51,200 nt of DNA from Pseudanabaena yagii GIHE-NHR1 (GTDB taxonomy: Bacteria > Cyanobacteriota > Cyanobacteriia > Pseudanabaenales > Pseudanabaenaceae): NCBI RefSeq assembly GCF_012863495.1, contig NZ_JAAVJL010000008.1:1-51200 (forward strand), read 5' to 3'. Below, piece by piece: positions 1-51,200 of the stretch (its first letter is position 1; each line of letters opens with the position of its first letter). Made by a program: the position numbers and the translations under genes. The notes below the pieces were generated by a model. It had not been told where the DNA came from, did no database searches, and saw only the letters and a program-made list of their open reading frames with translations.

Positions 1-2
1 AA

Positions 3-746
3 ATTAACGAATTTAAAGATGCAAAAATTATGCTTCTGATCGACGAATTCTCATATATTTATGGAGAGATTAAAAGAAATCAGATTCCAGATACTTTTAT
101 GAAATCTTGGAAGGCATTGCTAGAAAAGCGATATTTTGGTGCTATTTTAGTTGGACAAGATGTTATGCCTCAATTTATTGAAAGTTTTCCTAATGAGTTT
201 CAAGTGGCAGAAAGCCAGCGAGTATCTTATTTGTCAACTGATGATGCTCGTAAGTTGATTATTGACCCTATTCGTATTCTAGAAACAGGCGAAAGTCGAT
301 ACAAAGGAGAAGCTGTTATTAGATTAATTGAATTAACGGCAGGTAGCCCTTACTACATCCAAATTTTTTGCAATAGACTAGTTGAGTATATGAATCGCAA
401 GAAAGCCATATATGTTACTGATGCTGATATTGAGCGAGTTAAAGAGGATCTAATTAGTGGAAATAATTCTCTTGGAGACGCTGTATTTGACAACCTAACT
501 AGTGCTGGTGATACAAGTAGTGATAGTATACCAAAAAAAGATGCAGAGGCTGTTCTTCGTGGTGTAGCTCATGGCTCTCGTAGACAACAATTCTGTGATC
601 GCTCTGCTATAGTTGCAAGCACTTCAGTGCCCATTGATCAGGTCTTAGAAGATCTTGTTAAAAGGGAAGTACTTGAGAAAAGTCAATCATCCCTATTTCG
701 TATTCGAGTGAGCCTTTTTAAGGAGTGGTTACTAGCACATCAGTAA
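3..746 (+). CDS. AAA-type ATPase with C-terminal winged helix, 5' partial
   Basis: The reading frame is open to the left edge, so the N-terminus with the Walker A motif lies outside the window. The first visible methionine sits directly before a Walker B-like strand (LLIDEFSY), which shows this is the second half of a P-loop ATPase. The last 60 or so residues (SVPIDQVLEDLVKREVLEK, then SLFKEWL) look like the winged-helix tail of STAND/archaeal-type AAA ATPases. It lies 18 bp upstream of a second ATPase on the same strand, so the two are probably co-transcribed. There is no HIP1 site and the base composition is AT-rich, which suggests acquisition. The function is unknown; a defence or signalling role is inference from the neighbour's HEPN motif. 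Confidence 0.75.
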   Translation: MNEFKDAKIMLLIDEFSYIYGEIKRNQIPDTFMKSWKALLEKRYFGAILVGQDVMPQFIESFPNEFQVAESQRVSYLSTDDARKLIIDPIRILETGESRYKGEAVIRLIELTAGSPYYIQIFCNRLVEYMNRKKAIYVTDADIERVKEDLISGNNSLGDAVFDNLTSAGDTSSDSIPKKDAEAVLRGVAHGSRRQQFCDRSAIVASTSVPIDQVLEDLVKREVLEKSQSSLFRIRVSLFKEWLLAHQ

Positions 747-764
747 AAGAATAATAACAATAGA

Positions 765-2261
765 ATGACTACCTATCCTTTTTACAATCCATTTGCTGAC
801 AACGGTAAAATTATTTATGGAGAGCAATTTGTCGGTCGTCAAAATATATTAAGAACTATTCAGCAAATTGTTATTGATTCTCCTAGACCTGGTAATTTAG
901 CAATTGTAGGCGCTCCTAGAATTGGAAAATCTAGTCTTGCTTATCATGCGCTGATTTATCCACAACAGTTATTAATCGAAAAACGTATTTTATCGTTTAG
1001 AATTAACTTGCCTGATGTCAACAATCATGAGCAATTGTTTCGTGAATTCATCAAATCATCTCTAGAAACTATAGAAGATACTGATTTATCTAATAATGCA
1101 ATACTTTTGCAAGGGTTGAGAATTTTGGAAACAGAATTCCATTGGTTAGATCTGCAAAATGAGGTGCGAAAGTTCTTTAAAAAAATTAAGCGTGTTGGTT
1201 GGCGTGTTGTTATAGTGATTGATGAGTTTGATGAGGCTCGTCATATTTTCTCTGATGGAGTAGGATTTCAGGCATTGAGAGAGCTAGCATATCAACCAGA
1301 ATGGAGTGTAAGCCTAGTTACTTTGTCAAGAAGATCATTAACAGAAATCTGCAATCACTGTAGAGTAGATATATCAAACCTTCCTGGTATTTTTAAAGAT
1401 GAATATCTTCAATGCTTTGATCAAGAGGAATTAGTACATCTACTACAAAAATTTAATTTGATAAATCTTGAAGTTAGTCCTGAACTTTTTGAATTTATAT
1501 GGATTAATACAGGTGGACATCCATATTTAGCCTCGGCTCTGGCTTTTGAACTTTCTAAATCTTGGTTAGACAACAAAGCTTTAGATTTAGATAAGGCACT
1601 TCAAATATCAGTCTCTGAGTTTTTAAAATATTATGATGACTTAGTTAACATTCTCAAGGAAGATGGCTCTCTCGATAAGTTACTTGAGATTATATTTGGT
1701 CCTGTCATTACAGCGACAAAAGTTGACGCTGAGAGACTAGTTAAGTATGGTCTTATTCAAACTTCTATTGATGGCTATTATACTGGATTCTCTTCTCATT
1801 TTACAGATTATCTGCGATTAGTTGAGAGGTCAGTTGAACTATGGGTTCTTTGGAGAGAAACTGAAAAATACTTGCGCTTAGTAATTACTGAGGTAATGGA
1901 AAATGAGTATCAAACAAACGATTGGGTGTCAAAATTGGAGATTAGTCGTCCGAAATTAAAGACAATGTTAGAACAATGTTATCAGGCTCAGGAGAAGGAA
2001 AGGAAAAGTTTTGGTGGGCGTGCTTCAGGAAATATTTTAGATTTTACTTATCCAATGAATCTGTATGACATTATTGCAGCACACTGGAATCAATTTGAAC
2101 CAATTTTAAAGCAAAACAAAAATTACTGGTCTTTATGTTTTCAACTTCTTGCCAAAGTTAGGAATCCTATGGCTCATATTCGTGATCAAGTTATAGAAAC
2201 ACACGAAAGACAGAAAGCTGAAGGTTATTGCAGAGAACTACTTCACCTACTAAAGCGTTAG
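765..2261 (+). CDS. AAA ATPase with C-terminal HEPN-like motif
   Basis: The 498-residue protein has a clear P-loop at G49-S56 (GAPRIGKS), a Walker B strand ending in D153-E154 (VVIVIDEFDE) and a STAND-like middle region. The C-terminal part is helical and ends with R466-N-P-M-A-H471, which fits the R-x4-H catalytic signature of HEPN ribonucleases such as the Swt1 type. An N-terminal ATPase joined to a HEPN end is a known plan for stress- or phage-triggered RNases, but this R-x4-H is short and could be fortuitous. It follows another ATPase gene at 18 bp, so the two may form a sensor/effector pair. AT-rich and free of HIP1 sites. ATPase call confident; HEPN call tentative. Confidence 0.7.
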   Translation: MTTYPFYNPFADNGKIIYGEQFVGRQNILRTIQQIVIDSPRPGNLAIVGAPRIGKSSLAYHALIYPQQLLIEKRILSFRINLPDVNNHEQLFREFIKSSLETIEDTDLSNNAILLQGLRILETEFHWLDLQNEVRKFFKKIKRVGWRVVIVIDEFDEARHIFSDGVGFQALRELAYQPEWSVSLVTLSRRSLTEICNHCRVDISNLPGIFKDEYLQCFDQEELVHLLQKFNLINLEVSPELFEFIWINTGGHPYLASALAFELSKSWLDNKALDLDKALQISVSEFLKYYDDLVNILKEDGSLDKLLEIIFGPVITATKVDAERLVKYGLIQTSIDGYYTGFSSHFTDYLRLVERSVELWVLWRETEKYLRLVITEVMENEYQTNDWVSKLEISRPKLKTMLEQCYQAQEKERKSFGGRASGNILDFTYPMNLYDIIAAHWNQFEPILKQNKNYWSLCFQLLAKVRNPMAHIRDQVIETHERQKAEGYCRELLHLLKR

Positions 2262-2339
2262 AGATAAATATTTTAGTGATTTGGTTTGTACTTATCACTA
2301 TATATAATCAAGTTAAATATTGACAATGAGAATTATATT

Positions 2340-3479
2340 ATGAGCAAACAGAACCTAGAGAATAATCATAGTCCAAAGATTCTGCCACAAGTGGCTGAAT
2401 ATATCCGACTGTATACCGAAGCGAACTATCCGATTCGAGATATTGCCAAACAATGCAAAACATCAGTCTCCACCGTATACAACGCAATGGTCGCCGCAGG
2501 ATTTACAGAATTTAGATCGAAACACTCACGCGCCAGCCATACGAGAATGTCGATGGAGCAGCAGGCGATCGCCTTATACCAATCAGGACTAACGAGGTCA
2601 GCGATCGTCCAAAAATTAAATGTCGCCGCCAGAACCCTCAACAAAATCCTTGAAAAGCATAATATTCCCATTCGTCGGGGCATCGATCCCGTTACCTCAG
2701 CCAATCGCGCCGCCCAATACAACAAAGCCTACAACGATTACAACTTAACCCTGCGAGAAACCGCCGAGCTATTTGGTATCTCGCATCCGATCGTATTGCA
2801 GGAACTAAAGCGCAACGGCTACCCGATCCGACAAAGCGTAGACTCCAAAAACCGTTTGAAATTAAGACTAAAACATAAATTAGGCGGTATCGCAGGATTA
2901 GCCGTACCAAAACTGACCCCAAGGCAAAGAGAGCGCCGCCAGATTTTGCTACGAATCAGACAAAGGCAAGAAGATAAACTAAAGCAAAAACGATTGGAAG
3001 GCTATACCCGCGCCCAAGAATATTGGCAACTAGTCTGCGAGGGAGGACTAGACTTTGACCAAGTAGGCGCGATGTTTGGAGTCACAGGCAAAACCGTCGA
3101 ACGGATCATTAAGCGCAATGGTATTGACATCAAAGAACTATCACGGAAAGAAAAAGCCGAAGCATTCAAGGAAGACGCTGTAATCGCCAAGCAATATTGG
3201 GATCTTTACAACCAGCCCATGAGCCTAGAAAATGTGGGCAAATTATTTGGCTTAAGCGATTCCACGATTAGGCTAGTGCTGCTCAAGCATGGCTACGAAA
3301 TTCGTAAACGCGGACGATTATTCAACACTGCGCCCACCATAAGGAAACCCAAAAACCCTAAAAAGTCCAAGGTGGTAGTAGTATCAGAAGAAAGTGTCGT
3401 TGCAACTTCAAACGCTTTAGACTTTTTAGCACCGAATACACCGAATTTGCCTAATACAAAAGTCAAAAAATCTACTTAA
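2340..3479 (+). CDS. Protein with five tandem helix-turn-helix repeats
   Basis: An ATG at 2340 is preferred to the upstream in-frame start at 2286, because the product then begins MSKQNLENN just ahead of the conserved part. Five modules of about 42 residues each resemble a simple HTH: roughly residues 18-59, 72-112, 122-162, 226-267 and 283-325. Each has a helix, a turn with an ALA/LFG-type core, a recognition helix (STVYNAM, RTLNKIL, PIVLQEL, KTVERII, STIRLVL) and a closing G-x-x-I-R-like tail. A Lys/Arg-rich linker separates repeats 3 and 4. The protein is basic and surely binds DNA, perhaps a repeated site. It converges on the TraM-like end of the transfer operon. No exact family is recognised; a segregation, replication or transfer regulator is inference. 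Confidence 0.7.
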   Translation: MSKQNLENNHSPKILPQVAEYIRLYTEANYPIRDIAKQCKTSVSTVYNAMVAAGFTEFRSKHSRASHTRMSMEQQAIALYQSGLTRSAIVQKLNVAARTLNKILEKHNIPIRRGIDPVTSANRAAQYNKAYNDYNLTLRETAELFGISHPIVLQELKRNGYPIRQSVDSKNRLKLRLKHKLGGIAGLAVPKLTPRQRERRQILLRIRQRQEDKLKQKRLEGYTRAQEYWQLVCEGGLDFDQVGAMFGVTGKTVERIIKRNGIDIKELSRKEKAEAFKEDAVIAKQYWDLYNQPMSLENVGKLFGLSDSTIRLVLLKHGYEIRKRGRLFNTAPTIRKPKNPKKSKVVVVSEESVVATSNALDFLAPNTPNLPNTKVKKST

Positions 3480-3482
3480 ACG

Positions 3483-3560
3483 ATGACTTAAAAAGTAAAT
3501 ATTACGAAATTTTGAACATTTTTGGGCAGTAAAAGTTAGCTATTGTGTTTTTTAAGTCAT
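3483..3560. repeat. Inverted repeat between convergent genes
   Basis: ATGACTTAAAAA at 3483-3494 is the exact reverse complement of 3549-3560. The 54-base loop is AT-rich. It sits between the stop codons of two convergent genes, so a bidirectional terminator is possible; the loop is long for one, and a very small mobile-element remnant is an alternative. Confidence 0.5.
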
Positions 3561-3577
3561 GTATTGCCGCACCCGAA

Positions 3578-4264
3578 TTAACGGCGATCCTCATAGACTC
3601 TCTGGGTTTCAGGCAATACCCATAGGGCGCATAAACCTTTAGTCACATACTTGCCATTGAGAATAATTAAAGCTTCCTTGAGGTTTTGCTGATCCCGAAG
3701 GCAGGTTTTCAAAATATCCTGATTCCAGTCCACGAGATTCCTAGCTAGTTTGCCGTTGTCACTTGCCACCCACTCCAAATCCCTAGCGGATTGGGCATTT
3801 AGACTGGGTGTAGGTAAAAACAGTTTCGCGATCGCCAAGCCCGAAACCAGACCCGCCGCTAAGCCAATCATCAACATCCCTGCACAGAAACCAATGAAAG
3901 GTAAGCTAATCGCCCGCCAATATCCTTGGGATTCCTGATGCTGTTTGTTTTTGATGATATTCGCGATCGCCTGACTAATCGCCACCTCTTGCTCCTTAAC
4001 CGCAGTCTCGCGCAAAGTTGCCAGAAAGTCGCGGAACTTTTGGATACCAACATCGAAGCCTTTAGCTAAGGCACTTTGGAGTAGATTTGGCGCAGTGGCA
4101 ACCGTTGCCGCAACTTGGGCATTAGACAAGAAAATCGCAATGTAAGGATCGTTCTGGGGAATGCCAGACTTAGCCACAATCTCGTAGATTTTGGCTTTGA
4201 CCACGGGATCATAGTCATGGATGGCAATATCCAGATAGGTTTTGTGCAAGGGATCGCTATTCAT
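3578..4264 (-). CDS. TraM-like membrane protein of the transfer operon
   Basis: The 228-residue protein has a helical cytosolic N-terminal part (about 1-115), one strongly hydrophobic stretch at about 119-149 that could cross the inner membrane once or twice as a hairpin, and a polar C-terminal part of about 75 residues. It starts one base after the stop of the ParA-like gene, so the two are an operon. RP4 (traK-traL-traM) and R388 (stbA-stbB-stbC) also have a small DNA-binding protein, a ParA-like NTPase and a third protein beside oriT. The TraM assignment rests on position and topology, not on recognised sequence similarity. Confidence 0.5.
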   Translation of the reverse strand: MNSDPLHKTYLDIAIHDYDPVVKAKIYEIVAKSGIPQNDPYIAIFLSNAQVAATVATAPNLLQSALAKGFDVGIQKFRDFLATLRETAVKEQEVAISQAIANIIKNKQHQESQGYWRAISLPFIGFCAGMLMIGLAAGLVSGLAIAKLFLPTPSLNAQSARDLEWVASDNGKLARNLVDWNQDILKTCLRDQQNLKEALIILNGKYVTKGLCALWVLPETQRVYEDRR

Positions 4265-4265
4265 A

Positions 4266-4985
4266 CTAGGCTTTCAATCCCTGTGGTTGTTTGGTTTTGG
4301 CGAGAAGCCCAGTGGACTCAAAAGCTTTGTATGCTTCACGTAAATATGTTTTGATTTGATTTCTGCCAATGAGTCCAAATTCAGAGTAATTTGAAGCATC
4401 CTCGAAAGTAAGATGCTTAGCATTAATTTCGATTCGCCTACCATCACTCAACTTGGGAAAGTCAATCACAGCAACGTTGTATTCAGCGATCGCTTTCTGG
4501 ATCTCTTCGTGAGCTTTGAAGTAATCCCATTCATCGCAGCGCCCCCAATTTTTGATAAACACATGGGTGATATAGCCTTGATAATGTTCTAGCGACTCAG
4601 TGAATAGCTTAATTGAGTCACTTTCACCGTCACTGACAAACCACTTGATAAATGTCACGTCATGTTCCTTACCCAAATCTAGTAATCCTTTGGTGTCAAT
4701 CCATTTCGCCACTGCTCGGTGAGCCTGAGCGGGTAAATTGACGACAACCGTTTTCTTGAGTGCATATTCAAAAATGGCATCAGCGACATCAGCCATTTTT
4801 TCATTTTCTGAGAAAACAGCAGTTTTAGATTCTTTGTATATATCGAGGACAGTTGGGTTACTGCGATCTGTTTCAATACTGGTGAAAGAAATTTTGTTAT
4901 CGGTCAGGTATTGCAACATGGTGCGTGCGACCCAGCTTTTGCCTACACCACCTTTTTCCCCATCGATCAGGTTGATATTTGCCAT
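4266..4985 (-). CDS. ParA/MinD-like NTPase, TraL/StbB type
   Basis: A deviant Walker A motif (EKGGVGKSW, residues 9-17) typical of ParA/MinD/Soj proteins opens the 239-residue product. The second lysine-containing loop and the later strands (VVNLPAQ, TFIKWFVSDG, VAVIDFP) are compatible with this fold. RP4 TraL and R388 StbB are of similar length and sit at the same place in operons beside oriT. Such proteins position DNA in the cell or support transfer. It follows the short acidic gene by 14 bases and abuts the membrane-protein gene, so it belongs to a leftward operon reading away from the candidate oriT. Confidence 0.8.
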   Translation of the reverse strand: MANINLIDGEKGGVGKSWVARTMLQYLTDNKISFTSIETDRSNPTVLDIYKESKTAVFSENEKMADVADAIFEYALKKTVVVNLPAQAHRAVAKWIDTKGLLDLGKEHDVTFIKWFVSDGESDSIKLFTESLEHYQGYITHVFIKNWGRCDEWDYFKAHEEIQKAIAEYNVAVIDFPKLSDGRRIEINAKHLTFEDASNYSEFGLIGRNQIKTYLREAYKAFESTGLLAKTKQPQGLKA

Positions 4986-4999
4986 AATGTTGTCTCCTA

Positions 5000-5254
5000 T
5001 TATCTATTGAAGTACTTCAATATTTTTTGTTGTGCCAAATCATCATCGTAGTCATCATCGTCCACGGGGAGAGACTTTGGGACAATGCTTTGTGGTTTGA
5101 TGGTTGCCTTACTGCTGTTTGGCTTTACTACTGAGATTGGTTCGGAGCGATCGCTATTTTCTAAATCAGCAAGCTTTGTTAATGTAGGCGGCGTATTTGG
5201 ATTGGCAATACGATCCGACACGCTCATAGCCGTTTGTGGACTTACATTAGACAT
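5000..5254 (-). CDS. Short Pro/Ser-rich acidic protein, possible frameshift extension
   Basis: The 84-residue product has no recognised domain. It is rich in Pro, Ser and Thr and has a run of aspartates (VDDDDYDDD) before the end. Its ATG overlaps the stop codon of the preceding gene (TAATG). The same reading frame stays open upstream of this ATG back to an A10 tract inside the preceding gene, and encodes a plausible charged segment (AESREKRAAAKSVRAL). It may therefore be the C-terminal domain of one fused protein rather than a separate protein. Confidence 0.5.
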   Translation of the reverse strand: MSNVSPQTAMSVSDRIANPNTPPTLTKLADLENSDRSEPISVVKPNSSKATIKPQSIVPKSLPVDDDDYDDDLAQQKILKYFNR

Positions 5255-5595
5255 TAACGATTGAGTCTGGTGTAATGCTCGAACTGATTTTGCGGCGGCG
5301 CGTTTTTCTCTAGATTCAGCTTTTTTTTTTCTTCAGAGATTTTCTTGAGATACTGTCTGAGAGTCGGATTAGAAATAGTGAAATGCAGTTCATCTTTCAG
5401 CTTTTCACAGACGGCATCATAGGAATATCCCGAAGCAACTAAAGCTCTAATCCCTACTTCAAGGGTACGGATAATGTCTATCTTCTTCCTTAGTTTATTG
5501 CACTTTTGTGTGGAGTTAGCCCACTGATCGGATAAGGCTACCAACTTATCAGCGTCTAGCTCCACAAGTGTGGAATCTGAAATATTTTCAGTCAT
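5254..5595 (-). CDS. TraK-like small DNA-binding protein, first gene of transfer operon
   Basis: The 113-residue protein has helices around residues 45-90 (GIRALVASGYSYDAVCEKL, then ISNPTLRQYLKKI), which resemble the small basic HTH-like proteins encoded first in the operon beside oriT, such as RP4 TraK. Translation starts about 0.8 kb from the divergent mobC gene, with the candidate oriT in between. After residue 92 the annotated frame runs out of a ten-adenine tract into a short tail; a -1 shift there would replace that tail and fuse the product to the next gene. The oriT-binding role is inferred from position and size. Confidence 0.6.
   Translation of the reverse strand: MTENISDSTLVELDADKLVALSDQWANSTQKCNKLRKKIDIIRTLEVGIRALVASGYSYDAVCEKLKDELHFTISNPTLRQYLKKISEEKKKLNLEKNAPPQNQFEHYTRLNR
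5320..5326 (-). other. Slippery heptamer A-AAA-AAG within A10 run
   Basis: The coding strand reads ten adenines then G (5330 down to 5320). In the zero frame the codons are GAA AAA AAA AAG CTG, which places A-AAA-AAG, the heptamer used by dnaX and many IS elements, exactly in phase. A -1 shift gives 92 + 106 residues, a 198-residue fusion with the downstream gene. An eleventh adenine lost in sequencing would have the same effect. Confidence 0.5.
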
Positions 5596-6388
5596 TGTTG
5601 TAACTATATTTTTCTTTCATGGTTGTTTTAAATTTAGCTAGCGCATTTCTCAGATATGGCGATCGCTCAGCAAGTTTACTAACATACTGATTTTATAAAT
5701 ACCTAAATCTATTAGCGCCTTTATCATAGCTATAAACAGAGAATAGTGGGTATTTTTTTGTTTTTATTTTTTTAGTTGCGAATATTAAAAGACTTTTTAA
5801 AGATACTTAATTTAAGAGTCGATAACGTAGAAGTGATGAAAAATTAATTTTTAGTATAGAGTTTTCTTGCTTTTAGTAAGAGTTTTTTTATGCTGCGATA
5901 ATATATTTTTACTATTAATTTCCAAAGAAAATAACTACTGACTCCATATTTTTTGTTCGGAGTAGATATTTTTTTTCGACAGGCTCATATAATTTTTTCG
6001 ACAATTTCTCACGGATCGACAACATTGAGCGAACGATTTTGCGTCGTTTGCGGTATATGTGTCGATTGCGGCAAGCTATGTTGCTTGTCGGACAAGAAAT
6101 CGCACTAACGTTTGATTTTTGTTCGACAGCAACATTAACGCTTGCCAAAGGGGAATTCCCCCTTTGGATTCCCCCTTTAACAAAAAACAAAACTGTCAAT
6201 TAAAAAAACTGAACCGTAACTAATTGTATGCAAATTATTTTTTGCAGATCTAAAACATTTTAAAATTCAAGTCTGCGTGAAAAAATGTAGACTATATTTG
6301 TGGCAGGCGAGTATATCTCGTCGAGTTTCTTGTTTTTGAATATTTGTTCAACAACATTTGTACAAAATAAACTTTAGGAATAGCAGTA
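5596..6388. promoter_or_regulatory. Candidate oriT and divergent promoter region
   Basis: This 793-base AT-rich gap separates the divergent traK-like and mobC genes, which is where plasmid oriT regions lie. TTCGACA occurs at 5975, 5997 and 6122, ATCGACA at 6015, and the inverted form TGTCGAT at 6060. A small hairpin (CAAGC/GCTTG) spans 6072-6087, and a strong one (CCAAAGGGG/CCCCTTTGG) spans 6145-6167. The nic site was not identified. An open frame at 5915-6199 has no plausible protein features. Confidence 0.5.
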
Positions 6389-6778
6389 ATGACTTTATCC
6401 GTTAGATTTACGGTACGCATGACTGAAGATGAAAAAGCTTTATTGGAGGAAAAAGCAAGCAAACTGAATGTTAATTCAAGCGAATTTGTCCGATGTGCAA
6501 CTTTTAACTACGATCCACCATCACCACAAATCCAAGTGGCTAGCGTTGACTGGAAGATATACCACCTGTTAGGGCAGGTTAAATTTGAGTTGAATAAAAT
6601 TGGTACCAACGTTAACCAGTTAGCGCATGATGCCAATTTAAGCGTAATAATGGGGAGTCCCATGCAGTCACAACTTGAAGAACTAAATGAGTTCTCTGGC
6701 TGTCTCAATCAACTTATCGGCTTAATGTCCGAGATGAGATCTCAGATTACGGATAGTACAGGCGTAAAACCTAAGTAG
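6389..6778 (+). CDS. mobC: MobC-like relaxosome accessory protein
   Basis: The 129-residue protein begins with a ribbon-helix-helix-like segment (SVRFTVRMTEDEKALLEEKA) and contains the MobC signature region ending in KIGTNVNQLAHDAN at about residues 70-83. MobC/NikA-type proteins bind oriT and help the relaxase reach the nic site. An AGGAA ribosome site lies 7 bases before the ATG. The relaxase gene follows at 9 bases, so the two are co-transcribed. The first gene to the right of the candidate oriT, divergent from the traK-like gene. Confidence 0.8.
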   Translation: MTLSVRFTVRMTEDEKALLEEKASKLNVNSSEFVRCATFNYDPPSPQIQVASVDWKIYHLLGQVKFELNKIGTNVNQLAHDANLSVIMGSPMQSQLEELNEFSGCLNQLIGLMSEMRSQITDSTGVKPK

Positions 6779-6787
6779 GAAACAAGG

Positions 6788-8305
6788 ATGATTGGTAAAA
6801 TTATTAAGGGAAGTGGCTTTCAAGGTTGTCTGTGTTATGTGATGGGGAAAACTGGCGCAGCGGTGATCGATACGAATATGGATGGAAATAATCCATATAG
6901 TCTAGCGACTGAGTTTTCTCTATCATGGCAACTGCGCCCTAAACTAGGGCATACAGTTTGCCACATAATCCTCAGTCTCAGTCCTGATGAGCATCTTAAT
7001 GATGTTTCTTGGCAGAAGGCGATCGCGCAATATCTTAAAGAAATGGGATTCACTAACAATCAGTACATAGCTGTAAAGCATACTGACCAAGAAAATCACG
7101 AACATATTCATTTAGTAACCAGTCGAGTGAAGATGGATGGTTCCGTTGTCTCAGATAGCTGGGACTGGATTCGTAGCCAAGATGTAATCCGAAAATTGGA
7201 AAAAGACTTTGAATTAGAGTCAGTACCTTCAAGTTGGGAAAGCGATCGCCAAGAGCAAACTAAAAACCAGATTGAAAATGAGAAACAAACGGGCAAGTCT
7301 ACAGTCAAGAGGCAACTTGCAGACAGGATTGACCTAGCCATAACGAACACCACAGCACTGCCAGATTTTATTGAGCAGTTAAATCGTGAAGGGATTGAAG
7401 TCAAGGTTGACCGAGATCGCAAGGGAAAACCTAAAGGTATTGCTTATAAATTCGATGGTGTGAGCATGGCTGGCTCAAGCGTAGGCAAGGCTTATTCATT
7501 GCCGCGTATTTTAAAACGGCTGGATAATGTTTCTGAGCGGGGAATCCAACTTAGTACTTCTGACTTTGTATCTCATATATCGCTGGTAATCAGGGAGCAA
7601 GTAAAAGCAGGAATGACCATGCCCCAGTTTGTTGAGCAGCTTCGACAATCAGGAGTGGATGCTCATGTCAAATACACCCGCAATAAGAAGGTTAAGGGTA
7701 TTTCCTATAGTTTTGGAGATAACAGCATTCAAGGTAATGAATTGGGAAAAGAGTTTAGCTGGGGCGGACTCCAGAAGCATTTACAGGTAAGTTACGATCC
7801 AGTGCGGGATATGCCAATTATTCTGGAGATGCAGGGAGCTAATTCTAAGGCGACAAGTCAAGAATCTCTTCCTCAAGTATCCGAAGGACTACCAGATAGT
7901 TTATTTGCCGAGCTTGCGCTGGAACTAGAAAGACTGCGATCTCTACGATTACCCAACCCAATTCAGCCCGAGAATGTGATTGAGAATAAGCTCTCAATCA
8001 CCCCAGAACATGAAGGCATGGATAAAGCTCATCTGGTCGCCGCGCTCTGCCATCAACTTCTTAATGAACTAGGGGCTGATAATTTTGGAGAAACGGGCAA
8101 GAATTCTTACAGTATCCAACGAAGTGGAGATGCTCTGACAGTTGAGAGTTTACGAGGCGATCGCCAGATCATCTTGCAGGTCAAGGGACAGGAAATTGAA
8201 TTTGCCAATTTAAGCGAATTTGATATCCAACAATTTGAGCAGGCTTGGCAGTATCGATCTCAAGCACAGCAACAAAGTATTGACTCACAAGCCAAAATTG
8301 GATGA
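6788..8305 (+). CDS. mobA: Relaxase/mobilisation nuclease with duplicated C-terminal repeat
   Basis: The first 130 or so residues match the Relaxase family: a start with IIKGSGFQGCLCYV that includes the likely nicking tyrosine Y18, and the metal-binding motif III with H98, D100, H104, H106 and H108. Such enzymes cut one strand at nic, stay covalently bound to its 5' end and are carried into the recipient by a type IV secretion system. The five-His/Asp layout suggests a MOBP/MOBV-like class. After the nuclease, a unit of about 60 residues occurs twice (about 196-260 and 276-340; LPDFIEQLNREGIEV and MPQFVEQLRQSGVDA). A coupling protein and VirB10-like protein are encoded 18 kb away. Confidence 0.87.
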   Translation: MIGKIIKGSGFQGCLCYVMGKTGAAVIDTNMDGNNPYSLATEFSLSWQLRPKLGHTVCHIILSLSPDEHLNDVSWQKAIAQYLKEMGFTNNQYIAVKHTDQENHEHIHLVTSRVKMDGSVVSDSWDWIRSQDVIRKLEKDFELESVPSSWESDRQEQTKNQIENEKQTGKSTVKRQLADRIDLAITNTTALPDFIEQLNREGIEVKVDRDRKGKPKGIAYKFDGVSMAGSSVGKAYSLPRILKRLDNVSERGIQLSTSDFVSHISLVIREQVKAGMTMPQFVEQLRQSGVDAHVKYTRNKKVKGISYSFGDNSIQGNELGKEFSWGGLQKHLQVSYDPVRDMPIILEMQGANSKATSQESLPQVSEGLPDSLFAELALELERLRSLRLPNPIQPENVIENKLSITPEHEGMDKAHLVAALCHQLLNELGADNFGETGKNSYSIQRSGDALTVESLRGDRQIILQVKGQEIEFANLSEFDIQQFEQAWQYRSQAQQQSIDSQAKIG

Positions 8306-8392
8306 GCTACCATGAGACAGTTTTGCGTCTTGCTAAAGCACGGTACAAAATAGAGATCGCCCATTCCCACGTCTGATGATCAAAAATTCACT

Positions 8393-9019
8393 ATGCATAT
8401 AGATCCCAGCACAACATCCTCCCAAGACAACTACAAACTATTAACAAATCTGGTAGTCCCCCGCCCGATCGCATGGGTAACCACCCAAAATAGCGAAGGA
8501 GTGATCAACCTTGCCCCCTTCAGTTTCTTTAACGCGATCGGTAGCAATCCCCTATACCTCGTCATCAGCATAGGCAACAAAGACGATGGCAGCCCAAAAG
8601 ATACCGCCGCCAATATTATCGCTAATCGAGAATTTGTCGTTAATCTCGTAACAGAAGATTTATTAAGCGCGATGAACATCTCCGCCGCCAACTTCCCAGC
8701 CGAAGAGAGCGAACTCACCGCCGTTGGACTCCATGAAGCCGAATCGAAACGAGTCAAAGTTCCCCGCATCGCTGAAGCGAAAGCAAGTTTAGAATGTGTA
8801 CTGCATAGCCAACAGCCATTAGGAGCCTACAATCTAATCATCGGTGAAGTCGTGATGTTTCATGTGGATGACAGCATCATTGGCGATCGCTACCATATAG
8901 ATGGATTTACGCCCATCGGTAGAATGGGTTCACCTGCCTACTATTGTCGGACAACTGATAAATTCGACCTCCCACGCATTTCCTACGAGCAATGGCAACA
9001 AGAGAATCAAATCGGTTAA
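8393..9019 (+). CDS. Flavin reductase-like FMN-binding split-barrel protein
   Basis: The 208-residue protein follows the pattern of the flavin reductase-like/DIM6-NTAB family: VVPRPIAWVTT near the start, LAPFSFFNAIGSNP, and a long C-terminal strand region with FHVDDSIIGDRYHIDG. Members bind FMN and reduce flavins or act as oxygenase partners; the substrate cannot be read from the sequence. HIP1 sites are present. It lies 31 bases before an aldo/keto reductase gene, and both are likely chromosomal-type metabolic cargo beside the transfer module. Confidence 0.85.
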   Translation: MHIDPSTTSSQDNYKLLTNLVVPRPIAWVTTQNSEGVINLAPFSFFNAIGSNPLYLVISIGNKDDGSPKDTAANIIANREFVVNLVTEDLLSAMNISAANFPAEESELTAVGLHEAESKRVKVPRIAEAKASLECVLHSQQPLGAYNLIIGEVVMFHVDDSIIGDRYHIDGFTPIGRMGSPAYYCRTTDKFDLPRISYEQWQQENQIG

Positions 9020-9050
9020 CGTAGAGCATTAGCAAACAAGAAACCAACCA

Positions 9051-10037
<987 letters not shown>

Positions 10038-10061
10038 GTCTACTTGCTTGAAACATAGACG

Positions 10062-10248
10062 GGACAGATCGCCATGTGCCTTCTAGGGCTAAAGTCTGTC
10101 CTGCTTGAATATTGGCAAAGTTACCGACTACGGTGATTAGGTCTTGAGCCTTGGGTACTTTTAGCCGCGCTACGGTATAGCCTGTCTCTTCGGAGTGAAA
10201 GGTGAGGCGTTCGATGATGCCTTGGAGGTAGTCGGTGTTGTCAGGCAT
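10062..10248 (-). pseudogene. RecD2-type helicase N-terminal fragment
   Basis: About 60 residues (QGIIERLTFHSEETGYTVAR through LALEGTWRS) match the N-terminal domain of RecD2/TraA-type ATP-dependent exodeoxyribonucleases. The full protein exceeds 700 residues. The match stops after TWRS and the frame ends within the aldo/keto reductase gene, so the helicase part has been deleted. The fragment keeps its ATG and starts with a normal N-terminus. It is a relic; no function is expected. Confidence 0.75.
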
Positions 10249-10378
10249 GAACCAAAAGGATGGATAAATGTAGCGATCGCTTTACCATTATTAGCTAAAA
10301 TGTTGTAATGCTACAATTGATTGGCGATCGCTCAAATTAACCAGCGCAAACGATTATGTTATAGACAATCCAAAGGTA

Positions 10379-10582
10379 GTGAAGCAAGACAAACGACTCT
10401 CTATCTATCCATTAGATTCTGATGTGATTGAGAAAAGTGTCAACCTCACTTCTATCAATGAGATGCATGATCGCCAGATTGTATCAACGGCTTTGGTGGT
10501 AGAGGAGCAAGGAAATCAGGTAGCTCTTTTAAGTTGTGATCTCAGTATTTGTGCTGCGAATTTAGTTAGGATTGTTTGGTAG
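10379..10582 (+). pseudogene. PIN-domain toxin, C-terminal fragment
   Basis: The region encodes the second half of a VapC-like PIN domain: SIYPLDSDVI, then MHDRQIVSTALVVEEQG with a conserved acidic residue, then VALLSCDLSI and the typical end LVRIVW. The N-terminal half with the first catalytic aspartates is missing, and no antitoxin gene is next to it. The frame is open a little upstream of the GTG at 10379. HIP1 sites flank the remnant. Confidence 0.7.
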
Positions 10583-10665
10583 TTTGGCTAGGGCGATCGC
10601 TGTCTCGCCCACAATACAAGTACATTCAATAGTTAAGGCTAATTTCTCGAAAATTAAGATAAGTG

Positions 10666-12834
10666 CTACAAATTGTTCAGCTTTTCCAGTATCTCCTCTT
10701 TTTCTTTTTTTAGGTTTTTATTAGTAATATCAATTGCTGGTTGAAAAATATTCATATCCATTTCAAAATGATTGAACTCATTGAGTAGTGTTTTTCTGGA
10801 AAGAAAGAATACACGATTTTCTGTGTCAGACAGATTATTTGAACCTCTTGGAAATGAGGCAGTAATAATATTAGTCAACATATTGTGCCTATTAGTATTT
10901 ATTGAGAACTTATCGACAAGTTTCTTTTCTACTGAAAGTCTTAAAAATAAATATGTTAAGGTATGCATTAATGTTTTGTTTAGCAAAGGAAATCTATCAA
11001 CTTTTAAGATTGTTTCAACACCATCTACGTCATAGGAAATAACATCCATTGCTGAAATACTATAATCGTTTTCAATCACATCTGTTTCAAACAGATCATT
11101 ATATATACTTGCAATGTTAACAATGTTATTGTTGTATCCGTGCATAAGTTTGGTCAGTTCATTTTTTAGTGTAGTATTTCCAATTATTTGACAGTAACCA
11201 CGCATGAAGGGGACAATTGCAATTAGAAATGCACGTTCATTGATAATATATTGTTTAATATCACCTCTTAATAAGTTGATAAACTCATGTAAATATAATA
11301 TAATTTTTTGCTCGTGTTGATTAATAAAAATGAAACCATTTTCTTCACCATTTGTATTGTTTAAAAAGTATAAATTAAAACAATTTTTTCGTTGATGTTC
11401 TAAGAGCTTTATTAAATCAGTATTATGTGTCAAGATTATAGTCTTCTTAGAATCAAGAATTTGCAGAATAGAATATGCAATTTTATTTTTATATATTGAA
11501 TCAAAGCTAGAAATTGGATCATCAAGAATGATAAAGTCTTCGGAAACTTTTTTGGCTTTCAATAACTCAAATGCAAGAGAAAGAAAGTTTTGTTCTCCAT
11601 TACTTAACATTAAAGATTTGCGTTCCTCATTTAGAAATTCTCTACCTCCAAAAAGTAATTTCAAATTTTCATTTTCATCCCTTTCTAACGAGATTCTTTT
11701 ATCGAGACAATCATTCAGAAACTTCTCAATAAAGATAATGTCTTCATCTGCAAATCTTGGTCTTTCTTGTACAAGATTGTTGTATTCATCAAAAATGGCA
11801 TTGAGATTGCTTTCTCTTACTTTATTAACAAATAAGTTGGTGATTAATATTCCATATGCTTTCTTGTAGTTATTAATTTCTTCATATACCTCTCTTAATC
11901 TTTCGACTGCACAGTTTTTTAACGCTTCTTTTAAACATGAATTAATTCCAAATAAATCATCATTATCATTATTTTTTTGAATGATTTTTTCGATGATTTT
12001 TTTTGCGTGTTCAGTTAAATTTTCAATAAAATGCCTCTTTTGTGCAGCCTTTTTCTCAATAAGCGTTAGTGTTTCAATTTGTGTTTCGCAAACGATACAT
12101 TCATTTGAGTGTTGGTACTTTTTGAGAATGTGAATTGCATCGTCACTTTCTTCTATTTTTTCAATATTTTCTTCTGTTGTAAATAAAGACAAATCAACTT
12201 CTGAACAAAAATTTTTAATGATTGATTCATTATTTTTACTATAGTCACTGATAAACAATGCTAGTTTTTCTTCCCTAATTGGTGGGATTTCAATTTCTTC
12301 AAGACTATTAATATAATTTAGGAAATCATCTCGACCAATAGTTTTACCTTTTGATTTTGAATTAGCAATATCTGAAATATATCCCTTTAGTCTATCGTCC
12401 GTTACTAGCTCCTCAAAATTATGACTCTTAGTCTTAATTTGATATTTGTCTTTTAATTCTTTTACTAATAAGTCGAAAAGATGCTTAAATCCTTCTTCAA
12501 GTTGCCTTTTAAGTTCGTATTCTCTTTTTATGTTGTCACCAAGAATAAAATCTTCCGTACTTCCCTGAATTATGTTGCGACCATTTTGGTCATTTATAAC
12601 ATGAAATACCTTTGTCTCTCTCTCAGTGTGTGTTGTGCTGTTAATTTCAATAGTGTACTCGGCTTGTTTATCCTGATTCAATACAAGTGCTAGACTGGTT
12701 TTTCCTGTACCGTTGGGACCATATACAACAACAAATTTCTTTGAATCAAATGATATTTCATTATTTGCTGATAAATTTCCGAAATCATCAGTAAATATAT
12801 TCTCTCTAATAATTTTTTTGATGTTTATTTTCAT
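10666..12834 (-). CDS. RloC/PrrC-like ATPase with zinc hook, probable anticodon nuclease
   Basis: The 722-residue protein has an SMC/ABC-type ATPase split by a coiled-coil insert: Walker A G39-T46 (GPNGTGKT), a zinc-hook CxxC at C246-C249 (CIVC), a signature LSNGEQ near residue 410, Walker B at D438-D439 (FIILDDPISSFDS) and an H-loop ILTHNTD. This is the AAA_13/RloC plan. In the C-terminal domain R632 and E636 have the R-x3-E spacing of the PrrC nuclease site, and H689 lies in NEFNHF, like the N-x2-S-H end of RloC relatives. Such proteins cut tRNA anticodon loops after phage attack or DNA damage. AT-rich with no HIP1 site, so probably acquired. No restriction genes flank it. Confidence 0.75.
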   Translation of the reverse strand: MKINIKKIIRENIFTDDFGNLSANNEISFDSKKFVVVYGPNGTGKTSLALVLNQDKQAEYTIEINSTTHTERETKVFHVINDQNGRNIIQGSTEDFILGDNIKREYELKRQLEEGFKHLFDLLVKELKDKYQIKTKSHNFEELVTDDRLKGYISDIANSKSKGKTIGRDDFLNYINSLEEIEIPPIREEKLALFISDYSKNNESIIKNFCSEVDLSLFTTEENIEKIEESDDAIHILKKYQHSNECIVCETQIETLTLIEKKAAQKRHFIENLTEHAKKIIEKIIQKNNDNDDLFGINSCLKEALKNCAVERLREVYEEINNYKKAYGILITNLFVNKVRESNLNAIFDEYNNLVQERPRFADEDIIFIEKFLNDCLDKRISLERDENENLKLLFGGREFLNEERKSLMLSNGEQNFLSLAFELLKAKKVSEDFIILDDPISSFDSIYKNKIAYSILQILDSKKTIILTHNTDLIKLLEHQRKNCFNLYFLNNTNGEENGFIFINQHEQKIILYLHEFINLLRGDIKQYIINERAFLIAIVPFMRGYCQIIGNTTLKNELTKLMHGYNNNIVNIASIYNDLFETDVIENDYSISAMDVISYDVDGVETILKVDRFPLLNKTLMHTLTYLFLRLSVEKKLVDKFSINTNRHNMLTNIITASFPRGSNNLSDTENRVFFLSRKTLLNEFNHFEMDMNIFQPAIDITNKNLKKEKEEILEKLNNL

Positions 12835-13007
12835 TTAAAATTCTTTATATTTGGTGATATATGGGTATTAGGTGATTCAATGTTTCAGTTTATACACTTT
12901 GTAATTTAATCACAAATATGTCAATCAGGAAGCCTTCTCTAAATACTAAGCCTATTTCCCGTAATTACTAGAGATCATCCTTATTTTCCTGAAAACTAAA
13001 ACAACGA
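12835..13007. promoter_or_regulatory. Upstream region of the RloC-like gene
   Basis: AT-rich non-coding DNA upstream of the leftward ATPase gene; its promoter must lie here. No clear operator or gene was seen. Confidence 0.35.
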
Positions 13008-13150
13008 CTACCCTAAACTCGTCTCAAGCTCGATCGCTGAAAACTTAATCTCAACCTTCTGATTGAGAGCGCCAGCAATTTTCTGTAACATTGACAGCGA
13101 ATGCCCATCATAATCAGCATCCTCAAGCAAGAGCGATCGCCGATTGCTTA
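13008..13150 (-). pseudogene. HigA-like antitoxin C-terminal remnant
   Basis: Read leftward, this encodes LLLEDADYDGHSLSMLQKIA, then GALNQKVEIKFS and a TAG stop. This is the characteristic C-terminal end of XRE antitoxins of HigA-type pairs (second HTH part plus a final strand). No start codon, N-terminal half or toxin partner is present. It overlaps the upstream region of the MazE-like gene. Confidence 0.6.
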
Positions 13151-13228
13151 GGTTTGATGAGAGGCGATCGCACTGTAGATTCAGCGATCGGCAGTATAAA
13201 ATATAACTACGATAAGAGGATAATCATC

Positions 13229-13498
13229 ATGATGATCGCAATACCAAACGCACTAACAGATAACCGTATCCGCTACGTCACCAACATCGAAGGCAAAACA
13301 ATCGATGTAATTGTCCCCGTTGAACTTTGGCAACAAATCATTAATTCCATCAACATTGATAGCAACCTATCTCAACAACAAGAAGATAATCTCGAATCCT
13401 TCTCTTTACAAAATTTAGAACAATGCTATGGAGAAGACGAACCTGAGTACTCATTGGATTTAATCAAAGAACACAACAGCAATTATGCAAGAAAGTAA
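13229..13498 (+). CDS. Antitoxin of MazF/PemK-type pair
   Basis: The start is placed at ATG 13229 because AGAGGA (13215-13220) is correctly spaced before it; the longer frame from 13091 runs over a HigA-like remnant on the other strand. The 89-residue product has a strand-rich N-terminus (IRYVTNIEGKTIDVIVPVEL) and an acidic C-terminal tail (YGEDEPEYSLDLI), as in antitoxins that bind DNA with one end and mask a toxin with the other. It overlaps the toxin gene by 14 bases, which couples their translation. Confidence 0.72.
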   Translation: MMIAIPNALTDNRIRYVTNIEGKTIDVIVPVELWQQIINSINIDSNLSQQQEDNLESFSLQNLEQCYGEDEPEYSLDLIKEHNSNYARK

Positions 13499-13844
13499 AA
13501 TTATTCTTACCCCTATTCCACAATCCAATGGAGCCATCAAAAATCGTCCTGCACTAGTTCTCAGGAAAATGCCAAAATATCAAGATCTTTTAGTTTGTGG
13601 AGTAAGTACCCAACTAAAGCAATATATCCCTAATTTTGACGAAATCATTTCTCCTAATGATGCTGACTTTGAATTAAGCGGCTTAACTAGTCCTTCGGTC
13701 ATCCGATTAAGCTTTCTAACCGTCATCCCTAATAAAAATGTAATTGGAGCGATCGGCAATATTTCCATAGAGAGATATCAACGCCTTATCGCAAACCTAG
13801 CTAACTATTTGACTCAAAATGAACACAACTTTAAGCAACTGTAA
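13485..13844 (+). CDS. MazF/PemK-type mRNA interferase toxin
   Basis: The 119-residue protein fits the PemK/MazF family: an early strand followed by KNRPALVLRKMPK, then LLVCGVSTQ, and SVIRLSFLTVIP with the conserved Arg-x-x near the third strand. The family cuts single-stranded RNA at short motifs to arrest growth. It overlaps the antitoxin gene and is followed 30 bases later by an xisI gene that usually pairs with xisH. Confidence 0.75.
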   Translation: MQESKIILTPIPQSNGAIKNRPALVLRKMPKYQDLLVCGVSTQLKQYIPNFDEIISPNDADFELSGLTSPSVIRLSFLTVIPNKNVIGAIGNISIERYQRLIANLANYLTQNEHNFKQL

Positions 13845-13874
13845 CGCCCTTATCAAAGAAGGTTAGATAATTCA

Positions 13875-14222
13875 ATGGCAACCACAGATAAAACCCTAGA
13901 TTCATGGCGCAAAACCCTAGAAACTCTGCTCCAATATTATGCCGATCTTCCCTATCGCTATGGAGACGTGAATGCTTACGTTGTCGTTAGCCGCGATCGC
14001 AACCACTTCATGCTGATGCGCGAAGGATGGGAAAACAGTAGACGAGTACATGGATGCGTTGTTCATGGTGAAATTCGTAACGACAAAATCTGGATTCACT
14101 ATGATGGTATCGAAGATGGCATTACTGAAGAACTGGTTGCCGCAGGAGTTCCCAAGGATCATATTGTCCTAGCTTTTCATCCGCCTCAAGTAAGAGCGCA
14201 TACTGGATATGCTTTGGCGTAA
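13875..14222 (+). CDS. xisI: XisI family protein, orphan
   Basis: The 115-residue product is a complete XisI family member: a start with LETLLQYYADLPY, then VVSRDRNHFMLMREGWE, and the hallmark end with DGIEDGITEEL and AFHPPQVRAHTGYA. XisI was described with XisH as a controlling factor for excision of the nostocalean fdxN element, but pairs occur widely in cyanobacteria as presumed defence or addiction modules. Here no xisH is next to it; a MazF-type toxin gene precedes it by 30 bases. HIP1 sites are present. Confidence 0.88.
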   Translation: MATTDKTLDSWRKTLETLLQYYADLPYRYGDVNAYVVVSRDRNHFMLMREGWENSRRVHGCVVHGEIRNDKIWIHYDGIEDGITEELVAAGVPKDHIVLAFHPPQVRAHTGYALA

Positions 14223-14264
14223 GCTCTGAGATGATCACATCGTAAAACAGCGATCGCCTAAAGC

Positions 14265-17200
14265 TCAATTCAAAAAACAGCCCAACCACTCAATCAAGAA
14301 ATGCACCTGCTTATCCCCAGGGAGGAGAGCCAGACTCGTGATCTTAATTCTGCCCTTCTCGAAAGAGAAACGATAATAGAACTCAATCGGGATCTTCGCA
14401 TGAAGCAACTCCCAAAGCGAATCCGTCAGCTTCGATTCTAGAAACAGATCGCGCCCATCCTCCGACGCATAAATGCGAAACACCCCAACCTTACGCGCCA
14501 CCAACTTCAGTTCCATCACCCTGAGTAACACCTGAGTTTCTTCAGGCAAAGCCCCATACAGACCCTCCCAAACCGCAGCCAACTTGAGAATCTCCTCCTT
14601 CGACTTCACCTTCGCCAAAGTCAAATAAGCATTAATCTTCGTCTCATTGTCCTCTATGTAAGTGTCAGGAATAAAAGCAACCAAACGAGGCAACTGAAGC
14701 TCAGTATCCGCAACTTCAGGCAAAATCTTCCCCCGTAACTCATTAATATATTCCTGAAGCAAATCCATATATAGCGCAAAGCCAATCACATCCGCCTGAC
14801 CCGACTGCTCCTCACCCAACAAATCCCCCAACCCACGAATCTCCATATCGCGCATCGCCAGTTGATAGCCCGAACCAAGCTGACTAAATTCCTGAATCGC
14901 ATCCAATCTCCTCTTCGCTGAATCTGTCAACTCAAGATTAGGCGGATACAGCAAATAGGCCTGAGCCTGAATTCCCGCCCGACCAACGCGACCGCGTAAT
15001 TGATAAAGTTGCGCCAAACCCAACTTATGAGCATCCTCAATCACAATCGTATTCACACGCGGAATATCCAAACCCGACTCAATAATCGTCGTACAGAGGA
15101 GAATATCCGCCTCATTGTTATTAAAAGCAACCATCGCCGACTCTAACTCCGACTCCTGCATCTGCCCATGCGCGATCGCTAATCTCACATTCGGTAACAT
15201 TGTTTGCAAAGAAACAGCGATCGCCTCAATCCCCTCAATACGTGGCACAACATAAAACACCTGACCACCACGGTCTAATTCATGACGAATTGCTGTTTTC
15301 ACCAGTGACGCATCATAAGCAGACAAATGGGTTTGAATCGATCGCCTTGAGGGAGGAGGAGTCGCAATCACACTCATTTCCCGTACCCCAGAAAGCGCTG
15401 CATAGAGAGTACGCGGAATCGGCGTAGCACTCAGAGTCAATAAATCCACATCTCCCTTCATCGCCTTGATTTTCTCCTTCTGCAAAGTCCCAAAGCGTTG
15501 CTCCTCATCAATTACCAGCAAACCCAGATCGTGAAACTCAACATCCTTAGACAAAAGCTGATGCGTACCGACAATGACTTGCACCTTGCTATCGGCAACC
15601 TGTTGCAACACCTGCTTGCGCTCCTTCGCAGGGCGAAACCGATTCACGATCTCCACAGTGAAAGGATAAGCCGCAAACCGAGTTTGGAGCGTATGGAAAT
15701 GCTGCTGTGCCAGAATCGTCGTCGGAGCTAACAGAGCCACTTGTTTACCCGCACAAACCGCCTTAAAAATTGCTCTTACCGCCACCTCTGTTTTACCGAA
15801 GCCGACATCACCACAAACCAGCCGATCCATTGGGCGATCGCTTTCCATGTCTTGCTTCACATCTTGAACAGCCTTGACCTGATCTGGTGTCAGTTGATAG
15901 GGAAAAGAATCCTCCATTTCCTGTTGCCAATCGGTATCAGGTGGAAAAGCATAGCCGACTAAATTGGCGCGGCGGACATAGAGTTGCAGTAAATCCCTTG
16001 CTAACTTGTAAATCTCCTTTTGACATTTGCTCAGGGCGTTATCCCAGCCCTTTGTGTTGGCGATGCTATTTAACTTAGGAGGCTTGTTAGAAGCACTACG
16101 ATAGCGGGAGAGGATCTTCTCATTTTCTGGCGCGATCGCCACCGCAGTTTTACCATCAGCAAACTCAACGATGTAATGCGGTTGCTTTTCTCCCTTCACT
16201 TCAATGGTTTCAAAGCGCGTAAACTTGCCAATCCCATACTTACGATGCACGACATAATCACCAACATTTAGCTCGTCAGGATTAACTGACTTAGCCGTAT
16301 TCAATCGTGAAGGATGCACAAAGGTTGGTGATGCTAGTAATTGCTGTCCGAATAATTCGCGATCTGTCAAGAGGGCAAGCTTACAACTAGGCAAAACAAA
16401 GCCTTGCATCTCCATCAGTCCCGAATATTTTAAAATCACTGGTTTACCAGCTTTCTGAATTCGTGCAATTGACTGTAAATCATCAGGATCACTGACAAAG
16501 TTAGCAATACAGTCATACTCTTTGAGCAAGGTTGCCACACGCAAAGGTTGCGCCGAAATCAGGGTGACTTGATATTCTGAGTTGAGATATTCGCGAATCA
16601 GGGCTGCAATCTGGTCAAACTGATGGGGAACTATGGGAATAGAGGCACTGGCAAAATCAAAAATATTGGCTCTGGGTTTAAGCGATCGCTCGCTAAGTTG
16701 AAGCATCTGAAACTTCTTCGCCTCAGTCATGCACTTAGTAAAGTCCCAATGCAGTTTCGGTGTATCGGCTTGCGATTGATTTTGATAAAGTTCTTCCGCA
16801 GCTTCGTACCAGCGATCGCCATAGCTCTGACATTGTTCGGGTTCATCAATAGCGACAATAAAATCCTTGGGTAAGTAATCCAGTAATGTGGCTTTATGAG
16901 TATAAACAAACTCATACAAATCGACAGGGGCGATCGCTATGCTGGATAGGTCAGTGAAGCTTTTAGGATTAGTTGGGTCAAACTCTCTGATTTTCTCGAC
17001 AGTGCCGCGATTGCAGCTTAGGCGCACTGGTAGATTTCGATTAACTGGAAATACTTCAAAACTAAATCCTTTGTGGCTCCATTGTTTTGATTCCTTTACT
17101 TCTTTGACTTCTTCATATCCTAATCTTGCCAGAGCCTCGGCAAGTAATTTAACTGATTGCGAATCACCGATATTGAGATAGAGGCTATGTTTTTGGAAAA

Positions 17201-17615
17201 CTTGAGTGGATGGTAGATGGGGTTGTAGAGCGTTAATGGTGGTAGCGATCGCTAAGTTATGCTGTGGTTTGGCAAGCAGCTCTGCTAATATCTCAATCCT
17301 TGTCCAAGCGGTTTCTAAATCGATTTGAGCGGATTCGTAGGGAAATGTATCAAGGGGTTGATATAGATAGACGCGCCATGACATGGACTGGAGTTGTAAA
17401 GCCCATCGGGTTGCTTCTTCGACTGTGGCAGTGACGATGAGTAATGGTTTGGTTTGTTGTTGGCATAGGTGGGTGCTAATCAGTCCTTTGCCTAAGCGGG
17501 ATAGTCCTGACAGGGATATGCTTTTGGCTGTTTTGAGTTTCTCGCCTATTTTTGTGGCGATCGGCGATCGGGCTATGTTCTCTAGGACTGATGTGAAGGT
17601 CATGGGTATAGTCAT
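14265..17615 (-). CDS. mfd: Transcription-repair coupling factor Mfd
   Basis: The 1,116-residue protein has the Mfd domain order. A UvrB-homology N-terminal part is followed by the RNA polymerase interaction domain ([19 protein letters not shown]) and a RecG-like SF2 translocase with Walker [16 protein letters not shown] box [17 protein letters not shown] and the C-terminal motifs [10 protein letters not shown], and then a TRCF end domain. Mfd removes RNA polymerase stalled at lesions and recruits UvrA. The ATG overlaps the stop of the upstream small gene (ATGA), so translation is probably coupled; a second in-frame ATG lies at 17603. It is a housekeeping gene in an otherwise accessory neighbourhood. 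Confidence 0.97.
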
Positions 17616-17854
17616 GAATAGACTAATTCAGGTTCATTGATAAGGCGTAATAGCTTGACAGGTTCGATTGTTTCCATAGCGAAGGTATTGCCTTTTTTAT
17701 CGGTAAAGTCGATTAGGAATGCTTGGTTATCAAAGGACATTAAAACTGTTCCCATTTGTCCTCGTCGCAGTAGGATTTGCTGATGAGTAACTTTATGCGT
17801 AGCAATCGCTTCTTCTGTTAAAGCAACAAGGTCATATTCTTGGATGTCGTTCAT
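17612..17854 (-). CDS. DUF4926 family small protein
   Basis: The 80-residue protein starts with EYDLVALTEEA and has the strand pattern QQILLRRGQMGTVLMSF, FLIDFTDKKGNTFAMETI typical of DUF4926, a small SH3-like barrel family frequent in cyanobacteria. Its stop overlaps the start of mfd (TCATGA), so the two are likely one transcript. The function is unknown. Confidence 0.8.
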   Translation of the reverse strand: MNDIQEYDLVALTEEAIATHKVTHQQILLRRGQMGTVLMSFDNQAFLIDFTDKKGNTFAMETIEPVKLLRLINEPELVYS

Positions 17855-17999
17855 AGTTGTTTTTCTAAATCAATAGGCTAATTTCATTGGCTATGGTTTA
17901 AGGGTTGCGGGTCATGCTTATTGTAGCAAGGTTGTTATAGGCGATCGCCTGAAAGTATTAGAATAATTGAGACAATCTGCAATAACAGCAATTACTACA

Positions 18000-18377
18000 A
18001 TGACTAAATATAGCCAATTTCCTAGTGATGAAGAGTTAGAAACGCTCTTGGAAGAAGAACCTGTGTACAGTGTTTATTGGGATACTGAATCGCTTGGGGC
18101 TGGTGCTGATCTTGAGCAGGTGTATCGTTGGGGCGATAAATATATTGTTTGTCTCAGCAGTGACGAAAATACAACGGTATATTCATCACTGTTAGAGGCT
18201 ATCGAAAGTAATGATCTCTTCAATATCGGCGATGAAACCAAAGAGATCGATAGCTCAGAGTTGTCTTCAGAAGAAATTGCTAGACATCTACGCGCAGTTG
18301 AAAACAATCACTGTAAAGTTCTTATTAATGGTGAACATTGGCAATGTTATGAGACAGGCGAATTTGACAAGATTTAA
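18000..18377 (+). CDS. Hypothetical acidic protein
   Basis: The start is placed at ATG 18000 (MTKYSQFPSDEEL) rather than an upstream TTG. The 125-residue product is strongly acidic (LETLLEEEPVY, DETKEIDSSELSSEEIA) and has no recognised domain. It is separated from its convergent neighbour by only 18 bases. Small and soluble; no function proposed. Confidence 0.6.
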   Translation: MTKYSQFPSDEELETLLEEEPVYSVYWDTESLGAGADLEQVYRWGDKYIVCLSSDENTTVYSSLLEAIESNDLFNIGDETKEIDSSELSSEEIARHLRAVENNHCKVLINGEHWQCYETGEFDKI

Positions 18378-18395
18378 CACAAATTTTACACATGA

Positions 18396-19583
18396 CTAGC
18401 TATCGTATCGACAGCGCTCATCTTCTCTTTGACATTCTCCATCAACTGAAATGACTCTAATTTGGTCTTGAGTAAGCTCAAAAATTGCCCTTTGTTCAAA
18501 CTTTTGGGCTAATTCGCAGGCATCTTTTGTGCTTATACCTTCAATAGCAAAACTAGCCTCAGACCATTTCCCATTAGGAGACTCACCGAATACTTCTTCA
18601 AATTTTAATTTGCGAGATTCCAAAATAGCATGAAGACCTCGGTGTCTTTGTTCATTCTCATCAGTTGACAATACTTCTTCTAAAGGGTTAGCTACTGATA
18701 TCACATAAATCGGAAAATTCATTGGCAAATTAGGCATGGCATTATTTCCAGCCCAAATTTCCCTGATATTTATCAACTTCCCAATCTCTTTAATATCTAT
18801 TCGCTTGACGACATGAGTCTTAACAAATTTCTCCCATACATTTTTTCTCTCCTTGATTAGAGATCCGACATCTCTTAAGAGAGATTCAAGTTTATTGATA
18901 CAGTCAATAGCTTCTGATATGTCATTGTACTCATCTACAATACTACGACCATGAGCCAGAGCATTACGCAAGTCTATAAGATATTTTGTCGATTTTCTGA
19001 AATATTTGTCACCCAATGGAAGGTTAAGAGCAGTTTTCAAATCTTTGGTTTTGTTAATCTCATTAATTGTTCTAGGAAAAGTGTCTCCATATTCTGGAGC
19101 AGCATCAGGAATTTGAGTGTCAGTGTATGAACCCAAAAGTCTTCTGAGACCAGACTCCAACATTAAAAGATTAGACAACAAGTAAAAAGATACTGTAGGC
19201 TTACCCAAATCTGCCAGAGTAACAATTCCCTTTAATTCACTATCAATCCCGACAAAGAACCATTTCTTTTTTACTAGTTCTGTTAGTGCATCTTTAATCG
19301 ACACATCAGGATGAACCATCTTAAAGTTTATTGGTTTCATACGATTTGCGATAATTTCTCCATCGGCAAGATCTGTGAGATCTTTTCCCCTATCAATAAA
19401 GAAAGATTTCTCCCCGTCTTTTTCCACAGGAACAATATCAAAGTTATGCGCTTCCATCCAAGCAAGTACTTCTACAGCGAGATCTTGTGAATCTCTACAC
19501 TTCAATTCATCACCCATAGTTGCAAAATGCTCAACATGAAGCGCATCTGCTAATTTTTCCAAGTCTTTAAAGTATCTGAACAT
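18396..19583 (-). CDS. CBS-HEPN-DUF3293 fusion protein
   Basis: The ATG at 19583 is preferred because TTGGAG stands 9 bases before it; a TTG at 19598 is possible. Of the 395 residues, about 70-130 look like a CBS-type segment (EIIANRMKPINF then LKGIVTLADLGK). The middle is helical with IDLRNALAHGRSI, where R206 and H211 make an R-x4-H HEPN signature in the usual DLRN context. The last 110 residues (YVISVANPLEEV, RHRGLHAILESR, AFELAQ-type end with AIFEL) match DUF3293. A nucleotide sensor (CBS) joined to a possible RNase (HEPN) is a toxin-like plan. It follows a small zinc-binding protein gene at 18 bases, so the pair may be one system. No HIP1 site. Confidence 0.65.
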   Translation of the reverse strand: MFRYFKDLEKLADALHVEHFATMGDELKCRDSQDLAVEVLAWMEAHNFDIVPVEKDGEKSFFIDRGKDLTDLADGEIIANRMKPINFKMVHPDVSIKDALTELVKKKWFFVGIDSELKGIVTLADLGKPTVSFYLLSNLLMLESGLRRLLGSYTDTQIPDAAPEYGDTFPRTINEINKTKDLKTALNLPLGDKYFRKSTKYLIDLRNALAHGRSIVDEYNDISEAIDCINKLESLLRDVGSLIKERKNVWEKFVKTHVVKRIDIKEIGKLINIREIWAGNNAMPNLPMNFPIYVISVANPLEEVLSTDENEQRHRGLHAILESRKLKFEEVFGESPNGKWSEASFAIEGISTKDACELAQKFEQRAIFELTQDQIRVISVDGECQREDERCRYDS

Positions 19584-19601
19584 ATTAGTAATCTCCAATA
19601 A

Positions 19602-19904
19602 TTAATGAATATTATTTTCGTGAAGTAAATCTTCTAGATCTTGCTGCATTAGTTGTGCAAGACGCTTGCTTGGCGTTTTCTCTATTTCCATTACGAGTTG
19701 TACTGCCTGTTCATGCCATTCTTCCTCTAGATTGGGACAAGAAAATTCATCACGAGGTTTATCCATCCTCGCCATAGCCGATATAAAGCCTGATTTTGCT
19801 GGCAAGTTACGCTCAACTAGGCATTCAGCACCGCAGATATTGCATTCTAATGATTTATAAGCGTTTGGCTCAGTAATAAAAAAGCCATATCCTTTAGTTT
19901 TCAT
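19602..19904 (-). CDS. Small zinc-binding protein, partner of CBS-HEPN gene
   Basis: The 100-residue protein has one CxxC-x2-C cluster (CNICGAEC, about residues 21-26) and a helical C-terminal half (QLVMEIEKTPSKRLAQLMQQD). A strong GGGGAT ribosome site precedes the ATG. It is the first gene of a two-gene leftward unit with the CBS-HEPN-DUF3293 gene. An antitoxin or adaptor role is inference from the context only. Confidence 0.65.
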   Translation of the reverse strand: MKTKGYGFFITEPNAYKSLECNICGAECLVERNLPAKSGFISAMARMDKPRDEFSCPNLEEEWHEQAVQLVMEIEKTPSKRLAQLMQQDLEDLLHENNIH

Positions 19905-20077
19905 ATATCCCCCTTGATTGAGACTTGGAGTTTAGTCATAACAATATACCCATACCTCATCAAAATCGTCTTGTATAGTAAGGAATGTTTTTACATTTGA
20001 TGAGCATACACAAAACAAACTATGTGGCGATCGCTGTTTGACTGATTTTTTTGAGAGGCGATCGCTTAAATCCCCAG

Positions 20078-20401
20078 TTATAAATCTTCTTCTGCTAAAA
20101 CCTGTAAAACATCCCTTGCAGCATGAATAATCCTAACAATCTCAATACAATCATTCCGATCTAAATAGAAGATGAGATGCTTATTAAAACCCTTCACTGA
20201 CCACTTTCGCAAACCAACCAGACGCGGATTTTTGACCTCGTAAATACTTCCAATGCTAGGCAACTGCGCCAACTGTGAAAAAGTCTGTCTTGCAGCATCG
20301 AAAAAATTTAAGGCAGCATCAAAATTATCCTCAGCAATATAAGCAAACTGCTCATCAAGGTCAACACTAGCCCTCGGTCTAATTAAAATCCTTCTAGTCA
20401 T
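20078..20401 (-). CDS. parE: ParE/RelE-family toxin
   Basis: The start is set at the ATG at 20401, which shares its A with the ParD stop (TAATG); the longer frame overlaps the antitoxin. The 107-residue protein has the ParE fold sequence: ILIRPRASVDLDEQFAYIAE, FFDAARQTFSQLAQLPSIG, LRKWSVKGFNKHLIFYL and a C-terminal VRIIHAARDV with the conserved R before the end. ParE toxins inhibit gyrase. HIP1 sites lie downstream. Confidence 0.85.
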   Translation of the reverse strand: MTRRILIRPRASVDLDEQFAYIAEDNFDAALNFFDAARQTFSQLAQLPSIGSIYEVKNPRLVGLRKWSVKGFNKHLIFYLDRNDCIEIVRIIHAARDVLQVLAEEDL

Positions 20402-20652
20402 TACTTTTTGCGAAGTCTCTCTAGAAGTTGAATCCGTTTTTGTTGCCACCAATCATCATTTATCTCGATCGCTTCACCACTATCCAAACCCTCTAACAGC
20501 AGAGTTTCCAAACGCGCTTGAGCAACCCTCTCCGCCTCTTGATGCAGCAACTGCCGAATATATTCACTCGTAGTACTGTAGCCACCTTTAGAAACCTGCT
20601 CATCTATAAAAACTTTCATAGAATCAGGAACAGAGATATTTACTGTAGTCAT
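20401..20652 (-). CDS. parD: ParD/CC2985-type antitoxin
   Basis: The 83-residue protein opens with a ribbon-helix-helix segment (MTTVNISVPDSMKVFIDEQV, then GGYSTTSEYIRQLLHQEAE), as in ParD-family antitoxins that repress their own operon. The C-terminal part (WWQQKRIQLLERL) would wrap the toxin. It is translated before parE with a one-base overlap. Confidence 0.88.
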   Translation of the reverse strand: MTTVNISVPDSMKVFIDEQVSKGGYSTTSEYIRQLLHQEAERVAQARLETLLLEGLDSGEAIEINDDWWQQKRIQLLERLRKK

Positions 20653-20723
20653 AGCTAGTAGTTATGTATATTTCTGACTATTCAATTATGGCAAATATTG
20701 CCAATTTTTGTCAAACACTATAA

Positions 20724-22991
20724 TCAAGGCAACTTTTTCGGACTAGGTTTAGCCACTTTACTCGATCGCTTCGGCTTTCCCTGAGCAGCTTTCTTCTCCT
20801 TACCCTTTGAAGCTTTACCCAAATTCGGCTTAGCCGCCTCATCCAGATCACCAAACTTCTTCGACCACCACCTCTCCTGAGAAGACCAGAAAAAGACCAC
20901 ATCCGCATGATCCTTGCGTTGCCGCGCCTGAACATCCGCACACTTCAACATTACCTTATCCACACCATCCTTAGTATAGGGAAACTTAGCCAAAGGCTTA
21001 CCACAAACAGGACAAGCAAAACTAGTCGCCTCCGCCGTTACTGCATTCTCACCCTTCGGTTGAGGAATCTCCCACTGATTACAGCGATCGCTCCAAAACA
21101 TCACCAGATTCTCACAGCCATGCTCACACTTGAGAAAATGCCCACCACTCACCTTCTTAGAAGGAATCTTACTGAGCGGATGACTACAATCAGGACAAGC
21201 CACATCTGAAAGCTCATTTTTACGATTACTTGGCTGTAAATCCGCACCGAGATTCGTATAAGCTCGCGCCAACATCGGCTGAAAATAGGACTGATGCCAA
21301 CCAATCAAATAGCTTTGCCACTCCAACTTACCCACCGAGATTTCATCCAAAGTCGTCTCCATGCCTGCGGTAAAATCGGCTCTGAGCAGATCAGGGAAAG
21401 TTTTATGCAACACATCATCCGTAGACATTCCCAAAGCCGTAGGTTCGAGAACCTTCCCTTTGAGTAACACATAGGTTCTATCCTTAAGCGTCTTGACGAT
21501 CGCCGCAAACGTACTCGGTCTACCCACACCCTGACGTTCTAGCACTTGTACTAGCTTCGCCTCGCTATACCTAGCAGGAGGTTGAGTTTGCTTCTGCGTA
21601 AACCCCGCATTTGCCAAAGCCAAGGTCTGACCGCTCGTTAACGCAGGAATATGTTTATCTTTACTCAAATCATTCCAATAGCGCGTATAACCTGCAAAGG
21701 TGAGAATACTGCCCCTAGTTTGCCAGAGCGTCGAACCTGCCTGAATAATCACCCGACTTTTTTGAATCAAAGCATTCGCACATTGAGAAGCAACGGCTCT
21801 GCGCCAGATTAACTCATAGAGTTGATGCTGTGTCGCACTGAGATGGTCTCTCACCGTTTTTGGAGTAATACTCAAATAGGTAGGACGAATCGCTTCATGG
21901 GCGGATTGAGCATTAGCTTGTTCACGATAACGAGTAGTTTTTTTAGGCACATTATCAGGATCGTGTTTCGACAGCCATTCCTTCACCTCAGCACAAAACT
22001 CAGGCGCAAGACTGGTGCTATCAGTGCGGTGATAGGTAATCAAACCCTTACGACCTTGAGGCAAATCGACACCCTCAAACAACTCTTGAGCCACCTTCAT
22101 TGTCTCTTCAGGTGATAGCCCTAATCTCACGGAAGCTGCTTGCTGGAGCGAACTGGTAATGAAAGGCGGCAACGGTGATTTCTGAGCAGTGACACCCGTA
22201 GCCTCGCGAACGACATGGGGATGATTACGCGCAACTTGAATAATTCTGGCTGCTTCCGCTTCCGACAATACCCGTTTTGATTCAACCGTAGATTCCGTAT
22301 TCACTTCCGCCGCATCATCGGTAACATCCTGATCGTCAAGCACAGGCTCTATCTCACTACTACCCGCATAGAAAGCCGTGAAGCCTTCAGCATATTCCGT
22401 CCATACAGACCAGTAAGTAATCGGCACAAAGGCACTAATCTCCCGTTCACGCTGACAGACAATGTGCAAAGCCACCGACTGCACCCGACCAGCCGAGCTA
22501 CCGCCACTTGTCCGCCGTACTAAAGGCGAAACCTTAAACCCAATCAACCGATCCAAACATTGTCTAGCGCGTTGCGCCGAAATCAAGTTCAAATCTAACT
22601 GATGAGCATTGGCGATCGCTGCTTTAACCGCCGTAGGTGTAATCTGGTTATAGACAGCACGTTTGGGATTACGAAGATGCAATTGCTGTTGTAAATGCCA
22701 TGCAATCCCCTCACCCTCGCGATCGCCATCAGTGGCAAGCACCACTTCTGAAGCATTCTTCACAGCAGCGCGAAGTTTAGTGACTACCTGTTGACCTTTG
22801 CCTTCAGTCAGTTGATAGCGACATTCAATTTTGTTGGTATCTTTGTGCATGGTAAAACCCAAGCTATCTTCACCATCTTTGGCAAGTTCTGTAAAGTGTC
22901 CAAAGGAAGCTTCCACTTGCCATTCATCGCCAAGGATGGCTTGAATGGTTTTGCACTTGGATGGAGATTCAACGAGTAATAGCTTTTTCAT
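20724..22991 (-). CDS. topA: DNA topoisomerase I (type IA)
   Basis: The 755-residue protein has the TOPRIM start (LLLVESPSKCKTIQAIL, with DGDREGEGIAWHL), the catalytic tyrosine in LITYHRTDSTS, and Zn-ribbon-like cysteine sets near the end (ACPDCSHPL, FACPVCGKPL). It ends in a Lys-rich tail (ASKGKEKKAAQGKPKRSSK), a feature of cyanobacterial TopA. It relaxes negative supercoils. It lies close to conjugation genes, and plasmids such as RP4 carry their own topoisomerase (traE), so it may be the chromosomal topA or a plasmid copy; HIP1 sites show long residence in the host. Confidence 0.93.
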   Translation of the reverse strand: MKKLLLVESPSKCKTIQAILGDEWQVEASFGHFTELAKDGEDSLGFTMHKDTNKIECRYQLTEGKGQQVVTKLRAAVKNASEVVLATDGDREGEGIAWHLQQQLHLRNPKRAVYNQITPTAVKAAIANAHQLDLNLISAQRARQCLDRLIGFKVSPLVRRTSGGSSAGRVQSVALHIVCQREREISAFVPITYWSVWTEYAEGFTAFYAGSSEIEPVLDDQDVTDDAAEVNTESTVESKRVLSEAEAARIIQVARNHPHVVREATGVTAQKSPLPPFITSSLQQAASVRLGLSPEETMKVAQELFEGVDLPQGRKGLITYHRTDSTSLAPEFCAEVKEWLSKHDPDNVPKKTTRYREQANAQSAHEAIRPTYLSITPKTVRDHLSATQHQLYELIWRRAVASQCANALIQKSRVIIQAGSTLWQTRGSILTFAGYTRYWNDLSKDKHIPALTSGQTLALANAGFTQKQTQPPARYSEAKLVQVLERQGVGRPSTFAAIVKTLKDRTYVLLKGKVLEPTALGMSTDDVLHKTFPDLLRADFTAGMETTLDEISVGKLEWQSYLIGWHQSYFQPMLARAYTNLGADLQPSNRKNELSDVACPDCSHPLSKIPSKKVSGGHFLKCEHGCENLVMFWSDRCNQWEIPQPKGENAVTAEATSFACPVCGKPLAKFPYTKDGVDKVMLKCADVQARQRKDHADVVFFWSSQERWWSKKFGDLDEAAKPNLGKASKGKEKKAAQGKPKRSSKVAKPSPKKLP

Positions 22992-23084
22992 ATTTTTATA
23001 CCTGTGTAAACTTTATCTTGAATCTGGCTTAACTTTCATTTCTAGGATTGGGGTATACTGTCATCCCAGACTAAAAGCTAATTT

Positions 23085-24098
23085 ATGAGTGATCTAATCG
23101 ATTCTTATCAGCAATTAATCGATCGCATTGGTGAATGCTTGGTACAGGGGCAGCAACGAGCCTTTGAGCAGGTTAATACGCTTTTGGTAGAAACTTATTG
23201 GCAAATTGGGCAGTACATTGTGGAGTTTGAGCAGAAGGGGAATGAGAGGGCAGAATATGGTTCAAGGTTGTTAACTCAATTATCACGGGATTTGAAAACA
23301 GCTTATGGCAAAGGGTTTAGTCGCCGTAATGTCTTGGATATGCGCCGCTTTTATGTTAGTTATCCAAAATGGCAGATGGTGTCTGCCAAATTAGGTTGGT
23401 CGCATTACACGGAGCTTTTGGCGATTTCGGATGATTTAGCGAGATCGTTTTACGAGCAGCAATGCATACGCGATCGCTGGAGCGTGAGGGAACTAAAACG
23501 TCAGAAGGATTCGGCTTTGTTTGAACGAGTTGCCATGAGTAAGGATCGAGCAGAGATTTTGGCTTTGGCTCAGAAAGGACAGAAAATCGAATCAGCGCGG
23601 GATGTGGTGAAAGATCCCTATGTGTTTGAGTTTTTAGATTTGCCAGATCGCAATTACCTTGAGAGTGAATTAGAAAATCGGTTGATTGTGCAGTTAGAGA
23701 AGTTTTTACTAGAACTGGGGAAGGGATTTGCATTTATTGGGCAACAGTACCGAATTACGTTAAATAATACGCATTTTTATGTGGATTTAGTCTTCTATCA
23801 CCGTATTTTGAAATGTTTTGTCTTAATTGACTTAAAAACAAGGGCAGTGCGGCATGAAGATATAGGACAGATGAATATGTATCTAAACTATTTTCGTGCC
23901 GAAGAGAATATGGAAGACGATAATGAGCCGATTGGAATTGTGTTGGCGCGAGATAAGGATGAGATTTTAGTGGAGTATGCCACAGGAGGAATTTCCAATC
24001 AGCTTTTTGTATCGAGATATCAGCTTTATCTGCCTGATGTCGAGGCTTTAAAGCAGGAGTTGAGGAGGCTTTTGGATGAGAGCGATCGCTCTAATTAA
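23085..24098 (+). CDS. DUF1016/YhcG-type PDDEXK nuclease
   Basis: The 337-residue protein has the DUF1016 N-terminal region (ARAY-like helices with VETYWQIGQYIVEFEQKG and RLLTQLSRDLKTAYG) and a C-terminal PD-(D/E)XK part (FYVDLVFYHRILKCFVLIDLK), with D and DLK positions for metal binding. YhcG-type proteins are linked to mobile-element control and DNA repair or defence. It starts 93 bases from the divergent topA and is convergent with the type IV secretion operon. Confidence 0.85.
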   Translation: MSDLIDSYQQLIDRIGECLVQGQQRAFEQVNTLLVETYWQIGQYIVEFEQKGNERAEYGSRLLTQLSRDLKTAYGKGFSRRNVLDMRRFYVSYPKWQMVSAKLGWSHYTELLAISDDLARSFYEQQCIRDRWSVRELKRQKDSALFERVAMSKDRAEILALAQKGQKIESARDVVKDPYVFEFLDLPDRNYLESELENRLIVQLEKFLLELGKGFAFIGQQYRITLNNTHFYVDLVFYHRILKCFVLIDLKTRAVRHEDIGQMNMYLNYFRAEENMEDDNEPIGIVLARDKDEILVEYATGGISNQLFVSRYQLYLPDVEALKQELRRLLDESDRSN

Positions 24099-24153
24099 CT
24101 TGTGTTGTACATGATACAAGCCTCAGTGTGTAATTGGAATTTGGTAAACATTG

Positions 24154-24855
24154 TTATTTCTGATTTTCAAGAGGCTTAGTTTGCTGTGCATTCAACATGG
24201 CGATAGCCCTACTGATATTGACTGCATCTCGATCGGTAACATTAGATTCAATGATTTTCCCCTGCGACTCCACTAGAATCGGATTAACAGGACGATCTTT
24301 TGCCTTTAAAGTCATCGTATCCGAGGCTTTTTCGAGACTGAACTTGTAATTCCCCTTGCCATCAGGACGCTCAAAGATAAGATTATTGCCATCTTCTTTA
24401 CCCTGAACTTGCAGCAGTTCTCGACAATCACGCGCCAGCTTGAGGTCACGTTCATCATTAGCCGCCTTGTCAGTGGAAGTCTGCGAAGGTTCTTGCTCAT
24501 TACCATCGCGTTTATTTTCGGTTTTGTCTTTACCCAGTTTAGCCAAACCATCAAACATCGACAGAGCGATCGCTTGAATCTGTGCTGCATAATTAATCTG
24601 ATTCTGCTCTTGAATAGCAACACTCACCAGTTGAGATTCATTACTATCGGAATCGGGATTACTGCTTGGTGCGTAAGCCAGATCCCATTCTTCATCGAAT
24701 ACATCGTCTTTATTTTCCATCGTAAAATCTGTCAAATTAATTGGATAATTCTCTCGTTCAGCGATCGCTAAAATGTTGACCATGTGAATATCAACAAGCT
24801 GGTTAAAAGCCGTCACAAACTGGGCGACATCAACATCAGGATTAGCGGTAATCAT
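24154..24855 (-). CDS. Unknown protein, last gene of T4SS operon
   Basis: The 233-residue protein is soluble and polar. It has a helical start (VDVAQFVTAFNQLVDIHM), a disordered Lys/Glu/Asp-rich middle (about 110-145) and a folded end (FERPDGKGNYKFSLEKAS, then NISRAIAMLNAQQ). Start set by AGGAAA before ATG. No family is recognised. It follows the preceding gene by 9 bases; it may be a transfer cargo or chaperone-type protein, which is inference. Confidence 0.6.
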   Translation of the reverse strand: MITANPDVDVAQFVTAFNQLVDIHMVNILAIAERENYPINLTDFTMENKDDVFDEEWDLAYAPSSNPDSDSNESQLVSVAIQEQNQINYAAQIQAIALSMFDGLAKLGKDKTENKRDGNEQEPSQTSTDKAANDERDLKLARDCRELLQVQGKEDGNNLIFERPDGKGNYKFSLEKASDTMTLKAKDRPVNPILVESQGKIIESNVTDRDAVNISRAIAMLNAQQTKPLENQK

Positions 24856-24864
24856 CGTGTTTTC

Positions 24865-26124
24865 CTAGCGTTCTAGCTGGGGTTTAATAGGCTCTATTTT
24901 CAAGCGAGGCAATTTATCGGCAACTGAGGCAGGTTGACCCATGCGTTGAAAAATCTGCTTAAAACTAGCCAAATCCTCTGGAGTCATTGACTGAGCAGTG
25001 ATTTGTCCTTTGTCAGTCCTCAGAATGTTTTCCCCCCTATCGTTGGCGATCGCGATATCGCCGTCTTCATTCCTTTGCAAGGTATAGTTCTCACCTTTAA
25101 AAGTCTCTCTTCCTGTCTGACTGAGAAAATTATCGACAACGACAACCCCTCTAGAGCCAGCAGGAGCCAGATCTCCCATCTTAGCAATCGCATCGGGATA
25201 ACCTTGCTTTTGGGTTAGGTCAGCCAGATCGATATTGGTGGTCTGCACAGCAGTCTGTGTAAAGTCGATTTGCTGGTCGAGCGTGGTGTAGTCTGCACTA
25301 AACACAGCACGATTGTTGGCTAACTCAAACTTCGCGATTTCACTACCACCTTGCTCAGAGATCGCATAGACATTATCTTGAGACTGAATCCTATAGGCTT
25401 CAGCTTCATATTTGCCATCAACACCCAACTTAGTAACTAGAGCCACCGAGACAGCCGCCATCACCTGTTGCCGAAAATCATCAAACAATAAAGGATTAGA
25501 ACGTCCCAACTCATCGAGATCGCTTATACCATCACCATCCGTATCACGACTTCGAGGGTTTAACCCCATGCGGATTTCATCCACATCCTTAATGCCATCA
25601 CCATCGGTATCGCGACTGAGCGCGGCTGATTGCTCTTGTTTAGTAGTAATCTCGCGTGACTCAACATCGATGTAGTTTTTCTTAGCCAAGACTGGCATTG
25701 GCGGCTGTGATGATTGTGGAAGTGGATGGCGATCGCTACCAGATAAAGGCGATGGTTTAATTGGCGAGTTAGGCAACATCGCAAAATCAGGTTCATCTTT
25801 ATCGCGCGGATTGGCGATGACAATACTGTTATCTGTCGCAGTAGCCGCAGTATTGGAAAGATCGGGTGCAGCCTGATATCTGCGCCACCAATCATCCATG
25901 ATGTCCTGATCCCATTCCTTAGCAACCTTGTCCCACGCCGCATCACTAAAGCCAGATGGTTGCGCCTCAGCTTCTTGTTTACCTGCATCGCCTTTTTGCT
26001 GTTCATCCTCTTTCTTGGCTAGTAAAAGTTTTAGTAATTCGGCTAAAGCCTCAATCGTAGTTTGAGCGATCGCTAGTTGTTGGGAATTTGCTTGTGATGC
26101 TTCTGATGATTGAATAAAGACCAT
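24865..26124 (-). CDS. Protein with thrombospondin type 3-like calcium repeats
   Basis: The 419-residue protein has a helical start and then two Asp-rich repeats, DTDGDGIKDVDE and DTDGDGISDLDE, of the thrombospondin type 3 kind that bind calcium, at about residues 168-203. No signal peptide is visible. The C-terminal half is a mixed alpha/beta region of unknown fold with AENY- and DNFLSQTGRETF-type segments. It lies 9 bases after the coupling-protein gene and is co-transcribed with it. A role in substrate recruitment or in surface attachment is possible but unproved. Confidence 0.65.
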   Translation of the reverse strand: MVFIQSSEASQANSQQLAIAQTTIEALAELLKLLLAKKEDEQQKGDAGKQEAEAQPSGFSDAAWDKVAKEWDQDIMDDWWRRYQAAPDLSNTAATATDNSIVIANPRDKDEPDFAMLPNSPIKPSPLSGSDRHPLPQSSQPPMPVLAKKNYIDVESREITTKQEQSAALSRDTDGDGIKDVDEIRMGLNPRSRDTDGDGISDLDELGRSNPLLFDDFRQQVMAAVSVALVTKLGVDGKYEAEAYRIQSQDNVYAISEQGGSEIAKFELANNRAVFSADYTTLDQQIDFTQTAVQTTNIDLADLTQKQGYPDAIAKMGDLAPAGSRGVVVVDNFLSQTGRETFKGENYTLQRNEDGDIAIANDRGENILRTDKGQITAQSMTPEDLASFKQIFQRMGQPASVADKLPRLKIEPIKPQLER

Positions 26125-26133
26125 AGTGTACTC

Positions 26134-28047
26134 CTATAAACCTTCAGCCCAAGCAGGAACAGTGGACTTAGGTGTTGCAGGAGTATCCTTCGCAGGTAAA
26201 GGAAAGTTATCTAGAAAGTAATCCTTACGAGCCAAGATCGCCGCGTCGGTAATGGGGATTTGATGCCCTTCCTGTTCTAGTTCGACTTTTAGAGCCTCCC
26301 ATCTAGATTTACTGTTTTCCGCCCGATCCGCATCAACTTTAGGGATTTTGATATTGCAGCGACGGGGGACATTCGCTTCTTTCTTGGAGCTATAGCCAGG
26401 GGAAATGAGAATACAGTTACCTTGCGGTAATTTGAGAAAATCCTCTGGTGCAAATAGTTTGCGAGTTCTTTCCTGATCCGATGTACTGGTGCTAGTCTTA
26501 CCGCCGCCCGAACTCCGCGATTTTGACTTGTATTTGAGATGTTCATCACCGAGATAGTCCGAGAAAATCTTCGCGGATTCAGGTTCGAGGGGATTGAAAA
26601 TTGCTTTAGTGGCACAACCACCGAAAATTGCCCTAGACACCTCTTTGCCATAGGTTTCTTCTAACTGGACGAGGTTTTGGAAACCCAACATACAGGAAAG
26701 TCCATCTTCACGGTGAACGTTCAGCCATTGGACAAGGCTCGGTAAATAAAGGGTCGGCAACTCATCGATCGCCACAAGGAGAGGATCTTCGCGTTTGCTG
26801 GTGACATTGCGGGTGACGATCATATGCAGGACAGTCGCTAAGAGCGGGGCAACCACATCTTGCTTTTCCCGTTTCATGCCAATTACCAGCAGATGTTTAC
26901 CTTTCAAGTTCATCGGAATTGTGGTCTTGCCACAAAACACGCTGAGAATATCAGGAGACATGAAACGACTGAAGAGAATACTCGCCGTCGAGATTACGGA
27001 AGCAACCGTTTTTTCAGAGTCAGCCATCGAAATCAACTGTCCAAAACTGGTTTCTACCCAAGTCGGTAGATTTGCATTTTGGACTCTGGCGGGAAGATTA
27101 TTCGCGCCCAATGCTTTGGCACAGAAAATAATATCGGGATAAGGCGTTGTCTTGGCTAGTAACAGCACTGCTTGGATCAGTTGGTCGCCGCTATTGGTAA
27201 AGAAAGGATCTTCATTACCTTTGCCACCTGATTTAAAGTTGCGATTCAAGACGATCGCCACCTGTCTTGCCATATCCACATCCGTCGCATCGCGAATAAA
27301 GTCAAGGGGATTACAGATCCCACTCTCTGGAAAGCTAGGGGCAAAGATACTAACTTTGTATCCCGCATCCGCCGCGATTCCTGCAATCCGTGAGGACTGT
27401 TCAGCATATTTGTAGTCGTAGAGAATAATCGGAAATCCTTGATCGATCGCACTCCGAATTGCAGGATCGATCACCCCATAGGTTTTACCCGAACCAGTGC
27501 CACCCAGCACGGCAATGCCGCGATTAGCATCGGGTAACCAAATTGTCCGATCTGTTTTTGATACCTGAATGACTTTAGGCTTTTCGCCCTCAATTGGTTT
27601 TTCATGATTCGGTGTCGCCACGCCTGGGCTGGAGATTAGTTGATCGGGGAAGACTAATTTGGGCTTAACCACAAACAAAGTCAGCTTATTGCGTTCGCGA
27701 CGGTTAATTTGCTCCTTAGCTTTTTTTCGCGCCGCCGCGATCTCCGTCCCACCAACCCAATGGGCATGAGCCAATTTGTTTTTGCTATTACCGCCTGTCC
27801 GCCCCAGTAAAACCATGCCGACAATACAAGCCGCAATAATTCCACCCGTGGGCGTAAATAGCTGACTGGTAATGAAAGCAATTTCGGGCGGTAATCCTGT
27901 GGAGTTAGACTTTTTCTGTTCGACGGGAGCAGCACTATCAACGGTTGATGATTGAGCAGAAACAGATGGACTTACACAGGTTGCCAAGACGGCTATCGCC
28001 AATAACAACAGATGCTTTTGCCAATTTAATAATTTCAAAATATGCAT
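26134..28047 (-). CDS. traD: Type IV coupling protein (VirD4/TraD family)
   Basis: The 637-residue protein has an N-terminal hydrophobic segment that looks like a signal anchor and a second membrane span near 65-85 (GGIIAACIVGMVLLG). Then come Walker A G182-T189 (GGTGSGKT), an AAD-like insert, and Walker B with D428 in LLVAIDELPTLYL. VirD4/TraD-type hexamers sit at the inner membrane and feed relaxase-bound DNA into the transfer channel. The gene is in the middle of a leftward operon, 3 bases after the previous gene. It is the natural partner of the relaxase at 6788. Confidence 0.9.
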   Translation of the reverse strand: MHILKLLNWQKHLLLLAIAVLATCVSPSVSAQSSTVDSAAPVEQKKSNSTGLPPEIAFITSQLFTPTGGIIAACIVGMVLLGRTGGNSKNKLAHAHWVGGTEIAAARKKAKEQINRRERNKLTLFVVKPKLVFPDQLISSPGVATPNHEKPIEGEKPKVIQVSKTDRTIWLPDANRGIAVLGGTGSGKTYGVIDPAIRSAIDQGFPIILYDYKYAEQSSRIAGIAADAGYKVSIFAPSFPESGICNPLDFIRDATDVDMARQVAIVLNRNFKSGGKGNEDPFFTNSGDQLIQAVLLLAKTTPYPDIIFCAKALGANNLPARVQNANLPTWVETSFGQLISMADSEKTVASVISTASILFSRFMSPDILSVFCGKTTIPMNLKGKHLLVIGMKREKQDVVAPLLATVLHMIVTRNVTSKREDPLLVAIDELPTLYLPSLVQWLNVHREDGLSCMLGFQNLVQLEETYGKEVSRAIFGGCATKAIFNPLEPESAKIFSDYLGDEHLKYKSKSRSSGGGKTSTSTSDQERTRKLFAPEDFLKLPQGNCILISPGYSSKKEANVPRRCNIKIPKVDADRAENSKSRWEALKVELEQEGHQIPITDAAILARKDYFLDNFPLPAKDTPATPKSTVPAWAEGL

Positions 28048-28049
28048 GA

Positions 28050-29315
28050 CTATTTGTTTTTGTTTTTAGTAGTCGAGAGCGACAGGTTGGCGGTGGCGTT
28101 ACTAGGAACGACGTAAGGAATCGTATTCTTTTCGCGCAGGACTAGAAATGGCAAGGGCGGCGTAATGTAGGGAGTACAACCTAAGTCCACAAACCAGCCG
28201 CGTTGACACCAACGAAACCGTAATCCAAGCGTGACCGTGCCTGAAGCTTCATCCAAAGACTCAATCGTTACCCGAAATGCATCACCAAACGGATGATTGC
28301 CAGCCGGTCCACGATTGCCAAACAGACCACCTAAAAATCCATAACCATCAGGAACCTTTTGCGCTGCTGTCATCCATTGTTTGCCCGTATAGTAACCACC
28401 TAAAAAGTCGGTCACTTCTATATGCGGACATTCTGCATAGGAATCATCACAGGCTACCGCTTGAAATCCCGATGCAGTCATGCCACCACTGATTGGATTG
28501 ACTCGATTTTTCTCTTTAGTGCCAAGGGCAATATCGACAATGCCAAAATGGACATTGGGTAACAACGTCGGTGCATTGGGAAATTGCGAAAGGCTGAGTT
28601 TACCCAAACCCGCCGCATTCAAATTGGATAGGAGAACACTTGATGCGCCCTCAATATTTGCTAGGGGCAATTGGGCAAAGCCTGGAATTGCATCAAGGCT
28701 GTAGGTATTAAGCTGAGAACCAAGACTGCTCAAGGAGCTATTGCCAAATTCGGGAAAAGCATTGACTAACTGCCCGACCGTAAGTTCACTGCCCAGACTT
28801 GCAAGGTTGGCAACTCCAGTCTGTTGTAGAGCCAGATCGAGAATTGGTTTGACTTGGCTTAGAGGTTGGTTACTAAGATCAGGCAGCGATCTCAACAAAC
28901 TACTAATCGTCAGTTGTGAAGCGAGATCGCCGAGTTGTCCGAGACTGACATTACCGATCGCCACACCCGATTTATCAGCGATCGCCTGTAAACTCATCTG
29001 CTCTAAACCCATCGACTGAAACGAACCCACAGTCAGATATCGATCTGGACTGACCAGACTCCCAACTGTGAGATTATTCAGAGCCGATGGCGAAAGTATC
29101 TGTGATAGTTGTTGACGTAGCTGAGGGGTGACTGGAACCTGCGGCAAGTTTTCCAAACTAATTCTCGTGAAATCGGGAATCTGCGGAGATTGTACATTTC
29201 CAGTATTTTGAGCGACCTTGGACAAAGATTGCGCGTAAGCGATATGGGGATTGAGAATAGCGATCGCCACAAGGGGAATCGCTAAAGCTGTCAGTGGCAA
29301 GATATGTCGAAACAT
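28050..29315 (-). CDS. Exported protein of T4SS operon, Leu-rich repeats
   Basis: The 421-residue protein starts with a signal peptide (LALTALAIPLVAIAIL-type core, cleavage likely near AYAQS at about residue 28). The next 220 residues carry degenerate Leu-rich units (ISSLLRSLPDLSNQPLSQV, LSSLGSQLNT). A C-terminal domain contains several cysteines (VACDDSYAECPHIE, RWCQRGWFVDLGC) that could form disulfides outside the cytoplasm. No family is recognised. Position beside VirB10/TraD genes suggests part of the mating channel or a surface adhesin; that is inference. Confidence 0.6.
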   Translation of the reverse strand: MFRHILPLTALAIPLVAIAILNPHIAYAQSLSKVAQNTGNVQSPQIPDFTRISLENLPQVPVTPQLRQQLSQILSPSALNNLTVGSLVSPDRYLTVGSFQSMGLEQMSLQAIADKSGVAIGNVSLGQLGDLASQLTISSLLRSLPDLSNQPLSQVKPILDLALQQTGVANLASLGSELTVGQLVNAFPEFGNSSLSSLGSQLNTYSLDAIPGFAQLPLANIEGASSVLLSNLNAAGLGKLSLSQFPNAPTLLPNVHFGIVDIALGTKEKNRVNPISGGMTASGFQAVACDDSYAECPHIEVTDFLGGYYTGKQWMTAAQKVPDGYGFLGGLFGNRGPAGNHPFGDAFRVTIESLDEASGTVTLGLRFRWCQRGWFVDLGCTPYITPPLPFLVLREKNTIPYVVPSNATANLSLSTTKNKNK

Positions 29316-29316
29316 A

Positions 29317-29898
29317 TTAAAAATCCAGAGAGGTTTTACTAGATCGATTTAGAAGTAAAGGTTTAAGCGGTGTAAGGCGAGGAATTTGGGCATCAGGCAC
29401 AACTTCTAAAATGCTGTAGGCGGGTGTCGGTTCGTTCAGCACTAATTGAAATTGGTATAGATTTCTTCCCCCACCTGCGCCTGTGGTAATCACGGTTAGG
29501 GATGTGAGATTTCCCCTTGCGGAATTTGGTAAGTTCATTTCCAAATCAATCGGTTGGGCAAGTTGCCGCAGATTAATTACGGTTGCACCACAATTGCTAT
29601 CCTTTGCACCGTCTCTACAGAGAGGACTGTCATAGTCCATGACCACTTTAGAAGGATTGCCCAGCCAGACTTTTTTGATAATCTCGCCCGTTTTGATGAA
29701 GCTGATATTCAAAGACTGCATCGGCGATAGGCTGACCGCTGAGGTTATGCCACTCACACCCATCGCTTGACTGACCCCGACCTGACGCTTAGCAGGAAAT
29801 ATGGGATTAGCCTGAGCGATCGCGGGCAAGGACAGGACTAGCAAAGCGATTAATCCTGAGATGGAATATTTTTGACATGGTAAAAAGCTCATAACCAT
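29317..29898 (-). CDS. Exported TraK/VirB9-like protein
   Basis: The ATG at 29898 is used rather than the upstream TTG at 29910; 29892 is also possible. A signal peptide (SGLIALLVLSLPAIAQA) is followed by a beta-rich domain (INLRQLAQPIDLEMNLPNSARG, LTSLTVITTGAG, YQFQLVLNE) that resembles the N-terminal barrel of TraK/VirB9 outer-membrane core proteins. About 190 residues, shorter than VirB9 (about 290). It lies between the exported 421-residue protein and the VirB10-like gene, which fits a core complex. Confidence in the family is low. Confidence 0.5.
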   Translation of the reverse strand: MVMSFLPCQKYSISGLIALLVLSLPAIAQANPIFPAKRQVGVSQAMGVSGITSAVSLSPMQSLNISFIKTGEIIKKVWLGNPSKVVMDYDSPLCRDGAKDSNCGATVINLRQLAQPIDLEMNLPNSARGNLTSLTVITTGAGGGRNLYQFQLVLNEPTPAYSILEVVPDAQIPRLTPLKPLLLNRSSKTSLDF

Positions 29899-29924
29899 AG
29901 AACTCAACAACTGATAGAAGTTAA

Positions 29925-31460
29925 TTAGAAAGTCACAGACTGATTCACAAATACCTGTAGTTCTTTACCTGCGGGGATAAAGAAGACATTAGGACGGGTT
30001 TTGATTTCTTCGAGCGCCTGTTGACTGCGACGATTCAAAGTTTCCGAGAGAATGCCAAAGCCACCACTGAGCGCCGCCCCAAGGTAGTTCGGTGGTGGTG
30101 CAGTATTAACCGTAGAACTCCCCCCAAGCGTAGATATGCTGCTGGTACTAGTCGGACTATTGGTGAGTTTGCCGACTTCAGCAAGTGCCGAGGTCAGAAA
30201 AGTGCCTACGTCCATACCACTAATTTCCGAACCGCGATCGAAGTATTTGTCCGCAATCAACGGCGCACCATCCGCACCACGAATCGTAATCGCATTGGCG
30301 GGAGGCGTAAGCTCTCGACCATTGATCACAATTCCAACCACATCTAGTTCTGATAATCCTGATTTAGAATCCAAGGGACGCGCCACCACAATTAGAGAAG
30401 CATTTGCAGGAATGGCAACTTTTCCATCCGCCGTTGAAATTGCTTCTTGGAGCGTGACAATAAATTTCGGAATCAGACCAGGTGCAGAGCCAATCACACG
30501 ACTACCATCGGTGGAGAACACCAACGCTGTTTTCAATGATGCTCTTGCGGTAGTCCCCACTAGCAAAGTGTTGGCATTGGTAGCCTGAAGTGATTTTTCG
30601 GATTGGGCGAGATAACTGGTTAAGGAATCGGAGCGCGGTTTCTCAATCACAAGGCTTTGGGTGCTGACATTACTAGCGATCGCAGGATTGGGCGCGATCG
30701 CTTTCGGCATTTCACTGGGAGCCGCCAGATTTCCGTAGCTACCAATGCTTGCCAATCTCTGCCATTCTTCGGCGGGATTTTTGACTTCCGCAGGTGGACT
30801 CGCTGCAAAAATACGCGAAGGCATCACCATCGGTTCGACTGGCGACATGATTTGTCGTACAGGATAGATGGGCGCACTTGCCAATGGCGGCGCTGATAGG
30901 TTGCTCATTACAGGCGACTCAAGAGCGCGATCGCTAGATTTCGCAGCATTCGGGTCTAGTTTGTCCTTATCTTTACCATCGAGTTTAGAATCTGACTTCG
31001 GTAAAACCGATGGACGTAATGTTTTCGATTTACCTGCGGAAAGCTGACTGCCCAAAGCCAAATCGGTCTTGAACTTAGCGATTTCTGCATCTTTGGGATC
31101 GAGGGTAGAGGCGACAACAGCATTCGCATCTTTGCCACCAGATTTAGCATCTAAGGGCTTGGCATTGGATGACATGACGCTATTCATGAATAGTCCGACT
31201 AGTAAAAAGCCAAATAAGCCCGCGCCGCCGACTAAAGCAATTTTGGAAAAAGGACTACTAATCAATCCCCGTATAGTGCGATGCTCCTCTGGATCGAGAT
31301 CGTCATCTTCATCAATATCGTTGGTTTCACCGCCCGCATATGGCAGTACATCAGGCTGAAAACCCGTTAAATAGGCAAAGTCAATTTCATCAGCTTTTAC
31401 ATTAACTTTTTCAGTAGCTTTTACATCAACTAGTGGCTGTTCGGCAATTTCCGTAATCAT
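29925..31460 (-). CDS. VirB10/TrbI-like T4SS core protein
   Basis: The ATG at 31460 is preferred because AGGAG stands 5 bases before it; a GTG at 31475 is in frame. The protein is about 511 residues. After a cytosolic start there is one membrane span near 70-92 (VGGAGLFGFLLVGLFMNSVM). Then a long Pro/Ser/Ala-rich periplasmic linker leads to a C-terminal beta domain (VTLQEAISTADGKVAIPANA, RELTPPANAITIRG) and an end (IPAGKELQVFVNQSV) close to TrbI/VirB10 family ends. VirB10 bridges inner and outer membranes in the transfer channel. Confidence 0.78.
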   Translation of the reverse strand: MITEIAEQPLVDVKATEKVNVKADEIDFAYLTGFQPDVLPYAGGETNDIDEDDDLDPEEHRTIRGLISSPFSKIALVGGAGLFGFLLVGLFMNSVMSSNAKPLDAKSGGKDANAVVASTLDPKDAEIAKFKTDLALGSQLSAGKSKTLRPSVLPKSDSKLDGKDKDKLDPNAAKSSDRALESPVMSNLSAPPLASAPIYPVRQIMSPVEPMVMPSRIFAASPPAEVKNPAEEWQRLASIGSYGNLAAPSEMPKAIAPNPAIASNVSTQSLVIEKPRSDSLTSYLAQSEKSLQATNANTLLVGTTARASLKTALVFSTDGSRVIGSAPGLIPKFIVTLQEAISTADGKVAIPANASLIVVARPLDSKSGLSELDVVGIVINGRELTPPANAITIRGADGAPLIADKYFDRGSEISGMDVGTFLTSALAEVGKLTNSPTSTSSISTLGGSSTVNTAPPPNYLGAALSGGFGILSETLNRRSQQALEEIKTRPNVFFIPAGKELQVFVNQSVTF

Positions 31461-31509
31461 GGCAACTCCTGTCACATATTTAATCCAATATCGAGAAAAT
31501 GAGAGAGCC

Positions 31510-31758
31510 TTATTTCAGATCGGTTCTGGCAAGGTCGCGCATGGCATAGATTTCTAAGCCAGAGGCTCTAACTTTGAAAATGGCTTGCTCTAATGGCGAA
31601 GCATCAGCTTTGAGATTCGGGACATCGATCGCCTGAATGAAGATTTCTTTGTTAAAGGGAACTGATTCACCAACTTGATTACTGGGACTAAAAGTAACCA
31701 GATTTGCCACGAGGTTTACTTTCCATTTCCCCTTTTCAATCTCTTCAGGGGCAGTAAT
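31510..31758 (-). pseudogene. C-terminal piece of T4SS gene cut by transposon
   Basis: The frame from 31510 is open rightward beyond its first GTG, through EIEKGKWKVNLVANLVTF up to the left end of the transposon, so this is the end of a longer protein. About 80 residues remain. It stands directly upstream of the VirB10-like gene on the same strand, where VirB8/TraE-type genes are common, but no family match is certain. It may pair with a 34-residue N-terminal piece at the right end of the transposon. Confidence 0.55.
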
Positions 31759-31796
31759 GGGATGTAATCAGGATACGTGTAAAACAGTGCCACGAA
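31759..31796. repeat. Left 38-bp terminal inverted repeat
   Basis: Matches the reverse complement of 36423-36460 with 3 mismatches, all in the first 9 bases. Lies just outside the 3' end of tnpA. Confidence 0.9.
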
Positions 31797-31817
31797 ACGC
31801 TGAAACATTTACTGAGA

Positions 31818-34790
31818 TTACTCTTGAACGATCTCAATTGGCAAGCTAACTGCCAGATCCAACGGTTCGGGAATAGTCGTCAGATCGACAACATAGTCGC
31901 CATACCGCTTTAAATGTCTAGTCAGATAAGGACTCAAAGTAGAGAGTAACTCGCGGTCAATCTTATGACCATCCTCAACCAAACTGCGTACCGCAGCAGA
32001 AATATCCACAGTATTCTGAAAAATCACCGCGCTGGCAACTAAGTCGAGATACTTGAGCCGCTTCTCTTGCTCTTCAGGATCGTGGTCTGTAAGTACCCCC
32101 TGCTTACCAAAAAATAACCAGTCCAGAAAATTGTGATAGCCTTCAACAATATTGGTGCAAGCTGTAATCTCCTGACGTAAAGCGCGGTCGGAAATATATT
32201 GCAGCAAAAACAACGTTCTAACAACCTGTCCCAAGGCTTGAAAAGTTTGGTACAGGCGATTCTTGCGACTATTACTCCCTAATCTTCGCAAGATCGTTGA
32301 AGGCATCAACTTACCCGCCTGAATAGACAAAGTTACACGAATTAAATCCTGCCAATGAGTTTGAATCAACTTCCAATCCACCACATCCGTAAATAACGGA
32401 TCGATGTATTTATACACAGCCTCTGGACTCGGACGAAAGAACGTATAATCCTGCCAGTTCCGAATCCGAGGCATCAGCTTGATTCCCAATAGATAGGACA
32501 AAGCAAAGACAGGCAATGATTGACCTTGAGTATCCGCATGTAAGGTATCTGGTTGAATATCCGAACTGTTCTTCAGTAACCCATCCAAGATATACACTGC
32601 CTCCCATACTCCACAGGTAATAAAGTGGGTGAACAGCGCAATGTAAGTATCTGAGACATGATGGTAAGCAATCCCACCATAACCGCCATAGCGGATATGG
32701 TACTCTGACATCAAACTGTTTTCATGAATCTGAAACTTGCTTCCATCAGCGGCTGCGCGTTTCCCCGTTCCCCAACACTTGGGCAATGGGAGTAAATTGT
32801 AAGCATTAATCAGCTCCCGGATTGCTGCTTCGATTTGGCTGGTTTGAATATGTAGCCGATTGATGCGCGACAACATCTGTCCATTGATCAGTCCGCGTGT
32901 ATGACGTGCTGTTTGATAGGGACCAAGGTTACACCCATAACCAAACACAGCCAGAATATACCGCTCAGTGGGTTGGTCTATTTTAGCCTCAGAGCCTGAA
33001 GCTAATCCAAAATGCCGCGTCCAGTTGAGCCAATATTCCACATTGCACAGGATGTCCAATACGCTCCGCTCTGGCAAACGTTCCCAAATCTTAGCTTCGA
33101 GTTCATCGGCACCAGACGGTTTCACTTCTGCTACCAAACGTTTGAGGACGGGTGCTCCAACTTCGTTAATGGTAATTTGACTACCATCTTGACAGATCTG
33201 GTCAACTGTCTGTGCCACCTCTGTTAATTGCTGTTTTAAAGCAGCCACAAAGGACTCAGCGGTTACTGGTAAACCGCTTTGTATTCCATAACTTGCCAAG
33301 TCGTGTTCACATTCTTCCCATGAAAGTAACTGTTCGCGAAAGTCGGCGTATTGCTCGGAACCAGCGACAGAGATATCTCCTGTTTTCAACTCAGCCGCTA
33401 AATAGGTGAAGATGCATACTTCGAGATGAACTCTCGACAGTACTTGCTCTTCCCCACGCTGTTCCACCACCAATCGTCGCCACCGCTCGCTAATGAAACT
33501 CAAATCGAGATCGTCGCTGGGTAAATATTTACTGCGCCGCTGTTCGTGCTTCAACACAAACGCCAAAGCTACAGGTAACGATTGATCTTGAGAGGTCGAT
33601 TGAAGTTCCAAAGATCTGACCAATTCAAATAGCAACGGACGATAACGACCGAAGAAATGCCGAATTAATGGTAAATAATTATCGCTGTTGTAAGTCGTAA
33701 TTGCCTGACAGCGTTCGAGTAGCTCGGCGGAACCACCATGAGACTGTAGTAGGGCTTGCACTTGATTTCCGAAAGTTTGTTCGTCAGGATGATCGACAGA
33801 TACCTCTAAAATCTCTGCTAACACCCCTAGCATCACTTCAGTTTGCTTGAGATGTTGTTCTCTGAGTTCCACCAATCGTTGGCGGGCAAGGTAGTGAATT
33901 TTCCGCATCCGCTTGAGAAACAGATCGACCAAATAATCTCTGGTTTTAACTTGCGCCCGATAGAGCAAACACACCAGTAAAGCGTTTCGTTTATTAGTTT
34001 TGATATCTCGAAAATCCGAAATGTCCAGCGCTTTAGCTTGAGCAGCAAAAGATTGAATCTTACTCTTAGCAATCCCCGCTAACAACCGTTGGGCATTGCC
34101 AAAAGACATCAGCTTGTCAAATTTAGATTGCAACTGAATGATGTGGGAAAGTCTAACACTCTTGGGCGGAGATTTGAGTAAATTGAGCGTGACCTGACCT
34201 TCGACGGGTTGAGATAAGAGTAGCTCGTCTAAAAAGGTCTGCTCCGCAGGAGTTAACTTTGATGCCACCTGTTGAAATAATCTGTGATTGGTAATCGAAC
34301 GTACATTGCCAGCTAGGCGATCTAAGGTACTAAACGCTGGTAACTCATAACTTTCTTTGACCAATTCCTCAATCGCCACATTAATTAAATCGGCGTTACG
34401 ATCCATAGTTGTCGCCGCCGTTGCGATAGCAATAGCGATATGTTGACGTGCGCCAGCATCAAAGATTTTAACTTTTAGAAAAGTCCGAATCGCTCTTTCA
34501 TAGCGACGTAGTGACCGCAGGGGGGCAATGGCATCAACTGAACTGTTTAAATTCAATAGCTTCCGTAAATGCTCAATGAGTGCGGTTGGAATTGATGCCG
34601 CATCTGGAAAGTACCCTAGACGCTGAAAAGCTTTCAGAGATATCAACAAGCGAAATCGACCTTCTTTACTGGCAGTTTGGACACGAGCAAAAGCTAGCTC
34701 GGATTCAGTTGGGGTATAGAGTTCGGCTAATTCTTTGAGATTCGGGAGAGATTTAAAACGAGGATAGGCGGTGCGTTCGATTGCGGTCAT
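31818..34790 (-). CDS. tnpA: Tn3-family transposase TnpA
   Basis: The 990-residue protein is full length for the family and has its typical C-terminal DDE domain: ADGSKFQIHENSLMSEYH with the first acidic residue, DTQGQSLPVFALSYLLGI, LMPRIRNWQD, and NIVEGYHNFLDWLFFG near the last glutamate. The N-terminal DUF4158-like region is present. It binds the 38-bp ends and catalyses replicative transposition. It reads toward the left end. There are no frameshifts, so the element may still be active. Confidence 0.95.
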   Translation of the reverse strand: MTAIERTAYPRFKSLPNLKELAELYTPTESELAFARVQTASKEGRFRLLISLKAFQRLGYFPDAASIPTALIEHLRKLLNLNSSVDAIAPLRSLRRYERAIRTFLKVKIFDAGARQHIAIAIATAATTMDRNADLINVAIEELVKESYELPAFSTLDRLAGNVRSITNHRLFQQVASKLTPAEQTFLDELLLSQPVEGQVTLNLLKSPPKSVRLSHIIQLQSKFDKLMSFGNAQRLLAGIAKSKIQSFAAQAKALDISDFRDIKTNKRNALLVCLLYRAQVKTRDYLVDLFLKRMRKIHYLARQRLVELREQHLKQTEVMLGVLAEILEVSVDHPDEQTFGNQVQALLQSHGGSAELLERCQAITTYNSDNYLPLIRHFFGRYRPLLFELVRSLELQSTSQDQSLPVALAFVLKHEQRRSKYLPSDDLDLSFISERWRRLVVEQRGEEQVLSRVHLEVCIFTYLAAELKTGDISVAGSEQYADFREQLLSWEECEHDLASYGIQSGLPVTAESFVAALKQQLTEVAQTVDQICQDGSQITINEVGAPVLKRLVAEVKPSGADELEAKIWERLPERSVLDILCNVEYWLNWTRHFGLASGSEAKIDQPTERYILAVFGYGCNLGPYQTARHTRGLINGQMLSRINRLHIQTSQIEAAIRELINAYNLLPLPKCWGTGKRAAADGSKFQIHENSLMSEYHIRYGGYGGIAYHHVSDTYIALFTHFITCGVWEAVYILDGLLKNSSDIQPDTLHADTQGQSLPVFALSYLLGIKLMPRIRNWQDYTFFRPSPEAVYKYIDPLFTDVVDWKLIQTHWQDLIRVTLSIQAGKLMPSTILRRLGSNSRKNRLYQTFQALGQVVRTLFLLQYISDRALRQEITACTNIVEGYHNFLDWLFFGKQGVLTDHDPEEQEKRLKYLDLVASAVIFQNTVDISAAVRSLVEDGHKIDRELLSTLSPYLTRHLKRYGDYVVDLTTIPEPLDLAVSLPIEIVQE

Positions 34791-34798
34791 TAAATTAG

Positions 34799-34887
34799 GC
34801 GATTACCGCCGATTTTCGGTCACACCAACGGTAATTAGCGTTAGGCTCATTTTCCTAGTTGAGAGTATTAATTATACTCCTAGCTCA
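34799..34887. promoter_or_regulatory. Inverted repeats upstream of tnpA, candidate recombination site
   Basis: GCGATTACCG (34799-34808) pairs with CGGTAATTAGC (34829-34839), and GAGTAT/ATACTC arms around TAATT lie near 34863-34879. They sit between the recombinase and tnpA genes, where Tn3-family resolution sites and the tnpA promoter are usually found. Which protein binds is not known. Confidence 0.4.
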
Positions 34888-34922
34888 AACCACTTATGGA
34901 TTGATAAGGTGCTTGATAATTC

Positions 34923-35834
34923 TCAGAACGCTCGAAATTCATCATCCAATTTTAGTAACTTATTTAAAGCTGTTTGAGCAGCAAGTTCGGCCCGCTCGGA
35001 AGTAACTTTTTGATATCGCAAAGTGGTCTGAATATTTTGGTGTCCCATCAATGCTCTTAGTTCTTCAATCCCGATTAATCCGACTCTTTCTGTCGCAAAA
35101 GTATGCCGCAGATCGTGAAGGCGAATACCTGCTATTAAGGGGAAAGGATCTGTCAAGTCTCGCCATCGCTGATGAATATTTGGATAACTCAATCGCACCA
35201 CTTTCTTACTGAGTCGGTGTTGAGCTGTCCACAGATCTGGATGCCCTTGGTGTCGGTAGTATTTGAGGTATTTCTCTAGCAATAGTGCTGCATCCTCACT
35301 GTAGAAGCACCAGCGGGTCTTATTGCCTTACCCAACGACCTGAAACCTCTGCCCTTGCAGATCTAGATCTTCTAGATTTAAAGCTAAGAGTTCGGCAATT
35401 CTTGCTCCACTGCGGTGTAAAAGTCGAACTACAGCATTCAGGCGACAATCGGGTGTAATCGCCTCATACATTTGCTGGAGTTGGGGGGTACTCAGATAGC
35501 GGATGACGCAATCTGAGGCATGTTCGCCTTTACTAAAATCTGGCTTACGCCGTCGTAAATGAGCTATTGGATTGACTCTGATATATCCTTGTTCGACAGC
35601 AAAGTTTAGGAGGGCTTGAACGATGGATTGATGTCGGTGGTGAGTTGTATAGGCTAGATGGTTCAAGCCGTTGAGATACTCTTCTATTACTGCACGACCC
35701 AGAATCTCAATTGGATATCGTCCATACTTTTGTAGTAGCGGAATCAGTGTCAGTTCGTAAGACTTTTGGGTGGCGATACTCAGTCCAGGACGCTCTAAAA
35801 ATTGAGTAGTAACTGTTGCTAAAGTCAGCGACAT
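34923..35834 (-). pseudogene. Tyrosine recombinase (TnpI-like) with in-frame stop
   Basis: Two frames in the same phase join across one TAA at 35328-35330, giving RFQVVG-stop-GNKTRWCFYS. Relatives read VVGKGNK here, so a lysine codon (AAA/AAG) has become TAA. The first part has the SAM-like core-binding domain and the first catalytic arginine (SGARIAELLAL). The second has HDLRHTF (H-x-x-R), GHQNIQ and RYQKV with the nucleophilic tyrosine. It would resolve transposon cointegrates in place of a serine resolvase. The upstream fragment alone lacks the active-site tyrosine, so the gene is inactive unless the stop is read through. Confidence 0.82.
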
Positions 35835-35877
35835 ATACTACCTCCATCAGTCTAAACTTAAGGATAAGATTATTTTA

Positions 35878-35903
35878 AAAGTATATTTCTTTATTGATAC
35901 TTT
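35878..35903. promoter_or_regulatory. Inverted repeat between divergent recombinase and XRE genes
   Basis: AAAGTAT (35878-35884) and ATACTTT (35897-35903) are perfect arms 12 bases apart, placed just before the XRE gene start. A likely operator for the XRE protein or a recombinase site; not tested. Confidence 0.4.
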
Positions 35904-35916
35904 AATCTAGACTTAT

Positions 35917-36387
35917 ATGCAGCTTCTTGATTCTTTACTTGCGCCTAAAGCTGATGAATCACTCGGTCAATATCTTCGACGGCTCAGACTACACAGAGGT
36001 TTGAGTCAAGCCGATGTGGTCGAGCTTGCAGGTATTCATTTGCAAAGCTTGGGTAAAATCGAACGAGGGAGAACGCTTAAACTCAATCACAAAACTTGTA
36101 GTGGGTTGGCTTATGCTCTTAATGTTCCGAAAGAGTATCTCGAATCGGTTGGCAGAGGTGTTGCCGTGGATGTCCCATCTGCGCTCAAGTTTTGTCCGAG
36201 TTGCTGGACTGTAGGAACGGCTCCTGAGTCGATGTGGTTGGATTTAAGAGCGAAGTGTTGTTTTCTCTGCGGGATGGAGTTACGTCATCGCTGTGTGGGC
36301 TGTCAGGAGCCGATTACTTCCCTGAAGCATCGTTTCTGCCCTTTTTGTGGGACATCTTATCAATCTTCTTCATCTTTAAAAGTTTAA
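35917..36387 (+). CDS. XRE-family regulator with zinc ribbons
   Basis: The 156-residue protein has a Cro/CI-type HTH at about residues 17-70 (YLRRLRLHRGLSQADVVELA, then HLQSLGKIERG) and a C-terminal region with several CxxC pairs (FCPSC, CCFLC, CVGC, FCPFCG), as in one or two zinc ribbons. It is divergent from the recombinase gene and so is probably the transposon's own regulator or a passenger. The ribbons could bind DNA, RNA or a partner. Confidence 0.75.
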   Translation: MQLLDSLLAPKADESLGQYLRRLRLHRGLSQADVVELAGIHLQSLGKIERGRTLKLNHKTCSGLAYALNVPKEYLESVGRGVAVDVPSALKFCPSCWTVGTAPESMWLDLRAKCCFLCGMELRHRCVGCQEPITSLKHRFCPFCGTSYQSSSSLKV

Positions 36388-36422
36388 TAGCTGAAAGCAT
36401 ATCACAGTCAGGGTTTCAGGGC

Positions 36423-36460
36423 TTCGTGGCACTGTTTTACACGTATCCTGACTATACCCC
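36423..36460. repeat. Right 38-bp terminal inverted repeat
   Basis: Reverse complement of the left end with 3 mismatches in the outer 9 bases; ends in CCCC at 36460. The base sequence outside (AAGGT) does not match the left flank. Confidence 0.9.
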
Positions 36461-36562
36461 AAGGTTTGCTGGGGAGGTTACTCCTAGATGTTCGCCGCCA
36501 TATAGTTTTGAAACGGTCAGTTCTCCGAGGATATTGTGGAATTTTAATGGGCTGCTAGTCAT
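36461..36562 (-). pseudogene. N-terminal piece of a gene cut by the transposon
   Basis: An ATG at 36562 with TTGAGAA before it opens a frame (MTSSPLKFHNILGEL) that runs for 34 residues up to the transposon end, then two foreign codons and a TAG. It may be the start of the gene whose end lies at 31510-31758, or of a different gene if DNA was lost. No family is recognised. Confidence 0.45.
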
Positions 36563-36958
36563 GGGCTTTTTCTCAATTTAAAAAGCACCTCATTCCATAA
36601 ATGAGGCGCTGTGCAACTTTTGTGGGGTGAAATACTCCCTAGATCTGCCGCTAGGCTACTTAAAGAAACGAGATATTAAGCCTAGATAAAGTTTTGACAA
36701 CAAACTTATCTATGGCTGCAAATCTAAGCGATATTAGTTACAGATTTGGATACCTTACCGGGTAAATAGAAAAACCAACAAATCCCCATCACTTTTTGAA
36801 GCGACGTTACCGCAATAGCGATCGCTTTTTTATTGGCTAAAGTTTATCTGGCGATCGATTCACTAAGGCTAAAATTTTGAAGTAGCATCAAAGGTAATGT
36901 TATGGCTTCATGGTTATCTATGGTTGAACCTATTACGATAACTGATATTTTCTAAAGT
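36563..36958. promoter_or_regulatory. Non-coding gap with terminator module A and an inverted repeat
   Basis: The gap holds a hairpin terminator on the minus strand (see next entry), an imperfect inverted repeat (GATAAAGTTT at 36685-36694 and AAACTTATC at 36702-36710) and a HIP1 site. No further gene is seen. The promoter of the JAMM protease gene must be here. Confidence 0.45.
36579..36610 (-). terminator. Intrinsic terminator A (minus strand)
   Basis: On the minus strand AGCGCCTCAT and ATGAGGTGCT form a stem (9 of 10 pairs) followed by TTTTT. The surrounding 92 bases (36567-36658) are shared in imperfect form with 38426-38518. Confidence 0.6.
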
Positions 36959-37471
36959 ATGGCTATTTATCTATCCCCTGAGCATCGAATCTCTATGCAA
37001 AGCCACGCCGAAGCAGCTTATCCAGAGGAATGTTGCGGTTTGCTTTTGGGTCTAATCCAATACTCAGATCCTCCTATCAAGATTGTTAGTGAAGTTCAGG
37101 CGATGCGTAATATCTGGAACAAAGAATCGGCTCTTAATTTTCAATTGCCTTCGGGTTCTGATCCTAGTTCCCAAGAAGGGCATGGTGTTAGTAAGATTGA
37201 CCGCTACAGCATCGATCCTCAAGAAATGCTCGGCGTTCAACAAAAGGCACGGGAATGCAGTTTGGAGATTATTGGCATTTATCACTCCCATCCAGATGCT
37301 AGGGCAGTTCCTTCTGCCTTCGATGAGGCGATCGCTTGGCCACTATACTCCTATGCGATCGTTTCTGTTTTTCAAGGGAAAACAGACGATCTGCAAAGCT
37401 GGATGCTTGATGACAAGGGGAACTTCCAAAGTGAGCCGATTCATCTCTTGGCAACTAAGCAGATCCTTTAA
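36959..37471 (+). CDS. JAMM/MPN-domain metalloprotease
   Basis: The 170-residue protein has the full JAMM signature: an early glutamate in AYPEECCGLLLG and H-S-H-P-x6-S-x2-D in HSHPDARAVPSAFD, the zinc site. Bacterial single-domain members (M67, Mec-like) process sulfur-carrier or ubiquitin-like proteins or release cysteine. Length is typical. The gene ends 5 bases from the end of a convergent cyclase gene. Cyanobacterial relatives are often beside moeB/cysK-type genes; none is seen here. Confidence 0.87.
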   Translation: MAIYLSPEHRISMQSHAEAAYPEECCGLLLGLIQYSDPPIKIVSEVQAMRNIWNKESALNFQLPSGSDPSSQEGHGVSKIDRYSIDPQEMLGVQQKARECSLEIIGIYHSHPDARAVPSAFDEAIAWPLYSYAIVSVFQGKTDDLQSWMLDDKGNFQSEPIHLLATKQIL

Positions 37472-37476
37472 AAATG

Positions 37477-38292
37477 TTATCCTGCTGGCACTAACCCAAC
37501 AACTCTTGACCATGCGCCGCTGCCGCCCTTTACTTTGATCGGAAAGCACAGGATAGTACTACCAACTGGTGGAAGCTGGCTCAAGTTGGTTAATTTCTCG
37601 ATTTGACAGTATTTTCGCTTTATCCCTGCAAAATGAGCCGACCATAAACGTTTTGGGTCTTGAAAAGTTGCCCACTCATTGCCAATCATTGGGTAGGGAC
37701 GATCCAAACTCCATGCATCAGTGCCAATCACTCGTACTCCAAGGTCTACAAGATAAAGAACCGCTTCCTCTCCTAATCCACACCCGTAACCAAAAAATTC
37801 TTCTGTACCCCATACTGCATCCGCTCCTGTACAAAAAAGCACTATCTCGCCAGGGGTAATGGTGTGGCTTAATTTCTCTAAGCGCTTCTCTATGTCTTCG
37901 GGTTCGATCAAATAGCCTGTGGGTAGATCCGATACGTCTAAAACGATAGCTTGCCCAGCGAACCAATCCAGTGGAATTTCATCAATTGTCCAAGCAGTCT
38001 GTCCCTCCGAGGTTGGAGCGTAATGCCACGGTGCGTCTAAGTGAGTACTGGCATGAGTTGAGGCTTCAACAATTTCACCCGCAAAGCCAAGTCCATTAGG
38101 AAGAGCGGTTGATGGTATGCCAAACATAAATTCCCACATCTCGGCACAGTCTTGATGCGAGATGCGTTGTATACGGGGAGGAGTGGGTTCGCTTACTGTT
38201 GGTTCAAGTGGACGACTGAGGTCGATTAGTTGAACGTGCTGCCCCAGAAGTGCGACAGTCTTTTGATTAATCAAGGTGCGCTTCTCCTGCAC
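37477..38292 (-). CDS. Cyclase-family metal hydrolase
   Basis: The 271-residue protein belongs to the cyclase family (kynurenine formamidase-like): LIDLSRPLEPTV near the start and the metal-binding HASTHLDAPWH. Members hydrolyse amides or cyclise polyketides; the substrate is unknown here. GTG start at 38292; a TTG at 38274 has a better placed AGGAG, so the real start may be six residues later. It is convergent with the JAMM gene, and both together are bracketed by terminator modules A and B. Confidence 0.82.
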   Translation of the reverse strand: MQEKRTLINQKTVALLGQHVQLIDLSRPLEPTVSEPTPPRIQRISHQDCAEMWEFMFGIPSTALPNGLGFAGEIVEASTHASTHLDAPWHYAPTSEGQTAWTIDEIPLDWFAGQAIVLDVSDLPTGYLIEPEDIEKRLEKLSHTITPGEIVLFCTGADAVWGTEEFFGYGCGLGEEAVLYLVDLGVRVIGTDAWSLDRPYPMIGNEWATFQDPKRLWSAHFAGIKRKYCQIEKLTNLSQLPPVGSTILCFPIKVKGGSGAWSRVVGLVPAG

Positions 38293-38436
38293 AAGTAATA
38301 CTTACTTCACTTTTTATCGTCTCACAGATAACTCTCAAATAGGGGGAAGAGTCATACAATTGTGAGAAATCATCTTTAACAGATGTTCTGATTCCGCAAT
38401 TTCGATGTGCAAGTAGTCATGGATTTGTTCTCAATT

Positions 38437-38470
38437 AAAAAACGAGTCAATCCTCTTAAGAATTGACTCG
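38437..38470 (-). terminator. Intrinsic terminator B, downstream of methyltransferase
   Basis: CGAGTCAAT (38443-38451) pairs with ATTGACTCG (38462-38470), followed on the minus strand by TTTTTT. It belongs to a module of about 92 bases that recurs at 36567-36658. Confidence 0.65.
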
Positions 38471-38508
38471 CTCGGTAGTTTTGGTGTGGTTACTCTCTAG
38501 CTCGGTCG

Positions 38509-39492
38509 CTAGGCTGCCTCTACAAACCATTGGTTAATCATGATTGGCTCCTGATTGACTGTGTGGTTGCCTGATGGAACTGTCTTTACCCAATCAGGAT
38601 ATTTGTAATTTGTTCGATTCATTGCCATCTGTTCAGTTTCTGTGAGTTTACGGAAAATAAGAATATCGGCAACTACTTCTGTGTTGGCAAATCTCTTAAA
38701 GGCGATATCTGGCAATCTAATGGCGGTCACTAGCTCTAACTTACTCGCTAGATATCTCCGAAAGCTAGTATTAGCTGCATCAAGAGTGAAACAACTGGTA
38801 ATTAGAGCTATCAATCCATTTTCTCGCACGAGGTCAGCACATTTGGCTAAAAAATAGTTGTGAATACTGAGGTTCAAGTGGGCATAGCGTGGATCGTAGA
38901 GTTTGTAATTGCCAAAGGGAATGTTGCCGATCGCTAGGTCAAAACTGTTATCACTTAGGCTCACTGTCTCAAATCCCTGAGCGTAAATCAGGGCTTCTGG
39001 GTATAGCAATCTCGCGATTTGGGCAAAGATTGGGTCTAGTTCTATGCCTACCCATTGAGATCGCTCTCTCATCAGTGCGGGCTGGCATCCCATAAACGAT
39101 AGGGTGTTGCACGCTGGTTCGACGATCGCTCCACCTGTGAAGCCGATATCACTGAGAATATCCCACATGGCGCGGATTACTTCAAAGCTCGTTTGGTAGG
39201 CGGTTGCCGTTGCGGATTTGGCGGCTTGGATTTCGGCTTTGGTCAATAGTTGGCTCAGTTTTTCATGGCATCGATGCTGCCATGTGTTGCCTTGATGATT
39301 GGCTTTCACCCAGATATCGGTGAGGGTTCCCCATCCCGATGCTTTGGCGAGTTCTACCTGTTGTTGCTGTGTTGCTGTTGATATTGATTTGCTTAGGGCG
39401 ATCGCAGCGACGGTTGCTTCTGCTTTTACTCGCAATGGGCTATCAAAATGCTGCTCGATTTCTGGCGTGATCTCAAATATGGGTTGGTACAT
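38509..39492 (-). CDS. Adenine-type DNA methyltransferase, small
   Basis: The ATG at 39492 is preferred; the longer frame to 39591 would run through a terminator. The product is 327 residues, with a SAM-binding motif (GGAIVEPACNTLSF), an acidic loop (IELDPIF) and a motif IV-like LAIGNIPFGNYKLYD in place of NPPY. It is similar to the methylase halves of large plasmid and phage methylase-helicase proteins, but no helicase is attached. It may modify plasmid DNA to avoid restriction; that is inference from context. Confidence 0.78.
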   Translation of the reverse strand: MYQPIFEITPEIEQHFDSPLRVKAEATVAAIALSKSISTATQQQQVELAKASGWGTLTDIWVKANHQGNTWQHRCHEKLSQLLTKAEIQAAKSATATAYQTSFEVIRAMWDILSDIGFTGGAIVEPACNTLSFMGCQPALMRERSQWVGIELDPIFAQIARLLYPEALIYAQGFETVSLSDNSFDLAIGNIPFGNYKLYDPRYAHLNLSIHNYFLAKCADLVRENGLIALITSCFTLDAANTSFRRYLASKLELVTAIRLPDIAFKRFANTEVVADILIFRKLTETEQMAMNRTNYKYPDWVKTVPSGNHTVNQEPIMINQWFVEAA

Positions 39493-39540
39493 GATTGGCT
39501 TTTTCCCTAGTTTTTGTTCTTGCGAACAAGCGCTAGCCAT

Positions 39541-39577
39541 AAAAAAGGACACGACTTTAGCTGTCATGTCCTTTTTT
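39541..39577. terminator. Strong bidirectional hairpin terminator
   Basis: An almost perfect palindrome, AAAAAAGGACA with TGTCCTTTTTT as arms around a short centre, lies between the end of the Rpn-like gene and the methyltransferase start. It supports the later start of the methyltransferase. Confidence 0.75.
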
Positions 39578-39597
39578 AGATATTGGTTCAAAATCCT

Positions 39598-40488
39598 TTA
39601 GTTGCCTTTGCCTTTGGTTTTTAACCAGTTGTTTAGGTCGGCGATCGTCTCTAGGTCAAATAATGCTTCAGCTAAATTTTCTAACTGCTTTGCCGATAGT
39701 TTATTCACCTTGCCCCTCAAACTTGGGGTGATCTGTCCAAACTTGCGACCAAGCATCCGCAGCAACATCGTGGATTGCCCTTTTACTAGTCCGCGTTGCT
39801 CGCCTAGCTTTAAGCCACGTTGCTCACCACGCTGTTCGCCTTCTTCTCTTGCCTCTTGATATACTCGCGTTTGCTTTAAATCGCTGTATGTAAACATTGC
39901 TTCAATCTCCTGCCGACTGAGTTTTGGGAATTTATATACCAACACTGTCTCTATTAATTCTAGTACCTGCTCTTGGATTTCGGTATTGTTTTCTTGCTCA
40001 ATCTTTTCACCTAGTTGTCTTGCCTTAGTTATAGCTTGACTTTCATTAGACAAGATGAGCTGAATAATACCGATCGCAAAGGAGTCTGTCTCTCGCTCTA
40101 GCAGGTCTTCTAGGTAGACTCGCCGTATCCTCTGGCAGTCGAACATTTCCTGTACATGGCTTCTTGGCTCTGGTTCATAACTGCGCCTCGCAAAGATGGC
40201 GATCGCTTGCCATTCTTGTGCGGGACGGTATTGGTTTAGGTACAGATATATCTCGGATAGGTATTCCCAGTAAAAGTCTTCCTTTTGCTGAAACTGGACT
40301 TCAAGTAAATATATCGGTTTGTCTTTGGCTTTTGGGCTAAATATGCCATCAAACCGAAAGGCTTTTTCTTTCACTTCTACTGAGCTAAATTCATAGCCTT
40401 CTGCTTCAGCAATCGGGCGTTCGATTAGCTCAAACAGTAGGGTGTGAAAGGTGTTGAATAATTGAAAGAAGAGCGTATCAGTTTTCAT
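39598..40488 (-). CDS. Rpn/DUF2887-family PD-(D/E)XK nuclease-like protein
   Basis: ATG at 40488 is preferred to a GTG two codons upstream. The 296-residue protein has the Rpn/DUF2887 plan: an N-terminal PD-(D/E)XK-like core (FRFDGIFSPK, IYLLEVQFQ), a repetitive linker with GEQRGEQRGLKLGEQRGLVK, and a DUF4351-like end (LLRMLGRKFGQITPS, LNNWLK). Such proteins are very common in cyanobacteria and are linked to recA-independent recombination and to transposon-like spread. Terminators bound it on both sides, so it is transcribed alone. Confidence 0.85.
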   Translation of the reverse strand: MKTDTLFFQLFNTFHTLLFELIERPIAEAEGYEFSSVEVKEKAFRFDGIFSPKAKDKPIYLLEVQFQQKEDFYWEYLSEIYLYLNQYRPAQEWQAIAIFARRSYEPEPRSHVQEMFDCQRIRRVYLEDLLERETDSFAIGIIQLILSNESQAITKARQLGEKIEQENNTEIQEQVLELIETVLVYKFPKLSRQEIEAMFTYSDLKQTRVYQEAREEGEQRGEQRGLKLGEQRGLVKGQSTMLLRMLGRKFGQITPSLRGKVNKLSAKQLENLAEALFDLETIADLNNWLKTKGKGN

Positions 40489-40552
40489 ATCCACTTAGTT
40501 TATCAAAGTTTGGGATTGGGAAATTCTTTTTTTCTAGAAGATAGATAATCAA

Positions 40553-40575
40553 GGAGATAAAGCTGCTTTATCTCC
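40553..40575 (-). terminator. Hairpin after the 202-residue gene
   Basis: GGAGATAAAG and CTTTATCTCC form a perfect 10-bp stem with a CTG loop, three bases after the stop codon. The T-tract on the minus strand is weak. Confidence 0.55.
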
Positions 40576-40578
40576 TTT

Positions 40579-41187
40579 CTAAGCAGCGACTAGTTCGCAA
40601 ACTATGGTCTTTTGATGTGTTTTCAGCGAAGCTGTGTATTCGCCCACCAATACTTTGGCGGAGTCTTTGGCTACGAGTCCTAACAGGTATGGCTTTTTCC
40701 TGCTTTTACGGATGACTTCTATCTGATATCTGCCATCCTCTTGGCGTTGTGATACAACAATGGGAATACAGGCATGTTCTCCATTTCCTGTCCATTTGGT
40801 TGAGGCAAGTTCTCCATACTGAGCGCCTACTACTTGCAAGCGCATCAGTTGATTGTCATGGAGGCGAGCGCAGATCTCTGGCAGGAACATATTGAAGACT
40901 ACACTTGCAGTTCCATGATCGCCGTTGTGACTGGCTTGCCACATCGCAGCGGCACAGGTTTGGGCGGTTTTCTCGCTTTTGTTGCGTAGTTTCTCGCCTA
41001 GTCCTTTTGCCCATTGCACGGCGGCTCTGAGGATTTTCTTGCGAGATTCCCGATCGCTTGATAGTTTCATCGCTTCCCTGATCTTGCTGGTATATTCATC
41101 GCGTCGGGTGATCGCTCTTTTGTAAAGCGTTTCGTTCGGTTTGATGAATAGTTCGCGGAATTCGAGTAGGGTGAGCTGGCGTTGCAT
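40579..41187 (-). CDS. Hypothetical protein
   Basis: The 202-residue protein begins MQRQLTLLEFRELFIK and has a helical N-terminal half rich in Lys and Arg (RDEYTSKIREAMKLSSDRES) and a beta-rich C-terminal half (GRYQIEVIRKSRKKPYLLGL, VLVGEYTASL). No family is recognised. It has a terminator-like hairpin after it and may start a leftward set with the Rpn-like gene. Confidence 0.55.
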   Translation of the reverse strand: MQRQLTLLEFRELFIKPNETLYKRAITRRDEYTSKIREAMKLSSDRESRKKILRAAVQWAKGLGEKLRNKSEKTAQTCAAAMWQASHNGDHGTASVVFNMFLPEICARLHDNQLMRLQVVGAQYGELASTKWTGNGEHACIPIVVSQRQEDGRYQIEVIRKSRKKPYLLGLVAKDSAKVLVGEYTASLKTHQKTIVCELVAA

Positions 41188-41243
41188 AAATGAGGGATGA
41201 ATGAGTAAATATTAAAGATAACGAGTTTAAGCAATGAAAAACA

Positions 41244-41363
41244 ATGAAATGTCCAAAGTGTGGTTCAACACATATTCGTAAAAATGGGAAACGAGGAGAC
41301 AAACAAAATCATATTTGCGCTGATTGCGGTCGTCAGTTCATTGATCATTACCTGATTGACTGA
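41244..41363 (+). pseudogene. IS1-type InsA N-terminal remnant
   Basis: MKCPKCGSTHIRKNGKRGD followed by CADCGRQF is the zinc-ribbon start of IS1-family InsA. The frame ends in a stop formed by the left end of the IS at 41351. The rest of the element is missing. Confidence 0.75.
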
Positions 41364-42665
41364 CAAAAGTGGTAAGAGAAGTTGCGAGAAAGTATACAGA
41401 GATTGAATTTGAGTAAAAAAGAGGCGTATGCTGTTTTTTGAAGAAAAAGGAGCATAGGACAAATGACCCAAAACGCCTCACGTATCTATAATGAACTAAT
41501 AAAATTCGGGAGTCAATACAGCCAGTGGTCAGATGTGCGCCATTTGGGAGTAATGGCGTGGATGATGGTGGGAATGATCGCCACAGGGAGTGTGAATTTA
41601 ACGAAGTGGTTAAGCCATATCAACACAAAAGCATTGATCGCCCAAAGCACGCAAAGACAACTATCAAGATGGCTGAACAATCCGCGCATAAATCCAGCTA
41701 AGCTATACAGTCCAGTAATCAAAGAGTTAATCGCTAAATGGAAAGAGCCAGAAATATATCTGAGTTTTGATACCAGTCAACTGTGGGAAGAATACAGCAT
41801 GATCCGATTGTGTGTAGTTCATCAGGGAAGAGCTTTACCGTTATGTTGGCGTGTAATCAAACATCGCAGTAGTAGTGTGGAGATGAGTAGCTATCAAGAC
41901 ATGCTCAAACGCGCATCGAAACTGTTGCCCGTGAATGTCAAAGTAGTTTTATTAGCAGACCGAGCATTTGCTAATCCAGAACTGGTGCGCTATGTGTGGG
42001 AATTAAAATGGCAATGTCGGATTCGGATCAAGGGTAATTTCTGGATATATGCCCCCAAGCATGGCTGGCAAACAGTCAAACAATTACATCTTCGTCTTGG
42101 TGAAGCTAAGTTGATCCACAATGTTAAAGTTCACAAAACTGAGTCCAAGCGTCTTACCGATGTGCATATTGCGGCGGCTTGGGAATCTGGGAGCCGAGAG
42201 TATTGGTATATTCTCAGTACTGAACCTACCACACTCCAAACTTTTTGGGAGTATGGTCTGAGATTCGATATTGAGGAGAATTTCTTGGATGATAAATCTA
42301 ATGGCTTTGATTTAGAATCTTCGCGTTTACGTTCGGCTCCTGCCATTTCTCGCCTTTGTTTTGTGATAGCACTGACCACCTTGTTTTTAACGGCTCAAGG
42401 ACTGGCGGTTGCTGATTCTGGCTATCGTCGTTTGGTTGATCCTCATTGGTTTCGTGGGCTTAGTTATCTCAAGATTGGCTGGAACTGGATTCACACCGCT
42501 ATCACTAAAAACTGGGCTTTCTTGCCTTTCTACTCTTTTACTTCTTATCTTGACTCTCACCCTGCTATTGCTTCTCGTCGAAAACATCTTCAGAAATTAT
42601 TCCGCATTGAGTTCTATGCTTCTACTCTCGACTATGCTTCATAGACTTTTGTCAGTCAATCAGGC
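41351..42665 (+). mobile_element. IS4-like insertion sequence, 1,315 bp
   Basis: The ends are perfect 20-bp inverted repeats (CCTGATTGACTGACAAAAGT at 41351-41370 and its reverse complement at 42646-42665). One intact transposase gene is inside. The flanks (GATCATTA and CCTTGAGG) do not match, so there is no visible target duplication, and the genes on the two sides are different: DNA was lost on at least one side. Confidence 0.9.
41463..42644 (+). CDS. IS4-like DDE transposase
   Basis: The 393-residue protein has the three acidic motifs of an IS4-type DDE domain: YLSFDTSQLWEE, VVLLADRAFANPELV and FDIEENFLDDKSNG. No frameshift is present; the gene fills the element. There is no HIP1 site. Confidence 0.88.
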   Translation: MTQNASRIYNELIKFGSQYSQWSDVRHLGVMAWMMVGMIATGSVNLTKWLSHINTKALIAQSTQRQLSRWLNNPRINPAKLYSPVIKELIAKWKEPEIYLSFDTSQLWEEYSMIRLCVVHQGRALPLCWRVIKHRSSSVEMSSYQDMLKRASKLLPVNVKVVLLADRAFANPELVRYVWELKWQCRIRIKGNFWIYAPKHGWQTVKQLHLRLGEAKLIHNVKVHKTESKRLTDVHIAAAWESGSREYWYILSTEPTTLQTFWEYGLRFDIEENFLDDKSNGFDLESSRLRSAPAISRLCFVIALTTLFLTAQGLAVADSGYRRLVDPHWFRGLSYLKIGWNWIHTAITKNWAFLPFYSFTSYLDSHPAIASRRKHLQKLFRIEFYASTLDYAS

Positions 42666-42891
42666 CTTGAGGACGCATTCTAATCGAACAAAAATCGCTT
42701 TTGGGTGTAATACCAATTTTTCCTATATCAACTTTTTCTATAATCTTTACTGTATTGTCTAAAAAGGCTTCGAGATGAAAACCTTCATCAGGATGCCAAG
42801 TCATAACTCCTCGTCCTTGATAGAGACTACCTTCATAATGAAAGTAAAGTAACTCCAATATAAATTTAGTCTCTTGAAAGTAATTGTCCAT
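42666..42891 (-). pseudogene. Truncated hypothetical gene, 3' end lost to IS
   Basis: The ATG at 42891 opens MDNYFQETKFILELLYFHYE and continues to RMRPQG, after which the codons come from the IS end (LID-stop). About 75 residues of a longer protein remain. The kept part includes VMTWHPDEGFHLEAFLD. No family is recognised. A second IS is 47 bases upstream. Confidence 0.6.
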
Positions 42892-42945
42892 TGGTAGATA
42901 AGCTATAAAAAACTATTAATCGGTAAGCTCTTATTTTTGGTAGTG

Positions 42946-43358
42946 TTAAAGAGGTAAGGATGAGTTGTAATGGTGAGCAAAGAAGAAAATAGCACCGATA
43001 TGATTTTCTAATTTTTTAGAAAACGAAAGTGTCTTTCTTACTAGTCGTCCAACTCTCTGCCTCAAAGTGCAGTTAAGTCTCTCAATATAGGAGTATGACC
43101 AGTTTCTTTGCCAACAGGACGATGACGCTGAGCAGGGAATACAAGAGCATAAGCAGTCCAGAAATCAGTATAAGCTATTGAACATTGGCGATAAACGGCA
43201 GGTAAAGAAGCCCATAAACACCTAGCACTATTTTCATCTCGACTGCCTACATAAATTCCAATAATTTCTCTAGTCAATTGATCTATGGCAATCCAAACCC
43301 ATTGTTTATTGCCCTTGTTACCAACAAACGACAGTTCGACAAGCTCACTGACCACCAC
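42946..43358 (-). pseudogene. IS1-type InsB with frameshifts
   Basis: ELSFVGNKGNKQWVWIAID through [11 protein letters not shown] is IS1-type InsB. After GHT the frame breaks; the expected continuation ([20 protein letters not shown], then [14 protein letters not shown]) is found in another frame down to the stop at 42946. A further disturbance lies near the start (CDEMW is followed by an extra segment). InsB is inactive. Confidence 0.78.
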
Positions 43359-43377
43359 ATTTCATCACATTGAATGG

Positions 43378-43674
43378 TCAACTTGCCTTTTTTTTGACAC
43401 TAACATCTAAATTTCGTGCTACTCCACGAAATTTACCATTTACATAGCTTTGTAACCATTGGAGTGAAACACCTGTAATCCTTACTATTGCTCTTAGTGA
43501 TACTCGTTCTAGCATGAGCTTTTCAATCAATGCTTTTGTTTCATCGGAGATTGGCTTATTCTTGGGTTCTAAACTAAATTGACGATCACAATCACGACAT
43601 TTATGATTTTGCTTACCATGTCGAGTTAAGCCATTAAGCACGATATTCTCACTTTCACATCTAGGGCATCTCAT
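43378..43674 (-). CDS. insA: IS1-type InsA
   Basis: The 98-residue protein has the InsA zinc-ribbon start (MRCPRCESENIVLNG, CRDCDRQF) and the HTH middle (LERVSLRAIVRITGVSLQWL). Near its end is an eight-adenine run, the place where IS1 elements shift -1 to make the InsAB transposase. In this copy the following insB is broken. Confidence 0.82.
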   Translation of the reverse strand: MRCPRCESENIVLNGLTRHGKQNHKCRDCDRQFSLEPKNKPISDETKALIEKLMLERVSLRAIVRITGVSLQWLQSYVNGKFRGVARNLDVSVKKKAS

Positions 43675-43740
43675 TTCTACTTCTCATTTCCTTACTTTTT
43701 TCTTTCCCTTTTAGTCTATCCTTACCTCTTGATCACTACC

Positions 43741-43838
43741 TTATTTTGTAGTGCAAATCTAACATATAAATTTGACAACCCTCATAAATCTCATTTGTGA
43801 TCGCTTTTATCTACAAGGCTCCTTTAGCGATCGCAAAA
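43741..43838. other. Short gap with no gene
   Basis: Contains the right target duplication of the IS1-type element and one HIP1 site just before the FGE stop. Nothing else is seen. Confidence 0.4.
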
Positions 43839-44834
43839 TTATTCAGTAGCAATAACTAAGCGAAACCCAATATGAGTAGTTCCCGTATCGGGAGACTCGG
43901 ACTCCCGCGCCGTAGGACGATAACGACTACAGTAATTGGGAGCGCAGAGATAGGAGCCACCCTTGATCACATGTAACACTGACTCATCGGGCTTTTTTTG
44001 GTCAAAACTTTTATGGCGATCGCTAGCGATCGGATTATGCTGATGCGCCATGCGATCGTGTCCAAACTCAAAGAAATCAGAAGTCCATTCCCAAACATTA
44101 CCTGTCATATCATAGAGACCATAAGCATTAGGAGGGAACGAACCAACAGGCGCTAAACCCTTATATCCATCAGCTTTAGTATTAAAAAATGGAAAAATCC
44201 CCTGCCAAGTATTCGCTTTCTTCTCTGAGTACTGATCGCCCCAAGTATAGGTCGTACCATCTAATCCCCCTCGTGCTGCATATTCCCATTGCGCTTCTGT
44301 AGGAATAGACTTGCCAATCCACTTCGCATAGGCTTCTGCATCTTTATAAGCAGTATGCACAACAGGATAATTATCTTTCCCCTTAATAGAACTATCTTTT
44401 CCAAAAGGATGCTGCCAATTTGCACCCACTGTCCAACTCCACCAACTCAGAAATGGTACTTGCTGAGCATCTTCCTTAGGTGGTTGAAAGACTAAAGAAC
44501 CTGCTAAGCGTTGCTCATCAGGTAGATCGGGAAATTCTTCTTTTGACAAAGGAATCTCTGCAATAGTCTTGTAACCAGTGGCCTTCACAAATTTAGCAAA
44601 TTCAGCATTGGTGATTTCATGCTGATCCATACAAAAACTGCTCACGCTGACATTATCGGCAGCTTTCTCTTCAGGAAAGCGATCGCTATCCGACCCCATC
44701 CGAAAAGTGCCACCATGAATAAACACCATCCCATCAGGACAAGAGTTAGCAGCAAAAACTGGCGGCGCGATCGCGAGAAGGCAGACAAGTAAAAAGTAAA
44801 AAGTAAAAAGTAAAAACCTATTTTGCACTATCAA
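43839..44834 (-). CDS. Exported formylglycine-generating enzyme-like protein
   Basis: The 331-residue protein starts with a signal peptide (FYFLLVCLLAIAPPVFAA) and then the FGE-sulfatase domain (DGMVFIHGGTFRMGSD, SIPTEAQWEYAARGG, DMTGNVWEWTSD). It keeps both catalytic cysteines in YLCAPNYCSRYRPTARES, spaced as in true FGE (C-x4-C), which oxidise a sulfatase cysteine to formylglycine using oxygen and copper. Many relatives lack these, so a real activating role is likely. TTG at 44834 or GTG at 44828 is the start; an in-frame stop lies just upstream. The sulfatase itself is not in the window. Confidence 0.83.
   Translation of the reverse strand: MIVQNRFLLFTFYFLLVCLLAIAPPVFAANSCPDGMVFIHGGTFRMGSDSDRFPEEKAADNVSVSSFCMDQHEITNAEFAKFVKATGYKTIAEIPLSKEEFPDLPDEQRLAGSLVFQPPKEDAQQVPFLSWWSWTVGANWQHPFGKDSSIKGKDNYPVVHTAYKDAEAYAKWIGKSIPTEAQWEYAARGGLDGTTYTWGDQYSEKKANTWQGIFPFFNTKADGYKGLAPVGSFPPNAYGLYDMTGNVWEWTSDFFEFGHDRMAHQHNPIASDRHKSFDQKKPDESVLHVIKGGSYLCAPNYCSRYRPTARESESPDTGTTHIGFRLVIATE
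44787..44817. repeat. Heptanucleotide tandem repeat within the signal-peptide coding region
   Basis: About four copies of AAGTAAA (minus strand TTTTTAC) lie here. In frame they encode the hydrophobic stretch LLFTFYFLL of the FGE signal peptide. Short tandem heptamers of this type occur in cyanobacterial genomes. Confidence 0.7.
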
Positions 44835-44839
44835 TCATC

Positions 44840-44912
44840 CAAAACCCAATCACCAATTACCCAAAAGCCAAAAGCCAAAAGCTAATCGCTAACAGCTAAA
44901 AGCTATTACCCA
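44840..44912. repeat. Degenerate tandem repeats between FGE and SDR genes
   Basis: Three direct copies of CCAAAAG (from 44869) are followed by related CTAA/GCTAAAAGCTA units. It lies between two leftward genes. No regulatory function is evident. Confidence 0.5.
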
Positions 44913-44913
44913 A

Positions 44914-45663
44914 TTACCAATACTGCGTTGTCGGACGAATCAAAATCTCATTTATATCAACTCGTTCGGGTTGACTGACGGCATAGGCGATCGCATTGGC
45001 AACATCTTCCGCTTCTAGAGGCGTAATTGATTTGCGAAGGGCTTGACTCTTTTCGTAGGCAACGGGATCGGAGATATGCTGATCGATTTCTGTATTCACC
45101 ATTCCAGGTTCTACAACCGTAACGCGGATGTTTTGTGGTGTCACTTCCAATCGCAATGATTCAGAAAAGGCATTCACACCCCATTTCGTTAAGTTATAAA
45201 GCCCAATACCTGCGCGGACAGTGCGACCAGCCACTGAGGAGACATTCACAATATGTCCCGACTTTTGTTCTAAAAGTATTGGTAAGACAGCATGAGTGGC
45301 ATATAAGACCCCAAATATATTCACATTGATCATTTTGCGCCAATCATCGGTATTCGCATTGGCGATTTGTCCAGCGATCGCAATTCCTGCATTGTTCACC
45401 AAAATATCAATACGTCCAAAAGTTTCTTTGGTCTTTGCAATTAAGTTTTGAACTTGCGCTTCATCAGTAACATCGGTAATTACTTGGAGAACTTTGCCGC
45501 CCGATGCTTCAATCTTTTGAGCAACTTCATTTAATTTATCTGCGCGTCTAGCAGCGATCGCTACATAAGCACCTTCCTCTGCTAAGGTGATCGCAGTAGC
45601 AGCACCGATACCTGTGGAAGCACCTGTAATAATTGCGACTTTGCCTGCTAATTTTTGGGTCAT
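44914..45663 (-). CDS. SDR-family NAD(P)-dependent oxidoreductase
   Basis: The 249-residue protein has the classical SDR layout: GASTGIGAA cofactor loop, NNAGIA, the catalytic S-Y-K set (NVSSVAG, then Y155-N-L-T-K159 in GLYNLTKWG) and a PGMVNTEI segment. It resembles YdfG-type broad-range 3-hydroxy acid or carbonyl reductases. It is divergent from the ferredoxin gene, 280 bases away, with a palindromic operator candidate in the gap. Confidence 0.9.
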   Translation of the reverse strand: MTQKLAGKVAIITGASTGIGAATAITLAEEGAYVAIAARRADKLNEVAQKIEASGGKVLQVITDVTDEAQVQNLIAKTKETFGRIDILVNNAGIAIAGQIANANTDDWRKMINVNIFGVLYATHAVLPILLEQKSGHIVNVSSVAGRTVRAGIGLYNLTKWGVNAFSESLRLEVTPQNIRVTVVEPGMVNTEIDQHISDPVAYEKSQALRKSITPLEAEDVANAIAYAVSQPERVDINEILIRPTTQYW

Positions 45664-45684
45664 GGGAAATCCTTGCTTATAATT

Positions 45685-45710
45685 TACGGTATCTACATAT
45701 TAATACCGTA
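45685..45710. promoter_or_regulatory. Palindromic operator candidate
   Basis: TACGGTAT (45685-45692) and ATACCGTA (45703-45710) are perfect arms 10 bases apart, 22 bases upstream of the SDR start. The size suits a dimeric regulator. The regulator is not identified. Confidence 0.5.
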
Positions 45711-45943
45711 GTATTTTGGATTTAGTATGTCACTAGGGTGACAAAGAGCAATCAACAAACAATCAAAAAAACATAAAAGTTTAGACAGCAGAATATTTAG
45801 TTAAACTAATAATTAGGTTTCCAGAAAAATGTAGTCTGGATGACATTGGTTTTGAATAGGTCTATGGCAGACTGATAGCAATAATCTACGGTAAATCAAT
45901 CGGGAAACGAGAGTATTGTCGATAGTAAGGAGTTAACAAAACT

Positions 45944-46243
45944 GTGATTGAGCTTGTCAGTGCTACCCGTTGCATCCAATGTAATATCTGCGTCTCTGTA
46001 TGTCCTACGAATGTTTTTGAGCGTGTTGTCGATGCTCCTCCTGCGATTGCGCGACAAAGTAATTGCCAAACCTGCTTTATGTGTGAGTTGTATTGTCCTG
46101 TCGATGCTCTGTATGTAGACTCGAACGCCAATGAGCATGTAGTCGTGGATGAAAAGACTCTGATTGCATCGGGAGTTCTCGGCAGCTATCGCAGGAGTGT
46201 TGGCTGGAGCAAAGAGAAGGTTCCCGCTTTAGCTACATCGTGA
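45944..46243 (+). CDS. 2[4Fe-4S] ferredoxin, AprB-like
   Basis: GTG start with AAGGAG 11 bases before it. The 99-residue protein has two cluster motifs, CIQCNICVSVCP and CQTCFMCELYCP, each of the C-x2-C-x2-C-x3-C-P type, and a short tail. It is like the small iron-sulfur subunit of adenylylsulfate reductase-type and related enzymes. It is encoded ahead of a substrate-binding lipoprotein and a flavoprotein that lacks its own clusters, so it may carry electrons to that flavoprotein. Confidence 0.85.
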   Translation: MIELVSATRCIQCNICVSVCPTNVFERVVDAPPAIARQSNCQTCFMCELYCPVDALYVDSNANEHVVVDEKTLIASGVLGSYRRSVGWSKEKVPALATS

Positions 46244-46285
46244 ATTTAGTAGAACCTTTGATCAAAAATTTGAGAGGTGTGGGTA

Positions 46286-47338
46286 ATGCAACCCAAATCT
46301 GGACATAGAATTTTACTTAAATGGACAAAATCAGCGATCGCGGCAATCGCTATTCTTTCTTTGACCCTAGCTACAAGTGGCTGTAGCACAGGCACGGTGC
46401 AAGCAACTAAAGATGCCGATGCACCCAAGGTCGCCGCCGCTAAGCAAACACCTACGGAATCCGTGGTACTTCGAGTTGGTTTTATTAGCTCTGAAAGCAA
46501 GATTCCCATTGGACCTGAAGGTTGGGCTTTAGAAAAAAATTGGTTAGTTCCTGAACTCAAGGAATTTGGAATTACCGAAGTAAAATTTGTACCCTTTGTC
46601 GGAGGTCCCCCTCTAAATGAAGCGATCGCAGGTAATCGTCTTGATTTAGGAATGTATGGTGATACTCCTGCATTAGCTGGGCGATCGGCTGGTTTAAAGA
46701 CAGTAATTATCAATCAAAATCGTGTTGGGAATGATGCCTATTTAATCACCAAGAGAAATGGTGCGAAAACCGTAGAAGAGTTAAAGGGCGAGAAGGTTGG
46801 CGTTACCAAAGGAACCTATTTACATCATTATTTATTGGGTCGCTTAGAGAAAGCGGGTATTGCTAAGGATGTCAAGCTTGTACAGGTTTCTACTACGGAT
46901 TCTAAAGCAGCTTTGGAACGTGGTGACATTGCCGCTTATCCCTTTTCGATCGCGATCGGCTTAGAGTTAATCGCTCAGGGCTACCCTGCGATCGATCAAG
47001 CCAAAAATCATAGGGAACTAGTTGGCTCAGGTGTCACGGTGGTAACTGAGGATTTCTTAAAAAAGAATCCTCGGTTTGCCGAGAAGTGGGAAAAGATTCG
47101 TCTCAAAGCCCTAGAGGATATCAAAGCAAATCCTGATGCTTTCTATAAGTTTGCATCTAGGGCAAGTGGATATTCTGAGGAAATTTCTAAACAGGCTTAT
47201 CCCATTGATCTATTTACCAAAGAAGCGTTTCCTGCGGAAGGTTTGCAACTACTCAATTCCACTAAGCAGTTTCTCGCCGATCAGAAGTTGTTAAAAACCA
47301 ACTTTGAGATTAAAGAATGGCAGTCGCCTAGTTCTTAA
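46286..47338 (+). CDS. Sulfonate/aliphatic-type substrate-binding lipoprotein
   Basis: ATG 46286 is chosen because GAGAGG stands 8 bases before it. The 350-residue protein has a lipoprotein signal (LSLTLATSGC) with the lipid-modified cysteine, then an SsuA/NMT1-type binding fold (VLRVGFISSESKIPIG, NRLDLGMYGDTPALAG, LITKRNGAKTVEELKG, KVGVTKGTYLHHYLLG). Such proteins deliver sulfonates, sulfate esters or taurine to ABC importers. No permease or ATPase gene is in the window. The flanking redox and sulfotransferase genes fit sulfur use. Confidence 0.85.
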   Translation: MQPKSGHRILLKWTKSAIAAIAILSLTLATSGCSTGTVQATKDADAPKVAAAKQTPTESVVLRVGFISSESKIPIGPEGWALEKNWLVPELKEFGITEVKFVPFVGGPPLNEAIAGNRLDLGMYGDTPALAGRSAGLKTVIINQNRVGNDAYLITKRNGAKTVEELKGEKVGVTKGTYLHHYLLGRLEKAGIAKDVKLVQVSTTDSKAALERGDIAAYPFSIAIGLELIAQGYPAIDQAKNHRELVGSGVTVVTEDFLKKNPRFAEKWEKIRLKALEDIKANPDAFYKFASRASGYSEEISKQAYPIDLFTKEAFPAEGLQLLNSTKQFLADQKLLKTNFEIKEWQSPSS

Positions 47339-47365
47339 ATCGCGACTTACGTCGAGGAAAGTCTG

Positions 47366-47474
47366 CCCTCATCCCCCAGCCCCTTCTCCCAAAACGGGAG
47401 AAGGGGAGGAAGATAAATTTATAAGATTTTCTTATTCCCCTCTCCCTTAATGGGAGAGGGGCTAGGGGTGAGGG
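47366..47474. repeat. Nested palindromic intergenic repeat
   Basis: Two hairpins (CCCCTTCTCCC with its complement at 47380-47406, and CCCCTCTCCC with its complement at 47437-47461) lie within larger arms (47366-47383 and 47458-47474). This is a cyanobacterial miniature palindromic repeat between genes of one operon, and it may act as an mRNA stabiliser or attenuator. Confidence 0.75.
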
Positions 47475-47523
47475 TCTTCTCTATCTAACTCGTTTTCCAA
47501 GTTATTTATTAAGGAAAAACATT

Positions 47524-49143
47524 ATGTCTAGCCAAACCAAAACTCTTTCTGAAATCAATTTAGAAGCAGATGTATTAGTCATCGGTGGTGGACCCGCAGG
47601 TACTTGGTCAGCATGGAGTGCTGCTCAAAGTGGCTCAAAGGTGATTCTCGTAGATAAGGGCTATTGTGGAACCAGTGGTGCAGCAGCAGCAGCAGGCAAT
47701 GGCGTATGGTACATTCCCCCCGATCCTGAACAGCGCGAACAAGCAATGGCAAGTCGGGAAGCGATGGGTGGTTTCCTAGCCGATCGCAATTGGATGCAGC
47801 GTGTACTCGATCGCACCTATGACAATGTCAATACCTTGGCTGACTGGGGCTATCCTTTTCAACCTGATGTCAATGGTCAGCCAATTAAGCGATCGCTGCA
47901 AGGTCCCGAATACCTGCGCCTGATGCGGAAAAAGATTCGCAAAGCAGGGGTGGAAATTCTGGATAACAGTCCTGCTTTGGAATTGTTGGTTGATAACGAA
48001 GGTGCAGTTGCTGGCGCAAGAGGAGTTAATCGTCAAACTGGTGAAAGCTGGACTGTGAAATCATCGGCGGTAATCATTGCCACAGGTGGCTGTGCTTTCT
48101 TGAGTAAATCCCTCGGTTGCAATGTGCTGACTGGTGACGGCTACTTGATGGCAGCCGAAGCAGGAGCCGATTTTTCAGGGATGGAATTTTCCAATGCCTA
48201 TGCGATCGCCCCTAGAGATTCCTCAGTTACCAAAACGCGCTTCTATTCATGGGCTTCCTTTACCTACGAAGATGGCACGATCATTGAAGGTGCAGGATCG
48301 GCGAAGGGTCGCTCTGTCATTGCCAAGACTCTAATCGATCAGCCTGTCTATGCCCGTCTCGATAACGAAGTTACCGACGAGATCAGAGATTGGATGCGAG
48401 CTTCTCAACCCAATTTCTTTATCTATTTCGATCGTGCTGGCATCGATCCCTTTACCGATCGCTTCCCCATCACCCTACGTCTAGAAGGCACGGTACGTGG
48501 TACGGGTGGTATTCGCATCGCTGATTACTCCTGTGCCACCTCCGTAGCAGGACTCTATGCCGCAGGTGATGCCGCGACCCGCGAATTAATTTGCGGTGGT
48601 TTCACTGGTGGTGGTAGTCATAATGCCGCTTGGGCAACCTCTTCAGGCTATTGGGCTGGACAGTCGGCAGCAGAATATGCAGTGCGTTTAGGTGCAAAAG
48701 TTAGCGATCGCCAAGTTCGTGCGGTCGGTGATGCAGGGCTACAACAGGATGGACGCAAAGCCTTTAATCCTGAAGAAGCGATCGCCGTCACCCAAGGCGA
48801 AGTCTTCCCCTACGATCGCAACTGGTTCCGTTCAGAAACCACTCTCAAAGCTTCTCTCCAAAATCTCGACCATCTATGGAATGAGATCCGCAACAGTGGC
48901 GCACAGCAAAAAGAGCAAGTTGTCCGCGCCCGTGAAGCAGCTTCAATGGTGGCGACAGCAAGATGGATGTATAACAGTGGTCTTGCCCGTACCGAAACTC
49001 GCGGTATGCACCGTCGCACTGATTTCAACAAGCAAGATACCACCCAGCATTATCGCTTGCTTAGCGGTGGACTTGATCAAGTTTGGGTTAAGCCTGATCC
49101 TCAGTCGGTAAAGGTTGAGAAGAAGGAATTGGTGACGGTTTAG
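47524..49143 (+). CDS. AprA/FrdA-like FAD-dependent oxidoreductase
   Basis: AAGGA precedes the ATG. The 539-residue protein has the FAD-binding GGGPAGTWSAW start, an ATGG strand (AVIIATGGCAFLSKS), GDGYLMAAEAGADFSGMEF, and the closing GLYAAGDAATRELICGGFTGGG loop typical of the fumarate reductase/AprA fold. No iron-sulfur motif is present, so the ferredoxin encoded upstream is a likely electron carrier. Substrate unknown; a sulfur compound is inference from context. Confidence 0.87.
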   Translation: MSSQTKTLSEINLEADVLVIGGGPAGTWSAWSAAQSGSKVILVDKGYCGTSGAAAAAGNGVWYIPPDPEQREQAMASREAMGGFLADRNWMQRVLDRTYDNVNTLADWGYPFQPDVNGQPIKRSLQGPEYLRLMRKKIRKAGVEILDNSPALELLVDNEGAVAGARGVNRQTGESWTVKSSAVIIATGGCAFLSKSLGCNVLTGDGYLMAAEAGADFSGMEFSNAYAIAPRDSSVTKTRFYSWASFTYEDGTIIEGAGSAKGRSVIAKTLIDQPVYARLDNEVTDEIRDWMRASQPNFFIYFDRAGIDPFTDRFPITLRLEGTVRGTGGIRIADYSCATSVAGLYAAGDAATRELICGGFTGGGSHNAAWATSSGYWAGQSAAEYAVRLGAKVSDRQVRAVGDAGLQQDGRKAFNPEEAIAVTQGEVFPYDRNWFRSETTLKASLQNLDHLWNEIRNSGAQQKEQVVRAREAASMVATARWMYNSGLARTETRGMHRRTDFNKQDTTQHYRLLSGGLDQVWVKPDPQSVKVEKKELVTV

Positions 49144-49190
49144 CCCTCACCCTCTATCCTGACTATCCTGTAAATTTCCTAAGTTGCTAT

Positions 49191-49268
49191 AGATCCCCCC
49201 AGCCCCCCTTAAAAAGGGGGGAGAATTTTCTCTTCTTCCCCCTTTTTAAGGGGGATTGAGGGGGATCT
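49191..49268. repeat. G/C-run palindromic repeat
   Basis: AGATCCCCC and GGGGGATCT form outer arms around inner pairs of CCCCCC/GGGGGG and a TTAAAAAGG stem. It lies between the flavoprotein and arylsulfotransferase genes. A different family from the repeat at 47366, but of the same kind. Confidence 0.75.
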
Positions 49269-49526
49269 ACACCTTGAAACGTAGACAGAGAGAATAAAAG
49301 AGAAAGCAATGACGATCGCACTCGAAAAGCCTAATCAACAGAGCGAAATTAATCAACCCGTTGATCAAAACACCGTTCGCCGTCGGGGTATAGGACTTCG
49401 CGCTTACAATCCTGCTAAGGCTTTCAATGGCTATACCCTATTCACTCCCCTAACAGGGCAAGGCGAAATCTATCTAATTGATATCGAAGGTAATCTTGTC
49501 CATGAATGGAAATTACCCTATCTGAG

Positions 49527-50773
49527 ATCTTGCACCAATCTAAAAAAAGGTTGCAAAAAAAGTAGAGATGTGAAAAAAAGGGCGTAGTAGAAAATTCAAT
49601 AACGATTATGGAAAGCATCGTTAAGTACGCCCAAGGGCTAGTGTATAGCCTAATTTGTCTGATGCCAAGTGTGTATCAAAAAGCAAGTCTGAATGCAATA
49701 TTGGGACTATTCCTCGAAGCACAAGGGCATCCATATCCAGAACATACACAGATAAAATCAGCCAGTTCGTTAAGTCGATTTCTCAATCACTATAACTGGT
49801 CAACGAAAGGGTTGATTCGAGAAACAAGGCAGGCAGTTTTGGGACAAATCGCCAAGTATCGTCCATCGAAACAAGTGCCATTAAAGATACTGATAGACTT
49901 GACCACCCTAGAAAAAAGCGGCAAGTTTTTACATTTGAGTAATCCCCCTAAAGACGAACCTGACCCATGGGTGAGAATACTCAACGGCAAGCGAGGACTA
50001 CATTTGGTTGTACTGTATCTGGTCTATGGAGAGTGGCGCGTACCGTGGAGTTTTAGAGTATGGCGAGGTAAAGGATACCCCAGTCCCTCTGACTTAGCCT
50101 GTAAATTATTGGGGACAGTCCCGAAGCAACTAACCCAAAACAGAACTGTGATTGTCCTTGCTGATACTGAGTTTAGTACCATCAAGTTTTTCAACTCTGT
50201 CCGAGTCAAGTCTTGGCGCATTGTTGTCGGTGTACGCAACAATCGTAAACTTCAAGATGGACGTACTGTCAAACAACTTTATCGCCATGGCAAACGTGGA
50301 CAACAAGAGATGCTCGAAGGGCTAACTACGCCTTTGAGCATCTCTTGGTTCTGGCTCAAAAGAGCCGATAATAAACGTGAGTTACGCTTTGTTGTCTCTT
50401 CTCATCCTTATTCTGGTGCTTATCTGGTTATATTGGGGCGTAAGCGTTGGGCAATTGAGGGTTTCTTCAAAACCATCAAACATCGTTTTGGTTTGCATTG
50501 TTTTGGACAATCGACAAAACTTGGTGTTTACCGTTGGCTTATCCTCTCTCTCCTTGCTTATCTTTTGGCTCATTGGATTGATCAATGGTCGAGTCCTCCT
50601 ATCTTGGATTGGAAAGCTACATCTGATTTAACTCTTTCAGTTTTATTCCCTTCTGTCCTTTGGTTGAAGCTTCTCCGATACATCCGAATTAATGCCGATA
50701 TTGCTGCTCGTCATGGCTTTGAAATTGTTCTTAAACCTATTCCCATTTAGAATATTCAGGAATGGTGCAAGAT
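49527..50773 (+). mobile_element. IS4-superfamily insertion sequence, 1,247 bp
   Basis: The inverted ends are short (ATCTTGCACCA and its complement). A 5-bp target duplication CTGAG flanks them (49522-49526 and 50774-50778). One full transposase gene is inside. The clean duplication shows a recent, simple insertion. Confidence 0.9.
49608..50750 (+). CDS. IS4-superfamily transposase
   Basis: The 380-residue protein has the acidic DDE residues in ILIDLTTLEKS, VIVLADTEFST and WAIEGFFKTIKHRFGLH. It is intact from start to stop. The exact family is not certain; IS4/IS701-like groups fit. Confidence 0.82.
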   Translation: MESIVKYAQGLVYSLICLMPSVYQKASLNAILGLFLEAQGHPYPEHTQIKSASSLSRFLNHYNWSTKGLIRETRQAVLGQIAKYRPSKQVPLKILIDLTTLEKSGKFLHLSNPPKDEPDPWVRILNGKRGLHLVVLYLVYGEWRVPWSFRVWRGKGYPSPSDLACKLLGTVPKQLTQNRTVIVLADTEFSTIKFFNSVRVKSWRIVVGVRNNRKLQDGRTVKQLYRHGKRGQQEMLEGLTTPLSISWFWLKRADNKRELRFVVSSHPYSGAYLVILGRKRWAIEGFFKTIKHRFGLHCFGQSTKLGVYRWLILSLLAYLLAHWIDQWSSPPILDWKATSDLTLSVLFPSVLWLKLLRYIRINADIAARHGFEIVLKPIPI

Positions 50774-51200
50774 CTGAGCTATGCTCCTGGACTCTATGCC
50801 TATTTTTTACCGAATGGGAATCTATTCTATAACGGCAAAACCGTAGAAAATCCACCAAGGTTTCCTGCATGGCAAAACTTTAAGGGTGGTGTAGTTGCTG
50901 AGGTTGAGCCTTCAGGGAAGATTGTTTGGGAATATCAACATCCCGATCATCACCATGACGGGCGGCGCTTGAAAAATGGCAACACGATCATTTTAGCGAT
51001 CGAGAAGGTTCCCGCAGAGCTAGTTCTCAAAATCCAAGGCGGAGTTCCCAATAGTGAAGTCAATGCCACAGACATCTATGCTGACGTACTTTATGAAGTC
51101 ACTCCCACAGGTGAGATTATCTGGACATGGCACGCCCATGAACATCTCGATCCTGAAACAGACATCATCACAAAACAGGACTTGCGCCATGAATGGAGTC

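Follow-up and report, generated by a model that had tools for sequence, protein, structure and literature searches.

A gene carried by large plasmids of Pseudanabaena raises the question of what a protein made of five successive helix-turn-helix (HTH) modules would recognize, and what it would do for the plasmids that keep it. Standard regulators were taken in the original prediction to have one or two HTHs, which is broadly right, although tandem arrays are known, including the three HTHs of archaeal Cbp1 (described in PMC10883916). The window (the whole stretch of DNA that was analysed, 51,200 bases) is contig C8 of its genome, and contig C5 of the same genome carries a second copy of the gene, 69% identical. 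Where genomes, contigs and loci have to be told apart, they are cited by labels of the type G022, C4 and L029. The window showed no terminal overlap of 16-200 bases that would point to circular closure, and a 403-codon open frame across its joined ends was judged by eye to be two unrelated proteins and was set aside. No description of the five-HTH protein was found in the titles or abstract openings of the open-licence papers searched.

The reading frame begins at an ATG that matches the start of the closest homologues, and a TTG at 2286, which they do not have in common, was rejected as a start (features of the locus are collected in Table 1). HTH profiles and two AlphaFold2 models confirm that five tandem HTH modules are present in one chain, and structure prediction, which had been proposed as a check, gives five separate three-helix folds both in the window protein and in a homologue that is 67% identical to it, so that two lineages of the gene are represented. 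For the window protein (an alignment of 8 sequences), AlphaFold2 places three-helix units at residues 16-52, 72-106, 120-158, ~225-259 and ~283-316, a beta-hairpin after module 3, and long helices at 194-233 and 265-290, the first of which continues from the linker into module 4; the scores (pLDDT 66.6, pTM 0.34) are such that the model gives the modules and not their relative placement. The homologue yields the same five-unit series, again as modules and not as a relative arrangement (pLDDT 69.1, pTM 0.32), and the two models are not independent because their alignments have most sequences in common. The basic linker that had been expected in the middle of the protein was found and is conserved. 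Modules 1 to 5 end in the tails GFTEFR, HNIPIRR, NGYPIRQ, NGIDIKE and HGYEIRK, and the short motif that ends the protein is common to both lineages of the gene, with small departures, and is missing in the truncated copy on plasmid pPg_01.

Table 1. Features of the five-HTH locus, in window coordinates (AF2, AlphaFold2)
Feature	Position	Strand	Remarks
Slot cargo of the window	30..2261	+	No family match for the ORF at 30-746; AAA_16 and HEPN_Swt1-like parts of the gene at 765-2261 score below their Pfam cut-offs
Five-HTH protein gene	2340..3479	+	379 aa plus stop; large-plasmid gene of Pseudanabaena
HTH module 1	2385..2522	+	Residues 16-61; AF2 helices 16-26, 32-38, 43-52; best HTH_7 stretch 18-47
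HTH module 2	2553..2687	+	Residues 72-116; AF2 helices 72-81, 86-93, 97-106; best HTH_23 stretch 73-107
HTH module 3	2697..2843	+	Residues 120-168; followed by a predicted beta-hairpin, strands 163-167 and 173-177
Conserved basic linker	2847..3008	+	Residues 170-223; 33 of 54 positions invariant in 21 orthologues
HTH module 4	3009..3143	+	Residues 224-268; AF2 and leave-one-out profile
HTH module 5	3180..3323	+	Residues 281-328; AF2 and leave-one-out profile
Basic C-terminal tail	3324..3476	+	Mostly low model confidence; ends in short motif AT..ALD.L..NTKVK
Noncoding element TAAATRTTA(C)	3496..3505	+	Just 3' of the stop codon
DUF6753 gene	3578..4264	-	PF20538, E 1.2e-31; convergent with the HTH gene, its most constant neighbour
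MobD-like P-loop NTPase	4266..4985	-	Weak TraL similarity, 31.5 of 360 bits
First operon gene beside oriT	5000..5595	-	TraK-like by place only; split here into 5000-5254 and 5254-5595
oriT-like inverted repeat	6071..6153		Strongly conserved in an alignment of 16 regions
mobC (6389-6778) and relaxase (6788-8305)	6389..8305	+	NikA-like/MobC and Relaxase Pfam matches; diverge from the operon

Alignment of the modules, a second proposed check, asked whether they represent one duplicated HTH type, and the answer holds for modules 2-5, which are related, and for module 1 in weak form only. Leave-one-module-out profiles built from lineage B recovered modules 3, 4 and 5 at 19.1, 15.5 and 33.1 bits, against best scores of 4.9, 5.8 and 7.5 in 1000 shuffles; modules 1 and 2 were not recovered by these profiles in the window protein. 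In pairwise shuffle tests the three pairings among modules 3, 4 and 5 reached z values of 8-12, modules 2-4 and 2-5 gave 5-6, modules 1-3 gave 4.2, and modules 1-5 and 2-3 about 2, while pairs 1-2 and 1-4 had no significant likeness. Profile-profile comparison assigned a probability of 65-97% to nine of the ten module pairs and 0.5% to pair 1-2, and identity between modules is 11-30%. Judged from their sequences, modules 3-5 are clearly one duplicated type, module 2 is linked to modules 4 and 5 by duplication, and module 1 is the most diverged and weakly related. As a weak control, an HTH_23 scan of two whole genomes (E<=0.01) listed two matches in the G022 C4 and G022 C5 copies and in no other frame; the window's own copy had one match and the C5 copy none, and a short frame in G000 C2 was flagged with weaker neighbours.

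Among the best 25 of 28 Pfam matches, those above the cut-offs belong to HTH-type families only: HTH_23 (E 1.5e-16, three stretches), HTH_7 of resolvases (2.8e-13, two stretches), the ISL3 HTH, HTH_28, HTH_38, HTH_40 and two sigma-70 region 4 families, with Sigma70_r4 at 38.5 bits over a cut-off of 24.1, a similarity that is limited to the region-4-like HTH. These same 25 matches, down to the weakest at E 0.12, contain no catalytic domain, and specifically no resolvase catalytic domain, no HNH, GIY-YIG or LAGLIDADG nuclease domain, and no ParB_N domain; HTH_ParB reaches 14.6 of the 22.6 bits required. The protein is like resolvases in its HTH_7 stretches and unlike them in having no catalytic domain there. 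The original prediction had set similarity to a recombinase or homing-type family against its own reading, and among these matches such similarity is present for the HTH parts only.

The closest known counterparts are proteins that read DNA through several HTHs in one chain. The best NCBIfam profile is NF040595, HTH_Cbp1, a CRISPR DNA repeat-binding protein (E 4.1e-12), and the best PDB sequence match is the CRISPR repeat binding protein 2lvs (phmmer E 0.0042; Foldseek rank 14, E 0.17). Because the profile score of 46.2 bits lies below the curated cut-off of 140, the five-HTH protein was not placed in the Cbp1 family and is regarded as a tandem-HTH DNA reader in kind. According to PMC10883916, the three duplicated HTHs of Cbp1 bind along one CRISPR repeat, 5' to 3', and Cbp2 has two. 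Like Cbp1 and Cbp2 of Crenarchaeota, the protein appears to have arisen by duplication of HTHs in one chain, with modules 2-5 related; it differs in having five modules, in the long conserved linker between modules 3 and 4, in its occurrence on bacterial plasmids, and in that repeat searches of the window gave no CRISPR-like array. By inference from this analogy, it may work as Cbp1 does. SETMAR, Tc3 and Mos1, as well as the PAX6 paired domain, have two HTHs in tandem on one site and appear at Foldseek ranks 3, 8, 9 and 39; they are unlike the present protein in that E values are 0.09 and weaker with low TM-scores, and in that here there are five modules and no transposase domain. Foldseek returned no match at E<=0.001, its top row (E 0.0028) being an integrative model with TM-scores of at most 0.15.

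What the five modules would read can be approached through their recognition helices, which are unlike one another. Invariant positions in the 21 orthologues amount to 27 of 50 in the recognition helices, 32 of 50 in helix 1 and 27 of 35 in the tails (the linker is given in Table 1); since the recognition helices are no more conserved than helix 1, conservation alone is no pointer to base reading. The argument for a long site rests on the difference between modules together with retention between orthologues: recognition helices that vary from module to module, yet mostly persist from one orthologue to the next, are better matched by a single long asymmetric site than by a short repeated one. 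The "long or repeated DNA site" that had been predicted is thus narrowed to its first half, with the repeated site disfavoured. A single DNA address of unusual length is the probable target of the whole array. To our knowledge, tandem-HTH proteins that read one long asymmetric site are rare in bacteria.

From sequence, we infer DNA binding at one long site in a monomeric mode. In the mechanism proposed here, the five modules, each with its own recognition helix, would lie along a single asymmetric site that we estimate at ~40-60 bp, in the layout by which Cbp1 sets three HTHs along one CRISPR repeat, and the protein would probably act as a monomer. Occupancy of the site would regulate local transcription or form an architectural block of the plasmid core region, with its action placed at the border of the mobilization operon and the replication/cargo slot, and the conserved linker and the motif at the C-terminus may bring in a partner. 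The best reading is that of a lineage-specific plasmid-backbone DNA-binding regulator or architectural protein; that it is a sequence-specific backbone protein, bound at one long site from which it regulates or shapes the core region, has a probability of about one half. That the output would be regulation or architecture, and not partition or transfer, is a guess, and the default one for an HTH protein. If true, the protein would be a natural modular DNA reader, with a module-to-base code derivable from the five recognition helices and the site; it would add a new type of component to the backbone of large cyanobacterial plasmids and would also offer a handle on a plasmid slot that exchanges replication and defence genes.

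The distribution of the gene bears on the lineage-specific part of this reading. When 388 genomes of the class, from 160 genera, were searched with a profile, 14 had the gene, every one of them a Pseudanabaena; the gene or a fragment is present in 14 of the 26 genomes of the genus (among them G012, a record titled Phormidium tenue that groups with the same genus here) and in 15 of 58 relatives overall, the fifteenth being a weak 77-residue match in another family (G037), which was the sole match outside the genus. Six of 72,556 plasmid records match, again all Pseudanabaena; 50,697 phage records gave no match, and none of 98 pattern matches in viral contigs was confirmed. No relatives were found beside CyRepA1 or DUF6753 in other cyanobacteria (phmmer E<=0.01, all open frames of 8 loci), and an "HTH regulator" adjoining CyRepA1 of Synechococcus PCC 7502 was dismissed as a relative, having no phmmer match. 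P. galeata CCNP1313 has one copy on each of four plasmids (of five smaller contigs), one of them truncated by insertion. The counts given below refer to 21 copies and leave out the contig-end fragments G013 C94 and G013 C157, the short G006 C412 match and the weak G037 match. Within lineage B, the median dN/dS is 0.088 over 120 pairs, indicating purifying selection, and pN/pS is 0.07-0.21 over all five modules and the linker, which speaks for a function that is retained; between the two lineages, synonymous divergence runs from 1.29 to saturated.

A binding site for the five-HTH protein was sought by alignments of the flanks, intergenic comparison and repeat searches, and none was found. Conservation upstream of the 21 copies is found mainly among those adjoining CyRepA1, along with a leader just 5' of the ATG in many copies, and alignment downstream of 20 copies (the truncated pPg_01 copy left out) shows TAAATRTTA(C) and terminator-like repeats. 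The element TAAATRTTA is present in 19 of 21 copies, missing from the truncated copy on pPg_01 and altered at one base in G019 C122, and is kept although synonymous divergence between lineages is saturated; elsewhere than at the gene, TAAATRTTAC turned up on four of six plasmids searched, one of the four being the control. It is the sole candidate that stays with the gene and may equally be part of a terminator. Noncoding elements common to nearly all copies are confined to this one and the leader-like stretch before the ATG, and neither is tied to the protein. The intergenic DNA of C8 was compared with that of C5, pPg_05, pPg_04, ABRG53b and a control plasmid that lacks the gene (200,000 of 216,652 bases used), which gave many backbone matches and no element that could be assigned to gene-bearing plasmids beyond the mobilization region. 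A paired element at 36533-36669 and 38391-38538 was rejected as a binding site, since it looks like a terminator. No iteron or CRISPR-like arrays were found at the gene in repeat searches of window positions 1-9000 and a tandem-repeat scan of the whole window, and no RNA families reached gathering score in positions 1-10000.

The surroundings of the gene consist of a constant side and a variable side. Downstream, DUF6753 converges on the HTH gene in 19 of 21 copies (one broken, in G022 C4, and one shortened at its start, in G019 C122), which bears out the predicted position at the edge of the transfer region; on pPg_01 it lies beyond the insertion, and G012 C27 has a stop-broken DUF6753 remnant elsewhere on the contig. 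The MobD-like NTPase follows in 18 of 21 copies, one of them split by a transposase, and the first operon gene, which is about 197 aa in most relatives, has no convincing family match. The order of the operon is one that we take to resemble traKLM-oriT-traJI of IncP plasmids, and three of six related plasmid records are typed MOBP. Alongside the oriT-like repeat, different plasmids have different repeat-rich stretches.

Upstream lies a slot that is occupied by CyRepA1, whole or in part, in 12 of 21 copies; nine of these match over at least 1017 residues and three are partial. Cargo was typed at nine loci (G019 C122, G022 C2, G012 C27, G024 C1, G011 C52, G003 C58, G021 C2, G005 C60 and the window), the other slots being clustered by similarity. 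It includes a fused Hachiman gene (G011 C52), Septu with type I restriction (G012 C27), DarTG with a UvrD-type gene (G003 C58), an N6-methylase and a metallo-beta-lactamase-like gene with moderate defence matches (G022 C2), a Dsr1-like part (G005 C60), a trypsin-like gene (G024 C1), an LRR-Roc-COR gene (G019 C122), and type II methylase matches beside a CyRepA1 fragment (G021 C2); the C5 slot has a Tn3-type element. In eight copies the closest gene call upstream has the same orientation as the HTH gene, at a distance of 13-170 bp; these calls are five cargo genes, the Tn3 gene on C5 and two short ORFs. On the far side of the slot, where the contig reaches it, most copies have a PRTRC-like cassette (PRTRC_A, PRTRC_B and ThiF-type matches, all below cut-offs), which neither C5 nor C8 of the window's genome has. 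A single-stranded DNA-binding protein gene lies ~8-11 kb upstream in several annotated plasmids; such genes, along with anti-defence genes, abound in the leading regions of conjugative plasmids (PMC11541004). With cargo typed at nine loci and no enrichment claimed, the slot beside oriT may be a defence hot spot (L055, L048, L047, L031, L056, L059).

The original prediction further held that the protein may organise oriT, partition or replication DNA, roles that are here rated as less likely than regulation or architecture. The HTH gene has remained open on G022 C4, whose mobilization operon is broken, and on G012 C27, which no longer has the operon. Nine of the 21 copies, both of those in the window's genome among them, have no adjoining CyRepA1, eight of the nine being open to the end; since the gene stays open without either partner, neither alone explains it. 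Four sister loci have the same PRTRC and mobilization order, with DUF6753 64-68% identical and a gene of ~595 aa in the slot, and no HTH gene (phmmer, all open frames, E<=0.01); some plasmids that do have the HTH gene carry the ~595 aa gene at another position. Among 15 close CyRepA1 places (at least 62% identity, 26 genomes of the genus), 13 are on the same contig as the HTH gene, which together with the sister loci suggests that the gene belongs to a CyRepA1-type backbone lineage without being strictly tied to one partner.

Replication control, in which the protein would bind near the CyRepA1 gene or the origin and set copy number or timing, draws on this same association, the two remaining CyRepA1 places being fragments. 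CyRepA1 is the immediate divergent neighbour across 279 bp in four copies, and it is a known replication protein of cyanobacterial plasmids, those of the large plasmids still being only partly known (both according to PMC10899382). The copies that are open with no CyRepA1 beside them count against this role, as does the window's genome, which has no CyRepA1 match at all, and replication control is thus a doubtful reading.

Partition would make the protein a centromere-binding factor that replaces ParB and acts with the MobD-like NTPase or a distant ParA. The seven genomes searched have 15 contigs with the HTH gene, and ParA matches lie on ten of them; six of these ten (G022 C4, C5 and C6; G021 C3; G012 C56 and C67) have no ParB_N match, C8 has neither, and a P-loop NTPase is encoded in the convergent operon. 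The top row of a VIA search is a ParB HTH over 44 residues of module 4, tied with other HTHs at Z 6.3, the highest value obtained and under the level that the tool calls telling. Against these points, the ParA genes are ~29 kb or more from the HTH gene, four of the 15 contigs (G000 C5, G021 C2, G024 C1, and G022 C2 with its broken copy) have both ParA and ParB, and no iterated centromere-like repeats were found at the gene. Moreover, pPg_03 (= G022 C4) and pPg_04, two plasmids of one strain, encode near-identical proteins, with 5 non-synonymous and 14 synonymous changes over residues 17-320. A partition function is accordingly rated as unlikely.

A further rival is transfer, in which the protein would be a relaxosome accessory factor or mobilization regulator that binds near oriT. 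In its favour are the mobilization operon, a neighbour in 19 of 21 copies, and the strongly conserved oriT-like repeat beside it, but the gene is open on G022 C4 and G012 C27, where the operon is broken or gone, and is missing from the four sister loci that have the same operon order; this role, too, is improbable. More speculative is a reading in which the five-HTH "address reader" would fix one unique long site per plasmid and mark or protect the junction where replication and defence modules exchange beside the transfer origin, as a dedicated boundary protein of the plasmid defence hot spot, a long shot at present.

The protein might instead derive from a phage HNH/homing-type or transposon protein, as a remnant or a domesticated DNA-targeting piece that has lost its nuclease and has no plasmid function. 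The best PHROG matches are to an HNH endonuclease family (2.3e-17), D5-like regulators (8.3e-16) and DNA invertases (1.4e-13). Phage HTH-array proteins of these kinds (the HNH endonucleases phrog_8446 and phrog_7545, and the D5-like regulators phrog_323) match in several stretches or long spans, phrog_323 aligning over residues 5-196, and differ in that the best 25 of 28 Pfam matches here include no HNH or other catalytic domain. The TnsD match is weak (21.4 of 32.4 bits), and a TnsD/TniQ target selector was rejected on that score. Purifying selection over all five modules and the linker speaks against a remnant, and no nuclease or transposase is constant alongside the gene, which leaves this origin very improbable. 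Equally remote is a regulator of, or marker for, defence cargo in the adjoining slot: same-strand cargo ends upstream at 39 bp (Hachiman), 106 bp (Septu PtuB) and 170 bp (the UvrD-type gene after DarTG) in three copies, with two weaker cases at 78 bp in the window and 34 bp for the Dsr1-like part, but the 12 slots with CyRepA1 or part of it include a single one scanned for defence genes (G021 C2, where they were found), and the five-HTH protein itself has only a 25-residue PADLOC match.

Several other genes of these plasmids were noted. A PRTRC-like cassette lies at L029 4325-6593, with homologues (PRTRC_A, PRTRC_B and ThiF-like), and six contigs with the HTH gene have ParA and no ParB_N match; the name of the PRTRC cassette includes a ParB-related protein. 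In the window, a JAB-domain gene at 36959-37471 has a desampylase-like match below cut-off, and no other PRTRC-like gene was found on the contig. On pPg_01 (L059/L030) a Tn3-type transposase with a recombinase-like neighbour cluster lies in the 3' portion of the region of the HTH gene, and on C5 (L036) it is found 125 bp upstream of the gene; the Tn3 transposase of C8 (31818-36387) is away from the HTH gene, and its end regions match those on C5. The 591-aa product of L128 5327-7099 and its homologues are uncharacterised proteins of many cyanobacterial plasmids, including a 44,343-base plasmid of Synechocystis PCC 6803; on several Pseudanabaena plasmids their genes lie a few kb away from a ParA match, and this protein is possibly a second replication or partition protein. 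Finally, the reverse strand of the window encodes Mfd (14265-17615) and type I topoisomerase (20724-22991) matches, both above the NCBIfam cut-offs.
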